From Prorocentrum cordatum (taxonomy: Eukaryota; Sar; Dinophyceae; Prorocentrales; Prorocentraceae), in the NCBI GenBank assembly GCA_963575745.1, contig CAUYUJ010020581.1, positions 16,001-80,000 on the forward strand: 64,000 nt of DNA. The letters run 5' to 3'. Made by a program: the position numbers and the translations under genes. Under the pieces are notes generated by a model. It was not told the DNA's origin, searched no databases, and saw only the letters and a program-made list of their open reading frames with translations. Below are positions 1 to 64,000 of the stretch, in pieces; position 1 is the first letter of the stretch; the number at the start of each line of letters is the position of its first letter.

Positions 1-3000
1 TTAATCTGCATTCGTGTGCAGGCGGGCTACCGGCTTCGACCCACTTCTGATACCTCTTCTTGGACGTATTGGCCAATCTCCGCAACTGATCTTTCTCTGT
101 GCCTATGGGGGATCGCGCACCCGTCATAATGACATGTGCGCCATCCTTCATGTATCTCGCGACCTGGTCCTCGGACAACGTCGTCTTGATCCAGTTCGTC
201 AACTTCTGGAGGTACGCGAGGTCACTCTGTGTGGCGGTGCTCTTACCTGTGGCGCCTACGGCCACAGTGTATTGCCAACATATATCACAGAGTGTGCCGT
301 CACCTGTGACGATACCGAGGGACAGATCTCGACCGCAATTGTTACAGAGCGGTATGGGATGCAAGATCGTCTCGGGGGCCCCTGCCGAAGTCAGGTGATC
401 GCGGGATCCCCAGCGGGTGTCCTGACCGCGAGCGAGGCTCTGACCGATCTGATTGATCGCCTCACGATTGATCTCGGTGTTTGGTCTGGAAGCGATCGAT
501 CTGCTTAAACCCTCGATCTCGATCCGAGACAACCTTTCCCCTGGCAGTCCTTTGTACTCTATCTTGACGTTGTCGGTATCCTCAGTACCGCCATGGCATA
601 CGTTCTCCTCACGAAGACGGCGAGCCTGCTTCTGCAAGGTAGCCTCGTTGTCGCCCTCCTCGCGCTTGAGTCCCGTCTGTTCAGCTATGATGCGTACCAT
701 AGTCTCCTGATCGGGAGCTGCAGACGCAACACTGCCTGGGTCCTGGGGAATATCCTGCTCAGCGCCCTCCTCTCGAGGCGCAGCAGGTGTTTCCACCAGC
801 TCTTCCCACACAGGAAACTCTGGATCACCGTATGTCGCAGTACAATTTTTACATAGGTCACGCAATGCCTGAAGTGCAGGATGGTTGTCATGGATGACTT
901 CCTTGGCAAAATCTGGTAGCTCCACAATACTATCTTTCAAGATGTTCTGGTATACTTTGGAAATCCATTGAAAGATGCCCGTGGTCGACTCCGCGATAGT
1001 CTCCGGGTCGAGGTAGTGTACCAACTTTTTGAAGAAGTGATCTGCACCACAATTGGGTAAGTCACGTGCCCACTTGTGGGTATGATTGTAGTTCAAATGA
1101 GATGACTCCGCGTTCCATGCTTTCGATCCAAATCGAATTTCAAATTGTAAATGTGACTGAATTTTGTCCATTACGATTCTGTCTGCGCCACTGTGTATCT
1201 CAATGATCTGCCTCATCTTGATCATAGGCGAATCCACCAATAGCGCCGATGTCCAACAATACACGCGGCAATCATCAGACTGTCTAATCCATCTTGAATC
1301 CTCGTCGGGGTCGTAGTCTGGATGATCAAGGAAATTCGATGGCGGATCAATGATGTTATCGAGGATGCTTGCCTCGATCTGCTCTTCTGCTTGGATGTCT
1401 GCCGAGAGGTCTGCCCTCATGTTGTCGTTCGCAGCTTTCTCATCTGCAGTAAGAACGATATTTGATATGTCCACGATTACGGTGATCAGTGGATCATGCG
1501 ATGATGCTGTACCCTGTCGAGGAATGTCGCCCGTCTGAGCGTTGTCCTCGGCAGGTGTGGCCACCAGCTCGTCTGGATCAGGTGTCCGTGGAGCGGGCCT
1601 TCTTGGTGGTGTACGCGGAATACGTGGTCTATGGATGCTAGGCATTCCAAGGTATGGTAAGCTGCCGCTAACCTTGTGCTGCAGTATGTCCTCGCTGCAA
1701 GATGTCGGGCCTTTCAGGGCAGTCTCCATCCATGTTGGATCGATGGCGTGTTCTTCGATACGAATCGGCAATGCAAATACAACGCCCTTGAGGGGCATGC
1801 TTTTGTCATTATACCAGATATTTACCCATCGTAAACCGTAGTTGAGAATAGGTACTTGTACCGCAAAGAACTTGTCGAAGATGCCGAAATGGATGATTGG
1901 ACCATATATGTGTCCCTTGGACAAGGCAATCTTGGTATTGTGATTGCCTTTGGGCCAATGGTTGTCGTAGTGGAAGCATTTGGTAGAACCCCAATTCTTA
2001 ATGACAATGAAGTCGCCCATTCGAACATCGTTAAATGCAGGACGACGATCCCAATCTTTTTGCATGATCTTTGCTGTGATTGGTCGAAGAGCTTCACGAC
2101 AATGTGATAATGCAATCAACCATTCTTTATCATCTGCTTTGTGATTGGTCTCCTGGATCATAGCACGTACTATTTGCTCGTCCAAGGCGTCCTCTGCGGA
2201 TGTACGGCCAGCAGGGGTTTCCCCCGGCCTGGCCGAGGGTGCTGATGCTGGCGTCATCCTTGGAGGCTCCATGTCTTGGTCGGGGTCGATAGGTGCCAAT
2301 CCAGGTGGGTCGTCAATAAGTTCTCCAGGAAGGCAGGCGCAAATCTCGTACTTGCTCAATGGCTCTCTGGCTGCCAATGGCGGGTAGTCCCATGGGTCGC
2401 CGTCTGGCCACAGCTGCTGGCCATGCATGTGGTGTGGTTTGAGGCGGCGAATTGCAATAATTGCCGCAGCGGGTACCACGTCCTCAGTCATGATAGCGCC
2501 CTGAGCACCCAACCAAAATCTGCAACCTGCTTTTGTGGCGATCTCCATGTGGATCACCAGCTCGACTTCGTTCTTGTAGCTGTTGAACTTGTACGATTCC
2601 ACTGAAGTATGTGGGTTCTTTTGAACGTTGTTCAAATATGTGCTAGAACTGAAGAATGCCTCAGATCGCTGCGATGGTTTATAAGTTCTGTCTCTCTGAG
2701 AATGTGGTTCAACATATCCAGGAATGATCCCTGTCTTCAGTATGTTCTTCCAGGCGCGGGATGCTGTTCCATGATGGAGATATTTGATATCTGTCCACTG
2801 TAAGCTCTCCCATCCCATGTTCCATGGCTTTGAAGATGGGTTGACACAACTGTGACCACCGACGCACCGAATAGCAATAACGCTGTTCCAGTCAAAAGTG
2901 CTGGGGTCACCTCCGTCAGGAATCGGCTTGGCGTATATCTCGATTCTGTTTTTCTGCGGGTCAATATGCTTCTGGAACGCACGAATAATGAATATCGGAT

Positions 3001-6000
3001 AGTAGTCGTTCCAATCGGTGTATCCATCATTTTCACCGTCTTTCTTGAAATGTGCCACTGCCGCTTCCATGGATGGTCCATTGTGTCTTTCTTTGCGATC
3101 TCGGAATTTCCATTGAACCATTTCTTTAAATGGTTTCCAATTGTTTGGAATATTCCAATCATTCTTTGTTGTTTTGTCCCAGATATTAATACGTCTGTCA
3201 TGAAATTGGTTGATCCAAACCTTTTTGTAGTGAATCTCATGGCGTAACATAGTCGTGATGTCTTTGCTCATGTATTTGTTTGTTCCCAGCCATTCTTCAT
3301 CAATTAGCTCAGGACCATAACGTACATCGTCGTAATGTGGTAATGGTATCCATTTCCATTCTGGGAAACAACCAGATTGTGCAATGTCAGGCGCATGAGC
3401 AATTACACTGTCATCATGCAGTAGCTGCTCGTACCACTCTTGGTTTTCGATGCAGGCAAATCCATTGGTCGCTTTCGTGCCCCGCAACATTGGGCACATG
3501 TATGGATGTTCATCTTTGACGCCATACTGTAACTTCCATTCGCGAATAGTGCATGAGTTGTCGAAGATCCCGAGCTTGCTGGTATCCTCGTGCATGGAAC
3601 GCTCACAACTGTCCTGCCATGACAATATATTCATCTCATGTGGAGAAGGCTCCTCCTCAGCAGGAGTTGCCTCCAGCTCCATTGCCTCAAGGTCGGTGCC
3701 GTCATCAGGGATCGGTACCGCCTCAGCTTTTGGGAGCTGATCTGCTGGTTGTTGTTCTGCTTTAGGCTCTGGAGTCGATGGTTGCGACGCTTTGATCGAT
3801 TGCGGTCCAGGTTGCAGTGGATCAGGCAATGGGCCTGGTGGGGCTGGCTGTGCTGTGTCATCAGCTGCCCTCCATACGGCTGTAGGGACATTAGGGTCAT
3901 GACCCAAAGCAACTCGATCCAGTGCATTCTGTTTGAAGAATGTTTTGCATGCCTCGATGTTCTTCTCGTTCTCGGCAGCTGGGCCGATGCGGTGAGAAGA
4001 CAATCTGTGTTCTTCTGCAATGAGTCTTGATTTGGTCGCATTATCGTCTCCATCCAACTCTTTGATCTGACGTAAGAATTGCTCGAATACAACCCAAGTA
4101 ACTGCATGTGCATCTTCAACCGTTTTGACGATCTTGGGTTCTAGAAGTTCATCTTTCTCAAGAGAATGCCAAGATGCCCAAGCCCCAGGGTATTCTTTGA
4201 TCAACAGCATAAGGTACTGGAATAAGTCATTGTATGCCATAACCCATGGATCATTATCAGGAAGGGTTTGGTCAGGATCGCTAGGGTCCGTTGCTGGCGT
4301 ACGTGTAGACCTTCCAGGAGTCGGCTCAGTCGCGTCGCCCGTCTCGGCAGGCAGTGATGCCGGCAATGTGCCCTCGGCACATGACGCCATCCACGCACAA
4401 TGAGCCATCTCGTTTGCCGTCTGTGTCATCAATGTTGTGAGGCTGAGGTCTCTTTTCCATTCGTTTGTCAACTTTTCTCTGAAGTCGAGGGCTGCCATGA
4501 TTTCCTTGGCCTGAGTGTAGGCCTGGTTGTCCGTGACAGAAGTCAGCAATGGCGGCCTGAATGGATATGGCTGAGAAGGAAGAGACTGTATCAATGCGCA
4601 AAAATTGCGATAGCATACTGCGTCGCAGAATTGCGTTGTCAACATTGCCATGTTATGGTTATTCTGTTTGGCGTGCCAAGCCTGTGGGGTAACCCTGTCG
4701 TACGTATCCACCCAATGGTCGGATGGAAGAACAGTGATACCACGGTTCTGCATGATAGTGATCAAGTCGCTCGTGTGGTGATCAAAGTTCGGGTGTACGC
4801 CCCATTGCGCTGCTTTTCCAGGTCCCATGACCGTGGGGCAGCGGAAATACTGCATCACATCGACAAAACGTGATACGTCCACGAGCACGTGTACGGGCAT
4901 GAGCGTCGGGACGCCGCCCTCACATTCCATCTTTTGGGGCTCGTGTACGTTGGTAGGAGCACGACTGTGATGTCGGCGCATGTCGATGGTGTTCTGTCCA
5001 GGATTAGCACATGCGATGTCGTTCGCACTCCATACTACCATGGCATTGAGTCCCCTGTGGTAGTGTCTTTGTTTTATGGATGATGGGAAATCATTGGCCC
5101 AGTATTCCCAGATGGTTTCGTTCAGCTCGCGCCACTTTTTGATGGAAGCGTTGTCGCTTTGAAACATGAGTCCTCTGGCTTCGCGGATCTTCCTGATCAT
5201 ATTGCGCTGCTCGAGAGTGTTCTCAAACTGATTGTTGAGAAGAGCGTTGATACGGCTTTCCTCTTTCTCGAAACGTTGCTTGCGTAGTTCCTCCATTCCG
5301 TATCGTACGCCCTCATAACCAGCTTCAGGCAAGAGAACGCAATCTTGACCGATCGGCGTACCATTCTGTCTGAACCATTCCCTGTAATTGCCAAAAGAGA
5401 ATGCCCACATCATAATGTCGTCGCGGATCATGGTCGACAGGTGCTCAAGAGTAGCGCCACCCATGTATTCCGCGCGGTTAAGGCACGGCATGAATAGCGG
5501 AACAAGAGCAGTATTTGATGCTTTGGCGAGGTCGATTCTCTTCTGGGCAGCGTTGAGCTCGTCGATGCCGAAAGTGGGGTACTTCTTGTGTTTTGCACCC
5601 TTAGCCCCTTTCTTCGGATGCATGATCCATGTTGAGTCCGTGTATAAGTTGGTCCATTTGTACGCATGACCCGATGGCCCAAATGCATGATGTAATAGTA
5701 GTCCCAAGTCCTCTTGTACGAGGGAGTGCCACCCATTGTCTGACAATAGGGTAGAAACCAAGCGACCACCACAGAAAGCACTGTATTTTGCGTAGTCCAA
5801 CTCGAATGGGTCCACATCATTGCCAGGAGTCATGCCAGGATCATTCGAACCCATGTGGTCAGCAGCGTCGCCGAAGAAGTCGTTGCCCTCGTTGTATGGT
5901 GTCCAACGATAGGTACGCTCTGTCTCTTGTGGATCATCCAATATCGCCACCCAACCATTCGGATGGTCGGATGGCGTTGCCACCGTCTTGGAGTTTGATC

Positions 6001-9000
6001 CGATACTTCCAAAGCCTCCGCGCGCAGTCAACCATGTAGTAAGCTTGCGGCGGAACTTCTTTGTTTGGGTAAGGTCGGAAAAAGCTCTCGTGTTGGTGAC
6101 CAAGTTATCCTCGACGATATGACCGATGTGCCCAGATGTATCCGATGTCCTGGCGATGCCAGGTGGACGAGTAGGTAGCTTGGCCATTGCACGATCAATT
6201 TTAGGAGCATAGCATGGCGTTACCAATCCATTCTGGTATACATCGGATGGTGCACTCAGACCATTGTTGTAATAGTTTTGCGTATCCGTAACGCTGTCCT
6301 CGGTGTATTGTCCCAGAACTGCACTGCCAATTTTGGACCAATCGTTGTGAATCATCATCCACTCCGTCTTCAGTATCATAATAGTAAAGTTTGACGGTGG
6401 ACATTTGCGGTCTGATCCTGGGATCGTCGCATTCAAATGATCATGTAGTCCACGAACACTATCTTGTACTGAAGGATTACGATTGAAAAGGCTGGAAATC
6501 ATACACATAGCACGCATGAAAGATAGCCACGGCGTAGCTGTGAACGTGTTGTACTCGTAGTTGGCGTTGCCGCCGACGGATCCACTCTCAGTGCTGGCCC
6601 ATTTCTTAGCCTCGACGGACGCGAAGCGGGCAAGTTCACGGATAGAAGACTCGTCGGGTACTCGAAGATCAAATTCTCCGCTCCGATCGGCACGCCGTTG
6701 ATGTATGTATATGTAACCATCTTCGGGATCACGAGGACGACCAGTTTGAGCGTGGTACGCAAAGCCCACGCGGTCATCGTCCCTGGCGTTCGGGTCGTAC
6801 TCCTTGTCGTAGCCGATGGGCCAGCCGACGAGGTTGAGCGGCTGTGCCTGATCCATCTCGTGGATGGAGGGGTCGGGATTAGAACCGATCTCACTTATGT
6901 TCGCCTCGCAAGCGGCAAACAGGATGCTTGTAAGCTTTGTAGCTCGAGTCGTAAAATTGCTGCGGTGTGAACGAATAATCAATGTCCTAACTCTCTCTGC
7001 ATCTCGTTGAGGTGAGGGAGGATGGCGAGGATGTCTACCGTGCGGTGAACGTGCGCGTGAACGAGGTGTGCGCGACGCAGTATCTGCGGCTGGTACGCCA
7101 TAGTGGTACATGCATGCACATAGTCCCTCATGGTTAGCTTGTCCAACACACTGAAATCCGCATTCTGATCCTACCTCGCCCCATCTTTCTTTTTCCGTCA
7201 GCAATATCTTGCATATTTCTGGGCATCCATTCAATTTAGGAGGTTCCGCTTCATGAGGTAAACCGTCGGGCCTCCGAGGCCCTCGTATCGGCGGACATTG
7301 TATCGGAGTAACAGGAAAAATAAGCGAGTGTTCCAAGAGGTCCTTCCAAAGGTCTGCTTTCTTGGTCTCGAAATGTTTGGTCATCATATCTGCGATCTGC
7401 TCTTTTGTTCCTACATATTTAAGCTCGATATGTTCAATTTGACATGTTTCGCATATCCAATCCAGATTGATACGATGAGTACGATGAAGATGACGAAGTG
7501 CTGGTGTACGTCCCTTTTGGACAATTTTGATAACGGCCTGGTTATCCTCCAAGACGATAAGTCGTACTTTCGGTGCACTGATCTCTGGAGCTGGCTCTGG
7601 ATCCACGTGTAGTACGGTACCTTCATGGGATATTGTACGTCTCTTTGGAGTCGTAGGCAAATCCGTATTTAGCGGTAGTTGCCTACGGCCAGGAGAAGAT
7701 CCCCGAGTAGGGGGTGCCTTGCGAGGCGATGGTTTACGCTTCTTTTTGGCTGCCAATGTAGGACACATCGCCGGGTCAACGTGTCGATGGCAACTCAGGC
7801 ATGTATTCTTCTCTTTGCATGTTTTGGCAACTCCCACCACGGCTTCCCAGAATGATAGTAGTGGTAACCCTTCCAGTCGTAGTGCGGAATCGAGAGCAAC
7901 GATCTCCGATTCAGTAGATGAATGTGAAACAACCGTTTGTTTCTTACATACAGCGTTGACTGGAAAGAACGTATTGGGTCCAACAAGCGCAGCAAAAACA
8001 CCAGTAGTGGATTTGGATGATGTAATGCAATCAGCGAACGAGGCGTCAGTGAACAGCATGATGGATAACTTGTCTGATGAATCGCCTATCCATCCGTGTA
8101 AGCAGTGTGTACGCGTCGTTTTGATGTAGCATATCAACCGATGTAGACGTTTGTCACATGTAGTATTCCATTTGGTAATTTCTCTGGCCAACATACATAC
8201 CGGATGTAGAAGATCGAAACGACAGCAACGTGCCAAGTACAGGATCTTCATTAGTACACTTGCCGCGTCCTGGCCGAGAACGCCCTCGTCTGAATAGTCG
8301 GACTCAGTGAAGGAGGTGTCCTCGATGCCAGGGGTCTCTGCGTCGGGTAGATCATGGTATGTGGCGGGTATGGTATTGGTAGAAGTTGTGTCGATCGATT
8401 TTGCTGGGCTGGATGATCTTGTCCGTGCGTTGAGCACACTAGTAGGTCTGGCGACCGACCCGGAGGAAGATGGCGATTTGGATCGCGAAGCCCTCGGCGA
8501 GTCGGATCGTTTCCGACGTGACCCTTTTCCCTGGGCGCGCTTGGAGGCGCATTCCAGGTACCGCTCAATGCACTGATCTGTAAAACCAAGCATGTCATGT
8601 CGAATACCACGAACGTGTTTTGCCGTATTGTATTCTTTCTCGTTGTGTGCAGGTAGCATAGGGCGTATTGTGGACATTCTTTTGTCGAAGATGCTCTGCG
8701 GTACGTCATATGCTTGTTGTCCACAACCCAAATATTGTGAGTATGGAGTAGGTGGATCCAAATCGATACCGCTTTTACGAATATAATCCCAGCCAGTCTG
8801 TAGATTATGAGCTGGGCCGGCCAATTTGAAATCGTCCACATATACTGAAAGTATCAGTCCCAGTTTGTTGTGTCTCCATACACATTCCCATCCTGAAATA
8901 GGCTCGAAACCGACGCTTTCCAAGCATGTACGGCATTTTCGTTCCCAAAAGACACCTGCAAGAGGGTGTCCGTATAGTGCCAATCGCAATCGGCACACTG

Positions 9001-10435
9001 GGTTATTGTATTTTGACCATGATGTCGGTTGTCGCCATTTAGGTATAGTAATCCAAGTATCAACTGGATCAATTCGTCCGTCGCCGTATAATAATGCCTG
9101 CGTGTAAGCTCCAGGTGCGTCACTTTGCTCTCCCGCATATTGCGGTAATAATGCAGTAGCATCGCAAAGTTTGGAAGCCTCTATATGCGAAGCACTGGAA
9201 GCGGCGTCGGCGAATATGGCGGCCAAACCAGTTTCATCTTTGCCTGTATTGCCCTGAACCACCACTCTGCCCTTGAATTTACGTAGATCAGGAGGAAGTT
9301 CTTCATGTTTGACTGAAGATAATTCCAATATATTGAAGAAATGCACCTTTGTTCCATTGCGAATAGCTTGTGACTCAATGTCAGCTTTTTCTGCAACAGT
9401 CTCCAACATCCATGTTTGTTTCATTTCCAATCTCTCGTATTCTTTTCGTAGGGCTTCTTGTGCACGTGGTTCTGCGGCAACTTCTTTCTTACTCAGGTTT
9501 CTGGTAACTAATGCTGGGCGTGACCATGTCGAATCTGGTATTTTATCTCTGTGTGCCGGCATGTAGTTGGTCTCACGTGGCATGGTTGGTATTGCTACCG
9601 ACTGGGTGAACTTGCGTATGAGCGGGTTCAAAGTCCCAAAGTCGGTTCCTTCATTATCCACAAATACCAAAGCACGTTCTTCTCCATCGTGCTGTTGTGG
9701 TAGTTGACGGTAGTATAGTACCGTGGTAATGTCACGTGGCCCACCAGGTAATTTGGCATACAGTATTTCTTTGTTTGTCACGCCTTTGACATTCTCGTCG
9801 CGGATGACGTCACCATTGTCAGTGTCGTATGTAATCCGTCGTTCCACAGTATTCCATGTGGGTCCGCCTGATGTAGTAGTACGGAAATTGTTGACCTGTT
9901 TATCCTGTCTTGTCCACACTCGCAATGCAGCACGATCACGAATTTCACGGGCTCGTTTAACGTCGTTGGCGTAATCGATCTCTTTCTTTTGCTGTCCACG
10001 GGAAAGTGTTTTCCAATGCTCGGGAAGAACGTGATCAGGACGTGTAGTAGTCTGCACACGTGTCGCGCGTCCACGAACCACCATTTTGCCGTCTGGCGTT
10101 ATTTTTGGAAGCTCATAAAACTGAATCGTGCCTGTCCACGGCTCGCTCAGCTCCCTGTGGTCGTTGGCGCTAACACCATCCCAAACATCTCGGAAGTTAC
10201 TTTCGCCCTCGAAAGTAGAAGTCGTTTTGAAATCTCGTGTCACGTCGAGTTGGTCAACAGGTACTGGTATATTCATGACGTCGTCCGTTGGGATGAATAG
10301 TTTCTTTCTTGGGGTACGAATGTGTCTGATGACGCAATATCCACGCTGTTCCCAGTAGTCTGGCTCCGGCGCTGGTGCAGCAACTTCAGAAGCCGATGTC
10401 TGGATATCAACAGCGTTATCTTCCGTTGTCATCAT
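1..10435 (-). CDS. Copia-type pol ORF2: reverse transcriptase-RNase H with giant C-terminal extension carrying a Tpt1/KptA-like domain (partial, runs off the left edge)
   Basis: The minus-strand frame starting at the ATG at 10435-10433 stays open to the window edge, at least 3478 codons. Residues ~320-600 are copia-type reverse transcriptase: KGRVVVQGN near 390, LALYGHPLAGVFWE near 480, catalytic YVDDF at ~532. RNase H follows at ~740-1040 (FTDASFAD, STESEIVALDSA, LEDNQAVIKIV, KEQIADMMTKHFE), split from the RT by a basic Ser/Arg linker. Ordinary copia pol ends here. This ORF continues for ~2400 residues. Around 2515-2665 it has IRCVGGHS, then YLHHGTASRAW, RSEAFFSSS and GAIMTEDVVPAAAII, in the order and spacing of the Tpt1/KptA family (IRA-QGHS, HGT, R-HLS, vLT-G), which removes 2'-phosphates from spliced tRNA using NAD+. 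Near the edge (260-345) is a zinc ribbon, CNNCG...CDIC. Whether the extension is element-encoded or a captured gene is unknown. No stop or frameshift was seen. Confidence 0.85.
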   Translation of the reverse strand, partial: MMTTEDNAVDIQTSASEVAAPAPEPDYWEQRGYCVIRHIRTPRKKLFIPTDDVMNIPVPVDQLDVTRDFKTTSTFEGESNFRDVWDGVSANDHRELSEPWTGTIQFYELPKITPDGKMVVRGRATRVQTTTRPDHVLPEHWKTLSRGQQKKEIDYANDVKRAREIRDRAALRVWTRQDKQVNNFRTTTSGGPTWNTVERRITYDTDNGDVIRDENVKGVTNKEILYAKLPGGPRDITTVLYYRQLPQQHDGEERALVFVDNEGTDFGTLNPLIRKFTQSVAIPTMPRETNYMPAHRDKIPDSTWSRPALVTRNLSKKEVAAEPRAQEALRKEYERLEMKQTWMLETVAEKADIESQAIRNGTKVHFFNILELSSVKHEELPPDLRKFKGRVVVQGNTGKDETGLAAIFADAASSASHIEASKLCDATALLPQYAGEQSDAPGAYTQALLYGDGRIDPVDTWITIPKWRQPTSWSKYNNPVCRLRLALYGHPLAGVFWERKCRTCLESVGFEPISGWECVWRHNKLGLILSVYVDDFKLAGPAHNLQTGWDYIRKSGIDLDPPTPYSQYLGCGQQAYDVPQSIFDKRMSTIRPMLPAHNEKEYNTAKHVRGIRHDMLGFTDQCIERYLECASKRAQGKGSRRKRSDSPRASRSKSPSSSGSVARPTSVLNARTRSSSPAKSIDTTSTNTIPATYHDLPDAETPGIEDTSFTESDYSDEGVLGQDAASVLMKILYLARCCRFDLLHPVCMLAREITKWNTTCDKRLHRLICYIKTTRTHCLHGWIGDSSDKLSIMLFTDASFADCITSSKSTTGVFAALVGPNTFFPVNAVCKKQTVVSHSSTESEIVALDSALRLEGLPLLSFWEAVVGVAKTCKEKNTCLSCHRHVDPAMCPTLAAKKKRKPSPRKAPPTRGSSPGRRQLPLNTDLPTTPKRRTISHEGTVLHVDPEPAPEISAPKVRLIVLEDNQAVIKIVQKGRTPALRHLHRTHRINLDWICETCQIEHIELKYVGTKEQIADMMTKHFETKKADLWKDLLEHSLIFPVTPIQCPPIRGPRRPDGLPHEAEPPKLNGCPEICKILLTEKERWGEVGSECGFQCVGQANHEGLCACMYHYGVPAADTASRTPRSRARSPHGRHPRHPPSPQRDAERVRTLIIRSHRSNFTTRATKLTSILFAACEANISEIGSNPDPSIHEMDQAQPLNLVGWPIGYDKEYDPNARDDDRVGFAYHAQTGRPRDPEDGYIYIHQRRADRSGEFDLRVPDESSIRELARFASVEAKKWASTESGSVGGNANYEYNTFTATPWLSFMRAMCMISSLFNRNPSVQDSVRGLHDHLNATIPGSDRKCPPSNFTIMILKTEWMMIHNDWSKIGSAVLGQYTEDSVTDTQNYYNNGLSAPSDVYQNGLVTPCYAPKIDRAMAKLPTRPPGIARTSDTSGHIGHIVEDNLVTNTRAFSDLTQTKKFRRKLTTWLTARGGFGSIGSNSKTVATPSDHPNGWVAILDDPQETERTYRWTPYNEGNDFFGDAADHMGSNDPGMTPGNDVDPFELDYAKYSAFCGGRLVSTLLSDNGWHSLVQEDLGLLLHHAFGPSGHAYKWTNLYTDSTWIMHPKKGAKGAKHKKYPTFGIDELNAAQKRIDLAKASNTALVPLFMPCLNRAEYMGGATLEHLSTMIRDDIMMWAFSFGNYREWFRQNGTPIGQDCVLLPEAGYEGVRYGMEELRKQRFEKEESRINALLNNQFENTLEQRNMIRKIREARGLMFQSDNASIKKWRELNETIWEYWANDFPSSIKQRHYHRGLNAMVVWSANDIACANPGQNTIDMRRHHSRAPTNVHEPQKMECEGGVPTLMPVHVLVDVSRFVDVMQYFRCPTVMGPGKAAQWGVHPNFDHHTSDLITIMQNRGITVLPSDHWVDTYDRVTPQAWHAKQNNHNMAMLTTQFCDAVCYRNFCALIQSLPSQPYPFRPPLLTSVTDNQAYTQAKEIMAALDFREKLTNEWKRDLSLTTLMTQTANEMAHCAWMASCAEGTLPASLPAETGDATEPTPGRSTRTPATDPSDPDQTLPDNDPWVMAYNDLFQYLMLLIKEYPGAWASWHSLEKDELLEPKIVKTVEDAHAVTWVVFEQFLRQIKELDGDDNATKSRLIAEEHRLSSHRIGPAAENEKNIEACKTFFKQNALDRVALGHDPNVPTAVWRAADDTAQPAPPGPLPDPLQPGPQSIKASQPSTPEPKAEQQPADQLPKAEAVPIPDDGTDLEAMELEATPAEEEPSPHEMNILSWQDSCERSMHEDTSKLGIFDNSCTIREWKLQYGVKDEHPYMCPMLRGTKATNGFACIENQEWYEQLLHDDSVIAHAPDIAQSGCFPEWKWIPLPHYDDVRYGPELIDEEWLGTNKYMSKDITTMLRHEIHYKKVWINQFHDRRINIWDKTTKNDWNIPNNWKPFKEMVQWKFRDRKERHNGPSMEAAVAHFKKDGENDGYTDWNDYYPIFIIRAFQKHIDPQKNRIEIYAKPIPDGGDPSTFDWNSVIAIRCVGGHSCVNPSSKPWNMGWESLQWTDIKYLHHGTASRAWKNILKTGIIPGYVEPHSQRDRTYKPSQRSEAFFSSSTYLNNVQKNPHTSVESYKFNSYKNEVELVIHMEIATKAGCRFWLGAQGAIMTEDVVPAAAIIAIRRLKPHHMHGQQLWPDGDPWDYPPLAAREPLSKYEICACLPGELIDDPPGLAPIDPDQDMEPPRMTPASAPSARPGETPAGRTSAEDALDEQIVRAMIQETNHKADDKEWLIALSHCREALRPITAKIMQKDWDRRPAFNDVRMGDFIVIKNWGSTKCFHYDNHWPKGNHNTKIALSKGHIYGPIIHFGIFDKFFAVQVPILNYGLRWVNIWYNDKSMPLKGVVFALPIRIEEHAIDPTWMETALKGPTSCSEDILQHKVSGSLPYLGMPSIHRPRIPRTPPRRPAPRTPDPDELVATPAEDNAQTGDIPRQGTASSHDPLITVIVDISNIVLTADEKAANDNMRADLSADIQAEEQIEASILDNIIDPPSNFLDHPDYDPDEDSRWIRQSDDCRVYCWTSALLVDSPMIKMRQIIEIHSGADRIVMDKIQSHLQFEIRFGSKAWNAESSHLNYNHTHKWARDLPNCGADHFFKKLVHYLDPETIAESTTGIFQWISKVYQNILKDSIVELPDFAKEVIHDNHPALQALRDLCKNCTATYGDPEFPVWEELVETPAAPREEGAEQDIPQDPGSVASAAPDQETMVRIIAEQTGLKREEGDNEATLQKQARRLREENVCHGGTEDTDNVKIEYKGLPGERLSRIEIEGLSRSIASRPNTEINREAINQIGQSLARGQDTRWGSRDHLTSAGAPETILHPIPLCNNCGRDLSLGIVTGDGTLCDICWQYTVAVGATGKSTATQSDLAYLQKLTNWIKTTLSEDQVARYMKDGAHVIMTGARSPIGTEKDQLRRLANTSKKRYQKWVEAGSPPAHECRL

Positions 10436-10522
10436 AGACGGATCATCCCATCCTTTATTTAGGGCAAGAAAGTGGAGGGTCAGGCATTGGCTTGTCACCC
10501 AAGGGGCGAGAAGTAGATGCCT
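10433..10522 (-). other. gag-pol junction: ORF overlap with a +1 frame change
   Basis: The pol frame is open from 10522, so it overlaps the end of ORF1 (stop 10457-10455) by about 67 nt and lies in the +1 frame. The first in-frame pol ATG pair starts at 10435, 19 nt past the ORF1 stop. A two-codon ATG-GGA-TGA lies in between. Ty1 also uses a +1 shift, but its CTTAGGC slip site is not present. Either a different +1 slip or reinitiation would be needed. Confidence 0.6.
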
Positions 10523-13500
10523 TCACCTCGTCGTGCGCCTCAGGGTTATGATGTCGTAGAGTACCATCTTTCACGGGGTAGGTGAACTTGCCATCAGGGA
10601 TGATGATGTCTTTGACTCTGTGCACATGGCACAGATCACCATCAGGGTTCTTGGCGTATGTAGCCGTGTCCAAAACAAGGTAGTCACCTGACCATCGTCC
10701 ACCAGAGTGTAAGTGGTATCCCATGAATAACCCTTCCCGAGTGTTTTCTTTAAATTTTGCAGTCTCGTTGTTAATCTCGGGGTTGAGGCATTTCCAAAAT
10801 ATCCGAGCACCGAATGGTATGCAGTGCCCAGGAAAGCTTTCGCCAAATCTTATTTCATGAGCTGTCTTTTCTGCATGCTCCTCTTTGAGGGCAGCAACGC
10901 CCGTGGATGTATGCACAAAGTTGTGTCCACAGCAAAAGGCTTGCATGGCCTCTTTCCACCATTCGTGTCCCAGACCAGACATATGTAACACAGCTCTGGT
11001 ACCAAGGATGACAATTTTGACAACCCGCTCAATCAATCCATTTGTCTGTGGACGATGTGGCGTACTCGTGTCGTGTCTCCATCCCAATTGGCGGCAAGCT
11101 TTCTGAAGCTCTCCAGAATTGTCTGTGTAGATATGCTTCACCTCATCGTTCGCGGCGATGAACTGTTGAAAGGATGCCTTTGTAGTAGCTGCGTCTTTGT
11201 GTAGCGCTGGGTAGGCCATGAAGATGCCAGTATATCTGTCAAGGACAACAAGTGCATATTTGTCGCCATGTTTGTCCGCGGCATCGTCTTTGGCCAGTAC
11301 GATATGGTCAGCAGTTAGAGCTTCACCGAACTTCTTCGGGACAAAAGCTTCGTAGGCGTTATCCTCTTCGGTGGGGTCTGCCGGTGGATGTGGTTTGCGC
11401 TGTCGTCTACACGGGGCATTCTGTGCCATCGTACGAGAACAGATCTCACAGTCGGGATGTTTTGGGCTGTGAGTCATGTAATGCATCGGGTCGATCGGTT
11501 TCTTTTGTCTGTTGGGCAGAACTCGATCGTTGTCTGGATGCGTTCGCGTGGGTGTCTCTGTCGGTATGTCGTTGTCTGCTTGAGCTATATCGAACCCCCC
11601 GCATTGTGGAGGAGAACACTGCATCTGAGACGTAGGCGAGTCGGTGGTCGTGTCCACGTTGGTCTCGTCTGTTCTTGTGTCGGGAGGTTCTTCGACCGTG
11701 ATGGTCCGTGCTCCTCCTCCCTCTCCGACATGTGGTCTCTTGGGGCAGGTCCCTATGTGGGGTCGTAGCTCGTCTGCAGTGGTTGGTTGCTCTGTAGTTT
11801 TGCAGCACCAACAAGTGTCGTTACAGCGGGCGGATGAACGCTTTCGCTGACGACGGCGGGGTGCTGACGAAGTGCATAAACGTGGTGGTGGTATCCGTGT
11901 TAAGTCGTCAAGTCGTAACTCTGGCACTCGATTGTTGACTGGAATCTTATACCATTGGCCCCCCGGATCCTGAAGCATGTAGCCCAGCTCAGGATCCCAA
12001 AGCTGTCGAAAGCCATCAACCTCGATCAATTTTCCAACTGATAGTAATGATGGGCAGTCTGGTAAAGCAAGGGCTGAACTATGCAGTCCAACTTCGGGTA
12101 GCCGTATGTCGTAGTGCTCGTTGACGGTACGATCACCATTTGCAGTTTCCAGAATATGCTCTTCGCGAATAGATATGCGATCCGACTCGGTCTGCGTAAG
12201 TTCATGTTTTCCCTGAATATGATGGGCAGAACCACTGTCAAGAACCCAAGACCTTGTCAATGCTGCAGTCGAGCGTGGAGTGTCGACTTGCTTTGTCGTT
12301 GTTGTCGTCTGGGCAGTCTTTGATGACTGCTTGACAGTGTCGTCATGCTTTCGGATCGCAGTTGGTGTGGCCACCGACTCTTTGTTGTGTCGGTAGTCGT
12401 ACAGTTCGTCGTACCATAGTTGTGCCTCTTTTTGACATTCTCGTAAGGCCTCTGCACTATCATCCCACCATTTTTGTGGTAATGGATCTGGTACTTTGAC
12501 GATGTCACCCTCATTCGGCAGCTCTTTCCACCTGTCCAGTCTGGCTCTGCCAGATATGGTATGGAAATAGTAGTCCACGTTGCGTACGTCGAAGCGTATC
12601 CGACGACGTATCTTGGTAGATGTCGTTGTGGCCTTGGTGTTGGCCATGAGGGTCTTGTCGCGGATGACGTAGCTGCGGTCTGAACGGCGTGAATGTCTAA
12701 AGTTGGCAGGAGAACGTGCTCTAGTGTTGGGTGAACCACGGGACGATCCGCGGCTCGGATACCGCTTGCCACGTCCTTTGTCACTGCCATATGATCGATC
12801 ACGGCCGCGTGGACTGCCACGTCCGCCGCCACGATTGTCTCGTCCTCGGGAGGTAGATCTCGAAGATCTGTCGTAACGACTTCTCGATTGGCTGCGAGAG
12901 TCTTGGGACCTCCTGGATGTGGAACGGGATCGGTCGTATTGGCGTCGGTTGTCACGTCCCTGTCGTGAATCGCTTGCGTAGCGAAACCCCCCGCGTTGTG
13001 AAGACCGTTGGCTTCCTGATCCGCGGGATGGTGATCGGCCACGGCTGTCCTGGCTGGAAGTCCGTGGTCGACTCGGGCTTCGTTCAGGAGTCTTTGCACC
13101 AGGTGCGAGATGAGCGTATTTGCATTTGTCGCCTTTTGTGCACTTGTTCTGTGCGAAATCCTTGCACTGTGCGACGTGCGGGTAGTTACACTTATCACCT
13201 CTGGTACATGTGTTGCGCTTGGCAAAATCGAAGCAGAACGGCCTTGATGCTGGCTTCTTGTGATTCGCAGGAGTGGACATACTACGGCGGGGGTTGCCAC
13301 CAGCCGTTGATGTTCTGGAAGATTTGTTGTTCTTCCAATCCCTGGAATATGTATGTAAAGCCTTGCACCGTTCACCATTGCGACAATTGCCTTTCTTCCA
13401 TGCAACGCACACGTTAACCTGAGATCGTGTCTCGTGTTCGTACCGTAGCTTGTTTTGATTCTTCTCCAATTGTTTAATCTCCAGTATGTCCAGGACACGC

Positions 13501-15965
13501 TGTCGAAGCCAACCGTAGGTACGATTCGGGTCGCTCATCTTCATGCGCTGGTACTCGTACATGTCTTGTTTCATCCATGCATGTCTACGAATCTGTGTGC
13601 GGAATAGCGATTCCAATATCTTTGGATCGGGTACTTCTCGGCATTCCAAGAGTAAGGCGTCCCAATCGGTAATGAAACGTTGCAAATCTTCGTCTCTCAT
13701 CCTCAGTTCTTTAAGGCGCTCGAAATCGTGCAGGTCGTCGTCGACGTCTGTCACTTTGTAGGACTGTAGGATATGCCAGTATATCTGGCGTCCTTTGAGC
13801 ATGCGTCCTGCTTTGTGCTCTCTGGTCTCGATGAGCCTGATTTGGTAGCGTAAGTCTGAGGATAAGATGTCGCTCAGAGCGGTTGCGAGTTTGCAATCGA
13901 TGCTCTCAAAGTCTCCACTGTCTTGTAAATCCTCGAATGTACATTCGGGCTGTTCTGCCACGCATAGGAAGGCGTATGCTTTGGATGGTCGCCCTGAGGC
14001 GGCCCCGAAGTTCTTCCGCACTCTTTGCTGCCACTCCAGCAGCTGCGTGATCTTAGGCAAGACAGGTACACGGACGGTGTCTGACTCCTTGATAGGCGTC
14101 GTAGTATGGACCGACACCGCAGACGCTGGCTGCGAGGGTATCGGTGCACCGTCGATGGTTGGTTCTGTGCGCACAGAAGACACATGGCGTGTCTGTGCAG
14201 AAGCTGCCGCGGAGGCTGCTCCTGGAGATGTGCGTCGTTGCTGTCCTGCTGAAGCTTGTGGTGCTTCGGCGGACACTGCCGTCGGCCTGTGCGGGTCGGC
14301 TGCAGGTCGAAGGTGAATGTTGGTGTCGTTAGTGTGGTCGATCAGCTGATTCGTCCAGCTCGTCATGTCTTCTTGTATTTGACCCACCTTTTGGCGTGTA
14401 TACTCATCAGTATCCCGAGACCGTTGGGAATACCGATCAAGCCGATGCTCGCATGCTCGGAGACGGGCGCTTTGTGCCTCCACCTCGCTTTCCAGACGTG
14501 CGAGATAACTCTCAACACGTACCTTCTCAGTATCTCTTTCATGAATAACCTGGGAGAGCTCTAACTGCGTGTGGTCCGCCGCCTTCTCAACCTCCTGCAA
14601 CCTGTCAGTGAGGCGGGCGAAATCGTAAACCGTGGGAGGAGAATCCAGCTGATCAGTCTGGGCTCGTCCGACACGCAACTCTGCCAGGGCGTCCTGTACA
14701 CCAGGGAAACGCTGCTCTATGTCAGAGATCCGGTTAGCGAGTGGCTGCACGACAGCGTTGGTCGCATCAAGCCTTTGAGTGATGACTCTCTCAGTACGCT
14801 GCAACATGTCGATCAGGTTCGACGAGTTTGTGTGTGCTTCGGTACGAAGCGTCGCCGTAGTGTGGTCTAGGTAAGATCGAAGATCATTGATCTGAGACTG
14901 AACGTCGCCGAGGTCTGTGGCCTCGGTTGGGGTTGGTCGGTTACGGAGCTGGTCGTGGATCTCATCGTGTAAAATCCTGACCGCAGAAATGCCTGTGTCG
15001 CGTACGATCACAAGTTGTTGCTCCATCTGCGCGAGATAGTTGCGCAGGTTCTCGACCATCGCCGTTCGTTCACCTGAGTGTGACACCTCACGATCAACCT
15101 GGTACTGCAGTTCTCCTATGATGCGTCTATCTTCGGCGATCCTGGAATCGATGATCCCTAAGGCGCCGTCAAGATCGCGGCGCATGGCTGCAGTATCCGT
15201 GGCATTCGTCTGAACGCTCTGTAGTAGTCCAGAGTATTGGCTGGACACGAAGGTTTCAACCTGGTCTCTAAGCTCAGCTATGTCACCTGCGGCGGACGTC
15301 TCCGCCAGCTGGTCGTCTGAGATGGAGAGGTGGGGAGCGTCAGCTTCCCTGTGTCCCCTGTCGCGGGGAGTGCATGGCCTCTGAGAGGCAGTGCGCGGGC
15401 TCGACCTGCTCTCGCCGTATGGGCCTGGGGCTCCACGGCGGTTGCGCGCGGACGAGCTGCGACTCGGACCATGTGTGTGTGATGTCTCATCCGATGATAC
15501 CTTGGGGTACCGCGTCTGTGGCTGTGCCGACACTGGTCTACTGAGTTCCTCGAAGGTAGCTACGTGCTCCGCCACAGGGACGGTCGCAGGGCTGGGGGTT
15601 CCAGCACCTGAGGTCCATCGGCGGTTAGCGCGGAAGCGCCCTGGAGTATCGAGACCGGTAAGGCTTTCGCCTGACGCGGTTGGGATTGCTCCCGACGGGG
15701 AAGGGGAGGGAGGATCAAAGGTCGGCGTGTGAAACTCCTTCCTTCCTGTTCCTACTCCTTCTCCTGTCCCCCCGCGGGCGGCGCTGCGGCGAAGTTCAGC
15801 AGCTAGACGCGCCTCGGGTCCTCGGGAGCTGGGGGGGGTATCGGGGACACCAACACAGTCCGCACTAATGCTCTCCAACTCGTCACCGAGCCGTCGCACC
15901 GTGGGAGAGCTTGGACGCGAAGCCCCAATGGAACCCTTACGGCGCATGCGCCGAAGCGGCTCCAT
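10455..15965 (-). CDS. Copia-type ORF1: gag-protease-integrase polyprotein
   Basis: About 1836 residues from the ATG at 15965-15963. The frame is open upstream to 16124, but only with a TTG start. Residues 1-200 are Ser/Pro/Arg-rich, then a long Gln/Glu/Arg coiled-coil-like stretch. A copia-type capsid segment (FERLKELRMRDEDLQRF, then YGWLRQRVLDILE) precedes three CCCH zinc fingers at ~852, 907 and 930 (for example CRNGERCKALH) and an SR/RG-rich tract. The aspartic protease signature is SWVLDSGSAHH at ~1240. The integrase has an H-H-C-C finger (HYMTHSPKHPDCEIC, ~1500) and a D-D-E core: ADHIV, YTDNSGE, then NGLIERVV. The order protease-integrase before reverse transcriptase defines Ty1/copia (Pseudoviridae). 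Reverse transcriptase and RNase H are in the next ORF, in the +1 frame. No stop interrupts it, so it could be functional. Confidence 0.9.
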   Translation of the reverse strand: MEPLRRMRRKGSIGASRPSSPTVRRLGDELESISADCVGVPDTPPSSRGPEARLAAELRRSAARGGTGEGVGTGRKEFHTPTFDPPSPSPSGAIPTASGESLTGLDTPGRFRANRRWTSGAGTPSPATVPVAEHVATFEELSRPVSAQPQTRYPKVSSDETSHTHGPSRSSSARNRRGAPGPYGESRSSPRTASQRPCTPRDRGHREADAPHLSISDDQLAETSAAGDIAELRDQVETFVSSQYSGLLQSVQTNATDTAAMRRDLDGALGIIDSRIAEDRRIIGELQYQVDREVSHSGERTAMVENLRNYLAQMEQQLVIVRDTGISAVRILHDEIHDQLRNRPTPTEATDLGDVQSQINDLRSYLDHTTATLRTEAHTNSSNLIDMLQRTERVITQRLDATNAVVQPLANRISDIEQRFPGVQDALAELRVGRAQTDQLDSPPTVYDFARLTDRLQEVEKAADHTQLELSQVIHERDTEKVRVESYLARLESEVEAQSARLRACEHRLDRYSQRSRDTDEYTRQKVGQIQEDMTSWTNQLIDHTNDTNIHLRPAADPHRPTAVSAEAPQASAGQQRRTSPGAASAAASAQTRHVSSVRTEPTIDGAPIPSQPASAVSVHTTTPIKESDTVRVPVLPKITQLLEWQQRVRKNFGAASGRPSKAYAFLCVAEQPECTFEDLQDSGDFESIDCKLATALSDILSSDLRYQIRLIETREHKAGRMLKGRQIYWHILQSYKVTDVDDDLHDFERLKELRMRDEDLQRFITDWDALLLECREVPDPKILESLFRTQIRRHAWMKQDMYEYQRMKMSDPNRTYGWLRQRVLDILEIKQLEKNQNKLRYEHETRSQVNVCVAWKKGNCRNGERCKALHTYSRDWKNNKSSRTSTAGGNPRRSMSTPANHKKPASRPFCFDFAKRNTCTRGDKCNYPHVAQCKDFAQNKCTKGDKCKYAHLAPGAKTPERSPSRPRTSSQDSRGRSPSRGSGSQRSSQRGGFRYASDSRQGRDNRRQYDRSRSTSRRSQDSRSQSRSRYDRSSRSTSRGRDNRGGGRGSPRGRDRSYGSDKGRGKRYPSRGSSRGSPNTRARSPANFRHSRRSDRSYVIRDKTLMANTKATTTSTKIRRRIRFDVRNVDYYFHTISGRARLDRWKELPNEGDIVKVPDPLPQKWWDDSAEALRECQKEAQLWYDELYDYRHNKESVATPTAIRKHDDTVKQSSKTAQTTTTTKQVDTPRSTAALTRSWVLDSGSAHHIQGKHELTQTESDRISIREEHILETANGDRTVNEHYDIRLPEVGLHSSALALPDCPSLLSVGKLIEVDGFRQLWDPELGYMLQDPGGQWYKIPVNNRVPELRLDDLTRIPPPRLCTSSAPRRRQRKRSSARCNDTCWCCKTTEQPTTADELRPHIGTCPKRPHVGEGGGARTITVEEPPDTRTDETNVDTTTDSPTSQMQCSPPQCGGFDIAQADNDIPTETPTRTHPDNDRVLPNRQKKPIDPMHYMTHSPKHPDCEICSRTMAQNAPCRRQRKPHPPADPTEEDNAYEAFVPKKFGEALTADHIVLAKDDAADKHGDKYALVVLDRYTGIFMAYPALHKDAATTKASFQQFIAANDEVKHIYTDNSGELQKACRQLGWRHDTSTPHRPQTNGLIERVVKIVILGTRAVLHMSGLGHEWWKEAMQAFCCGHNFVHTSTGVAALKEEHAEKTAHEIRFGESFPGHCIPFGARIFWKCLNPEINNETAKFKENTREGLFMGYHLHSGGRWSGDYLVLDTATYAKNPDGDLCHVHRVKDIIIPDGKFTYPVKDGTLRHHNPEAHDEVKASTSRPLGDKPMPDPPLSCPK

Positions 15966-17557
<1,592 letters not shown>

Positions 17558-17919
17558 TCCAGGAGGAGATAAGATCGGACACCCCCAAACGACAACAGCC
17601 TCCGCAAGCGAGCGCCTTAGAATTAGTTCCCCGATCGGTGCTTGCACTCAAACGGTCCTAGCGGGAAGTGAAAGATTTGGCGAAAGTGTTGTCCCGCCGA
17701 TTGTGGTGGCCAGCTGGGTTCCCGGGTTCCCGGTTCCTGGGTTCCTGGTCATTGGTTCAGGGCCAATTTTCGGTGGGTTCCGGGTTCCCGGTCGATCTCC
17801 TTATCGATCAAACAATGCACTGATTGCTGTTTATCTCTGGTGCAACTGTTTCAGGAGGAGAGGACATCGGGCACCCCCAACGACAACAGCCTCCGCAAGC
17901 GAGCGCCTGAGAGTTAGTG
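17558..17919. repeat. Pair of ~60-bp direct repeats flanking a GGTTCCC-type minisatellite
   Basis: A segment with GACAACAGCCTCCGCAAGCG is found at about 17558-17622 and again at about 17850-17919 with a few mismatches, 296 bp apart. Between them, 17708-17800 is a run of GGGTTCC(C/T)-like words. There is no ORF of interest. It could be a small solo repeat pair or local duplication. Confidence 0.6.
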
Positions 17920-18484
17920 CGAGACAGACTGGCCGATGGGGGCGGAAAATGCGGGCAGCAAAGAGATCGTGAGGAGACAAGGCTCACAACCTCGGGGGCG
18001 CGTGCGCTGCGGGAGAGTGGCCAGGGAAGCAGGGGGGTCAGGAGAGTAGCCTCGATGCTGCCAGGCAGCCTCCCAGCCCGAGCAGGAGGAGGACGGCGAG
18101 GACGACGGTGAGGATCCTCCTCCCTACCCTTCCCCCGCCTCCCCCCTCGCTCACCATCCCCTCCCCACTACGGTCGGACCCTGGACAGAAGAACATCCTT
18201 CAAGAACATGAAACCCTCCGCCGGCCAAAACACCCCAAACCGTAAGATCACTCGAGGGTGCCCTCCCCCAGGGTGCAACAGAACATCAAAAACGAAACAC
18301 ATTTAGGGCACCGTCCCCAAGCCGACCTCGATCTGATACCTCGATCCGACCATGCCCGTTCCTCCGCCCTTTCGTCCACACTTTTGCGTCCTCCGCCGGC
18401 GACGAGGGCGACGACGAGGACCTCAACGCACCCTGGGACGGAGCAGGACGGGGCAAGGCCTCCTGCTGCGGGCGGGAGCCCTCC
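17920..18484. other. Unassigned non-repetitive stretch
   Basis: GC-rich, no convincing coding signal and no strong repeat. Nothing recognised. Confidence 0.4.
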
Positions 18485-18573
18485 ACCTCGTCGCGCCCTC
18501 GTCGTCCTCGACACTGCCCTCGTCGCCCGCTCCGTCGTCGCCGTCGCCGTCGTTGTCGTCTTCGTCGTCGTCT

Positions 18574-18605
<32 letters not shown>

Positions 18606-18731
18606 TTCGTCGTCGTCGTCGTTGTCGTCGTCGTCTTCGTCGTCGTCGTCTTCGTCGTCGTCGCCGTCGTCGTCGTCGTCGTCTTCGTCGTCGCCGTCGT
18701 CGTCGTCGTCGCCGTCGGCGGCGTCGTCGTG
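18485..18731. repeat. (GTC)n-type microsatellite
   Basis: Long GTC/TCG trinucleotide tract with scattered GCC and TTC variants. Poly-Ser, poly-Val and poly-Arg ORFs on both strands come from it. Confidence 0.95.
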
Positions 18732-18856
18732 TGGGCCTCCGACCGGCACCCCGCGGGCTGCCCACATCGCCGCGCCGGGCGCTTCCGCGGGCCGCCCTGC
18801 CGTGGACGGGAGGGCCCTCCTTCGGGCCACCGGCTCGAGGAGAGCGCCGAAGAGGG

Positions 18857-19066
18857 GATGGGGAGGAGGGGGAGGAAGGAGGAAGGAGGAAGGAGGAAGG
18901 AGGAAGGAGGAAGGAGGAGGAGGAGGAGGAGGAGGAGGAGGAGGAGGAGGAAGAGGAGGAGGAGGAGGTCCTGGGGGTGAAAGAGGGGAAAGAGGAGGAG
19001 AATAGGAGGAGGAGGAGGAGGAGGAGGAGGAGGAGACGGAAGAAGGAAGAGGGAAGGAGGAGGGCT
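18857..19066. repeat. GGA/AGG-rich microsatellite
   Basis: GGAGGAGG and AAGGAGG words for ~200 bp, giving poly-Glu/Arg/Gly frames. Not a gene. Confidence 0.95.
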
Positions 19067-19375
19067 CCTTTTGAGCTTCTCTCCCTTCGACGACAGACGC
19101 GGCGACGACCCCCCTCCCAAGTTCAGGGCTCGGCGAGGACCTGCCCTCCACTCTCGGCATGGCTGATAACCACCAGGGAAAGTTCGAACTGTCGGGCGCT
19201 GGGAGATCTACGCGGGCGGGCCGAGCACCGCTGGCCGCCGTCGAACTCCGCTCACTGGGCGAATCTGATTTTAAGCGTGGGCCGCCCTCGGCCCGCTCCT
19301 CCCCCCGCACAAACGGTGTGGCCGCTCGGGAGAGCGCTGCAACTTATCGCAGAACTTCGCGCGTGAACCACAACA

Positions 19376-19381
<6 letters not shown>

Positions 19382-19410
<29 letters not shown>
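19382..19410. repeat. (TA)n microsatellite
   Basis: Fourteen TA units followed by six or more A. Confidence 0.95.
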
Positions 19411-19415
<5 letters not shown>

Positions 19416-19494
19416 ACATATGGACAGCCCCACCACCCAGCACCCGCTGATCGTCTTCTTTTCTTCTGACGGTGTTCCTTCCCTCTTCTTCCTC

Positions 19495-19680
19495 TGCATT
19501 ATTTCCCTCCTCTTCCTCCTCCTCCTCCTCTTATTCCTCCTGCTGTCTGTCCTTCTCCTTCTTATCCTCCTCTTCCTCTTACTTCTCCTCCTCCATGTCT
19601 TGTTGCTGCGGACCCTCCTGCTGCTGCTTCTCCTCCCCCTCCTTCATTCTACGCGCTCGTCTCCTCCTCCTCCTCCGATG
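19495..19680. repeat. TCC/CTT pyrimidine-rich microsatellite
   Basis: Imperfect CTCCTCCTT runs; apparent Leu/Ser-rich proteins over it are artefacts of the repeat. Confidence 0.9.
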
Positions 19681-20582
19681 ATGATGGTGATGGTGCAGAG
19701 AGGCAGCGGGACAGAGAGAGAGAGAGAGACTAGAGGGAGCAGCGATCCCTGTGATTACAAGGTGTGCGAAATAAGGGGGCGCAAACCCTGAGATGTCACT
19801 TGGATGTTTCTACTTTTAAACCAGAAATCCCCCGTAAACCAGCTGAAACCACATGGGTTGCGAAGTCAGGGGGGGGTCAAACCATATGATGTCACTTGGC
19901 CTTTGGATTTTCTGGTGTGAGAGAAGGCGTCCTAGGATCCCGAGACGGCGAACGGATGCCCACCCTGGGATGGAGGAGTAGGTGGGGCGGCACCGTCGTC
20001 GTCGTCGTACCCGTCGTGTTTTACTCCTCCTGCTCATCCTGCTCCCCATCCGTCTCTGTGTCGTCCCCTGTTCAGCTGTCTGTGAAGCCGTGCACGATAG
20101 CTGGGTGTCATCGCACCTCAATTCAACATGGCGGGTCTTGGGCACCCCGCACCCAAAAATGTTGTCATCTCTCATTTACGTCCGCCAGCTTGTGAACGTC
20201 TTCGTATTCGGCGTTTCGACATTGGGCGGAAGGGGAGGAGAGGGGGGGGTCTGGCTCCTGATCTCTGCTTATCGCGACCGTTTGCAACAGTACGTCCTGT
20301 GGGGAGACTCCACCTGCCTGAAACAGGCGCCTTATAAATCAAGATCTACTCCATGGTGGGGAGGAGGGGGTGCGAGGGCCCGCGCCGATCGGCAAAACAA
20401 TGAATCAGGAAACGATAACCTGTTCCTTCCGCCGGCTTCCGCCAGCGGAGACGACCTCGTTTTACTTCCGCCAGCCCCTGCCGACCTTCCACCGCCATCA
20501 CCGCCGAGCAAGAGACCGGCAACTCCTTCGGCCCTCGACGGCGAGGCCATCTCTGGCACGCCTCACATGATCCATGAGGCAT
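19681..20582. other. Unassigned sequence left of the Penelope-like element
   Basis: No domain recognised in any frame. A roughly 30-bp phrase containing GATGTCACTTGG occurs twice (19792 and 19889), marking a small local duplication. Confidence 0.4.
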
Positions 20583-21461
20583 GGCCGCCAAGTCGATTCT
20601 GATCGGCGGCGAGCGAAGGGCTCTGGGAGTCCTGGCCGGCGCCCCCCCTCCCGCGGCCGCCTCCGCCCCCTGCTCCTCCGCCGCCACCGCCGGCTCTGTG
20701 AGCAAGCTCGCAGCCCGCTCAGCCCCAAAGGGGCCCGGGCCATCGCACGAACGAGCGTCCCATGCCCACTCCCGCCCCTCACCTCGGAGATCGGCGGCCA
20801 GCGAGGGGGAGAAGTGAGAAGGAGAAGGCCTTCTCAGAAGGCGGCGGGAGTTCTCAAAAGCCCTCGCGCCTCCCCAAAGTCTTCTATACCTTCGGGGAAG
20901 GCTTAGAGAACTTCTCAGGAGGCCAGGGGACTTCCGAGCCTTCAGCGAAGGCTCGCCCCTTCTCACTTCCCCCCGTGCTCGCCGCCGATCTGAGCAGTCG
21001 TGATCGGCCACGACGCATCACGCGTCATCAGAGCAATCGTGGTGACGATGCTGGGCAACAACAAGGAGCCTCATATTCGCAGTGACCGTCAACAAGAGAA
21101 CCCGCAAAGGGAGCATCCGAATGATCCCTGCTACGCAAGACCGCGCTAACGTCGATGTTGGGACTCTATGTGCTCGTTGCGACACCGAACTCAGAACAAA
21201 TTGCCGGACATCGCGAACCACAAGTTCCTACATCTCACATCCGTACGCGAATGCACCGAGCAGAAACGACACAGTGAGCTGCAGGAGAGCATGAAAGACG
21301 CTGTCCTGCAATAGGCTTGGCCACCAAACAATCCCGACTGTAATGCCGAGACCCGCGTCGCCGTTGCCCGCATCGCTGCTCGCGCGTCCACGATGCGAGC
21401 CCTGACCTCCGCTGTCTCCCAGACAGCTTTTTCCTCCGCTTCCCAGTCTGGCCTGTACAAG
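20583..21461 (+). repeat. Left 879-bp LTR-like direct repeat
   Basis: Starts GGCCGCCAAGTCG and ends GGCCTGTACAAG. Its partner lies 2730 bp to the right. The differences seen are near 20862 and 20875 and at about 21345 (C versus T in the right copy). It includes a foldback at 20789-20990. Confidence 0.95.
20789..20990. repeat. Foldback (inverted repeat) inside the LTR-like repeat
   Basis: The arm at 20789-20822 (GATCGGCGGC..., then GAAGTGAGAAGG) is the imperfect reverse complement of 20957-20990 (CCTTCTCACTTCC..., then GCCGCCGATC). The ~130-bp interior also contains short inverted words (AGTTCTC/GAGAACT). The same structure recurs at 23519-23720. It could be an RNA structure of the element or a nested short inverted-repeat element. 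Confidence 0.7.
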
Positions 21462-21534
21462 GTTGCGGCACTATGTATTCCAAGGTTGCGAGCGTGAGCT
21501 CCAGAAGCAATATGCAGTCCGCAAGCGGTCAAAC

Positions 21535-22995
21535 ATGTATGGATTAGTTCGTTTTGCCGTTCGTCAACTTCGTGATCTAGAGTGGGTCCCTGTGGTGTCC
21601 GACAAGGATGGAGGTTTCGCACTGGTGAGGAAGACTGACCTCATTGAAGCGCACAGGAGCGCCCTGGCGGGCACCAGCTACGAAGAGATTTCCCCGCTCC
21701 AACTTCATTGGAAAAACATCACGTCTGAGTGTTGCGACATCGTCAAGCAAGTTTCGGAAGACGACCCCACGGTGGATGGCCCGTCTCTCTTGCAATCCCT
21801 GGAAGGTGGGGAATGGAAGGTCACAGCCACTCTTGGGGAGGCGCTGAAGACGCACAAAGCGCCCCGCGAGGTTGCATTCAGGATCCTGCACACTCGCAGG
21901 CATCATTCGTTTCGTGGCCTCGGTGCGTGGCTATCGAAAACGATCAGGGACCAATTAAAGCACAAACCGTACATATTGTCGAGCACAGAACAATTGATCG
22001 AGGTTTTGAACAAGACCACGTTCGCTGCGAATGTTGCCTTTCTCAGGTTCGACGTGCGGGACTTCTTCATGTCTGGCGACCCGTCCACACTTGTGTCAGG
22101 TGCAATTCGAGTGGCGCCCCCTCATCTGAAGTCTGCTGCTCGGCGCGTGTCCGAGTTCCTCTTAGATCACCAGTACATCGTAAGCGATTTCTTCCCCGAC
22201 CAGCTCTGGAAAGTCATCGTTGGATCCGGCATGGGAATGAATTACTCTGGCGATCTATCAGACGCAGGGTTTTACGATAGTCTTGAAAGAGGCCGTGTCG
22301 ATAGCAGCTCCTGGCTGGCCGAGCACGGCATTCTCTTGTACTGCCGCTACAAAGACGACATCCTCATCATCGCCGAGGGGGTGATGCGGAGCTATTGGCA
22401 GTGCTACCAGTGGCTAGTGCAGAATGACACGTGCTTCAGGTGCAAAGTAGAAGGGAATTCGTTCCGTGGGGTTGATTTTCTCGACATCCACATTTTCAAG
22501 GGCCCCAGGTTTCAAAAGCATGGCCTTTTGGATTACAAGCCCATCTGGAAACCCACTAGCTTAGGAGTTCCTCTATCGTGTAATTCATCACATCCCATGT
22601 CTGTACACGTGGCGTGGCCGCAAGCCGAGCTTGCGAGGCTAGACAGACATTCTTCGAGCACGGCCATCAGCGCCGAGGCCCGCGGGGTGTTCCTCGACAG
22701 GCTTTCGCGATTCGGTTTCCCGAGAGCGTACGTCAACCATCTCAGCACGTGGTCGCCCAAACCCGACAGAGAGCGCCGGCCCAATGAGGCCAGGTGCTGG
22801 AAAATGTGGGTAAGGTGCCCTTTTGACCCCGTGTGGGCCCGCGTGGGGATTTCAAGATTGTTCCAGGATTTTCTCAGCAATCCCCTGGCACAGGACACAT
22901 GCAAGAGGTTTTTCGGCAAGGTTCCCGAAATCCGTCCAGCATGGGTGGCAACGTCCCCACCGTTTGTCCAAGTTGTGCAGCGTGCTGCAAGTTAA
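21535..22995 (+). CDS. Penelope-like reverse transcriptase
   Basis: 486 residues from the first ATG; the frame is open back to 21406, inside the left repeat, so the true 5' end is uncertain. Near the N terminus, VVSDKDGGFALV (residue 23 on) matches the DKGG-type motif before the fingers in Penelope-like elements. Then come the fingers (FRILHTRRHHSFRG), motif A with RFDVRDFF (Asp 173), motif B-like GSGMGMNYSGDLSDAGF, the catalytic YKDDILI (residue 272) and VDFLDIHIF, the FLD-type motif. The box has YKDD in place of the commoner YVDD. No GIY-YIG nuclease is visible after the RT, suggesting an endonuclease-lacking type. The reading frame is intact. Confidence 0.8.
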   Translation: MYGLVRFAVRQLRDLEWVPVVSDKDGGFALVRKTDLIEAHRSALAGTSYEEISPLQLHWKNITSECCDIVKQVSEDDPTVDGPSLLQSLEGGEWKVTATLGEALKTHKAPREVAFRILHTRRHHSFRGLGAWLSKTIRDQLKHKPYILSSTEQLIEVLNKTTFAANVAFLRFDVRDFFMSGDPSTLVSGAIRVAPPHLKSAARRVSEFLLDHQYIVSDFFPDQLWKVIVGSGMGMNYSGDLSDAGFYDSLERGRVDSSSWLAEHGILLYCRYKDDILIIAEGVMRSYWQCYQWLVQNDTCFRCKVEGNSFRGVDFLDIHIFKGPRFQKHGLLDYKPIWKPTSLGVPLSCNSSHPMSVHVAWPQAELARLDRHSSSTAISAEARGVFLDRLSRFGFPRAYVNHLSTWSPKPDRERRPNEARCWKMWVRCPFDPVWARVGISRLFQDFLSNPLAQDTCKRFFGKVPEIRPAWVATSPPFVQVVQRAAS

Positions 22996-23312
22996 TGGAG
23001 GTTGGTTGGGTGCGGCGGAGGCTGTATCTATTTATCTGCAATGCCAGGCAGGCGACGATACGAATTCACCGGCGGGTTGTTGAGCTAATTTGCCAAATCC
23101 GTCGTAACATTTTGGCGTCCTGCCCTGGTTTTCAGACTCCCCCCATGCCCGGCAGTAGGCATTTTGGATCAGGGTGGCGCTTACCGCGCCCCAGGCCCAG
23201 CAGCTTAGCATAGCGTCTGACTGCTGCTCTCCAGTAGTTCTGGAGAGACCCGAGTCCAGTGGAGAAACATTCACATCTCGTTTGATCTCGTTGAATCAAT
23301 TCTCAGTGCTCA
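22996..23312 (+). other. 3' untranslated segment of the Penelope-like element
   Basis: 317 bp between the RT stop and the right direct repeat. No further conserved domain, including GIY-YIG, could be seen in any frame. Confidence 0.5.
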
Positions 23313-24191
23313 GGCCGCCAAGTCGATTCTGATCGGCGGCGAGCGAAGGGCTCTGGGAGTCCTGGCCGGCGCCCCCCCTCCCGCGGCCGCCTCCGCCCCC
23401 TGCTCCTCCGCCGCCACCGCCGGCTCTGTGAGCAAGCTCGCAGCCCGCTCAGCCCCAAAGGGGCCCGGGCCATCGCACGAACGAGCGTCCCATGCCCACT
23501 CCCGCCCCTCACCTCGGAGATCGGCGGCCAGCGAGGGGGAGAAGTGAGAAGGAGAAGGCCTTCTCAGAAGGCGGCGGGAGTTCTCAAAAGCTCTCGCGCC
23601 TCCCAAAAGTCTTCTATACCTTCGGGGAAGGCTTAGAGAACTTCTCAGGAGGCCAGGGGACTTCCGAGCCTTCAGCGAAGGCTCGCCCCTTCTCACTTCC
23701 CCCCGTGCTCGCCGCCGATCTGAGCAGTCGTGATCGGCCACGACGCATCACGCGTCATCAGAGCAATCGTGGTGACGATGCTGGGCAACAACAAGGAGCC
23801 TCATATTCGCAGTGACCGTCAACAAGAGAACCCGCAAAGGGAGCATCCGAATGATCCCTGCTACGCAAGACCGCGCTAACGTCGATGTTGGGACTCTATG
23901 TGCTCGTTGCGACACCGAACTCAGAACAAATTGCCGGACATCGCGAACCACAAGTTCCTACATCTCACATCCGTACGCGAATGCACCGAGCAGAAACGAC
24001 ACAGTGAGCTGCAGGAGAGCATGAAAGACGCTGTCCTGCAATAGGCTTGGCCACCAAACAATCCCGACTGTAATGCCGAGACCTGCGTCGCCGTTGCCCG
24101 CATCGCTGCTCGCGCGTCCACGATGCGAGCCCTGACCTCCGCTGTCTCCCAGACAGCTTTTTCCTCCGCTTCCCAGTCTGGCCTGTACAAG
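23313..24191 (+). repeat. Right 879-bp LTR-like direct repeat
   Basis: Near-identical copy of 20583-21461, with the foldback conserved at 23519-23720. Confidence 0.95.
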
Positions 24192-24339
24192 CTCCCGGAG
24201 AACGGGGCGGGACGGGAATTCGGCGCGCAGACGCGCGCGGGCACGGGCAGGAGCGAGAACCAGCAGGCGGGAAAGGATGCCCGCAGCATTGCTGCGGACA
24301 CATACGAAAAGACATCTTGCTGTGTAGTGCCCCGCAGCT

Positions 24340-24680
24340 GCGGATAAGAGTGATGGGGGCGGGCGCGGGGTGGGTCGCGGATGGGTCGCTGAGTGGGTCG
24401 CGGGGAGGTCGCGGGTGGGTCGCGGGGTGGGTCGCCAGCTGGGTCGCCAGGTGGGTCGCGGCGGGGTCCCGGGGGGTCGCGGGCGAGGACGACGACAACA
24501 AACAACAAGCAGCAATAATCCAGGCCCATGACTCCCACTTCAGCCACGCACCCAGGGACAGTGAATGACCGTTCGGCCACCCCATTCTGAAACGAAAGTC
24601 TTGGGGACACTCTTCGTAGTTCCCCAGAGCTGCTGTGTGGGTCGCTGAGGCCATCGGGGGACGAGGACTTTCCGTGCCGC
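24340..24680 (-). repeat. Antisense partial copy of the 45.7-50 kb repeat family, with a GGGTCGC minisatellite
   Basis: 24357-24490 is a run of GGGTCGCGG-like words. The same words, on the opposite strand, lie at 50036-50135, next to similar flanks (ACGACGACAAC here). 24540-24650, reverse-complemented, resembles 45640-45745 and translates to related strings (GHSLSLGAWLKWES versus GHSLSMGARLKWDF). It is therefore one dispersed family rather than a gene. Confidence 0.65.
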
Positions 24681-26160
24681 ACCTGCTGGCAAGCCGATTG
24701 CTTTTCTGATGTCAAATCGCAGACGCAGGCCGATCCTCGCCAATGATCCCACCCGCCTTTTGGACGAGGGCAACGTGACGCTCCAGCGCTTCGTGTTCTG
24801 TGATGCGACAACGCCGCGGGCTAAGTGACGGGACGGCGCTACGCGCCAGGTGGGCGTACGCCCTTTCATATTCGGTTGGTCGTCGTACCAAGCATTGCGC
24901 CGTCACGTCAAAGTCGCGCCGCGAGGTCTCGCAAGGATCTGCGTGTCTACCCACTCCGTTGGAGCTCCCAGGAGCCCACTAAATTCCCAGCTGACTGAGC
25001 AAATTTCTCGTCCTGAGCCGTTTTTGTTCACTGCCCCCGGGCTTGGCGAGTTTTTCGAGCTGCGCCCAGCCACTGGGGAAGAGGAAGGCTGGACCAAACA
25101 GTGCTCTGTTCCAAACGAGAACCCAGCACAGGAGGGCTGGGAAAGCTGGTGCCCCCCTGGGGACGAACATCTTCAGCATCTCTGACCCCCCTGCCCGGCC
25201 CTGGAATCTGCCCGCTGGTAGCACACGTGCCTGGGCTCACGCGTGGAACACTCGGAGGCCACGCGCTGGATGCACACGCGGAGTGCCTGGCACGCCGAGC
25301 GCACGAGGGACATGCGGCCCGAGGTGTGCGCGGCAACGGCTGCTCGGCGCCGGCAGCACCCGCAGGGGCGAGGGCGCGGAACTCATCCCAGGCATTCCAA
25401 CGTCGAGAGGGCTCTCCGAGGGCTCCACCGGCGCTGGCGCCCACGTGCATCCGGCTCTCGCCCAGACTGGCCACGGCGATCCATCAAAAACTTCCTGGCT
25501 GACCTTGGGCCCTGCACTCCCCGGGCCCTTTTATGTTGCTCCCATCGCAGTTAAGGAACACATCCCTGAAGTAATTTCGAGCACCCCGAACAGTATCGAA
25601 ACATTGTCGAGCGAGTATCGCCTCCCAGGGCCCGGCACGTGAACCCTCCAGTTTCGGTACTTTCTTGGTGCTCGACACTCTTTCTGGCGATCAAGGCTAA
25701 AGCAGGTTGGAGCATCGTAACGCTTGCCGTGAGGCCTCGCCCTGAGAGCCCTGGGCGCTGGGGCCCCCGAGCACACAACCGGAGGCCGCACAGGCGATCC
25801 ACGAAGAGAGGGGGGGCCTTCTGCGTGAGGAAACAGCGACCCCCTCACGGGAAAGCACACGCGGGCCGCTCACGCGGCACACCGTGCGGAGAGAAAGGCG
25901 TCCACGCGCAGCCTGACGCGGGAAGCTCACGTGCGAATGTCCGCGAAGCCGGCCCCTCCTCCAAGTCTCGAGCGGTGCCATGGTGCCGAGATGGGGCCGG
26001 CGAATAGCACTGCATCGCCAATGCATCGCCGTTGCGTCGGCCACGTCGGCGTGGAGATCATCGGGATCCAGATCGCGCCACATCGTCGATGCATCAGCGA
26101 TGCGCATGAGCCTGCAACCCCATCTGCTCCAAACCCATGTGTGAGGCCTGGAAACTCTGG
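24681..26160. other. GC-rich stretch without a recognisable gene
   Basis: Overlapping ORFs on both strands (up to 199 codons) are Arg/Pro/Ala-rich with no domain. 26000-26110 holds repeated GCATCGC/GCGATGC words of both orientations. Confidence 0.4.
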
Positions 26161-26204
26161 CGTGCGCCATGAAGATATGTTCGCCCCTTATTGCAGGAAA
26201 TTGC

Positions 26205-26259
26205 TAGCGTGGTCGGCATTTATTCGCGTGTGCGACACTATTTTGTGTCGACCACGCTA
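26205..26259. repeat. Short inverted repeat in an AT-richer pocket
   Basis: TAGCGTGGTCG (26205-26215) and its exact complement CGACCACGCTA (26249-26259), with a second short inverted pair CGACAC/GTGTCG inside. Further right, GACGCTAATT is repeated with a 22-nt step. Possibly a small foldback element. Confidence 0.6.
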
Positions 26260-26399
26260 CATCGTGATCTCAATGTTTGAATCAGGGCCACGACAACACG
26301 ATCGAATGTACTGTATTTAATGAATTCCTTAACTAGCGCTGCCGACGCTAATTCGTGCTGCGGACGCTAATTAGACATGGGCATTGAATACAAACTCAA

Positions 26400-28299
26400 A
26401 GATCCTCATTGTGTCTGGCGACGCCAGCTGCCTCTTGTTGTGCAACCCCCCACCCCCCCGGGGGCCTCTGGAGCCCCGGCCTCGGCAATGGCAGCGGCGG
26501 CACTGCTTCGCCCAGGAGCGCCGGGAGGCCTGAGAGCCGTCGCCGCCGCACCTGCGTCCCACCCTCCTCGGGCGGATGCAGCGGGCACTGGCCCGTCTGG
26601 AGAAACGGGCGATCGGCAACCCCAGGCCCGGCCCACCCCCTGCCAGACATGGGCGAACAGTGCCGTGCTCGACGTGGCAGCGCAAGCTCCAGACCCCTAG
26701 GAGGCCGAGGGGCAAAGGATGTGAGAAGCGGCAACTGGCTGGAGCGCACGAGCATGAGAGAGCGGAGGAGGAAGGGGAGGCGGAGGCAAGGAGGGGGACA
26801 ACAAGTCCCACTCGCCGAGCGGTCCACGGCCGCGCGCCCGCCCTGCGGCGGCGCGTCCGCCGGGCCTCTGCGACGGCGACTACTCTGCACGACGGCGACT
26901 GCTGCGCCTCGGGCGGTCGTGGCGGGCGGAGCGAATGGGGGGCCAAGCGGATGAAGCCGCGGCGCGCTCACTGCACCTGTCGGGGCTCAAACGGGTCACT
27001 CGGTCCAGCCCCTGCCTGTCGTCCTCCTCCTGCCGCTGCTCCTCCCTGCTGCCTCTGTACCTCCTCCTGCTGATCCTGCTCTCACGTTGCCTCTGCTCTG
27101 TTGGACGCATCGGACGGCACAGCGAAAGGGCCTGGACGATCACAAAAAAGTGTGTGTCAGGAGGTCACTATAGCTCGCTTCGCCTGGCCAACTCCGGCGG
27201 AAGCGATGTGAGGAACATGGGCCACAGCATCGTCCAATGCAATGGCCTCTGCAGACAGCGACGACACGGGCGAGTCATCTCCCCCTCTTCCTTTGTCGCT
27301 CCAACTCCCAACTCTCTCCCTCCCGCTCCACCTCCATCTCGGAATGTTGTTATCGCCGCAACCCCGCTTCGATTTCTTTGGGAGCTAAGATCCCCCGCGC
27401 TTGGCGCGACGCACATTGTTCCTGATATCGAATCGTCTGACTCAGGTTGCCGGAGACAGCGGTGTACCGTTCTCGCCCACACGCCGCGCAGATGTCCCGG
27501 ACAAGGTGCGCTGCAAGTTGCGCTGACGCTCGGGCGCGGCGGAGACCTGGACTACCTCTCCATTCCTGCGGGAAGCTGGGCCGCGAGGCAGCCAGCGGAG
27601 TGCAGCGGATCCCAGCTTCTCCTGCAGGCGTGCGTCCCTGCTTGGGCGCGGCGCACCGGGCCGTCGGCAGCGGGCATGTACGCGGGGAGCCGCGCGCAAG
27701 CCAGCGCTCTTGGCTCGCTGAGCGGAGGCACGCGCCGGTCCCGAGGGTCACTCGTGCCGGCCTGGCGTAAGGGAGGGGTTTTGGGTGTACGGCGTGTGCG
27801 GTTGATCTTCACATGGGCCCCGCATGCTCAGCCCAGAATTACTCACACGCGTGACACGCCTCAAAGGGAGGGTGGGCGTGGCCGACTCGTTCGAACATGC
27901 TAGCCTGACCCTACCCTTGTTTCTTGAGCGTAGCTTTTTTTTTTTGACCCTACCCTTGCTTCTGAGTCAACCACTCATTTCCCCTCACTGGTATGTCCGA
28001 CAACGTGCCGCTGGGCACGGAGCGGGCGTGCCCTCAGGTCCTTTGCCACATCCGCAAGACACAAGGCACAGCATGAAGGGTCGACGAGCACAACACAACT
28101 TGCAAGCAACAAGTGAGGACAGCTCAAACCTGCCTTCTTTGCCCTAGCCCCCGAGCCTCAGCCCCCCCCCCCGAAGAGTCTCGAAGGGACCCGGGGCCCA
28201 GATTGCGAAACATCTGGCGGGGCGGCTCGCGTCTGGTCGGGGGCTCGTCGCGTCTCCCCGCGCGGCTTTTCTGGGGCCTGGGAGTGCCTCCAAGGCGGG
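26400..28299. other. GC-rich stretch without a recognisable gene
   Basis: ORFs up to 322 codons occur here on both strands, but composition is Arg/Ala/Pro/Ser and no family could be recognised. A T10 tract lies near 27940. Confidence 0.4.
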
Positions 28300-29875
28300 T
28301 CAACGATGGCCACGAGGGCCACAAGACGGTCCAAGAGGGCCCCAAGTTGCCGAAAGATCGTTCCAAGACGCCTGAGATGGCCTCAAGACGGCCCAAGAGG
28401 CCTCCAAGGCGCCCCAAGAAGCCTCCAAGAGGCCTCCCAAGAAGGCCCTCAAAGGCAGATGTAGTTGATTTCCCTTCGGTTCGCCTTTTCGGCTCTTCGA
28501 CGCTCCAAGACGGCCCAAGAGGCTCACAAGACCACCCCAAGACAGTGAAGACGGCCCAAGAGGCCGGGACCGAAAATCCGAGCCTTCCGCCCAAACAGGC
28601 CCCAAGACGCACCCAAGTGGCCCCCAGAGGCCCCCTAGGAGGCCCCCAAGAAGCCCCAAGAGGCTCCCAAAAGGCCCAAAGAGGCCCCCAAACGGCCCAA
28701 CGAACATCCAATTTGCTTCATACCCACAACCCAGGCACGGTGGCGGGATGGGCCGAAGGCCATTCGATCCGCCGCCACCTGTCGATTCATCGCAGGGGTG
28801 CCGCCGCCCCCTTTTGATTTATCAAAAAGGGGTGCCTGGCGTGTTAAATCCTATCGGCTTTGGTTTTGGCTCTTTTTCCAAAAGAACTCCCCCTGGGGCT
28901 CCGGCGCGTCCCGCTGGCCACCCGGAAGACCCGGATGCCATCGCCAAAAACGGCCGTTTCGCTCGGGACATCCTCAACAAATCGCGAAGATGGCTCAAGA
29001 TGGCCTGCAAGATGCCTCCAAGACGGCCAAGATGGCCACCAAGACGGCTAAGATGGCCCCAAGATGCATCCAAGACGGCGCAATATGGCCCCAATATGGT
29101 TTAAGACGGCCCAAAAGGCCCGCAAGAGGCCTCCAAGACGGCCCAAGAGGCCTCCAAGAGTTCCTCCAGGAAGGCCCGACGAGGCCAAAATCCTTGATTT
29201 TCCTACGGTTTTTGAAGGATTTTGGCATTTGCTTCTTCTCGGCAGTCCGACGGCTCAAGACGGCCCCAGAGGCCGCCAAGGTCGCCCCAAGATCGCCCAA
29301 GAGGCCTCCAAGATAGCCCCATGACGGCCCAAGAGGCCCCCAAGACGGCCCCAAGATGGCGCCAAGACGGCCCAAGAGGCCTCGAAGACGCCCAAGATGG
29401 CCTCAAAGACGGCCCTGGAGCACCCCAAGAGGGCCCCAAGTCGGCCCAGAAAGGCCCCCGAAACGGCTTCCGACGGCGTCAGACGGGCCAGGAGCCCACC
29501 AAGATGGCCGAAGGTGGCCCCCAGCTGGCTCAAGACAGCCCAAGAGGCCTCCAAGAGAGCCTCCAGGAAGGCCAGAAAAAGGCCAAAAAGAGTGATTTCC
29601 CAATGATTTTTGAAGGATTTTGACATTTGCTTCGTTTCGGCCTTCCGACGGCCTGATACGGCCCAAGAGCTCCCAAAGATCGCCCAAGGATTGCCAAAGA
29701 GGCCTCCAAGAGGCGCCCAAGACGGCCCCAAGAGGCCCCCAAAACAGCCCAAGAGGCCTCCAAGACGCTCAAGATGGCCTCCTAGACGGCCCACGAGCCC
29801 TCCAAGACGTCCTCCAAGAAGGCCCGAAAGAGTCAAAATGGCCTCCAGGCTGCCACGATGACCTTCAAGATGCCC
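28300..29875. repeat. CAAGACGGCCC-type minisatellite array with higher-order repeats
   Basis: Built from 9-12 nt words such as CAAGACGGCCC and CAAGAGGCCTC. A less repetitive block (a TTTGAAGGATTTTG phrase followed by CATTTGCTTC) occurs at about 29210 and 29595, a 386-bp higher-order period, with decayed relatives near 28470 and 29820. The Gly/Leu/Trp-rich minus-strand and Arg/Pro-rich plus-strand ORFs come from the repeat. Confidence 0.85.
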
Positions 29876-30318
29876 ACGTGTTCCCCGAAGGCTTTCCAAA
29901 CCGATTCGGGGAACACATGGTCCGATAGCTTGGCAGGTCTGGCCTCAACGTTCGGCCACATAGGCGCTTCCACAAAGGCAGGGTGCGGCGGTGATTCGTC
30001 GTAGGCGTCTTCGATACTCCCACTAGGCCACCCATGCCGGCAGATAGCGAAACCATCTGGGAGGTCCCATCCTACCAATCAAACGCCAATGCGAAGTTGA
30101 CTTTTCCCTCTTGAGCATGCACGCATTGGCGCCGACTTTGCAACACCTGTGTGGTGGCAGCAGGGCGAAGCGAATACTCCGCACGAGATAGCAAAACGTC
30201 GCTCTCGCCTCGGAGTCGCACCCGCTTCTCCCGAGCGATGACGTCCTGCTCGGGCGCGGCGCACATTCTTCGCTCACCAGCTCGTTGACGCACGAGCGGG
30301 CGGAAATGTCACTCCCGC
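29876..30318. other. Unassigned segment between the minisatellite array and the introner-like copy
   Basis: No domain recognised. A ~25-bp phrase related to CTCCCGCCTC occurs near 30190, 30306 and 30712. Confidence 0.35.
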
Positions 30319-30485
30319 CTCTGGGGGAACCGCAAGGTACCCATACCGCTGCTCCCCGGACTTCTCTCCCGGGGAACGTTCCGACCAGGATTTCGAAGCG
30401 AATCCAGCGGTGGCGACGAGGGCCTCCCAGGAGGCCCCCCAAAGGGGAGAACGAGGCGAGTGTAGCGTTATGGATACACGTCGGT
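30319..30485 (+). repeat. Introner-like element, third family member
   Basis: One end reads AAGGTACCCATACCGCTGCT and the core includes GCGGTGGCGACGAGGGCC (about 30410). Both are shared with the two introns of the TBC gene (58795-59215 and 59438-59608). The far end, complemented, reads TGTATCCATAACGCTAC, a decayed inverted copy of the first end. Read on the minus strand it ends in CCCCCAG, the same acceptor as intron 2. No flanking exon could be recognised. Confidence 0.65.
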
Positions 30486-30746
30486 CGGAAGAAGTAGGCA
30501 AGAAGACGAAGTAAGAAGGCGGACAGAGTAGATTGGAATCGGGCCCTCACAAGGAAGAACAGAAAGCAGCAGGAGCACATCGATCCCAGAAGTAGGAAGG
30601 CACGCAACGCAGACTGGGATCCGGAGATCCAGAAGCACCTGCTCTCCACGACAGACGGCACCTTTTACTCCTCGGAGCCCCAGCGCCGCGGAGATCTTGC
30701 CTCAACGTGGCGCTCCCGCCTCGGCGTGGCACACGTTTGTCCCTGG

Positions 30747-30759
30747 CCAAGAGGAGGAG
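30747..30759. repeat. Target-site duplication, 3' side of LINE 1
   Basis: CCAAGAGGAGGAG, identical to 36935-36947 at the other end of the LINE, directly next to the A-tract. Confidence 0.75.
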
Positions 30760-30806
30760 TTTTTTTTTTTTTTTTTTCCCCGCGGGGTAGAACGCAAAAC
30801 GTTTTA

Positions 30807-33800
30807 TCATCCATAGAGGAAGCGAGCGGCCTCCTCCTCTGGATCGAGACCCTGCTCTGGGGCACCAGACCCCTGGGCATGGCCTCGGGACCCAAGGACA
30901 TCGGGCTCCAGTGCAGGCGACCGCTGCACTGGGGCCCTCAAAACTTGCTCCTGGAAACCTCGCGCCTCCTCTCGTGCTGCTATCCGCTGCCTCATCCCCT
31001 CCAGTCCTGGAATTAAACCCGTGCCTGAAAGATCACTCTGAGGACGCTGAAACCACACAGCACGTTGAGGGCGCTGTTGGGTCTCGAGTAACCTCTGGCG
31101 CTCCATATCACTTAGAATGTGGAGCACAACTCCTGGTGCGGCACGATTGGACTGGGGGTGGAGGCCTCGGAGCATACGATTGAGGCGACATTTACTGGCC
31201 GACGACACCACATAGCCTCGGCACTGCTTCTCAAGCTGACGACTGAGACGCTCAGTGCTGTAGGCACCGCAGCGCCTGCAAAAGACCAAGCTCGGACCTG
31301 ACGAGAGACGTGTGTAGACCAGGTCATGTCCGAGGGCGGGCCGCCTCAGGAAAGAGAAGTTCTGCCTCCTCCCTGGGCAGCCCGACATATCAAGAGCATT
31401 AGCACAAGTACCTGTACGGCGAGCGTGACAATCATAACAAATGAAGGAGCCTGGTGCACCTGGGACGGCAGTCCACGCATGCCATCGGTTAGCACCTGTG
31501 CTCCTAGGGCAAGGAACCTTTCTCCGTTCAGGGAACTGGGAAAACGGAAACAGGGGTAAAACCGCCCCCATCACACTGGCCACAGCTCGGGCCTTGCCAA
31601 CCAGGGCCGAGAGGTCATCCCAGGACTCTTGAGGTTCCTGCGCGTGCATTGCTAGAGCCTCCTTCGCGAAACGATCCGCATGGAAGTTAGCACGTCCTAT
31701 CCTACGCTCCTCTGGAGGGAGAGCATCAATTACATCCATGCTTCGATGGGCAGGGGTGTGGGTCGCAGGGCCGACGTTTTTTGAGCCTTGGATCTCCCAA
31801 AAACCCCTCCGCAGCCCAGCATATTTGTTCCTGGAAGACACCTGAAGGGCAGCCGACTGATTATGATACCGCACGGGACCCAGACAGTCCGAAAAAACAC
31901 CGAGCTGGTGCGTCAGCTGCCCCACAAAGAAACTTATAGCAACTAAACCCATGTGTTCAGCTGCCTGAGGGGTCTGCGGCAAACTTGGCCAGACCGGCCC
32001 ACGAAACCTCGCCAAGACTTCCTCCGAGCCTCGCTCAAGGAACACTCCAGCAAAGGAAGCTCGCGCAAGCTCGCGTATCGGAGGCCTCGTGCACGACCCA
32101 TCGACGACGACATCGCTGGCTCCCTCGATACACGAGAAGTCCGACAGGACATTGCCTTGCGCATCTAAGAGCTCAGGATAGATCAAATCGGTAGGAGGTT
32201 GGAAGGTGAGAGAAGGATGAGGAAAGATGAGGCGAGTCCAAAACGGGTTCGTCGGACCAGCCTCCAAGGCCTCTTGCACAAGCTCTGGGGTGGCTACCTC
32301 TCCTCGGGCCTGCGCAACCTCGGGACTTGGGCACACCCAGAGTCTGTGGAGGACACTATCAGGAGCACCACAACGTGGACAGAGGCCATGATCTATGTTT
32401 AACCTGTCACACGTGAACACAGCCTTACAAAAGCAACTAGCTACAGCATACTTCTGCCTAGGTGTATACTTCTTAGACGTGCACACTATGCTACGCACAA
32501 TGTCAGAACACACACGTGCATGCTCAAAATTATCTACACTACGTGCCATGTCATGCTCATGTTTACGCTGAACAGCATCACGAAGCAAACCTTTAAGCAT
32601 GTTAGGAGCCGTGTACATGAGCGAGATCTCCACCCCCTTATCATCCTCCCAGAGAGCGAAGTTCTTAGCGGACCAGCCAACACGTTGGAGAGAGAGGAGC
32701 ATCCGCGAGATCGGTCCTTTCGTATGTCGCCATCTGTGATGTGGCTCCATTCTCTCCTGAACTACCTGGAACATCTGATGAAGCTCTCGAATGCTGAAGA
32801 GAGCGCGCTCTGGTGCAACCAGGGCCTGCCAAACTGCCACACTCCATGCAACTGCAGGTGCAACGCTGACGTCGGCCATCGGGTCGCCGTGGAGCACAAT
32901 CTTCGACAGCAAAGATCCACCCCTATGCGATGGAGAGCGAAAACTGAGAAGTGTGGCGCGAGCTCGCTGCAGCTCGTAGTCAGACATTCCAAGCACAGAA
33001 CTACCATAAGCAAGAGCTGGTTTAAGGCCGGCCTGATGTATTACTGCCATTCGATGTTTCCCGTGAGATAACCATTTACGAAATCGGAGAACCCGAGAAT
33101 GTCGAAGGCGAAACTGGCGAAACCGCTCACGACGCTTACGAAGGGCCCCTTTCGTCATCCGAACCTGCGCTGGCGTAAAGTCGACCCCAAGATTCACCGA
33201 CGAGTGGGTTATGGTGCCTGCTGGGAGCCCTCGGAGCTGAAGTTGATGCGCTAGCGCCTTAGCTAAGGATGGTGAGCTGGCAATCGTAATAGCTTTAGTT
33301 TCCGATATGTCGGCTCTAAGTTGTCCCCGAAACGTGTGATAAAAATCCTCAGCTGCATCTGGAACCAATTTAAGCAAGTCAGCCTTAGTACCCGTCGCCA
33401 TGATCGTGTCGTCGTCGACATACGAAGACAGCCGAATAGGATGTGGAAAGCGAGCCGTGAAAGCGTCGAAGGCCCCGATCGCATATACCTTTACGAAAGC
33501 ATCGTTGGAAATATCACCTGCAGGTAGGCCGCTCTGAGCAAAAAGTGCAACTGGATGAAAGGAAATGCCCAGCCTAATCAGCCGCGGAGAGCGCCAGAGA
33601 TTGAACATCGTTTTTACAATCACCCCAGGGATGCCCCATTGTCGAGCTCGGTCGCGCAGAAGCTCCAGACGGAAAGATTCGTAGTATTTCTTGCCGTCCC
33701 ACTGGACTCCCAGGACCACCTGATCATCCGCCGCCGCAATCTCTCCAAGGGCCGTCTGGGCCCACACACATGACTCAGCGCTCTTCCCAGAACCAAAGGC

Positions 33801-35696
33801 CCAGTAGGCCCTCTCCGTGGTCGCAAAGAAGGGATCCAGCATGGGGCGGCGGAGCCTCTCCCATACACGAACGAAGCTAGCCAACAAGAGGATGGCACGG
33901 TGCCCTCCCGCTGGCTTCTCAATAAGTGGAAAGACCATCCACATGAAGTGACGAGGAAAGAGTCCTAGTCGTTCCACTGATTCAAACAATACACTGAGGG
34001 TCTCCAGAGCTGGATCCCCCAAAAGCGATATATGTCGGGGATGAAAGCCGTCCAAGGTCGATGACGTGAACTGGCAAAAAGACCGAGAAGCACTCCGAAG
34101 CTCATCAGCAGTGGCCCGCGGGAAGCACTCACGATCAGGTACTTCGGCACGTGGAGGCGACGTCGACGCATTCCACTGTTGCTGCAGCATCCCGACCTCC
34201 GAGTTGAGCACCTCCTCAGGACTGCTGGAGTAAATGCCAGGGGCCTTCTGAACCACTGTGGGGCACCATACCTTCTGAAGTCGCGTGATCTTATGCATCA
34301 GTTTAGCCGAACCCTTGAGAGCAGTGTCACACCACTCCGTCCACGACTGCTGCCGTAAGCGCAAGGATTCTTTTGTGGCTGCTTCAAATTCCACAGACAA
34401 CTGTTCACCAAAGAAAGTAGCCCGATCCCACCACTCATGAGGATATACTTCAGGATACTCATGGATGAGCTGCCTCAAAGCGATGACCTGTGAGTCGAGC
34501 CTGACGTCCAAGCCTTCGCCAGGGTAATTCTCCACAAGACAAGTCTGCTTAAGAGAAATGGCAGCCGGGTGCTGGTGAAGCTCAGCACGCTGTTGAACCA
34601 TCAACTCAAACTCATGCCACACACGGTGCAGCCACTGCCAGCCGCGAGCAATGAGCATCGGATCCTGTGCGTGATCCTTGCGCCCCAGAACTGGTACCCA
34701 TCGTCGTGCAAGATAGTTATGCCTGGTGAGCTTCTGGATGGGGAAGTCCAAGGCGCCTGCGATCTCTATCTCGGCATCTTCGAGAAAAACAGTCCAAGCT
34801 TGATTGAGCCTAGCCCATGCTGTACCAATCGAATCAAACTCTGCTGAGTACACTGCTTCATCCGCCATCTGCCGTGCTGCCACACAGCATCGTGGTTCAG
34901 GACGTGGCCCAAAAGGAGGAAGCACAGGAAAACGTGTATGAGCACAGAAAACCAGCTGGCGTAGGTTGACCGCATCAGGGCGAAGGTGGAGTCGAACGGG
35001 CTTATGAGGTCCTCCATGCCACTGAGAGTACACTCGAACCTTCTCCGTGGCCCTGACGATGTCCTGAGATGCCAGAAAGAAATCAATCGTACTAGCCGAG
35101 GCCGACATGATACACGTGTGCCGAGCTGGTGCCATCGTGATGAGACCAGCCTTGCGCGTGAAGCCACTCTGCTCGATCACCTCAGGTTCAACATTCCAAT
35201 CAGCAGCTGCCAAAAACGATCCAGCAGAGCGGCTAATGGAAGCCCCAAGCACAGACAGCAGGTTCATGTTGGCCGTGTCCAATCCAACACTATCATGAAA
35301 GTATGCAGAATAAACCACGAACTCAGGCCAGCCTGGGATATCAACAACTGCTGAAATAAGCCGGCCTTTAACAAGCTCACCGCCTGTAGGATTCCATCGC
35401 AATCCAAGATGCTGCCGAGCAAATATGGCTACTCCCGCTGAGTGTGAACCACGTGCACAGCATCGCGACGGACTGCACAAAGCACGAAAACCTGCAGTGC
35501 GAGCAGCACGCTGAAGGTCAGGCACTGCATCAGGGCCAGTACCAATCTCCTGCGCACAAATCACCATCGAATCACTAGATCGTAAACGTTCGAGAAGCGT
35601 AGCACGGCAATTACCATTGAAAGTTTCCAGAAACTGTGGACCACCAGCAGCCGAAGACGACTTTGAACCCTTATGCTGCGGAACAATGTGGCCCAT
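30807..35696 (-). CDS. LINE 1 ORF2: endonuclease-reverse transcriptase-RNase H
   Basis: 1629 residues from the ATG at 35696-35694. The same frame is open further upstream across ORF1, but that part has no domain. An AP-type endonuclease comes first: AQEIG (Glu 50), AADWN (Asp 166, Asn 168), IDFF (Asp 205) and HKPV (His 231). The reverse transcriptase follows: PLIEKPAGGHRAI, motif A with VQWDGKKYYESF, motif B AQSGLPAGD, and SYVDDDTIMA (~757). RNase H starts near 1190: VVVDGSC, AAEHMGL, FSDCLG, then NFHADRFAKEA. A Cys-rich tail (FICYDCHARRTGTC, then FCRRCGAY) ends the protein. It would nick target DNA and copy its own RNA at the nick. All key residues are present. Confidence 0.9.
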   Translation of the reverse strand: MGHIVPQHKGSKSSSAAGGPQFLETFNGNCRATLLERLRSSDSMVICAQEIGTGPDAVPDLQRAARTAGFRALCSPSRCCARGSHSAGVAIFARQHLGLRWNPTGGELVKGRLISAVVDIPGWPEFVVYSAYFHDSVGLDTANMNLLSVLGASISRSAGSFLAAADWNVEPEVIEQSGFTRKAGLITMAPARHTCIMSASASTIDFFLASQDIVRATEKVRVYSQWHGGPHKPVRLHLRPDAVNLRQLVFCAHTRFPVLPPFGPRPEPRCCVAARQMADEAVYSAEFDSIGTAWARLNQAWTVFLEDAEIEIAGALDFPIQKLTRHNYLARRWVPVLGRKDHAQDPMLIARGWQWLHRVWHEFELMVQQRAELHQHPAAISLKQTCLVENYPGEGLDVRLDSQVIALRQLIHEYPEVYPHEWWDRATFFGEQLSVEFEAATKESLRLRQQSWTEWCDTALKGSAKLMHKITRLQKVWCPTVVQKAPGIYSSSPEEVLNSEVGMLQQQWNASTSPPRAEVPDRECFPRATADELRSASRSFCQFTSSTLDGFHPRHISLLGDPALETLSVLFESVERLGLFPRHFMWMVFPLIEKPAGGHRAILLLASFVRVWERLRRPMLDPFFATTERAYWAFGSGKSAESCVWAQTALGEIAAADDQVVLGVQWDGKKYYESFRLELLRDRARQWGIPGVIVKTMFNLWRSPRLIRLGISFHPVALFAQSGLPAGDISNDAFVKVYAIGAFDAFTARFPHPIRLSSYVDDDTIMATGTKADLLKLVPDAAEDFYHTFRGQLRADISETKAITIASSPSLAKALAHQLQLRGLPAGTITHSSVNLGVDFTPAQVRMTKGALRKRRERFRQFRLRHSRVLRFRKWLSHGKHRMAVIHQAGLKPALAYGSSVLGMSDYELQRARATLLSFRSPSHRGGSLLSKIVLHGDPMADVSVAPAVAWSVAVWQALVAPERALFSIRELHQMFQVVQERMEPHHRWRHTKGPISRMLLSLQRVGWSAKNFALWEDDKGVEISLMYTAPNMLKGLLRDAVQRKHEHDMARSVDNFEHARVCSDIVRSIVCTSKKYTPRQKYAVASCFCKAVFTCDRLNIDHGLCPRCGAPDSVLHRLWVCPSPEVAQARGEVATPELVQEALEAGPTNPFWTRLIFPHPSLTFQPPTDLIYPELLDAQGNVLSDFSCIEGASDVVVDGSCTRPPIRELARASFAGVFLERGSEEVLARFRGPVWPSLPQTPQAAEHMGLVAISFFVGQLTHQLGVFSDCLGPVRYHNQSAALQVSSRNKYAGLRRGFWEIQGSKNVGPATHTPAHRSMDVIDALPPEERRIGRANFHADRFAKEALAMHAQEPQESWDDLSALVGKARAVASVMGAVLPLFPFSQFPERRKVPCPRSTGANRWHAWTAVPGAPGSFICYDCHARRTGTCANALDMSGCPGRRQNFSFLRRPALGHDLVYTRLSSGPSLVFCRRCGAYSTERLSRQLEKQCRGYVVSSASKCRLNRMLRGLHPQSNRAAPGVVLHILSDMERQRLLETQQRPQRAVWFQRPQSDLSGTGLIPGLEGMRQRIAAREEARGFQEQVLRAPVQRSPALEPDVLGSRGHAQGSGAPEQGLDPEEEAARFLYG

Positions 35697-35730
35697 AGAA
35701 GAAACTGGGAGACCACTCAGGTACGGAGGG

Positions 35731-36819
35731 TTAGGGAGGCGACGTACGCTGACGCTTGACTCCCAAGGCCTCCAGCTGCTCCTCGAACTCACGCTTATCA
35801 TTAGTCTGGAAGAGAGCATCGATATCCTCAGCTGACAAGCCCGAGTACTGGGCCTGCGGCATGGGGGCGTCACTTCCCTCAGGCGGTGCTGCAGCAGCAG
35901 GCTGGCCAGCGGCAGCAGCAGCCCCACCTCCTCCGCCGCCTCCGCCTGCAGCACCTGCGGCGGCGGGAGGAGAAGGAGCAACCTTTCTGTAGAGCTCCTG
36001 GAACTTGGCGAAGGCCGCACTGGACAAGAGCTGCTTGACGTCAGCGTTCGCCTCATCATCCAGCACCTCCGTGGGGAGCTCCAGCTTGACCTCCGTGAAC
36101 TGGGAGTTGGCGCCAGGGCCCGCAGGCATGGTGCGGCGCAGCTCCTCCTCCAAGGCCGCCACCTCTCGCTGGCAGACAGCCTGCTTCTCCTGCAACTCAA
36201 GCAGCGACTTCTGAGCCGCCTCAATAACTTTCTGCTGGGCGCCGACGGCTTCAGTAGCCTTGGCCTGCTTGCGCTGGGCCGCCTGAAGCCTGAACGCCAC
36301 GTTGGTGTGCTGCTGCAACTGTGGCTTAGCTTCACGCTGAGCCTTGCGGGCATCACGAAGTTGCTCTTCGAGGCAGACTCTGGCGGGGTCGGAGGAGTCG
36401 ACATCGCCAAGCTGCTTGAGAGCCTTCTCAAGGGAGTCGATGCGGGCGCCGCGCTGCTCCTGCTCATCACCAGGAGCGCCAGCGTCACCATCAGCAGCCT
36501 CGGGGACCTGAGCCTTCGGGTCCTTGAGGCTCTTGAACTTCTGGTCGAACTTCCGTTCGAGCGCAGCCGTGATGGTCGCGACCAGGTCGGGCGCAGGCGG
36601 ACCGTTGGCCCACGCACCCTTCGGCTGTCTCGGCGCAGATGGGGCTGGCCGCTGGCCCCACTCCTTATCAGCTTTGCGGGCTGCTTGTACCACACGACCA
36701 GGAGCAGCAGCACCACAAAGACATTTAATGCGGCAGGCCCAATTCGCAGTACGAGAGCACTGTGAACAAGACCAAAGAGGCGTTCGAGGGCCTCGAAGCA
36801 CGGATCCATCGCCAGCCAT
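35731..36819 (-). CDS. LINE 1 ORF1: RNA-binding-type protein with N-terminal zinc finger and coiled coil
   Basis: 362 residues, ATG at 36819-36817. The N terminus has WSCSQC...CRIKCLC, a C2-C2 finger close to the RanBP2 type. Residues ~75-240 are rich in Glu, Gln, Lys and Ala with heptad spacing (LEKALKQLGDV; QKSLLELQEKQAVC), a predicted coiled coil. A Gly/Ala/Pro linker leads to an acidic tail (LSAEDIDALFQ) and a basic end (VKRQRTSPP). Position before ORF2 in the same element gives the role: ORF1 proteins of LINEs bind element RNA. Family assignment rests on position and architecture only. Confidence 0.8.
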   Translation of the reverse strand: MAGDGSVLRGPRTPLWSCSQCSRTANWACRIKCLCGAAAPGRVVQAARKADKEWGQRPAPSAPRQPKGAWANGPPAPDLVATITAALERKFDQKFKSLKDPKAQVPEAADGDAGAPGDEQEQRGARIDSLEKALKQLGDVDSSDPARVCLEEQLRDARKAQREAKPQLQQHTNVAFRLQAAQRKQAKATEAVGAQQKVIEAAQKSLLELQEKQAVCQREVAALEEELRRTMPAGPGANSQFTEVKLELPTEVLDDEANADVKQLLSSAAFAKFQELYRKVAPSPPAAAGAAGGGGGGGGAAAAAGQPAAAAPPEGSDAPMPQAQYSGLSAEDIDALFQTNDKREFEEQLEALGVKRQRTSPP

Positions 36820-36934
36820 GCGGGCGGACTGAGGATGTGAGAAATCGCGAAAAGCCTTTTTGGCCCGACGAGGCAGGCCGCTCTGAAGTTTGCCTCGCAA
36901 GCTCAGGCAGCAACTGGCCTGAGCCAGAACGGCT

Positions 36935-36947
36935 CCAAGAGGAGGAG
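36935..36947. repeat. Target-site duplication, 5' side of LINE 1
   Basis: CCAAGAGGAGGAG, identical to 30747-30759. It merges into the GGA microsatellite on its right, so the true duplication could be a little longer or shorter. Confidence 0.75.
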
Positions 36948-37085
36948 GAGGAGGAGGAGGAGGAGGAGGAGGAGGAGGAGGAGGAGGAGGAGGAGGAGGA
37001 GGACGACGAGGAGGAGAGGAGGAGGAGGAGGACGACGACGAGGAGGGGGAGTAGGAGGGGGCGGAGGAGGAGGAGGAGGAGGGTG
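36939..37085. repeat. (GGA)n microsatellite
   Basis: GGA units with GAC interruptions, next to the LINE 5' end. Poly-Glu, poly-Ser and poly-Pro frames are artefacts. Confidence 0.95.
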
Positions 37086-37169
37086 AGGGTGAGGGCAGTA
37101 GGGAACGCGTCAGTCGGGCCGACGCGCCCCGCCCGCGGCGCCGCGCGCCCCGCACGCCGTGCCTTACGC

Positions 37170-38702
37170 TCAGCGGTCGCCGCCCTCGGCGGCTCGCGAG
37201 GCGCGGGGCAGGCGCGGCGCGGCGCTGGCCCGCGCCCGCTTGGCGGGCGGACCGCCCGCGGGCGCCCCGCGGGTGACCCACGGTGGCCAGCTGCTGGGGC
37301 GTGGAGGGCCACGGCCAGCGGGCGCTGCGGCCGCCGCTCGGCGCTGCCGCTTCGCGGCCAGGGCGTCCTCGACCACCACGTCCGAGAGGGCGGCGTCGCT
37401 GGCGGCCGCCGCGAGGCGCCCCCGCTTCAGGTCCAGCGCGCCCTCGACCACCGCGTCCGAGAAGGCGTCGCCGCGGGCGGCGCCGAGGAGGAAGGCGACC
37501 TCGTCGTGGAAGGTCGCGTCCACTGGGAGGCTGCGGGGAAGCGAGGAAGACTCGGCGCCCGTGGCGCTCCTCGCCCCCCTCTCGAGCTCTCCCATCCCGC
37601 AATTTATCACAGGATGCGGGCAACTGTCTGGACCAGCCGTAGGACCTGGAGGGGCCGCTCCCAACGGGACTGGCCCCTCCAGGTCTGCCGCCACGAGGAC
37701 CGAGTCGCCCAACGCAGTAACCTCCAGCTCCGTGTCGGCGTGGGGCTTTGGCGAGAGCCGCTTTGGGATCAGCGGTTCGCACGAGGTTAGGCCGATCTCC
37801 CGCACGGATCGACCCGCAGCACCCGCGCCTCCAGGTATCGCAACCCCGATCGGGTCGTCCAGCGCGCGGTGGGTCACCTCGTCCAACGGGACTGGCCCCT
37901 CCAGGTCTGCCGCCACGAGGACCGAGTCGCCCATCGCAGTAACCTCCAGCTCCGTGGCGGCGTGGGGCCTTGGCGAGAGCCGCTCTGGGATCAGCGGTTC
38001 GCACGAGGTTAGGCCGATCTCCCGCGCGGATCGACCCGCAGCACCCACGCCTCCAGGTATCGCATCCACGATCGAGTCGTCCAGCGCGCGGCGGGTCACC
38101 TCGTCCTGCACGCCGTCGGCCTCCGTGCCCAGCGCAGGTGGAACCTGCCCACCTCGGCGGCCTGCGGCACGCGGACCAGCCGTAGGACCTGGAGGCGCCG
38201 CCCCCAACGGGACTGGCCCCTCCAGGTCTGCCGCCACGAGGACCGAGTCGCCCATCACAGCAACCTCCCGCTCTATGTCGGCGTGGGGCTTTGGCGAGAG
38301 CCGCTTTGGGATCAGCGGTTCGCACGAGGTTAGGCCGATCTCCCGCACGGATCGACCCGCAGCACCCACGCCTCCACGTACCGCATCCCCGATCGAGTCG
38401 TCCAGCGCACGGTGGGCCACCTCGTCCAGCGCGCCGTCGGCCTCCGTGCCCAACGCTGGGGGGGCCTGGCCACCTCGGCGGCCTGCGGCACGCGCAGCTG
38501 CTCGAACAGCGCGGCGCCGAAGGGCCAGCAGCCTCGGGCCGATCACCAGCTCGGCCTCCTTCCTCACGAACCTGCGCCGTCCGCTGGCCTTCGGCCACAG
38601 GCCTCGAGCCAGCCGCTGGAGGCAGTCGCGGCCAGCCCGCGAAGGGCGGCCTAGGCACCTGGCCCGAAGGCCCAGGCCCACCACGCGGCCCGCAGCGGCC
38701 AC
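37170..38702 (-). CDS. Hypothetical repeat-containing protein
   Basis: A 510-codon minus-strand ORF with three in-frame copies of a unit containing GRSVREIGLTSCEPLIPKRL and GDSVLVAADLEGPVPL. At DNA level the copies begin at 37663, 37885 and 38206, steps of 222 and 321 bp, both multiples of three. No family was recognised. The plus strand is also open across the region (37159-39789), so high GC and in-frame duplication may explain the open frame. The minus strand is preferred because the neighbouring LINE ORFs run that way and its residues are more varied. A short phrase (AAGSRP-AEGQR, in another frame) is shared with the decayed LINE at ~42060. Confidence 0.35.
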   Translation of the reverse strand: MAAAGRVVGLGLRARCLGRPSRAGRDCLQRLARGLWPKASGRRRFVRKEAELVIGPRLLALRRRAVRAAARAAGRRGGQAPPALGTEADGALDEVAHRALDDSIGDAVRGGVGAAGRSVREIGLTSCEPLIPKRLSPKPHADIEREVAVMGDSVLVAADLEGPVPLGAAPPGPTAGPRAAGRRGGQVPPALGTEADGVQDEVTRRALDDSIVDAIPGGVGAAGRSAREIGLTSCEPLIPERLSPRPHAATELEVTAMGDSVLVAADLEGPVPLDEVTHRALDDPIGVAIPGGAGAAGRSVREIGLTSCEPLIPKRLSPKPHADTELEVTALGDSVLVAADLEGPVPLGAAPPGPTAGPDSCPHPVINCGMGELERGARSATGAESSSLPRSLPVDATFHDEVAFLLGAARGDAFSDAVVEGALDLKRGRLAAAASDAALSDVVVEDALAAKRQRRAAAAAPAGRGPPRPSSWPPWVTRGAPAGGPPAKRARASAAPRLPRASRAAEGGDR

Positions 38703-38726
38703 GAAGCACCCGCAGCAGACGCAGAA

Positions 38727-40280
38727 TCACACGCCCAGGCGTTCGTGGAGCCGAAGAAAGTGGGAGGCATGGGGCCGACCTCCTCCGATGTGCGGGATGC
38801 CCTCCCGCAGCCTGAGCGTGGAGGGCCCATCGCGCAGCAACCCTGGACAGCGAGATGCCATCCACTGCGAGCGCGCGGCGCGGGAGGCTGAACACCTGCA
38901 TCGCAAGCAGCTGCATCGGCTGTCCAGCGCGTGCGACGAGCCGGAGGCCTTCACCATGCTGGGCGCGGGCGGCGCCTGGCGCCGTCGCCTCGCGCGTCGC
39001 GCCGATGGTGTGAACGCGGCCTCGGCGCTCAGCGCGTCCAAGGTCGCCCGCAGGAGACGTCGTCTGACCACCATCGCCATCTGCTCAGCCTGGAGCACTC
39101 GCCCCCTCTCGGGCGCAGGGAGGCGGGCCAGCTCTGCAGCCTCCCCTGCGAGGACGTCGGCGACCGCATTGCCCATGATCAGCCACGGCGGGAGGCCGCG
39201 CCGCGCGGCCTCGTCCATGTCCAGGTGCGAGTTCAGGTGCTCCACGACGAACTCCGACCTGTCCCGCGTCAGGAAGAGTTGGCCCAGCAGGGCCCACAGG
39301 TCACTGTCGGCCCCCTGCGGCCGCTGGTCGCGTCTGCTCCACCAGCCCATGCAGACCGCCAGGTTGTCGGAGACGAAGACCGTCGGCCCGAGGGGGCCCT
39401 GCGCGGCAAGCACCAGCGCGCGCAGCTCCCCGCGGTGCACGGTCTGCACGGGGCCGCTGAGGCTGCCCCAGACGGCCCGCTCCAGCATGCCGTTGAGCAG
39501 TTGGACCCTGGCCACGGCGAGCCCGACCCGACGAAGATGGGGCACCTGCCCTTCAGGGCCCCCGCTGGCATCGCCGAAGAGGATGAGGGGGGCGAGCTCG
39601 GAGCCTCGCCCGAACTCGCCAGGGGCCACGCTGCCAGCCCGATGGCCCTGCAAGAAGATCCACGAGTCGCCGTCGGATGGGGCGCTGACCTCCGCCCAGC
39701 TGGCGGGGAGGAGGCCCCTGAGCCAGAAGGCGGCGTGCGCCTCATGGTCGGTCGCCGCTCGGCCGCTGAACTCGTCGCTGTCGTCGTAGGCCTTGCTGCC
39801 CGTGTTGCACGGGCAGCTCCAGTACCCGTGGTAGGCGGTCTCCTCGGCCTCGCCACATCTGGGGCACGTCACGAGCTCCGTGTCGCCGAAGACCTCCCTC
39901 TTTCTGGCTCGCGGCCACGCGCCTCCAACAGCGATGGCGGCGAGCAGCTCCTCAAGCGCGGGCCCCCCTGGGAGCTGCCTGAGCCTCTGGGGGAGACGCT
40001 GCAGGGAGCGCAGGTCGGTCCCTCCCTCCAGGCCAGCCCCGCACCAGTGGCCCGCCGCGCGCTGCCACAGGTCCTCTTGGACAGAGGCGTCGAAGGCGTC
40101 GAGGGCGGCCTGGCAGGAACCCTCGGCGATGCTGGCCACGTCGGGGAAGGCCCACCTTTCTCGATATCCGCCCTGAAGGTGCCGCTCCCAACCTCGAGGA
40201 CCCACTGGGCTCCAGCCGTGCTGCAGCAGCAAAGCCTGCAGGGCAGAGACGGGGCCGCGCACCAGCCTCGACCTCTCCTC
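38727..40280 (-). pseudogene. LINE 2 RNase H module
   Basis: In this frame: a zinc-binding CPRCGEAEETAYHGYWSCPC, then RNase H with LFGDASGG, VHRGELRALVLA, FVSDNLAVCMGWW and GNAVADVLAGEAA, giving the D-E-D-D set. The N-terminal half of the longer open frame (to 41069) is a shadow of the RT frame. It would need frameshift repair to join the RT. Confidence 0.7.
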
Positions 40281-40590
40281 GGGGGGGGGGCCTCGCGCAG
40301 CCTGGCGTGGATGGGAATCCAGGCGCGCTCGACCCGCTGGCGTATCTCCCGGCTGCCTCTCCATACCTCGAACCAGTTCTTGAGGGGCGCCCGCGGGAGG
40401 CGCCGTGCTGGATCCAAGGCTCCCGCGCGGAGGGCCAGCTGCGTGGCGAGGCACCTCCCACGCTTGACGGCGCCTGTGACGGACGCCAGCCGTCGTCGCA
40501 ACTCGACCAGCCTGCTGCCGAAGGCGCCGAAGATCTCGAGCCCGTAGGTCGCTGCCGTCTGGAGGCCGACCTTCTCGATGAAGCCGCACT

Positions 40591-43119
40591 TCAGGTACTG
40601 CCGCGAGGCCTTGGCATGCCGCGGAGCCGCTTGCTCGCCTGCCTCGTCTTGCCGAAGCGCTTCGAGATCGCGGCGCGCACTGGCCGCCTGCCCGCCGCGA
40701 GGTCGACCCCAAGGCACGTGCCGAAGGAGGAAGCCTGGACGGTGAACCCGTGCCGCTTGACGATCCTCGCGATGCTGCGGGCGTCCTCCAGCTGCGAGCA
40801 CACCACCGCGCTCTTGGGGGAGATCGCGAAGCCCTCCTGCTGCATGCTCTGCCCGAAGTCGCGGATGCCCTGCGAGACGGCAGCAACCACAGCGGGGCGG
40901 GAGCCCACCGCGGAAAGGGAGAGGTCACCCACCCAGAGCCTGGACGGCAGGAGCTGAGGCAGGCCCTGTGGGGCCCCAGTGGCGAGCCGCTCCATGGTGA
41001 AGTATGTCGCGCACTTGCCGAAGCGCGTGCCCGACCGCACGCCCTGGACCGCCGACTGCGAGGGGACAACGAGCCTCGAGGCCAAGCCGTCCTGCAGCAG
41101 GACGCGCCCCGCCATGCACTGCTGCAGCTCCAGGGCTAGGACGGCGGGCGGGAAGCCGCGCCGAAGGGCGGCGCGGGCAAGCCCCGCCCACGGCATGCTG
41201 TCATAGAACTTCTGGATGTCAACCAGGCCGTGCCCGTAGGAGACGCCCAAGGCCGCGAAAGATTCCTCGCTCACGGCCCGCGCGAAGGCCTCGCGCAGCG
41301 AGGAGTTGCCAGCCACGGCCGCGTCCCACGCTGGGGCCGTGCGGCGCGACCACTCCCGCATGGCGTCCTCCCTGGCCATGCTCCAGCAACGGGTGACCAT
41401 GCTGAGGACGCCGATGATGCGCTCGCCTCCGCCCTTCTTCTCCAGGACGTGGCCGATCACGAGGAGGAGCTGCTCTGGCCACGTGGCCGCCTGCTCTGCG
41501 GCGGTGTAGAGGTCTGCCAGCCCCTGCAGCGCCGCGTCAGGCAGCCTGGCCAGGTCGCCCACCGAGAACTGGTCGATGCCCTTGCCCGTCTTGGGCCGCA
41601 TGCGTTGAAGGGCCCGACGGATGTCGACCACCGTGATGGGCTCCATCTCCTCGTACTGCACCAGCTCGCGAAGCTCGCCGAAGAGCACCCGCAGGTCGCT
41701 GGGATCGTAGGGTCGCGGAGCCCACAACCCACTCCAAGCATCAGCCTTGGCGTCGAGGATGTCGCGCGGGTGCACGAGGATGCGGCTGCCGACCAGAACC
41801 TCGTCCGCGGCTGACTGTCGCTCTCGCAAAGAGCGAAACACCAGCGGGGTGGCCTCCTCGGCGCTGATCCACTGTCGAATCTCGCGCAGGGAAGCCTGGA
41901 CCGCGAGTCTCCGAGCGCGCACTGCCGCCTCCTGAGCCGCCTCCTCCAGCGCTATCAGGTCCTCATCAAAAATGGTGTGCACGTCCTCCAGGCTAGCGAG
42001 CAGGGCGCTGAACCTGGGAGACCTTCCAGCGCGAGGAGGGGTAGCTCGCTGACCTTCGGCCAAAGGCCTCGAGCCAGCTGCAGCGTGCTGAGGTCGAGGC
42101 TGCCCGATGGGGCGACCACCGTTCCTGGCCCGAGGGTAGCACCTCTTGGCCTGCGCAGGGACGTGCTGGCTCAGCTCGCGCCCTGCTGCGCGCAGAAGCA
42201 GCCTGTCCTCGACTGCCTTCTTGCTGCGCCGTCGGAGCTTGCCAATCCGACCGAAGAGCGCTGCCACTGAGGCCCACCAACGCGCTGCTGCCCCGCGCAG
42301 GGGCTCCTTCCTCGTCATGGTGCTTGTGCCCTGCGTGGCGGCAGCCTCCACCAGCTGGGCCCTCTTGCTGCGTGAGACGCTGCCTGCGTACTGCTGGCCA
42401 TGCTGGCGGCAGATGGCGCGCTCAACGTGGGCTGCCCAGTCGGCGTACTGGGAGCTGAGCTGCACCAGGTGGGGGCCGCCGACCAGGAGGGCCGCCGTCT
42501 CGTCCTGCCCCTGAGGCGCTGGGGCAGCCTCGCGAAGGCCAGCGGCCGTATCGCGCCAGACCGCGTCCTCCAGCAGCCACGGGCACTGCCCCCCGCTGCC
42601 GCCGCGACCTTGGGGCAGTGGGGCGCGGGGAGTGGCCGTCCTCCCCCCCCCGCGCTCCTCCTGAGGGCGCAGGGAGTGGCCGTCCTCCCCCCCCTCCTGG
42701 CGACGGCTGCGGGGAGGCGGGGCGGCCGCGACCTCGGAGGGCTCCTCGGGCGGGCCGCTCTCGAAATCCTCGAACTGCTCCGCGGCGAGGTCCTCGAAGG
42801 GGTCGACGTCCATGTCGTCGAACCTCGCCGCGACGCGGCCTGCGGGGGCCGCGGGGGGGGCCTGGCCGAACTCGGGGGCCTCCCAGCCGTCGCTCTCGCT
42901 GCTCGCGTCGGAGGTGTCCGAACCTGCCGAGCCTGTGCCGGTGGACGCCTCCTCGAGCATCCTGGCCTGCACGTGGATGCCGTAGAGCTGCGCGTGGAGG
43001 TCCAGCTCCTTCTGCTTGGCGAGGGCGCGGCGATCTGCGTCAGCTCCTGACCGACCTCGCCGCGTGCTGGTCCTCTCCTTCCTCGGGCGCGAAGCCTGCG
43101 GCAGGCTCTTGGCGAGCAC
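40591..43119 (-). pseudogene. LINE 2 reverse-transcriptase module, catalytic box altered
   Basis: 842 codons, but the start is GTG and the frame is open further upstream, so the true start is not known. Residues 1-320 are acidic then basic with no known domain. RT motifs: GKGIDQFSVGDLARLP, GERIIGVLSMVTRCW, motif A VDIQKFYDSMPW, and motif B-like AVQGVRSGTRFGKCA. The catalytic box reads LWVGDLSL (~728), where related elements have a V-D-D triplet, so one Asp is replaced by Gly. This and the downstream frameshifts mark it as inactive. Confidence 0.75.
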
Positions 43120-43146
43120 CAGCCGACGGCCTTGAAGCTGGGGCCT

Positions 43147-43433
43147 AACCCTGGGATATACGATGGGGGGCGTCCAACCCTGGGATATACGATGGGGTGT
43201 GTGTCTGGAAAGCAGCGGGGCGCGGCGCTCATGCTTCCTCGCCAGATCGTCGACAACAGGGTCGCGCGCGAGCGGGAGAAAGCTATCGCCAAAGCTCCGC
43301 GCGGATTTCGCTCAACGGGGTCGCGCGCGAGTGGGCGAAAACTATCTCCAAAGCGCCGCGCGGGCTTCGCCCAACGGGGTCGCGCGCGAGTGGGAGAAAG
43401 CTATCGCCAAAGCGCTGCGCGGATTTCGCGACT
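43147..43433. repeat. Two small tandem repeats
   Basis: A phrase with ACCCTGGGATATACGATGGG occurs twice, 29 bp apart (43147-43197). Then a 59-bp unit beginning GGTCGCGCGCGAG occurs three times (43260, 43319, 43378), with a decayed fourth start near 43470. Confidence 0.85.
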
Positions 43434-44185
43434 GAAAGTGGCTCGATCGCTGGAAGCAGGGCCGCGCCCGAGCGGGCGAAGCCCAAACACCGTGCAAACG
43501 TCGCATGAACATGCTGCTCTCTCTTGGCAAGGCAAGTCTGGCCGGACGACTCGAAGAGCCGCACGCCCCATTAATGGAGACACGAACGAAGACCGTGATA
43601 AGCTGTGCAAAATACGAATCACACCCCTCAGGGACAGAATGCTCGGCGTCGCGCGCGGCGATGATGCCGCGGTTGCGCCCTCGATTGAGCAGCTGCACGG
43701 CAACACACAACTTCTTGCACACCGCGGGGTATATTTCGTTCGCGAAACCGCCGAGAAGCGGCAGCGGGCCGTGCGCCAGCGGACGACATGCCGTTCGCAC
43801 CCAGGCGCCGCGCCGATTGGGCACGAAGACGGCAGTGCTGCTCTGGCGCGGTGCACGCCATCCCTCCGCCGCAGTCATCGGGAAGCACGCGGCACGAGAA
43901 AGACGTGCGGAGCTCTCGCCACAACGCCGCGGTGGGGATGTCTTGGAAGCTTCGCTTCCGCCTGCGCGCGGCCCGTCCGCTCCCCTCTTGCCAGGTCATC
44001 GGAGGCGGGGCCGCGCGAGAGCACCTTCTGATCGCTTGATGGGGCTGCGCGCCAGTCCCGAGCTCAAGTTGCGCCAGAATTGGTTCCGGAGCTATGGGAG
44101 GGAGGGTGGGAGCGGCCTGGACACGCTGACTCGCTCGGCCTGGCTATGTGGGCTCCTATCCCTACTCCTCCGCTCGCTCCCCTTC
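43434..44185. other. Unassigned sequence
   Basis: Open frames on both strands have no recognised domain. Confidence 0.35.
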
Positions 44186-44290
44186 GTCGCCATCCTCCTC
44201 CACCTCCTCCTCCCCCTCCTCCACTTCCTCCTCCTCCTCTTCCTCCTCCTCCGCCTTCTCCTGCATCCTCCTCCGCCTCCCCCTGCTCTT
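44186..44290. repeat. CTCC-rich microsatellite
   Basis: TCCTCCTCC and CTCCTCCTC runs; Leu/Pro-rich ORFs across it are artefacts. Confidence 0.9.
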
Positions 44291-44634
44291 ACTCCCATCG
44301 TCTTTCATTCCCATCAACTAGTCCTGCTACCTTGTCCTCCCTCCCTCACCGTCCTCGTCTATATCCGTGGTGTTTGTCTCCCCCTCCGGATCCTCCCCTC
44401 CGCCCCGCCTACACGTCTCCCCCTCTGGCACTTGGCCCGGGAGGCGGCTCCTGCGGCATCCTATTTCTGGTGCTGGGGCATCATCCACTTGGGCTGGCTT
44501 GCCCTCATCGGCACCCCTGATTGCGAGGAGATCCGCCGACCCTGTCGGCGTGTGTGAGGGGCTTTTCCGTTCGAGCCGTCATCTCCGTCATTCTTTGTAC
44601 TCGTCGTCTCTGTCCTTCCCTTTCCCTGGGAGAC

Positions 44635-45480
44635 CTCTTCCCCTGGGCTCCAGCCAAGCCGACCTTGAGCAACCTCGTAATTGAGTCGAAGGGAAGCCCC
44701 TTCCCTTTGATCCCTCCCCCGCCGGGAGGGGGGGGGGGGTAGCGACCCCCCCCCGGGTCAGATACGACGCCCCCCCCTGGGACTCCTCTTCCCCTGGGCT
44801 CCAGCCAAGCCGACCTTGAGCAACCTCGTAATTGAGTCGAAGGGAAGCCCCTTCCCTTTGATCCCTCCCCCGCCGGGAGGGGGGGGGGGGTAGCGACCCC
44901 CCCCCCGGGTCAGATACGACGCCCCCCCCTGGGACTCCTCTTCCCCTGGGCTCCAGCCAAGCCGACCTTGAGCAACCTCGTAATTGAGTCGAAGGGAAGC
45001 CCCTTCCCTTTCATCCCTCCCCCGCCGGGAGGGGGGGGGGGTAGCGACCCCCCCCCCGGGTCAGATACGACGCCCCCCCCTGGGACTCCTCTTCCCCTGG
45101 GCTCCAGCCAAGCCGACCTTGAGCAACCTCGTAATTGAGTCGAAGGGAAGCCCCTTCCCTTTGATCCCTCCCCCGCCGGGAGGGGGGGGGGGTAGCGACC
45201 CCCCCCCCGGGTCAGATACGACGCCCCCCCCTGGGACTCCTCTTCCCCTGGGCTCCAGCCAAGCCGACCTTGAGCAACCTCGTAATTGAGTCGAAGGGAA
45301 GCCCCTTCCCTTTCATTCCTCCCCCGCCGGGAGGGGGGGGGGGGTAGCGGGGGGGGGTAGCGACCCCCCCCCGAGTCAGATACGACGCCCCCCCCCCGTA
45401 CCGACCTTGAGCAACGTCGTCATTGAGTCGAAGGGAAGCCCCTTCCCTTTCCCTTCCCCGACGGGGGGGGGAGAGGAGGT
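44635..45480. repeat. 151-bp tandem repeat with poly-G/poly-C tracts
   Basis: Copies of CTCTTCCCCTGGGCTCCAGC start at 44635, 44786, 44938, 45089 and 45240 (period 151-152 bp). A partial sixth begins near 45394. Each unit has a hairpin-like GGGAAGCCCCTTCCC, a run of 10-13 G, and a run of 8-9 C. Copies are nearly identical, so the array is young. Homopolymer lengths differ between copies. Confidence 0.95.
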
Positions 45481-46964
45481 CCCGGGGGGGGTCCCGGGGG
45501 AGTCCCGGGGAAGTCCCGGGTCAGATACGACACCTCCCTCCCCCACCTTCTCGTCCTTCTCCCCGTTCCCCCAAACCATCCCACAGCCCGTGCCTCTTGC
45601 TGCGCATTGCGAACAGGGTCGGCGGCACCGGCCGTCAGGCCTTCGCAATAGTGTTGGTCAGAGCGAGGGGGCCGAAGGGTCATTCTTTGTCCATGGGTGC
45701 GCGGCTGAAGTGGGATTTCGTGGCCAAGATTCTTGCTGAACTCTCATTCTTGAAAAATAATTATTGTTGATCCCCCTCAACAGTGCACATTGTGTTCTTT
45801 CAATTGAAGTGCCCCCCTCGGGGCTCGCACCAGGCTTTTTATCAGAAGAGCTCTTCCTGCTCAAACTCGGCCCCTGGCCCCCACACTACAACAACAACGG
45901 CTCCCGCCTGATACTTCCTCACAACTGACTCCGCAATCCCACTCTCGTGCGGGACATCCTCACAATCTATGCAGGAATCACGCTCTCGCGTGGGACTTCA
46001 TCGGAATTTATTCAAACGCTGCTCCCTCGACACTCAGGAACCATGTTCTCGCTGTGGCCTTTCTCAAGACTTGCTTGGGAATCGCGCTATCGCTCGAGAG
46101 GTGCCCGCGCGATTCATGCAGGACTTACGCTTCAGCAGCCCGCCTTCTCGACCTGGCCGCCAGGGCCCGCCTTCCCGACCCGCCTGCGAGGGTCTGCCCG
46201 CCCGAACTGCCCGTCCGGTTTTGCCACTTGTTTTCTGATGCAAGCTCCCCCCTCCTGCGAATTTCTCTCGTGCTCCGTTCTTCTCCCTCCCCAGTCCATC
46301 CGTCCTCTCTTCCCCTGTTTAAGGGGCTGCGCTAAATGCACGTGGCGGGTAATGAAAATATACCCCCAAGGGAGGGCGGGTACCGAGGGCTTGGGATATA
46401 CGTGTTGAGTGGCACGCTAGCAGATAGGAGCGAACAGGCTAAAAATTATTGATCTCGAATTAGTGAAGAATAATTATTGTTGACCCCCCTCCGGCGCACA
46501 TTGCGCTTGCTCGATTGAAGTGCCCCTCCTGGGGCTCGCACCTTGCTTTTGTATAAAGCAAGGTCGTGAGGCTCAATGGGCCCCTGGCCCCCCGAACTGC
46601 AACAACAACAACAACGGCTCCCGCCTGATAATTCCTCATACGTTATTGGGCCTCCCCGCTCCCGCATGAGACTTCCTCGCAATTTACTCAAGAATCGCGC
46701 GCTCGCCTGAAAGTTCCTTGCAATTTACTAAAAGCGCCGCGCTCTCGCCATTCAGGAATTGCGCTCTCGCCTTGGACCTCCTTGTAGTTTACTTGGGAAT
46801 CGGGCTCTCGCCCGAGACCTTTGGCGAATTATGCAAGACAGGCGGACACCCAAGGTTTAGGAAACACGTGTTGATTGGCACGCGCGCGTATCAGAGCGAA
46901 CAAGCTTAAAATGTTTGTTATTGCTGCTCATGTCGTGTTTTTGATTGTTGTTCTTACTATTACT

Positions 46965-47154
46965 CGTATTGTTGTTGTTGTTGCTGTTGGTGTTACTGTT
47001 GTATAGGTGTTGTTGTTGTTGCTGTTGTTGTTGTTGTTGCTGTGTGTTGTTGTTGTGTGTTGTTGTGTGTTGTTGTTGCTGCTGCTGCTGCTGTTGTTGT
47101 TGTTGTTGTTGTTGTTGCTGTTGCTGTTGTTGTTGTTGTTGGTGGTGTTGTTGA
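46965..47154. repeat. (GTT)n microsatellite
   Basis: GTT/TTG units with GCT interruptions, at a unit boundary. Confidence 0.95.
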
Positions 47155-47311
47155 ACTCTCATTCTTGAAGAATAATTATTGTTAATCCCCCCCCACCGGT
47201 GCACATTGATTTTTTTCGATTGAAGTGCCACCCCCGGGGCTCGCACCTTGTTTTTCCCAAGGAAAGTCTTCCTGCTCAAACTGTGCCCCTGCCCCCCGGG
47301 CTACAACAACA

Positions 47312-47720
47312 ACGGCTCCCGCCTGAGACTTCCTCGATTTTTACTCAGGACCCCCGCTCCCGCCTGAGACTTCCACGCAATTTACTCAGGAAAGGCGCTC
47401 CCGTCTGAGACTTCCTCGCAATGTAATCAAGACCCCCGCTCCCGCCTGAGACTTCCGTGCAATTTACGTGGGAACGGCGCTCCCGCCTGAGACTTCTTCG
47501 AATTTTACTCAGGACCCCCGCTCCTGCCTGACATTTCCGCGCAATTGACTCAGGAACGGCGCTCCCGCCTGAGACTTCCTCGCAATTTAGTGAAGACCCC
47601 CGCTCCCGCCTGAGACTTCCGTGCAATTTGCTCAGGAACGGCGCTCCCGCTTGAGACTTCCTCGCAACTTAGTCAGGGCCCCCGCTTCCGCCTGAGATTT
47701 CCTCACAATGTACTCAGGAC
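47312..47720. repeat. Minisatellite of ~30-65 bp units
   Basis: GCTCCCGCCTGAGACTTCC followed by (G/T)CAATTTACTCAGGA repeats about twelve times, alternating between a 'GGAACGGC' and a 'AGACCCCC' type junction, so a two-unit higher-order period is visible. Confidence 0.9.
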
Positions 47721-48285
47721 TGCGCTCTCGCGTGCGACGTCCTCACAAATTATTCTGGAATTGCGTTTCGGCGCTCAGGAACCACGCGCGCGCCAAGGAC
47801 GCCTTCACAACGTGGTATCTTCCCTCTTCCTTCGTCCTTCCCCCTCCCCTTCCTCCCACTCTCCCTCGTTCTTCCCCTCCTCCTCTTGCAGGGCCCGCGC
47901 CAATTCCAATGGCGGGCAAAGAGATGTACGCCCCCGAAGGATTGTCCGCCCGTTCCGGTTTGCCCGTACGTCTAAGCCCGCCGGCCCCAGCAAAGAGAAA
48001 TAATCCCCCCGAAAAGGGTGTGTTCGAAGACGAAGAGGGCGGGTATCGCGGGTGCAGGGTATACGTGTTGAATGACTCGCGGGCAAGTAAGAGCGTACAG
48101 CCTTAAAATGGTTGTTGTTGTTGTTGTTGAACATTATTACTTCTAAAGAATAATTATTGTTGGGGCCCCTGGTGCACGACCCCCCCGCCGCGCCTAGGCC
48201 GCAGCCTCATTTTCATCATTTTCGTGAGGAAGTCTCAGGCAAAACGGGGGAGTCCGGATCCGGTTGTGTTGTTACGATCGGTTTT

Positions 48286-48377
48286 CCCTTGCAAAAAATA
48301 AGCTAAAGTGGACATTTCTTGTTCTAACATAACCAAATTTCAAGAATCCCTTGCAAAAAATAAGGTAAAGTGGACAT
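48286..48377. repeat. Direct repeat in an AT-rich pocket
   Basis: CCCTTGCAAAAAATAAG plus TAAAGTGGACATT occurs at 48286 and 48348 (62-bp step), in the only AT-rich stretch of this series (48260-48560). Confidence 0.85.
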
Positions 48378-48890
48378 TCGCGCGCGCAAGGCGAAATCCT
48401 TCCAAAACCTTAGTTTTCGTAGCGATTTTAACATAAAAACATCAAAAAACCAATGGTTTTTCAACAAAAAATTGTCAAAATGTCATCCCGCGCGCTCTTG
48501 CGGATTCGTAGGAAACCCAACACTTTTTAAACATTTCTGTCAAACGGGCTTTTGCGAGCAACTTTTTCGAACTTCTGCAACAACGGTTGCGCACCTGCCA
48601 GGGCCATCATCCCTGTCAAATAATACCATGCGGGACACATTCGTTTTTTCTTCGCGCGCGCACGCCGTCGTCGTCGGCCGCGGGGCCCTGAATAGTAGCC
48701 ACGGTCGTCCGCATGCCACGAAGTGAAGTGTCCGAACGTCATAGGGCGGGAAGCTGGGTGTGGGTGGTGGCGAAGAGTCGTTTGGAAATTTGGTAGAGCT
48801 TGAACCGGCCCCCCCACAAAGTGGGGGTATTGCCCGCCTCCTATGAAAACCCTGGCACTGGTGAGAACGGTGTGTCCCCACGTGCTAGTA

Positions 48891-48893
<3 letters not shown>

Positions 48894-48931
<38 letters not shown>

Positions 48932-48958
48932 GTGTTGTTGTTGTTGTTGTTGTGGTTG
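48894..48958. repeat. (GTT)n microsatellite
   Basis: TTG units at a unit boundary. Confidence 0.95.
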
Positions 48959-49634
48959 AGTTCTCATTTCTGAAGAATAATTATTGTTGATCCCCCCACC
49001 GGTGCATACTGTTTTTCTTTTCAAAGTGTGCCCCTCGACGCTCGCACCCGGTTTTTTGACAGGAAAAATCTTCCTGCTCAAACTGGGCCCCTGGCCCCCG
49101 GGTTACAATAATAACGGCTCCCGCCTGAGACTTCCTTACAATTTAGCCAGGACCCCCGCTCCCGCCCGAGTTTTCCTCGCATTTTATTCAAGAATCGCGC
49201 TCTCGCTTGGGACTTCCTCACAATGTATTCAGGAATCGGTTTCCCGGCGCTCTGGAGTCGCGCTCTCGCTGGAGACTTGCTTGCAACTTACTGAAGAATG
49301 GCCTTGCGTTGGGATTTCCTGCAATTTGCCCAAGCGCCGCGCTCCCGACACCCAGGCAACCAGGAGTCGCGCCCGTTGTGGCCCCATGTGCATGCCCTTC
49401 GTGGCCCCGCTGTCGCCCTTCGTGTTCCCCTCACTGTCCTACGTGGCCCAGTTGCTACCCTCAGTGGCCCCATAGTTGCCTTCAGTGGCCCCGCATTATC
49501 TGCACTTCGTGGCCCCCGCTCGTTCGCGCTCTTCGTGGCCCCATACGCATCCCCTTCGTGTCCCCGCTGTCGCCCTTCGTGGCCTACTTCGTGCCCTTCG
49601 TGGCTCTGCTGTCGTTCTCTCTCGCTCTCTCTTT

Positions 49635-49647
49635 CGCTCGTCGTCGC

Positions 49648-49688
<41 letters not shown>

Positions 49689-49692
49689 TCGT
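49635..49692. repeat. (GTC)n microsatellite
   Basis: GTC units with GCC interruptions inside the last macrosatellite unit. Confidence 0.9.
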
Positions 49693-49936
49693 GGTCGGTC
49701 CCCTGCCCGTCCCTCTTGGGGTCGGGTCGACGGTCCGCGGCCGCCCCGCCGATCAGCGCTGCCGCTGGCCAGGCCGACGGTCCGCGGCCGCCCCGCCGAT
49801 TGCCAGGGCCCAGCCTGCAGGTAAGAAAGGTATCCCCCCCAAGAGGGGTTCGATCGAAGACGAAGAGCGCGGGTATCGAGGGTTTGGGAAATACGCGATA
49901 TTGGACACTGGAGCATATAAGGGCGAACGGTCTTAA

Positions 49937-50135
49937 GATTATTGTTGTTGTTGTTGTTGTTGTTGGTGTTGTTGTTGTTGTTGTTGTTGGTGTTGTTGTT
50001 GTTGTTGTTGATGTTGTATTTGTCTTCGTCTTCGCCCGCGACCCTCTCCGCAACCCGCCCGCGACCCAACCCGCGACCCGCCCGCGACCCACCCGCGACC
50101 CACCCCGCGACCCACCCGCGACACAGCCCTCGTCC
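49937..50135. repeat. (GTT)n microsatellite followed by a CGACCCACC minisatellite
   Basis: GTT units to 50015, then CCCGCGACCCACC-like words to 50135. The same pair, reversed, lies at 24357-24510. Confidence 0.9.
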
Positions 50136-51077
50136 GCCCCCTCGCTCTTGTCTGCCACCGCGGGGTGCTGCGCAAGGTCATAACTTGAGGTTCCCTGCCT
50201 CGGGCGGCCCGCTGGCGACCCACCCGCTGCTCGAGCGATGCTCGTTTGCCCCTGCCCGCCTCCGCAGTGCCTACCGCAAGCCTGAAGGCAGCGTGGCGAG
50301 GCACGGCACTCGGGAGGACGGGACAGGACAGGACGCTGAGCACGTGCCGTGCGCGCGCGCGGCGACGTTGCCCTGAGGGCTCAGCGGAAGTTGATCAGCC
50401 CATCTCGTTAATGGGCGTCCGCGGGCTCTGTGCCCGTCAGGCTCCCAGCTCTGGACTCCTCATGCCCAGCGCTCACGGTTCATCTTGCCCAACATTTGAC
50501 TCCAACACTGCAGCCTGGAATTGTGCTCTTCGGTCAAGCCGGATACGCCGTGCTCCTCCCTGAGCGTTCGTGCTTCAGATGTGACGCGCTGGGCTGGGTG
50601 CCATGGTTGACGTGGTTCGGCGTGGCGCCCGACCAGGGCTCACAGAACACGAGAACCATCTCGAACGCACTCGTACGACAAGAAAGACGCCGTAGGGATG
50701 ACGACCAGAAACACCGAGAAGCACATAATCAAATGCAGTTGCCGTGATTAAAACCATCAGTAGATCCAATGGCTAGACGCCCCAGGGCAAGAGTGACCTT
50801 TGGTGCGCGGCCGAAGGGAAGCCCCCTTGGGGACACCACCAGGCGCGCAAGCCGCTGCTATCGCATCGCGTTCAGCGATCGGGGGGCCCAGTGGGCCCGC
50901 ATCAAACGTCACTCCAACGACAGGTCATCTTTACGTGTAGCCGAACCCCGTGTGCCAAGGTACTACGGTTGCGACGACGCGCCGAGGAACCTGGCAACCG
51001 CACTTCGGCCTCCTCGCAACCTCCTCCTCGAGGTCCTGCAGGTCCCGGCGGTACCTCCGCGTCGCCCTCGTCGCCCA
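50136..51077. other. Unassigned sequence
   Basis: No recognisable domain in any frame. Confidence 0.35.
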
Positions 51078-51149
<72 letters not shown>

Positions 51150-51380
51150 GGTCGTCATCGGCGTCGTTGTCATCCTCCTCGTCGTCGTCGTCGTCGTGTG
51201 GTGGTGGTGGTGGTGGTGGTGGTGGTGGTGGTGGTGGTGGTGGTGGTTGTCGTCGTCGTCGTCGTCGTTGTCGTGGTCGTCGTTGTTGTTGTTGTGCATG
51301 TCGTCGTCGTCCGCGTCGTCCTCGTCGTCGTCGTCGTCCTCGTCGCCGTTGTCGAAGGCGGCGGCGGCGGCGGGGGGGGG
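51078..51380. repeat. Compound (GTC)n / (TGG)n microsatellite
   Basis: GTC run to ~51195, TGG run 51198-51247, then mixed GTC/GTT/GGC to a G8 tract. All long ORFs here are repeat artefacts. Confidence 0.95.
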
Positions 51381-51581
51381 AGCAAATGTGGGAAGGAGGA
51401 CGGAGGATGAGGAGGTGAAGGGAGGAATGGCGAGGAGGGGAGCCAAGAAGGGATGGGCGGGGAGGGATAGGATGTCATATGTGATGCGAACGCACAGAAG
51501 GGGAGACGGGACGGGAGGGGAACGCAGGAGAAAGGAGAGGGGAAGATGAGGATGACGGAGGAGGAATGAGATGGAGGAGGG

Positions 51582-51638
51582 GGAAGGGCGATGATGACGA
51601 GGGCTGGTGCCACCAGCCCTCGTCATCATCGCCCTTCC
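51582..51638. repeat. 57-nt near-perfect palindrome
   Basis: Arms of 28 nt around a single C at 51610; GGGCTGGTG and CACCAGCCC form the tip. A second 15-nt palindrome, CCACCAGCCTGGTGG, follows at 51637-51651. Confidence 0.95.
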
Positions 51639-51774
51639 ACCAGCCTGGTGGCGGAGGAAGAAGGAGGTATATAGAACAGAAGGGTGAAGAGTGAAGAGGA
51701 GGAGGAGGAGGAAGGGAGGGAGAAGGGACTGGGAGAGGAGAAGAAGGTGCGGCGTTGTGCCACGGATCCTGGAC

Positions 51775-51796
51775 TCCGTAGCCATTTAGGCTCAAG
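51775..51796 (+). other. Dinoflagellate spliced-leader sequence (relic, or SL RNA-like copy)
   Basis: Matches the 22-nt dinoflagellate spliced leader at 21 positions, starting with T then CCGTAGCCATTT and ending GGCTCAAG. The only change is T to A in the T-run (the ATTTTGG box becomes ATTTAGG). A GT follows directly, and CTCAAG can pair with CTTGAG 4 nt downstream. Genomic leader copies usually mark genes that re-entered the genome as trans-spliced cDNA. The GT and stem are instead what an SL RNA gene would have. A decayed relic is more likely because of the changed box. Confidence 0.8.
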
Positions 51797-53870
51797 GTGG
51801 CTTGAGCGGCTCGGGCGGCGCAGCACCCCCTGCCAGCGGCCGCGCGGGGCGCGGTGGTTGCGGCAGCAGCGCGGCCGGGGCGGGCCAATGTTCGACGGGC
51901 CCTGCGGGGCGGGCGCGCCTCTCGCCAGGGCTCGAGTAGGGGATCGACTAATTACAGAACTCATTTACCCCCAAATGGACTTGTCGTCGAATCTTCGAAC
52001 ATCCTCCACGCACTCTTCATGGGTTCGACAACAAAAATCAGGTTTGGGGCAGATCAATTCTGTAGTCGAACCCCTGCTCGAAAGGGTGACCTGGGGATGG
52101 CTCGCGGTGCCATTTCCCCCAGCGCTGGGCTGCTGGGAGCTGCCCGGATCTGGCGGAGGCGGCCGAAAGCCCTTGGCGCCTACCAGGCCCAGTGGGCGGG
52201 CAGGCGCCGCAGCTGGCGCGCCGACGCCCGCCGCCTATGGAGTGCAGGGCCCACCAACCCTCCGCGGCGGCGCTGGGGGAGCGGTGCTATGGGCTCGAGG
52301 GTTGGCGCGTGGCCGCCCCCTGCAGCTCGGAGGGACCCCGACCGACGGCGGCGCCTGGCCGGAGCACCCCGTCGACGGCCTGGCCGCAGCGCACGCTGGC
52401 CGCGACGCAGCTGACGCCGGCAGGCCAGCTCCGCGGGCGGCGGGTGGGCCCCTGCGGCTCCTCCGACGAGCCGGCAGCTGGCAGCCCCGCCGGAGAGCGA
52501 CGGCGCGGGCAAAGTCCCCGCGAGCCAGCTCCGGGGCGACTGGCGCGCAGCTTTCGCGCGGCTGCTACTGGGCGCCGCTTGCGCCAGCACAGGCACCGGG
52601 TGTGCAGGAGCCCGCGCGGTAGCCGGAGCCGCTCCGCACGGTCGGCGCTCCGCTGGCGGCGCCGCGCCCGGGCGCGCAGGCGCGGACGGCCAGCGCGGCG
52701 GCAGCGGCGACGCCAGCACACCGCCGGGGCCGCAGCTCCCAGCTCCAGCTTGGGCGCGCCACTCCTGGTGGCGGGAACGCTCCTCGCAGCCGCGCCGCAG
52801 GCGGCGCCAGCGGCGGCCGGGGCGCCGACAAAGGCGGCGCTGGCACTGGCTGGAGCGGGCGCGGCAAGGGAGCCAGCAGCGGCGGCGCCAGCGGCAGGGC
52901 GCAGCCGCGCGGGAAGCAGCTCGGGAAACACCTCGAGAAACACCTCGGACAGCAGCCTGGCGCCGACAGCGGCACCGCGAGCGCCGGGAGTCGGAGGCGG
53001 CGCCAGCGGGGGCGCCGCAGCGGCCACTGGCACCGAGAGCGACCCCGGGCCCGCCACCTCCTGCGGCGGCAGCCGCCGTGGCGGCAGCCCTCATGGCACA
53101 CGGAGGTCGCCGGCCAGGGTCCGCGCCGCCACCGCCAGCTCACGGCCGCGAGCGGCTGCCGGTGCCGCCGGTGGAGCGTGGAGCCCGACGCTGGTGACCA
53201 CGGCATCGAGGCAGAGTACGACCTCGACTGGTCGGCCGCTGGCGGCGCCGCGGCTACCGCGGTGCACTCAATCGCCAGGGCACACGCCGCGGGGGCGCTC
53301 CCGGACTGGCTCGGCTCCCGCAAAGCAGCGGTGGCGACCCAGCCGCGGCAGCTCGGCGCGCCGCGGGCGCAGGCGGCGCCCGCGTGAAGCGCGAGCGCTG
53401 GGCCGACGCTGCTGAAGACAGCGCCGAGGATGGCCCTGGCGTCAGAGCTTGGCAGCCGACCCAGCCAGGCGACAGCGCGCTAGCTGGGCCCCGCGCCTGC
53501 GCGGGCGACGGCGCCAGAGGGGCGCAGGCGGGCGCGCTGCGGCAGCGGGCGACCCCGCCGCCAATGTGCCCGCAGCGATCCTCGCCGCAGCCACGGCCCT
53601 GCCGATCGCCCCAGAATGGCAGGGTGGCGCAAATGCGCCGCCGCCCGACGCCGGGCGCTGAGCGCTGCTCGCGCTGGCTCGGCCGCTGCGCTGCTGCGGC
53701 CCCCCTGGCGGCGGGCAACTCGACAGCGGCGGAGGCGTCGACGCGGCGGGCCGCCGCGGCGCCTTGGGTCTGAATTGGCCTCGCCGGGTGAGGGCGCCCC
53801 CTGCTGGCCCTCGGCCCCCCCCCCTCCCGCTGCCCCCCCTCCCCCGCGCCGCTTCCTGTCGTTCGTCTGT
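51797..53870 (+). other. Alanine/arginine-rich open region downstream of the spliced-leader relic, gene unresolved
   Basis: All six frames are largely open because GC content is very high. On the plus strand, segments such as EAEYDLDWSAAGG (~53205-53245) and DLSSNLRTSSTHSSW (~51980) look less repeat-like and follow the leader copy in the same direction. No domain was recognised and no single ORF can be chosen. Confidence 0.3.
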
Positions 53871-54569
53871 CGTCAATCGCTAGTCTGCCGTGTCGTGCCA
53901 TGGTGCTCCCTGTGCGCTGGTGTGGACAATGCCACGCATCCTGGAAACACGTAGGAGGAAGGCGGACGAGTTGGCGAATGACGAGGGGGCAGGGTCGCCT
54001 GTCACCAGGCGAAGCGCAAACAAGATAATGCGCTGTGGCAGGAACAAGCCTGCAGCCGCCTGTGGGCCCCCCTGCACCCTTGGCGGGAAGAGGGACGAGG
54101 ATGCGGAGAAAGGTGGATGATAATGAGGAGGGGGTGAGGATGGGATGAGGACCAAAGGAAGGTGAAGGAGGAGGATCAAACAACGAACGGATGAAAATAA
54201 TGAGCCGGATGATTTAAAGAAAGAGGGGAAGCGGCATCCTGTCGCAATCACTGGAAACGGTGAGGAGAGGAAACACGAAACGAAACAAGCCATGACTCTT
54301 AAGACCATCACCGCAATCGCTTGGACTAGCACGAGCTACCCTGGCACACTTCAAACATCCGGGCCGACAAACGATCGCTTGCGGCAAACTTCGAAACATT
54401 GACCTGCACCGTGCCGTAAACGTGCCTGCTGGTCTCCTGCATTGCGAGCGTATGCTGTCGCATTTCTCTGTCCTGTCAGGTCTCTTGTTTCCTGTCGTTT
54501 GTCTGTCAAGGCCTGCCTACTCCCTGTTGTCCACTCGGGGGCCCTCAGTGTCACCGCCCAAAGAAATTA
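53871..54569. other. Unassigned sequence
   Basis: Moderate GC, no domain recognised. CTGTCGTTTGTCTGTC-like text occurs at ~53860 and ~54490, a small dispersed duplication. Confidence 0.35.
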
Positions 54570-54625
54570 TGCGTGTGTGTGTGTTTGTTTGTGTGTATGT
54601 CTGTGTCTGTGTCTGTGTCTGTGGG
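54570..54625. repeat. GT/CTGTGT microsatellite
   Basis: GTGTGT followed by TGTGTC units. Confidence 0.9.
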
Positions 54626-54734
54626 TTTCAGCATCCTGGCCGCACAAAGTTGCCCCGGAACTACGGGACGCTGCAGGGCGGCTAAGAGGACACAAAAGGC
54701 TTTCAGGAGCACGCCCAGAGAGCCCCGAGCGGGC

Positions 54735-55620
54735 CCTAAGAGCTCAAGATGGCCCAAGATGCCATCAAGGCGGCCCCGGACGCTCCATCAGGGGGACCAG
54801 GAACCTACCGAGAGCACCCGAGAGCCTCCGAGAAGATGAAATGTGTGAGAAGCACTGTGTGTGTGCTTCAGTTGTCTTTTTTCGAGGGCCTGCGCTCAAG
54901 GAATCCCACGATAGTTTTAACACAGTTGTCATTATACCCAGGATGGCTCCAGTGCTGCCGGTGGCTCTCAGACACCTGCTGAGGCCACAATGCGGCACTG
55001 ACACCTCGCCCAAGACGGCCCGATATGCTCCCAGAAGTCTCCCAGATGGCCCCCAAGAGGTTCCAATGTAGGCCCAGCGTTGCTTGGGATGGCCCACAGA
55101 TGGCCTACAGAGGCCCCAAGACGCCTCCGAGAGACTCTTGCCTGCCCAACAAATCTGCAACCTGGCCACAGATGGCTCCGCCTCGGAGGGCGGCGGCAGG
55201 GAACACAGACTACCTCGAACACGCGTCGCGCTGAATCACCTGCGCGGAAGATGCCCGAACGTCAGCCAAGAAGGTTCAGCGACCCTTCAACGGCTCCAGC
55301 ACGTCGCCAAGACACCCAGAACCCCAACAAACCTCCCAGGCGGCGACAGCTCCGAGACGGCCTCGGGACGGCCCGACATCCTCCCAAGGCAGGCCCAGCC
55401 CCCCGAGGGCTCCAGGGCAGCCCCAAGGCCGGCCCGCCCCGACGTCCCAAAGATGACTCCACCGAGCCGCCTCGGGAAAGCTCGGCATGAGCTGCGCGGC
55501 CAAGGTGGCCCGATACCCCCAGGTGGGCCCCCGACGGGCCGCAAGAGGCCCCCGAGAGATCCGCAGGAGGCGCCCAACGAGAACCCCAGAGAACCTCGAA
55601 GACGCATCGAAGAGGGCCGC
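54735..55620. repeat. Diverged CAAGATGGCCC-type minisatellite
   Basis: Words such as CAAGATGGCCC, AGATGGCCCCCAAGAGG and CCCCAAGACGCCTCC recall the 28.3-29.9 kb array, but are more scattered and lack the higher-order period. Confidence 0.6.
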
Positions 55621-55639
55621 GCGACTCCTTCAAGGGAGA

Positions 55640-57237
55640 AGCGGGGGAGGAGGAGAAGAAAGAAGGACGAGGAGGACAGGGCTCAGGACAAGGATGGGGG
55701 GTTCAAGACTCGCACCTGGTCAGACAGGGCACTGATCTGGAGCGGGTATTCAGCTCAGCCTCGTCCCTTCTGCGCTGCTGCGCAGGCACTGTGACGGGAC
55801 TCGCATCAAATAGCTGGATAGCCTGCTCTAGGCCTAAATCCTAAATGTCCTAGCTAAGCGCTTTCCTATGGGCTTCGAGCCCTAATCCGAAACTGTACGA
55901 TGCATGACGCTGGCGCGGCCCCAGCGAGGAGCTTCCCTCGTGATCAAAAGCAAGCTGAAGATAAGTTACGTCTCAGGCACAGTCGCACTCAATCTTGGAC
56001 CAACCGAAGACTAAACTGAATACAACATGATAAGTATTGGTTTGGGTCCTGGGAAGCTTTATTATGCGCTGCTGTGCTTTTGCAGTGCGGTGCAGCGCGA
56101 TGCATTTGCGTCCTGTGTTCGGGCTTGCGATGTGCATAATAGCTGGTTTGCACCGCACAATCCTACATTGTGTCTTTACTTCGATTTGGATGATTTTGCA
56201 TCGCAGTGTGTTGCAACGTGCTGCGCTGCTTTCTTTACTCTGCACTGGGTAGCACTGCGCTGATTTGCATTGCTGCTCTGTGCGCTGCATCGCAGTGATT
56301 TGCTTTGCTCTGGATCAAACAAGCATTGTATTGCGTTGCGGTGCGTCTGCAAGGGATCATCATGATTTGCGGAAGGGTGACTCTTGAGGAAGAAGGGGCA
56401 TCATCAAGGAACCGAGGAAGGGCACCTCAACAATCCGAGCCTCGGCATACGGCTGTCAAAATGCAATCCTCCACCGATGCGGCCCCTGCGTCCCTTTCTG
56501 TCCAGTCCCTGTGCTCTGGCCTGCCGTCGCTGCCTCTGCTGCAACGTGGAAACCAAACTGTTTTGCATCCCGACCTTACGTGCTCACACCTGTGCGAGGC
56601 GAGGCGAGGCGAGGCGCGCTGTGTCCGGCCTAGACGGCCGACCCACGGGGGGCAAGGCGCAGTGGCCGCAGCCCTCATATGCCGTCCCTGTGCACGAGCT
56701 CTGATTCACATGAACTCCAGTCCCCGGCGTACTTGTACCATATGCCCTGGACTCCTCTCGATGATACGAACCTTTGAATACCACCAGACCGACGAGCTCT
56801 AGGTCTGCCCTGTGCGAGAGGAACGAAACCCGAGTGAACCTAACCTCTCGGAGGTCCGCGCGGCTTTCTTGGATCGGCGCTGGGCCCTCGCCCCCCCCCG
56901 GACGGGCAGAGCGCGCCCGGGGCGGCGCCAGAGGCGCCCAGCGCGGAGGCCCTAGGCGCCGATCCGGGAGAGCTGCGCGGAGCTCCGAGGGGCCACGTCT
57001 GTGCGGCCGTTCCCTGCTTCGACCCCTTTGCGCGGAGGGACCTGGGGCCCCTCTTTTTTCCCCAAGCTCGGCGCTCAGACTTTGGACGGTTGCTGCTTCT
57101 GCTAGGACAGCGAGGGCGGGCCCGCCCTTTCACGGGCCGCCGTGCCAATTCGCTCGGCGATGACCGAGAAAGAGGAAGAGGGGGAGAAGGATGAGGAATA
57201 CAATTTACGCATTCGACGATGGACCCCGTGTTACCTA
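55640..57237. other. Unassigned sequence with a TGC-rich lower-GC part
   Basis: 56040-56360 is full of short TTGCATTGC/GCAGTGC words of no fixed period. GGCGA is repeated five times near 56597. No gene recognised. Confidence 0.35.
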
Positions 57238-57375
57238 CCAGCCCTGGACGGTCTTCGGCGACACACCAGCCCTGGACGGTCTTCGGCGGTCTTCAACGGT
57301 GTTTTAGCGGTCTTCGGCGGTCTTCTGACGGTGTTCGGCGGTCTTCTTCGGCTTCGGGTGGTTTCCTGCGGCTTT
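57238..57375. repeat. GACGGTCTTCGGCG minisatellite
   Basis: ACCAGCCCTGGACGGTCTTCG twice, then GCGGTCTTC(G/A) units about six times. Confidence 0.9.
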
Positions 57376-58230
57376 CGGCGCGAAATCAAAATAGTTGTTC
57401 TTAACAGGAGGTCCATGATTGAACGCCTAAAGTACACGTGGGCCTGGAGGAGGAGGAGAATCGGCGAAGAATAATAGGAGGGGGGGGGGAGGGGGATCAG
57501 CAGGAGGAGGGGCTCCGCTCCCTGCAGACGGTCCCTTGGACCGTGTCCAGAGCCTGGGCGCTGGGGAGAAGACGGAGAGGGGGGGGGACCCAGAGATCCG
57601 ATGTCGTGACTTTTTCAATGCCGGGTCCCCGCAAGTCTCGACCCGTTCCCCAGGACCAGTTTTTCATCCTAAGTCGTTTTTTGACGGTCCCGCGGCCCAG
57701 CGAGGGCCCCTGGAGGCCGGACATTGCGAAAAACCGCCGCCTTGAGTTTTTCAATGCGTTGGCTCTCTGGGGAACGGCGGGCGAGAGGGGCGGGGGCAGG
57801 AGGGCCGCGTCTGCCAGGCACGCCGGGGGCGGGTCCTTCGGCCCCGCGTTGCCGCCGGCTCTCACGCTCTGCCCGCCGCGCCTCGCCGAGCTCCCGCGGT
57901 GGCCGCGCGCGCGCGCGCCGGCCGCACCCCGGCGCACACGCCGGGCGCTCGGGGGGGGCGCCCGGCCGCTGCGCTGGCGCCCCGCGGCCCCGCAGCGCCG
58001 CGCTCACATCTGCGGGCAGGGGCCCTCCGCGGCCGCCGGCGAGGCGCCCGCCGGGCTGGGAGGCGCCCGCGGCTGCGCCGGCGGCTGCGGCGGCCGCCCG
58101 CCGAGGTCCACGGGCCAGCCTGCGCGGCGCCCCGACCTCCCGGGCGCCGTGGAAAACGGGAGGCCACGGGCGTTGCTGCCCCGTTTGGTCGGTCCCCGGG
58201 GCCCAGCACGACTCCGCCGAGGTATATACC

Positions 58231-58794
58231 TGACGCCGCAGAGCGGCATAGGGGTCGATGCCTCGGGCAGCAGCGCGGGGCTTTTTCCACGACGCCGGAT
58301 CTTGGGGACCCGAAAGGCGACTGCGCGGGGCTCAGCACGCTGTCGGCGTCGCTCGCCGACCGCCACCACAGGCGCACCTGATCCATGGCCTCCGCCGCCT
58401 GCTGCATGGCCTGCTCCATCGCCTGGTCCCACCACGCACTGTCCGCCCGCTGGCGGGCGGGCGAGAGCTGCCCGGCCTCGGCCGCGACGGCCTCCCGCCG
58501 CAGGTCGAGGACCCTCTGCCGAAGCCCGGTGCCCGCACCCTGCACCTGGTCGCGGTCCTGGCCCTCCAGCATGGAGCGGACCATCTTGATGACCGCCTCG
58601 GCCTGGTGGGGCGTGAGGGCCGCCGACCTCTCGTGGAAGCGCTCCACGAACGGGAACGAGGTCCAGCACGGCTCGGGCTCGCCGGCCCCTCGGGGATGCA
58701 CGGCCTCGGGCAGCAGGAGCTCGAGCAGCACCAAGAGCACCGCAAAGATGGCCACCGCGCCCTCGAGCAGCAGGACGTCCCACACGCGCAGCAC
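58231..58794 (-). CDS. TBC-domain Rab GTPase-activating protein, exon 3 (3' end tentative)
   Basis: Begins after a CCCCCAG acceptor with VLRVWDVLLLEGAVAIFAVLLVLLEL, the last conserved block of the TBC fold (VLRLWD...G), in phase 0 with exon 2. The rest is a charged, helix-rich tail (HERSAALTPHQAEAVIKMV; WWDQAMEQAMQQAAEAMDQV). The frame stays open to 57862. A CAG/GTATATACC donor-like site at 58230 leaves 188 whole codons and is used here as a tentative end; the true 3' end is not known. Confidence 0.65.
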
Positions 58795-59215
58795 CTGGGG
58801 GAACCACAAGGCACCGATATACCGCTGCTCGCCGGGCCTGGCATTCGGAGCGGACTTTCGGGGCGAAGCCAACGGTGGCGACGAAGGCCTCCCAGGAGGC
58901 CGAAAACGGGGAAAACGGGCGAAGGGTGGAGGTGCACGGTTTCCCCCAGAAGGAGGAGGAGGAGGAGGAGGAGGAGGAGGAGGAGGAGGAGGAGGAGGAG
59001 GAGGAGGAGAGGAGGAGGAGGAAGGAAGGAGGAGAGGAGGAGGAGGGAGGAGGAGGGAGGAGGAGGAGGAGGAGGAGGAGGAGGAGGAGGAGGAGGAGGA
59101 GGAGAAGCAGGAGGAGGAGGGATTAGGAGCAGGAGGAGGAGGAGGAAAGGTCGCCAAAGCCCTTCGGAGAAACCCTCCAGGCAGAGGTATCGGTACCTTT
59201 TCCTCGTCTGAGCAC
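58795..59215 (-). repeat. Intron 2 of the TBC gene: introner-like element, reverse orientation, with GGA microsatellite
   Basis: Removing it joins LPRAV to VLRVWD, restoring the TBC consensus. Both edges carry GGTGCT, consistent with a target duplication. Near the donor lies AAAAGGTACCGATACC. Near the acceptor, on the opposite strand, CAAGGCACCGATATACCGCT. The core (CCAACGGTGGCGACGA on the plus strand, 58871) is inverted relative to the core in intron 1. A GGA tract (58949-59149) has expanded inside. Confidence 0.75.
58949..59149. repeat. (GGA)n microsatellite inside intron 2
   Basis: GGA units with AGGA and GCAGGA variants; source of the poly-Ser/Pro and poly-Glu ORFs. Confidence 0.95.
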
Positions 59216-59437
59216 CACGGCCCTCGGCAGGTAGAGCGCGAAGAGGCAGAGCAGCGGGTCGAACGCCAGAAGCATCACGGGCACCCCGCCGATGTCCAGG
59301 GCCTTGGCGAGCCGCGGCAGCCGATCGGCGACGAGCGCCTCGACGACGTGCACGTCTCGCTTGAACGCCCTGAAGGCCACGTCTCTGTAGTAGCCGGCGC
59401 AGAGCCCGTCGAGCACGTACTCGAACACCTGCAGCGC
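59216..59437 (-). CDS. TBC-domain Rab GTPase-activating protein, exon 2
   Basis: 74 whole codons, phase 0 at both ends: ALQVFEYVLDGLCAGYYRDVAF, then DVHVVEALVADRLPRLAKAL and GGVPVMLLAFDPLLCLFALYLP. This is the middle of the TBC domain: the acidic-aromatic helix, the D-x-x-x-x-E-x-L-x-x-x-x-P-x-L helix and the F-x-x-LF-x-x-x-LP block. Confidence 0.82.
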
Positions 59438-59608
59438 CTCGGATTGGGAAAAGGTACCCATACCGCTACCCTTCGCCCGTTTTCCCCTTTGTGGGCCTCC
59501 GCGGGGGCCCTCGTCGCCACCGTTGGATGCGCCTCGAAATTCTGGTTAGAACGCACCCGGGAGAGGTCTGGGGAGTAGCGGTATCGGTACCTTTTGGTTT
59601 CCCAGCGC
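59438..59608 (-). repeat. Intron 1 of the TBC gene: introner-like element, forward orientation
   Basis: 171 nt. AGGCGCTG stands at both ends (an 8-bp duplication). Removing one copy and the insert joins EPAQ to ALQVFEY without loss, using a GC donor and an AG acceptor, a pair known to be common in dinoflagellates. An in-frame GT donor 18 nt further in (59590) is the alternative. Inverted ends: AAAAGGTACCGATACCGCTA and, complemented from the other end, AAAAGGTACCCATACCGCTA. The core includes CAACGGTGGCGACGAGGGCC. Confidence 0.8.
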
Positions 59609-60487
59609 CTGTGCCGGCTCCAGCCCAGCCCAGATAGGGCAGGCAGCCAGAAGGTGCATGCCCTGGACGTAGTGCTCACCCTTGTTGCCCTCTGGCAGCG
59701 CGGCTCCCCTCCTCTTGAAGTGCGCCCGCAGCACCCGCTGCAACACCCCCCTTTGCTCCTCCTCCAGGTTGGGGGTGCGCTCGATGTCCAGCACCATGGG
59801 CGAGTCCGGGTCTTTTTCGGCCTCATTCGGCGAAATCTGTGGCTCGCTGTCAGAGACGACAACCTGCGCCGAGTCGTGATGCTGCGCGCTGCCTGCGCAG
59901 AATCTCCAAAGCTCTGCCCGGTGTGGCCCAGGCGGGGCGAGGTACACCAGGTCCCGAGCTGATTCCCGCAAGGAGAAAGGCGTCACGGCGCCCTGCCAGG
60001 CGCCTTCTGACTGCAGGTGGCTGCACCACTCAGACCAGCAGCCGCGGTGGATCTTCAGAGCCTGCCATCGCGAATGAAGCCGCATGATTCGCCCGTTGTT
60101 CCAGCCGGGCATGAGCCACAGGCCCTCCAGAGCCGTGCGCTCTGACCAGTCCAGCGTGCGCACGAAGGCGGCCAGGCGGCTGTGAATTGCCTGGGCCTGC
60201 TCGAACTCCGAGCGTGTCACGGCCGCCTCCAGCGCGGACATCATCTCGCCGTACCTGGCCGCGGTGGCCTCGCTCGAGACGCTCGGGCCCGCGGCGCGGG
60301 AAGCGGCCGATGGCGAGTAGGCCACGCCGCCGGACGCCTGGTTTAGCATGGGGGACACGGGCCCAGAGTGAAACGGGTCGTGGACCCCGGAGCCTTTTCC
60401 CTGGACGAGATCTTCTTCACGAGCGGCTTTCTGACGGCCCAGGGGCCCGTGGAGGGCCCCGGAGAGCCCGAAGACTGCGGAAAACAT
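59609..60487 (-). CDS. TBC-domain Rab GTPase-activating protein, exon 1
   Basis: 293 codons in phase 0 with exon 2. The first ~215 residues are unrecognised (SEATAARYGEMMSALEAAV; RSEFEQAQAIHSRLAAFVRTL). The TBC domain then begins: VLDIERT, the I-x-x-D-x-x-R arginine-finger motif (Met at the first position), then QRVLRAHFKRRG and HYVQGMHLLAA, the Y-x-Q glutamine-finger motif. TBC proteins speed GTP hydrolysis by Rab GTPases with these two fingers, controlling membrane traffic. Both fingers are present, so the protein could be active. The start is uncertain: the first ~40 codons resemble sequence at 57620-57760, so the ATG at 60487 may lie in repeat-derived or intronic DNA. Confidence 0.8.
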
Positions 60488-60680
60488 CAGGATTAAGTCG
60501 GGCGTGTCCCCCTACAGTCTGATTTTGGAGGGAAACTAAAAAATGTTCAACAAAAAATCAAACATGAACAAGAATACTCGAAACATCGTTCCCCTAATAT
60601 TTTTTGACTATTTTTGAATTTTCCTCCTGTAGAGGGACGGGCCCGACCGACTTAACATCAGGATCCGCTTCCCTCAAGGC
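60488..60680. promoter_or_regulatory. AT-rich segment upstream of the TBC gene
   Basis: 60530-60630 is unusually AT-rich, with several A5-7 and T5-6 tracts, just upstream of the minus-strand TBC gene. Dinoflagellate promoters lack TATA boxes and a TTTT motif has been proposed as a substitute. Position is the only support for a promoter role. Confidence 0.25.
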
Positions 60681-61384
60681 CCGTTTCCCCAATGGCGAAC
60701 GGTTTCCAGATCATAGCTCGGGTCTCCGGCGGCCGTTCGGGACGAGCCGGGCACCACCAGAGCAACCTCGGCGAGGCGCATCTGCTGCAACGCACCCCCA
60801 GGCTGGCAGACCGCCGAGAACTGCCGAGCACGCCCGAACACCTTGAGCCTCGAACTCAGACCCGCTTCCCCCCCGTGGAGAGCCAGTGGGGACGGCGGCG
60901 CGGAACACATCGTGAGGGCGGTGGTCGCCTCCATCCTCGGGGGTTGCTGAAGGTGTCCCTGCTGGCCCAGGGTTCCCCCAGCTTCTCGCCTCAGTCTCCA
61001 TTTCGGAGCCCCATGGGGCCCTCTGGGCCTCGTGAGGGGTGCTCTGGAGGCCGCGGGGGCCTCCTGGGGAATCCTGGGGGCGCGCCTCGGGCCAAGGGCC
61101 CTTCTGGCAGCACCCAGCATCCCGCCAGCTCGGCGCGCCCTGCCGGCGCCTGGCGCGGCGCCGCCCGCGGGCGCAGCGGGCCTCGGCCGGCAGCGGGCGC
61201 GGGCGCTGGGCGCGGCGGCCGTCCATGGCGCGCCCGCGCGAGGGCGGGGGGGCGTCGGGGCCCTCTGGGACCAAAGGGGCTGTTGCAGCGGGCCAAGGGA
61301 GGCACGAAGAAGCAGACACAGCTCCCAGGCCTCCCCCGGTTGTCCTTCTGTCCCGGGTGTTCGTCTTCCCCTTCCAGTCCTCTA
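60681..61384. other. GC-rich stretch without a recognisable gene
   Basis: Open frames on both strands (to 226 codons minus) lack any known domain. 60960-61090 again has CCTCTGGGCCTCG-like words. Confidence 0.4.
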
Positions 61385-61649
61385 ATACCAAGCCATCCTG
61401 TGGTACTGTGTCCTCGTCTTGAAGAAGCAGCGGCCTGCATCCCCATCTCCTCCTGCTCCTCCTCCTCCTCCTCCTCCCTCCTCCTCCTCCTCCTCCTCCT
61501 CCTCCTCCTCCTCCTCCTCCTCCTCCTCCTCCTCCTCCTCCTCCTCCTCCTCCTCCCTCCTCCCTCCTCCCTCCTCCTCCTCCTCCTCCTCCTCCTCCCC
61601 CTCATCCCTCCTCCCATACCTGGCTTTGCCCTCCGCGTGCCAATAATTT
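61385..61649. repeat. Satellite leader, copy 1, with (CTC)n microsatellite
   Basis: CCATCCTGTGGT...TCCTCG...TTGAAGA...CAGCG, then a CTC tract (61447-61600), then TTTGCCCTCCGCGTGCC. The same order recurs at 63130-63245 with a shorter pyrimidine tract. Confidence 0.75.
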
Positions 61650-62780
61650 CGGCAGACCCCTCACACGTTCCGTGGACCTTCGGGAGCTCCATCCAAGGCC
61701 CGAGTGGTAGCGCCAGCATACATTTCCCCTCACACCTCGGCGCACTCCTCACACGTTTCGTGGCCCCACAGGGAGTTCCACCGAAGGCCAAAGTGGCAGC
61801 GCCCTCATACGGCTACATCCCCATGCCGGTGCACCCCTCACACGTTGCGTGGCCCCACGGGGAGCCCCGTGGCAGCGCCCTCCACTTCGGCGAACCACTC
61901 ACACGTTTCGTGGCCCCACAGAGAGCTCACCGAAGGCCCCAGTGGCAGCGCCCGCATGCGGTTCCACTCCTACTTCGGCGCACATCTCACACGTCTCGTT
62001 GCCCCATAGGGAGCTCCACCGAATGCCACAGTGGCAGCGCCCGCGTGCGGCTCCACCCTCCGTGTCGGCGACCCCTCGCACGTTACGTGGCCTCATAGGG
62101 AGCTCCACCGACGGCCTCAGTGGCAGCGCCTGCAGGGGGTCCACCCTCCATTTCGACGCGCCCTTGACACGAGTCGTGGCTCCACAGAGAGCTCCACTGA
62201 AGGCCCCCAAAACAGCGACCGCATGCGGTTCCACCCCGATTCCGATGCTCCCCTCACACGCTTCGTGGCCTCATAGGGAGCTCCACCGAAGGCCCCAGTG
62301 GCAGCGCCTGCATGCGGTTCCACCCTCCATTTCGGCACGCCATTTACACGAGTCGTGGCCCAAGGGCTCAACTTAAGGCCCCAGTGGCAGCACCCGCATG
62401 CGGTTCCACCTTTCATGTCGGAAAACCCCTCACACGTTTCGCTGCCCCATAGGGAGTAGCGCCCGCATGCGATCCTACCTTATATTTCAGCGAAGCCCTA
62501 CGGAGCTCCACCTAAGGCCCCAGTGGCAGTGCGAGCATGCGGTTCCACCATCCATTTCGGCGAACCTATCCAACGCGTCATGACCCCATAGGGAACTCCA
62601 CCGAAGGCCCCAGTAGCCCCTGCTGTTGCCCGTCCCTCCCTTCATTTCGTTTTCTTCGCGATGCTCTAAGGCCCCAGTGGCAGCGCCCGCATTGCGGCCC
62701 CACCACATTTCGGCACACCATTCACGCGCTTCGTGGCCCCAGCAGGAGATCCACCGAAGGCGATGCTCACAACGACGGCA
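61650..62780. repeat. ~83-bp satellite array, first block
   Basis: About thirteen diverged copies of a unit with CACGTTTCGTGGCCCCATAG, GGAGCTCCACCGAAGGCCCC and AGTGGCAGCGCCCGCATGCG. The Arg/Pro/Ser ORFs across it are repeat-derived. Confidence 0.92.
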
Positions 62781-63124
62781 CTCACAACTGCATATGGTTG
62801 GAGCCTTTTCCTGGGAATCGACGATCATTTGTGTCTGTTTTTGTTCCGCTCCTGACCTGTGGCCGCTTGCTTGCTCAAGCCCGTGGACCGTAAAGACGGC
62901 GTGCAAAATGCAGCCAGCGCGCCTCAGCCGCCGGTCGGCGGCTGGGACGAAGACGCCAGCTGTGCCAGGCAACGGCCCTGAACGGGGCCCCGAGCGAAAG
63001 GGCTGAACCGCATCACGTGGAAAAAAGCTTGTGGGGATCTGCAGAGGCACAGCGCCGATCACCAGTGGTGAAGAATACTGAGAAACCCAAACTGACCCAG
63101 ACCTCCGACGGCCCGATTTTTCCC
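62781..63124. other. Spacer between the satellite blocks
   Basis: Less repetitive, with no domain recognised. It interrupts the array directly after a satellite edge (GATCCACCGAAGGCGATGC). Confidence 0.4.
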
Positions 63125-63510
63125 AGCCATCCTGTGGTGTTGGGTCCTCGCTTTGAAGAGACAGCGCCCCGCGTCCCTACCTCCTCCCTCCTCCTTTCGC
63201 TCACTTCTCCCTCTTCCCATCCGTGCTCCTGCACTCCGCGTGTCCATGCCGGCAACACCCCATCACGCGCTTCGTGGGCCCATCGGGAGCTCCACCGGAG
63301 GGCCCCATGGCACCGTTCGCAGGCGCCCTCGCCACCCCATTCGGCACACCCCTCCCGCGCTTGGTGGCCCCATAAGAGTCAACCACCGAAGGCCCCAGTG
63401 GCGCCTCTCGCATGCGCCCCCCGCACCCAGCACGGCACACCGTCACACCCCTCACGCGCTTCGTGGCTCCGCGGGGAGCTCCACCGAAGGCCCCAGTGGC
63501 AGCGCCGTGC
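63125..63510. repeat. Satellite leader copy 2 and second block of the ~83-bp satellite
   Basis: Leader at 63125-63250, then about three satellite units with GCGCTTCGTGG, GGAGCTCCACCG and AAGGCCCCAGTGGC. Confidence 0.88.
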
Positions 63511-64000
63511 CGCCTCCGCGGGCGCAGCGCCAGCAGTGGCGCGCCCAGCCGCCGAGCGGCCTGCCGCGGCGCTGCCCGGCGCGCCCCGCCGCCCGCGCGG
63601 CGCGGCAGCAGGTCGCGCCGGAGGGAGGCGCAGCCTGGCCGAGCAGGGCCCGCGACGTGCTGCAGCAGGCGGCATCGTCGAGCCGCGGGGGTTCCAGGCC
63701 CAGGGAGGCGGTCGGCCAGGCGCCAGCGCGCGGCCCTTCGCAAGAGAAAGGAGCAGCCTGTGCCTCTGGCCTCAGGGCCCCCAGCAAGGAATCGCAGTGC
63801 TTCTTGTCGCTCCTTGCCGCGCGGGCTTTGTGGGGCCTTCGCTTCGGCGTCTCGGCCAACGTCTGCGAGGCGCGCAGCTCGGCACATCGTCTGGCCCACC
63901 TTGGACTTCGCGGGACGCCAGGGAACTCCAACGAGTACCTGGGGAAACTGCCGTGGGGCAGCGGCGGACATCCTAGCATCTTGTGAAGTGTGCCCGCAAT
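63511..64000. other. GC-rich right edge, no gene recognised
   Basis: Frames on both strands are open, with Arg/Ala/Gly-rich translations and no known domain. A feature could continue beyond the edge. Confidence 0.35.

What the first reader, a model, noticed from the sequence alone, without database searches (positions are those of the whole stretch)
1..10435. Copia pol fused to a >2400-residue extension with a Tpt1/KptA-like domain
One uninterrupted frame joins copia RT-RNase H (YVDDF at 8828-8842) to a long extension. At ~2460-2890 this has IRCVGGHS, LHHGT and TEDVVPAAAII, the ordered hallmarks of tRNA 2'-phosphotransferases. All motifs lie in the same frame, and no stop was seen over at least 3478 codons. 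Ordinary copia pol is about a third of this length. An RNA-repair-like or ADP-ribosyl-transfer domain carried by a retrotransposon would be a new combination: it could act on tRNA primers, splice junctions or host defence.
Basis: partly seen in the sequence, partly recalled or inferred. Interest (0 to 1): 0.87.

Follow-up and report, generated by a model that had tools for sequence, protein, structure and literature searches.

The report
Jumping gene carrying RNA-repair enzyme domain
A many-copy jumping gene of the copia type, in what looks like a dinoflagellate genome, carries a domain related to the RNA-repair enzyme Tpt1/KptA in the same giant protein as its reverse transcriptase, which links RNA repair chemistry to a mobile element.

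Summary
One frame runs from copia RT-RNase H to the window's left end without a stop and stops 3,749 codons after position 10435 on the flanking contig. The Tpt1/KptA-like part is real but remote: PF01885 scores 20.9 bits on the whole frame (below its cut-off of 26) and 27.7 on the cut piece. The catalytic Arg-His-Arg-Arg tetrad and HGT are kept. The window copy is an 18-kb LTR element with a 5-bp target duplication and one difference in 197 LTR columns. The fusion recurs: 66 of 107 scored RT copies have the KptA piece downstream at 4,666-5,201 nt. In 2 of 2 other copies read across the INT-RT junction the frame is continuous; the window copy is interrupted there. A second LTR family in the genome carries a clearer KptA domain (90 bits) on the gag side. 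Most likely an element-encoded NAD-dependent RNA-end enzyme; activity and substrate are untested. It is a new variant of a known kind (domain capture by an LTR element); my paper searches listed no earlier report.

The parts
16226..16230 (.). 5-bp target-site duplication GAATC next to the 5' LTR (the other copy lies on the contig outside the window)
   Evidence: read by eye
16030..16225 (-). 5' LTR, 196 bp, TGTGTGTGG...CCATACACA; 3' LTR at contig C19732:14244-14439, outside the window
   Evidence: 197 aligned columns, 1 mismatch, last G shared by chance of the boundary
16018..16029 (-). putative primer-binding site GGTTATCAGCCC, anticodon-arm-like
   Evidence: same 12 bases in 13 of 13 other copies fetched; 11 of 12 to a recalled initiator tRNA-Met arm; at most 10 of 12 to 20 host tRNAs sampled; host initiator tRNA not identified
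10455..15965 (-). Gag-INT reading frame from its first ATG; interrupted from the RT frame in this copy
13110..13409 (-). CCCH zinc fingers
   Evidence: PF18345, PF00642
12219..12248 (-). WVLDSGSAHH, copia-protease-like motif
   Evidence: read by eye, motif recalled; place; no Pfam match
11049..11276 (-). integrase core
   Evidence: PF00665 29.3 bits, below its cut-off 32.6, E 1.1e-6
8723..9280 (-). copia reverse transcriptase, YVDDF at 8828-8842
   Evidence: PF07727 25.4 bits, below its cut-off 31.6, E 1.3e-5
7370..8059 (-). RNase H (MLFTDASFADC ... ADMMTKHF)
   Evidence: read by eye; places; no Pfam match
1..7318 (-). extension after RNase H, continuing outside the window to the stop
2441..3271 (-). 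Tpt1/KptA-like domain, residues 2389-2665 of the frame
3239..3244 (-). tetrad residues Arg2398-His2399 (LRH)
2867..2869 (-). tetrad Arg2523 (IRCVGGHS)
2765..2773 (-). HGT 2555-2557 (NAD adenosine contact in Tpt1)
2666..2668 (-). tetrad Arg2590

Best explanation
This is a mobile Ty1/copia-type LTR retrotransposon family whose polyprotein (5,541-5,671 aa in the ten longest copies of like length) carries a derived Tpt1/KptA domain after RNase H. The domain is an NAD-using enzyme of the element that acts on 2'-phosphates or phosphate ends of RNA, so that cleaved or damaged RNA can serve in reverse transcription. Shown: LTRs, target duplication, dispersed copies, continuous frame in copies read, profile match, kept catalytic residues, fewer amino-acid-changing than silent shared polymorphisms. 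Inferred: enzyme activity, substrate, place of action. I give about 0.93 to the identity part and about 0.4 to the RNA-end-healing role; the single figure below is for the two together.
For: PF01885 27.7 bits on the cut piece; 18.8-20.1 bits against 6.2 for the best of 2,000 shuffles, 23.1 against 8.2 with another profile; PHROG RNA 2'-phosphotransferase E 6.5e-4. Arg-His-Arg-Arg tetrad and HGT kept in the window and in 30 of 30 copies examined. RT-KptA pairing at 66 of 107 loci. LTRs and target duplication. Shared-polymorphism pN/pS 0.18 in the KptA core, 0.31 in both flanks. A second LTR family with a full-length KptA match of 90 bits. KptA domains are embedded in some +RNA virus polyproteins, read as RNA repair (PMC9503650, passages).
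Against: Remote match: below cut-off on the whole frame, NCBIfam KptA models only E 0.08-0.17, branch length over 8 in the tree. VH after the fourth tetrad residue and the NAD-cage Arg are not kept; in Runella Tpt1 the Arg-to-Ala change is barely viable in yeast (PMC6333775 section 14). The KptA copies for pN/pS were ranked by KptA protein score, which biases the ratio down. The model that gave the Tpt1 fold used KptA rows; without them no usable model. No expression or activity data.
Confidence: 0.5

Rival explanations
1. The domain has shifted from phosphate removal to ADP-ribosylation: it marks RNA or cDNA ends, or another target, with ADP-ribose to protect element nucleic acid or to hinder host enzymes.
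For: Tpt1 homologues ADP-ribosylate 5'-phosphate ends of RNA and ssDNA (PMC8883491, passages). Alanine at the NAD-cage Arg of Runella Tpt1 makes the ADP-ribosylated RNA intermediate accumulate (PMC6333775); that Arg is not recognisable in the window domain nor in family B, while three host-type domains keep an Arg there.
Against: The full tetrad needed for phosphate transfer is kept. The alignment at the cage Arg is uncertain in the window domain, which has a nearby Lys.
Confidence: 0.2
2. Primer healing: the element primes from a tRNA half cut in the anticodon loop, and the domain removes the terminal 2'-phosphate so that the half can prime.
For: The 12 bases after the LTR are complementary, 11 of 12, to a recalled initiator tRNA-Met anticodon arm and are the same in 13 of 13 other copies fetched. 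[quoted passage not shown]
Against: Family B, with a clearer KptA, has TGGTAGCGGAGC, a conventional-looking 3'-end site. The host initiator tRNA was not found (pattern search unanswered, last). Several of 20 sampled tRNA arms match 9-10 of 12.
Confidence: 0.12
3. Passenger: a captured host or viral piece with no use to the element, decaying.
For: Remote match, two conserved features lost; singleton pN/pS of 0.46 in the core.
Against: Shared pN/pS 0.18 (biased) and 0.31 in flanks; 86 of 94 scored copies without a stop; tetrad and HGT in 30 of 30 copies; a second family also carries KptA.
Confidence: 0.15
4. Artefact: chance similarity or an assembly fusion.
For: Whole-frame Pfam score below cut-off; no homologue in two protein-database searches.
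Against: 66 of 107 RT loci paired with KptA, 35 at exactly 4,761 nt; best of 2,000 shuffles far below the piece.
Confidence: 0.03

Closest known systems
Ty1/copia LTR retrotransposons
   Same: order Gag-INT-RT-RNase H, LTRs of TG..CA form, 5-bp target duplication, many dispersed copies
   Different: a 2,709-residue extension after RNase H (residues 1041-3749) with a Tpt1-like domain; total about 5,670 aa in the longest like-sized copies
Tpt1/KptA RNA 2'-phosphotransferases (PF01885)
   Same: tetrad, HGT and, in a model built with KptA rows, the two-lobe fold
   Different: embedded in a retroelement polyprotein, long inserts, VH and cage Arg not kept
DNMT-bearing retrotransposons of Symbiodinium and Klebsormidium (PMC5890265, passages)
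   Same: an enzyme gene built into a retroelement polyprotein, also in dinoflagellates
   Different: DNA methyltransferase, in LINE, DIRS and Gypsy types; the paper says Symbiodinium Copia lacks a DNMT
+RNA viruses with a KptA domain in the polyprotein (PMC9503650, passages)
   Same: KptA embedded in a polyprotein of an RNA-based replicator
   Different: no reverse transcriptase element; sequences not compared here
Sireviruses and other LTR elements with an extra ORF after pol (recalled)
   Same: extra coding region between RNase H and 3' LTR
   Different: theirs is env-like or unknown; not compared here

Membership tests
Tpt1/KptA (PF01885) | profile match over the curated cut-off | tested here: inconclusive
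   27.7 against 26 bits on the cut piece, 20.9 on the whole frame; NCBIfam models far below cut-off
Tpt1/KptA (PF01885) | Arg-His-Arg-Arg tetrad | tested here: met
   R2398, H2399, R2523, R2590 in the alignment, 30 of 30 copies; definition from PMC6333775
Tpt1/KptA (PF01885) | HGT motif | tested here: met
   H2555-G2556-T2557, 30 of 30 copies
Tpt1/KptA (PF01885) | NAD-cage arginine (Runella Arg137) | tested here: inconclusive
   no Arg at the aligned place; alignment there is weak and a Lys lies near
Tpt1/KptA (PF01885) | RNA lobe plus NAD lobe fold | tested here: inconclusive
Tpt1/KptA (PF01885) | NAD-dependent 2'-phosphate removal | not testable with these tools
   needs protein
Ty1/copia LTR retrotransposon | INT before RT, RVT_2-type RT, RNase H | tested here: met
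   PF00665 in ORF1 and PF07727 in ORF2, both below cut-off but at E 1e-6 and 1e-5; RNase H by eye
Ty1/copia LTR retrotransposon | LTRs and target-site duplication | tested here: met
Ty1/copia LTR retrotransposon | dispersed copies | tested here: met
   94 KptA and 107 RT scored matches; 10 printed outer flanks all differ
Half-tRNA-primed copia elements (Drosophila copia, Ty5; recalled) | primer site complementary to the initiator tRNA-Met anticodon arm | tested here: inconclusive
   11 of 12 to a recalled arm; host initiator tRNA not obtained

The most novel reading that the evidence does not exclude
Tpt1 was taken up at least twice by LTR elements of one host lineage, at two different places of the polyprotein, and both element enzymes lost the same NAD-cage arginine, turning them into RNA-end or nucleic-acid ADP-ribosyltransferases that serve retrotransposition or disarm host RNA surveillance.
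Probability: 0.15. Interest if true: 0.9.

Novelty: new variant of a known kind. Interest (0 to 1): 0.77.

Why it matters
A retroelement with its own RNA-repair-type, NAD-dependent enzyme would tie reverse transcription to RNA end chemistry, so far described for phages and a few RNA viruses. Two KptA-bearing families in one genome make the question testable: does the enzyme act on primer, template or host RNA? It would also add an RNA enzyme to the DNA methyltransferases already known as cargo of dinoflagellate retroelements.

Tried and rejected
Protein-database searches with the KptA region found nothing (261 candidates, none at E 1e-3; 804 candidates, none at 0.1); this shows only that no detectable relative of fitting length is held. 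Viral contigs gave no relative of the RT or KptA piece. A PDB sequence search with the KptA piece gave two chance matches; searches with the 1,001-aa extension piece and with the other RT-like ORF gave only weak matches (E 0.14 or worse). Pfam on extension pieces other than KptA gave nothing over cut-off. Single-sequence AlphaFold2 was unusable. The plasmid tblastn gave no match.

The reading that ORF1 and ORF2 are separate frames joined by programmed frameshifting was dropped: in 2 of 2 other copies read there the frame is continuous. The primer-healing reading was put low because family B has a conventional-looking primer site. A tree of 26 KptA domains did not place the window's domain (13 of 23 inner branches open, long-branch warning), so independent capture is not shown. 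Family B is LTR-bounded, but Pfam found no integrase in its ORF2 piece and no RT or RNase H in two further pieces; those parts are by eye, helped by 31% identity over 166 columns to the window's ORF2 just before RT.

Selection counts. KptA: 30 of 94 copies, those given as loci, ranked by KptA protein score. Flanks: 24 of 30 each after dropping copies under 95% colinear identity. Family B: 15 of 23 for KptA, 4 and 9 of 23 for its flanks, after a 90% filter. For the KptA profile I took 60 of 80 loci, dropped 3 with stops, added 7 others and kept 54 under 80% identity. Alignment A2 holds 51 KptA rows of my choice.

Full report
WHAT WAS CHECKED. The window is C19732:16001-80000 of a genome of 4.13 Gb in 21,875 contigs. 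On the flank the frame stops 3,749 codons after 10435, and the 3' LTR lies at contig 14244-14439. The 5' LTR is window 16030-16225, with one difference in 197 aligned columns and GAATC on both outer sides. The element is about 18 kb.

HOST. Its size fits the dinoflagellate Prorocentrum cordatum, about 4.15 Gbp in the abstract start of PMC10449503 (search listing), though a table row in PMC11453091 (passages) gives 4,750 and 59.7, which I take as Mb and G+C; window G+C is 60.1%. This is an inference.

IS IT A Tpt1/KptA DOMAIN? PF01885 gives 20.9 bits (E 4e-4, cut-off 26) on the whole frame and 27.7 bits (E 3.4e-6) on the 449-aa piece. PHROG 5470, RNA 2'-phosphotransferase, gives E 6.5e-4; NCBIfam KptA models reach only E 0.08 and 0.17. 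A tblastn of the piece against the phage records with the limit at E 10 gave 8 records. Seven are Erwinia phage records of four phages, matched at one gene that 4 of the 7 records call RNA 2'-phosphotransferase and 3 call hypothetical. The eighth is an unrelated Pseudomonas phage gene. E-values are 2-7 for the seven and 3 for the eighth, so none is significant alone. A profile of 54 KptA proteins scores the piece 18.8 bits, a tighter cut 20.1 and the whole frame 13.7; the best of 2,000 shuffles scores 6.2, and no other stretch of the frame is in the top 12 rows. A second profile with host-type and family B domains gives 23.1 against 8.2.

IS THE FUSION REAL ELSEWHERE? The KptA piece has 94 scored matches (1,771 first-look candidates) at 96-100%, 86 of 94 without a stop. 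The RT piece has 107 (4,546 candidates). Of the 107 RT copies, 66 have a listed KptA match downstream on the same strand at 4,666-5,201 nt, 35 at exactly 4,761. For 41 none is listed, and 28 of 94 KptA copies have no listed RT; both lists are capped, so these say little. Ten of 94 copies have open frames of 5,541-5,671 aa and one 7,081. In the two read at the INT-RT junction (C19770, C1598) the frame is continuous; the window copy is interrupted there. 13 of 13 copies fetched by offset have the LTR, 12 of them at 98-99% and one at 90%, with the same 12 bases after it. The 10 whose outer flank was printed sit in different flanks.

SELECTION. Polymorphisms shared by two or more copies give pN/pS 0.18 in the KptA core (11 silent, 8 changing), 0.21 in the whole piece and 0.40 in the 125 residues before the core (3 and 5). 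Singletons give 0.46, 0.32 and 0.21 (30 copies ranked by KptA score, hence biased). The 1.5-kb flanks give 0.31 and 0.31 shared, 0.40 and 0.62 singleton (24 of 30 copies each). Family B KptA gives 0.23 shared and 0.29 singleton (15 of 23). This fits constraint in the replicating lineage but is not a clean test.

A SECOND FAMILY. PF01885 has 150 scored matches in the genome (2,877 candidates). The seven best (96-186 bits) look like host-type genes or copies of them; the other 143 score 71-91.5 bits in frames of 287-4,482 aa. I examined 23 of these as loci and read one further, C16964. It has LTRs of 255 bp at 98.8%. A 2,941-aa ORF carries a CCHC knuckle (18.4 bits, below cut-off), KptA (90.3 bits, profile 4-177) and a RING-like motif by eye. 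A following ORF has an integrase-like motif by eye, and a further frame has HVDDI and an RNase-H-like end by eye. Pfam confirms no integrase, RT or RNase H there; 166 columns at 31% match the window's ORF2 before RT. KptA there lies on the gag side, not after RNase H. The two KptA domains are not significantly similar by BLASTP, and the tree is unresolved. Two captures, or one capture with rearrangement and fast change, would both fit.

HOW IT MAY WORK. Tpt1 moves a 2'-phosphate from RNA to NAD (PMC6333775). Tpt1 homologues also ADP-ribosylate 5'-phosphate ends of RNA and ssDNA (PMC8883491, passages). KptA occurs in a few +RNA virus polyproteins and in jumbo phages, read as RNA repair (PMC9503650, passages). 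The most economical reading is an element-encoded RNA-end enzyme. The primer-healing variant rests on a recalled tRNA arm; the host tRNA search did not complete (last), and family B does not share the site type.

COMPARISON AND NOVELTY. Retroelements with captured enzymes are known, in dinoflagellates too (DNMTs; PMC5890265, passages; review PMC6338049, part 1 of 4). Searches for KptA or Tpt1 with transposon or retrotransposon, with dinoflagellate and for dinoflagellate LTR elements listed no paper that reports this, judged by titles, abstract starts and passages read. They cover only the held open-licence library and, in capped listings, only the rows shown. Verdict: a real, many-copy variant of a known kind.

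Noticed in passing
20583-24194: Two direct repeats (first 300 nt 99% alike, visibly continuing for about 880 nt) flank a 510-aa ORF (21463-22995 +) with RT-like motifs (FDVRDFF, YCRYKDDILI) by eye and no Pfam match; perhaps a Penelope-like or small LTR element.
   Followed up: partly
L130, L184, L185, L188 (C16964:186549-209256): Second LTR family with a clear KptA domain on the gag side; other scored matches of this kind are spread over many contigs.
   Followed up: partly
L121, L122, L125: Host-type Tpt1/KptA genes or gene copies of the same genome, which keep an Arg at the NAD-cage place that neither element family shows.
   Followed up: partly
30807-38916: Long minus-strand ORFs of 2,000 and 1,061 aa; Pfam gives none over cut-off (best E 0.057), with 222- and 321-nt tandem repeats at 37661-38494.
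   Followed up: no
44624-45349: Tandem array of 151 nt, 4.8 copies, 98% matches, with long G runs.
   Followed up: no
G000:C19152: Dense tRNA cluster: 25 of the 62 scored tRNA matches lie on this contig.
   Followed up: no
1-2296 and 3646-7303: The rest of the extension (residues about 1040-2264 and 2712 on) looks globular in parts and has no Pfam match over cut-off; a CxxC-type zinc-ribbon-like CNNCGRD lies at 326-346.
   Followed up: partly
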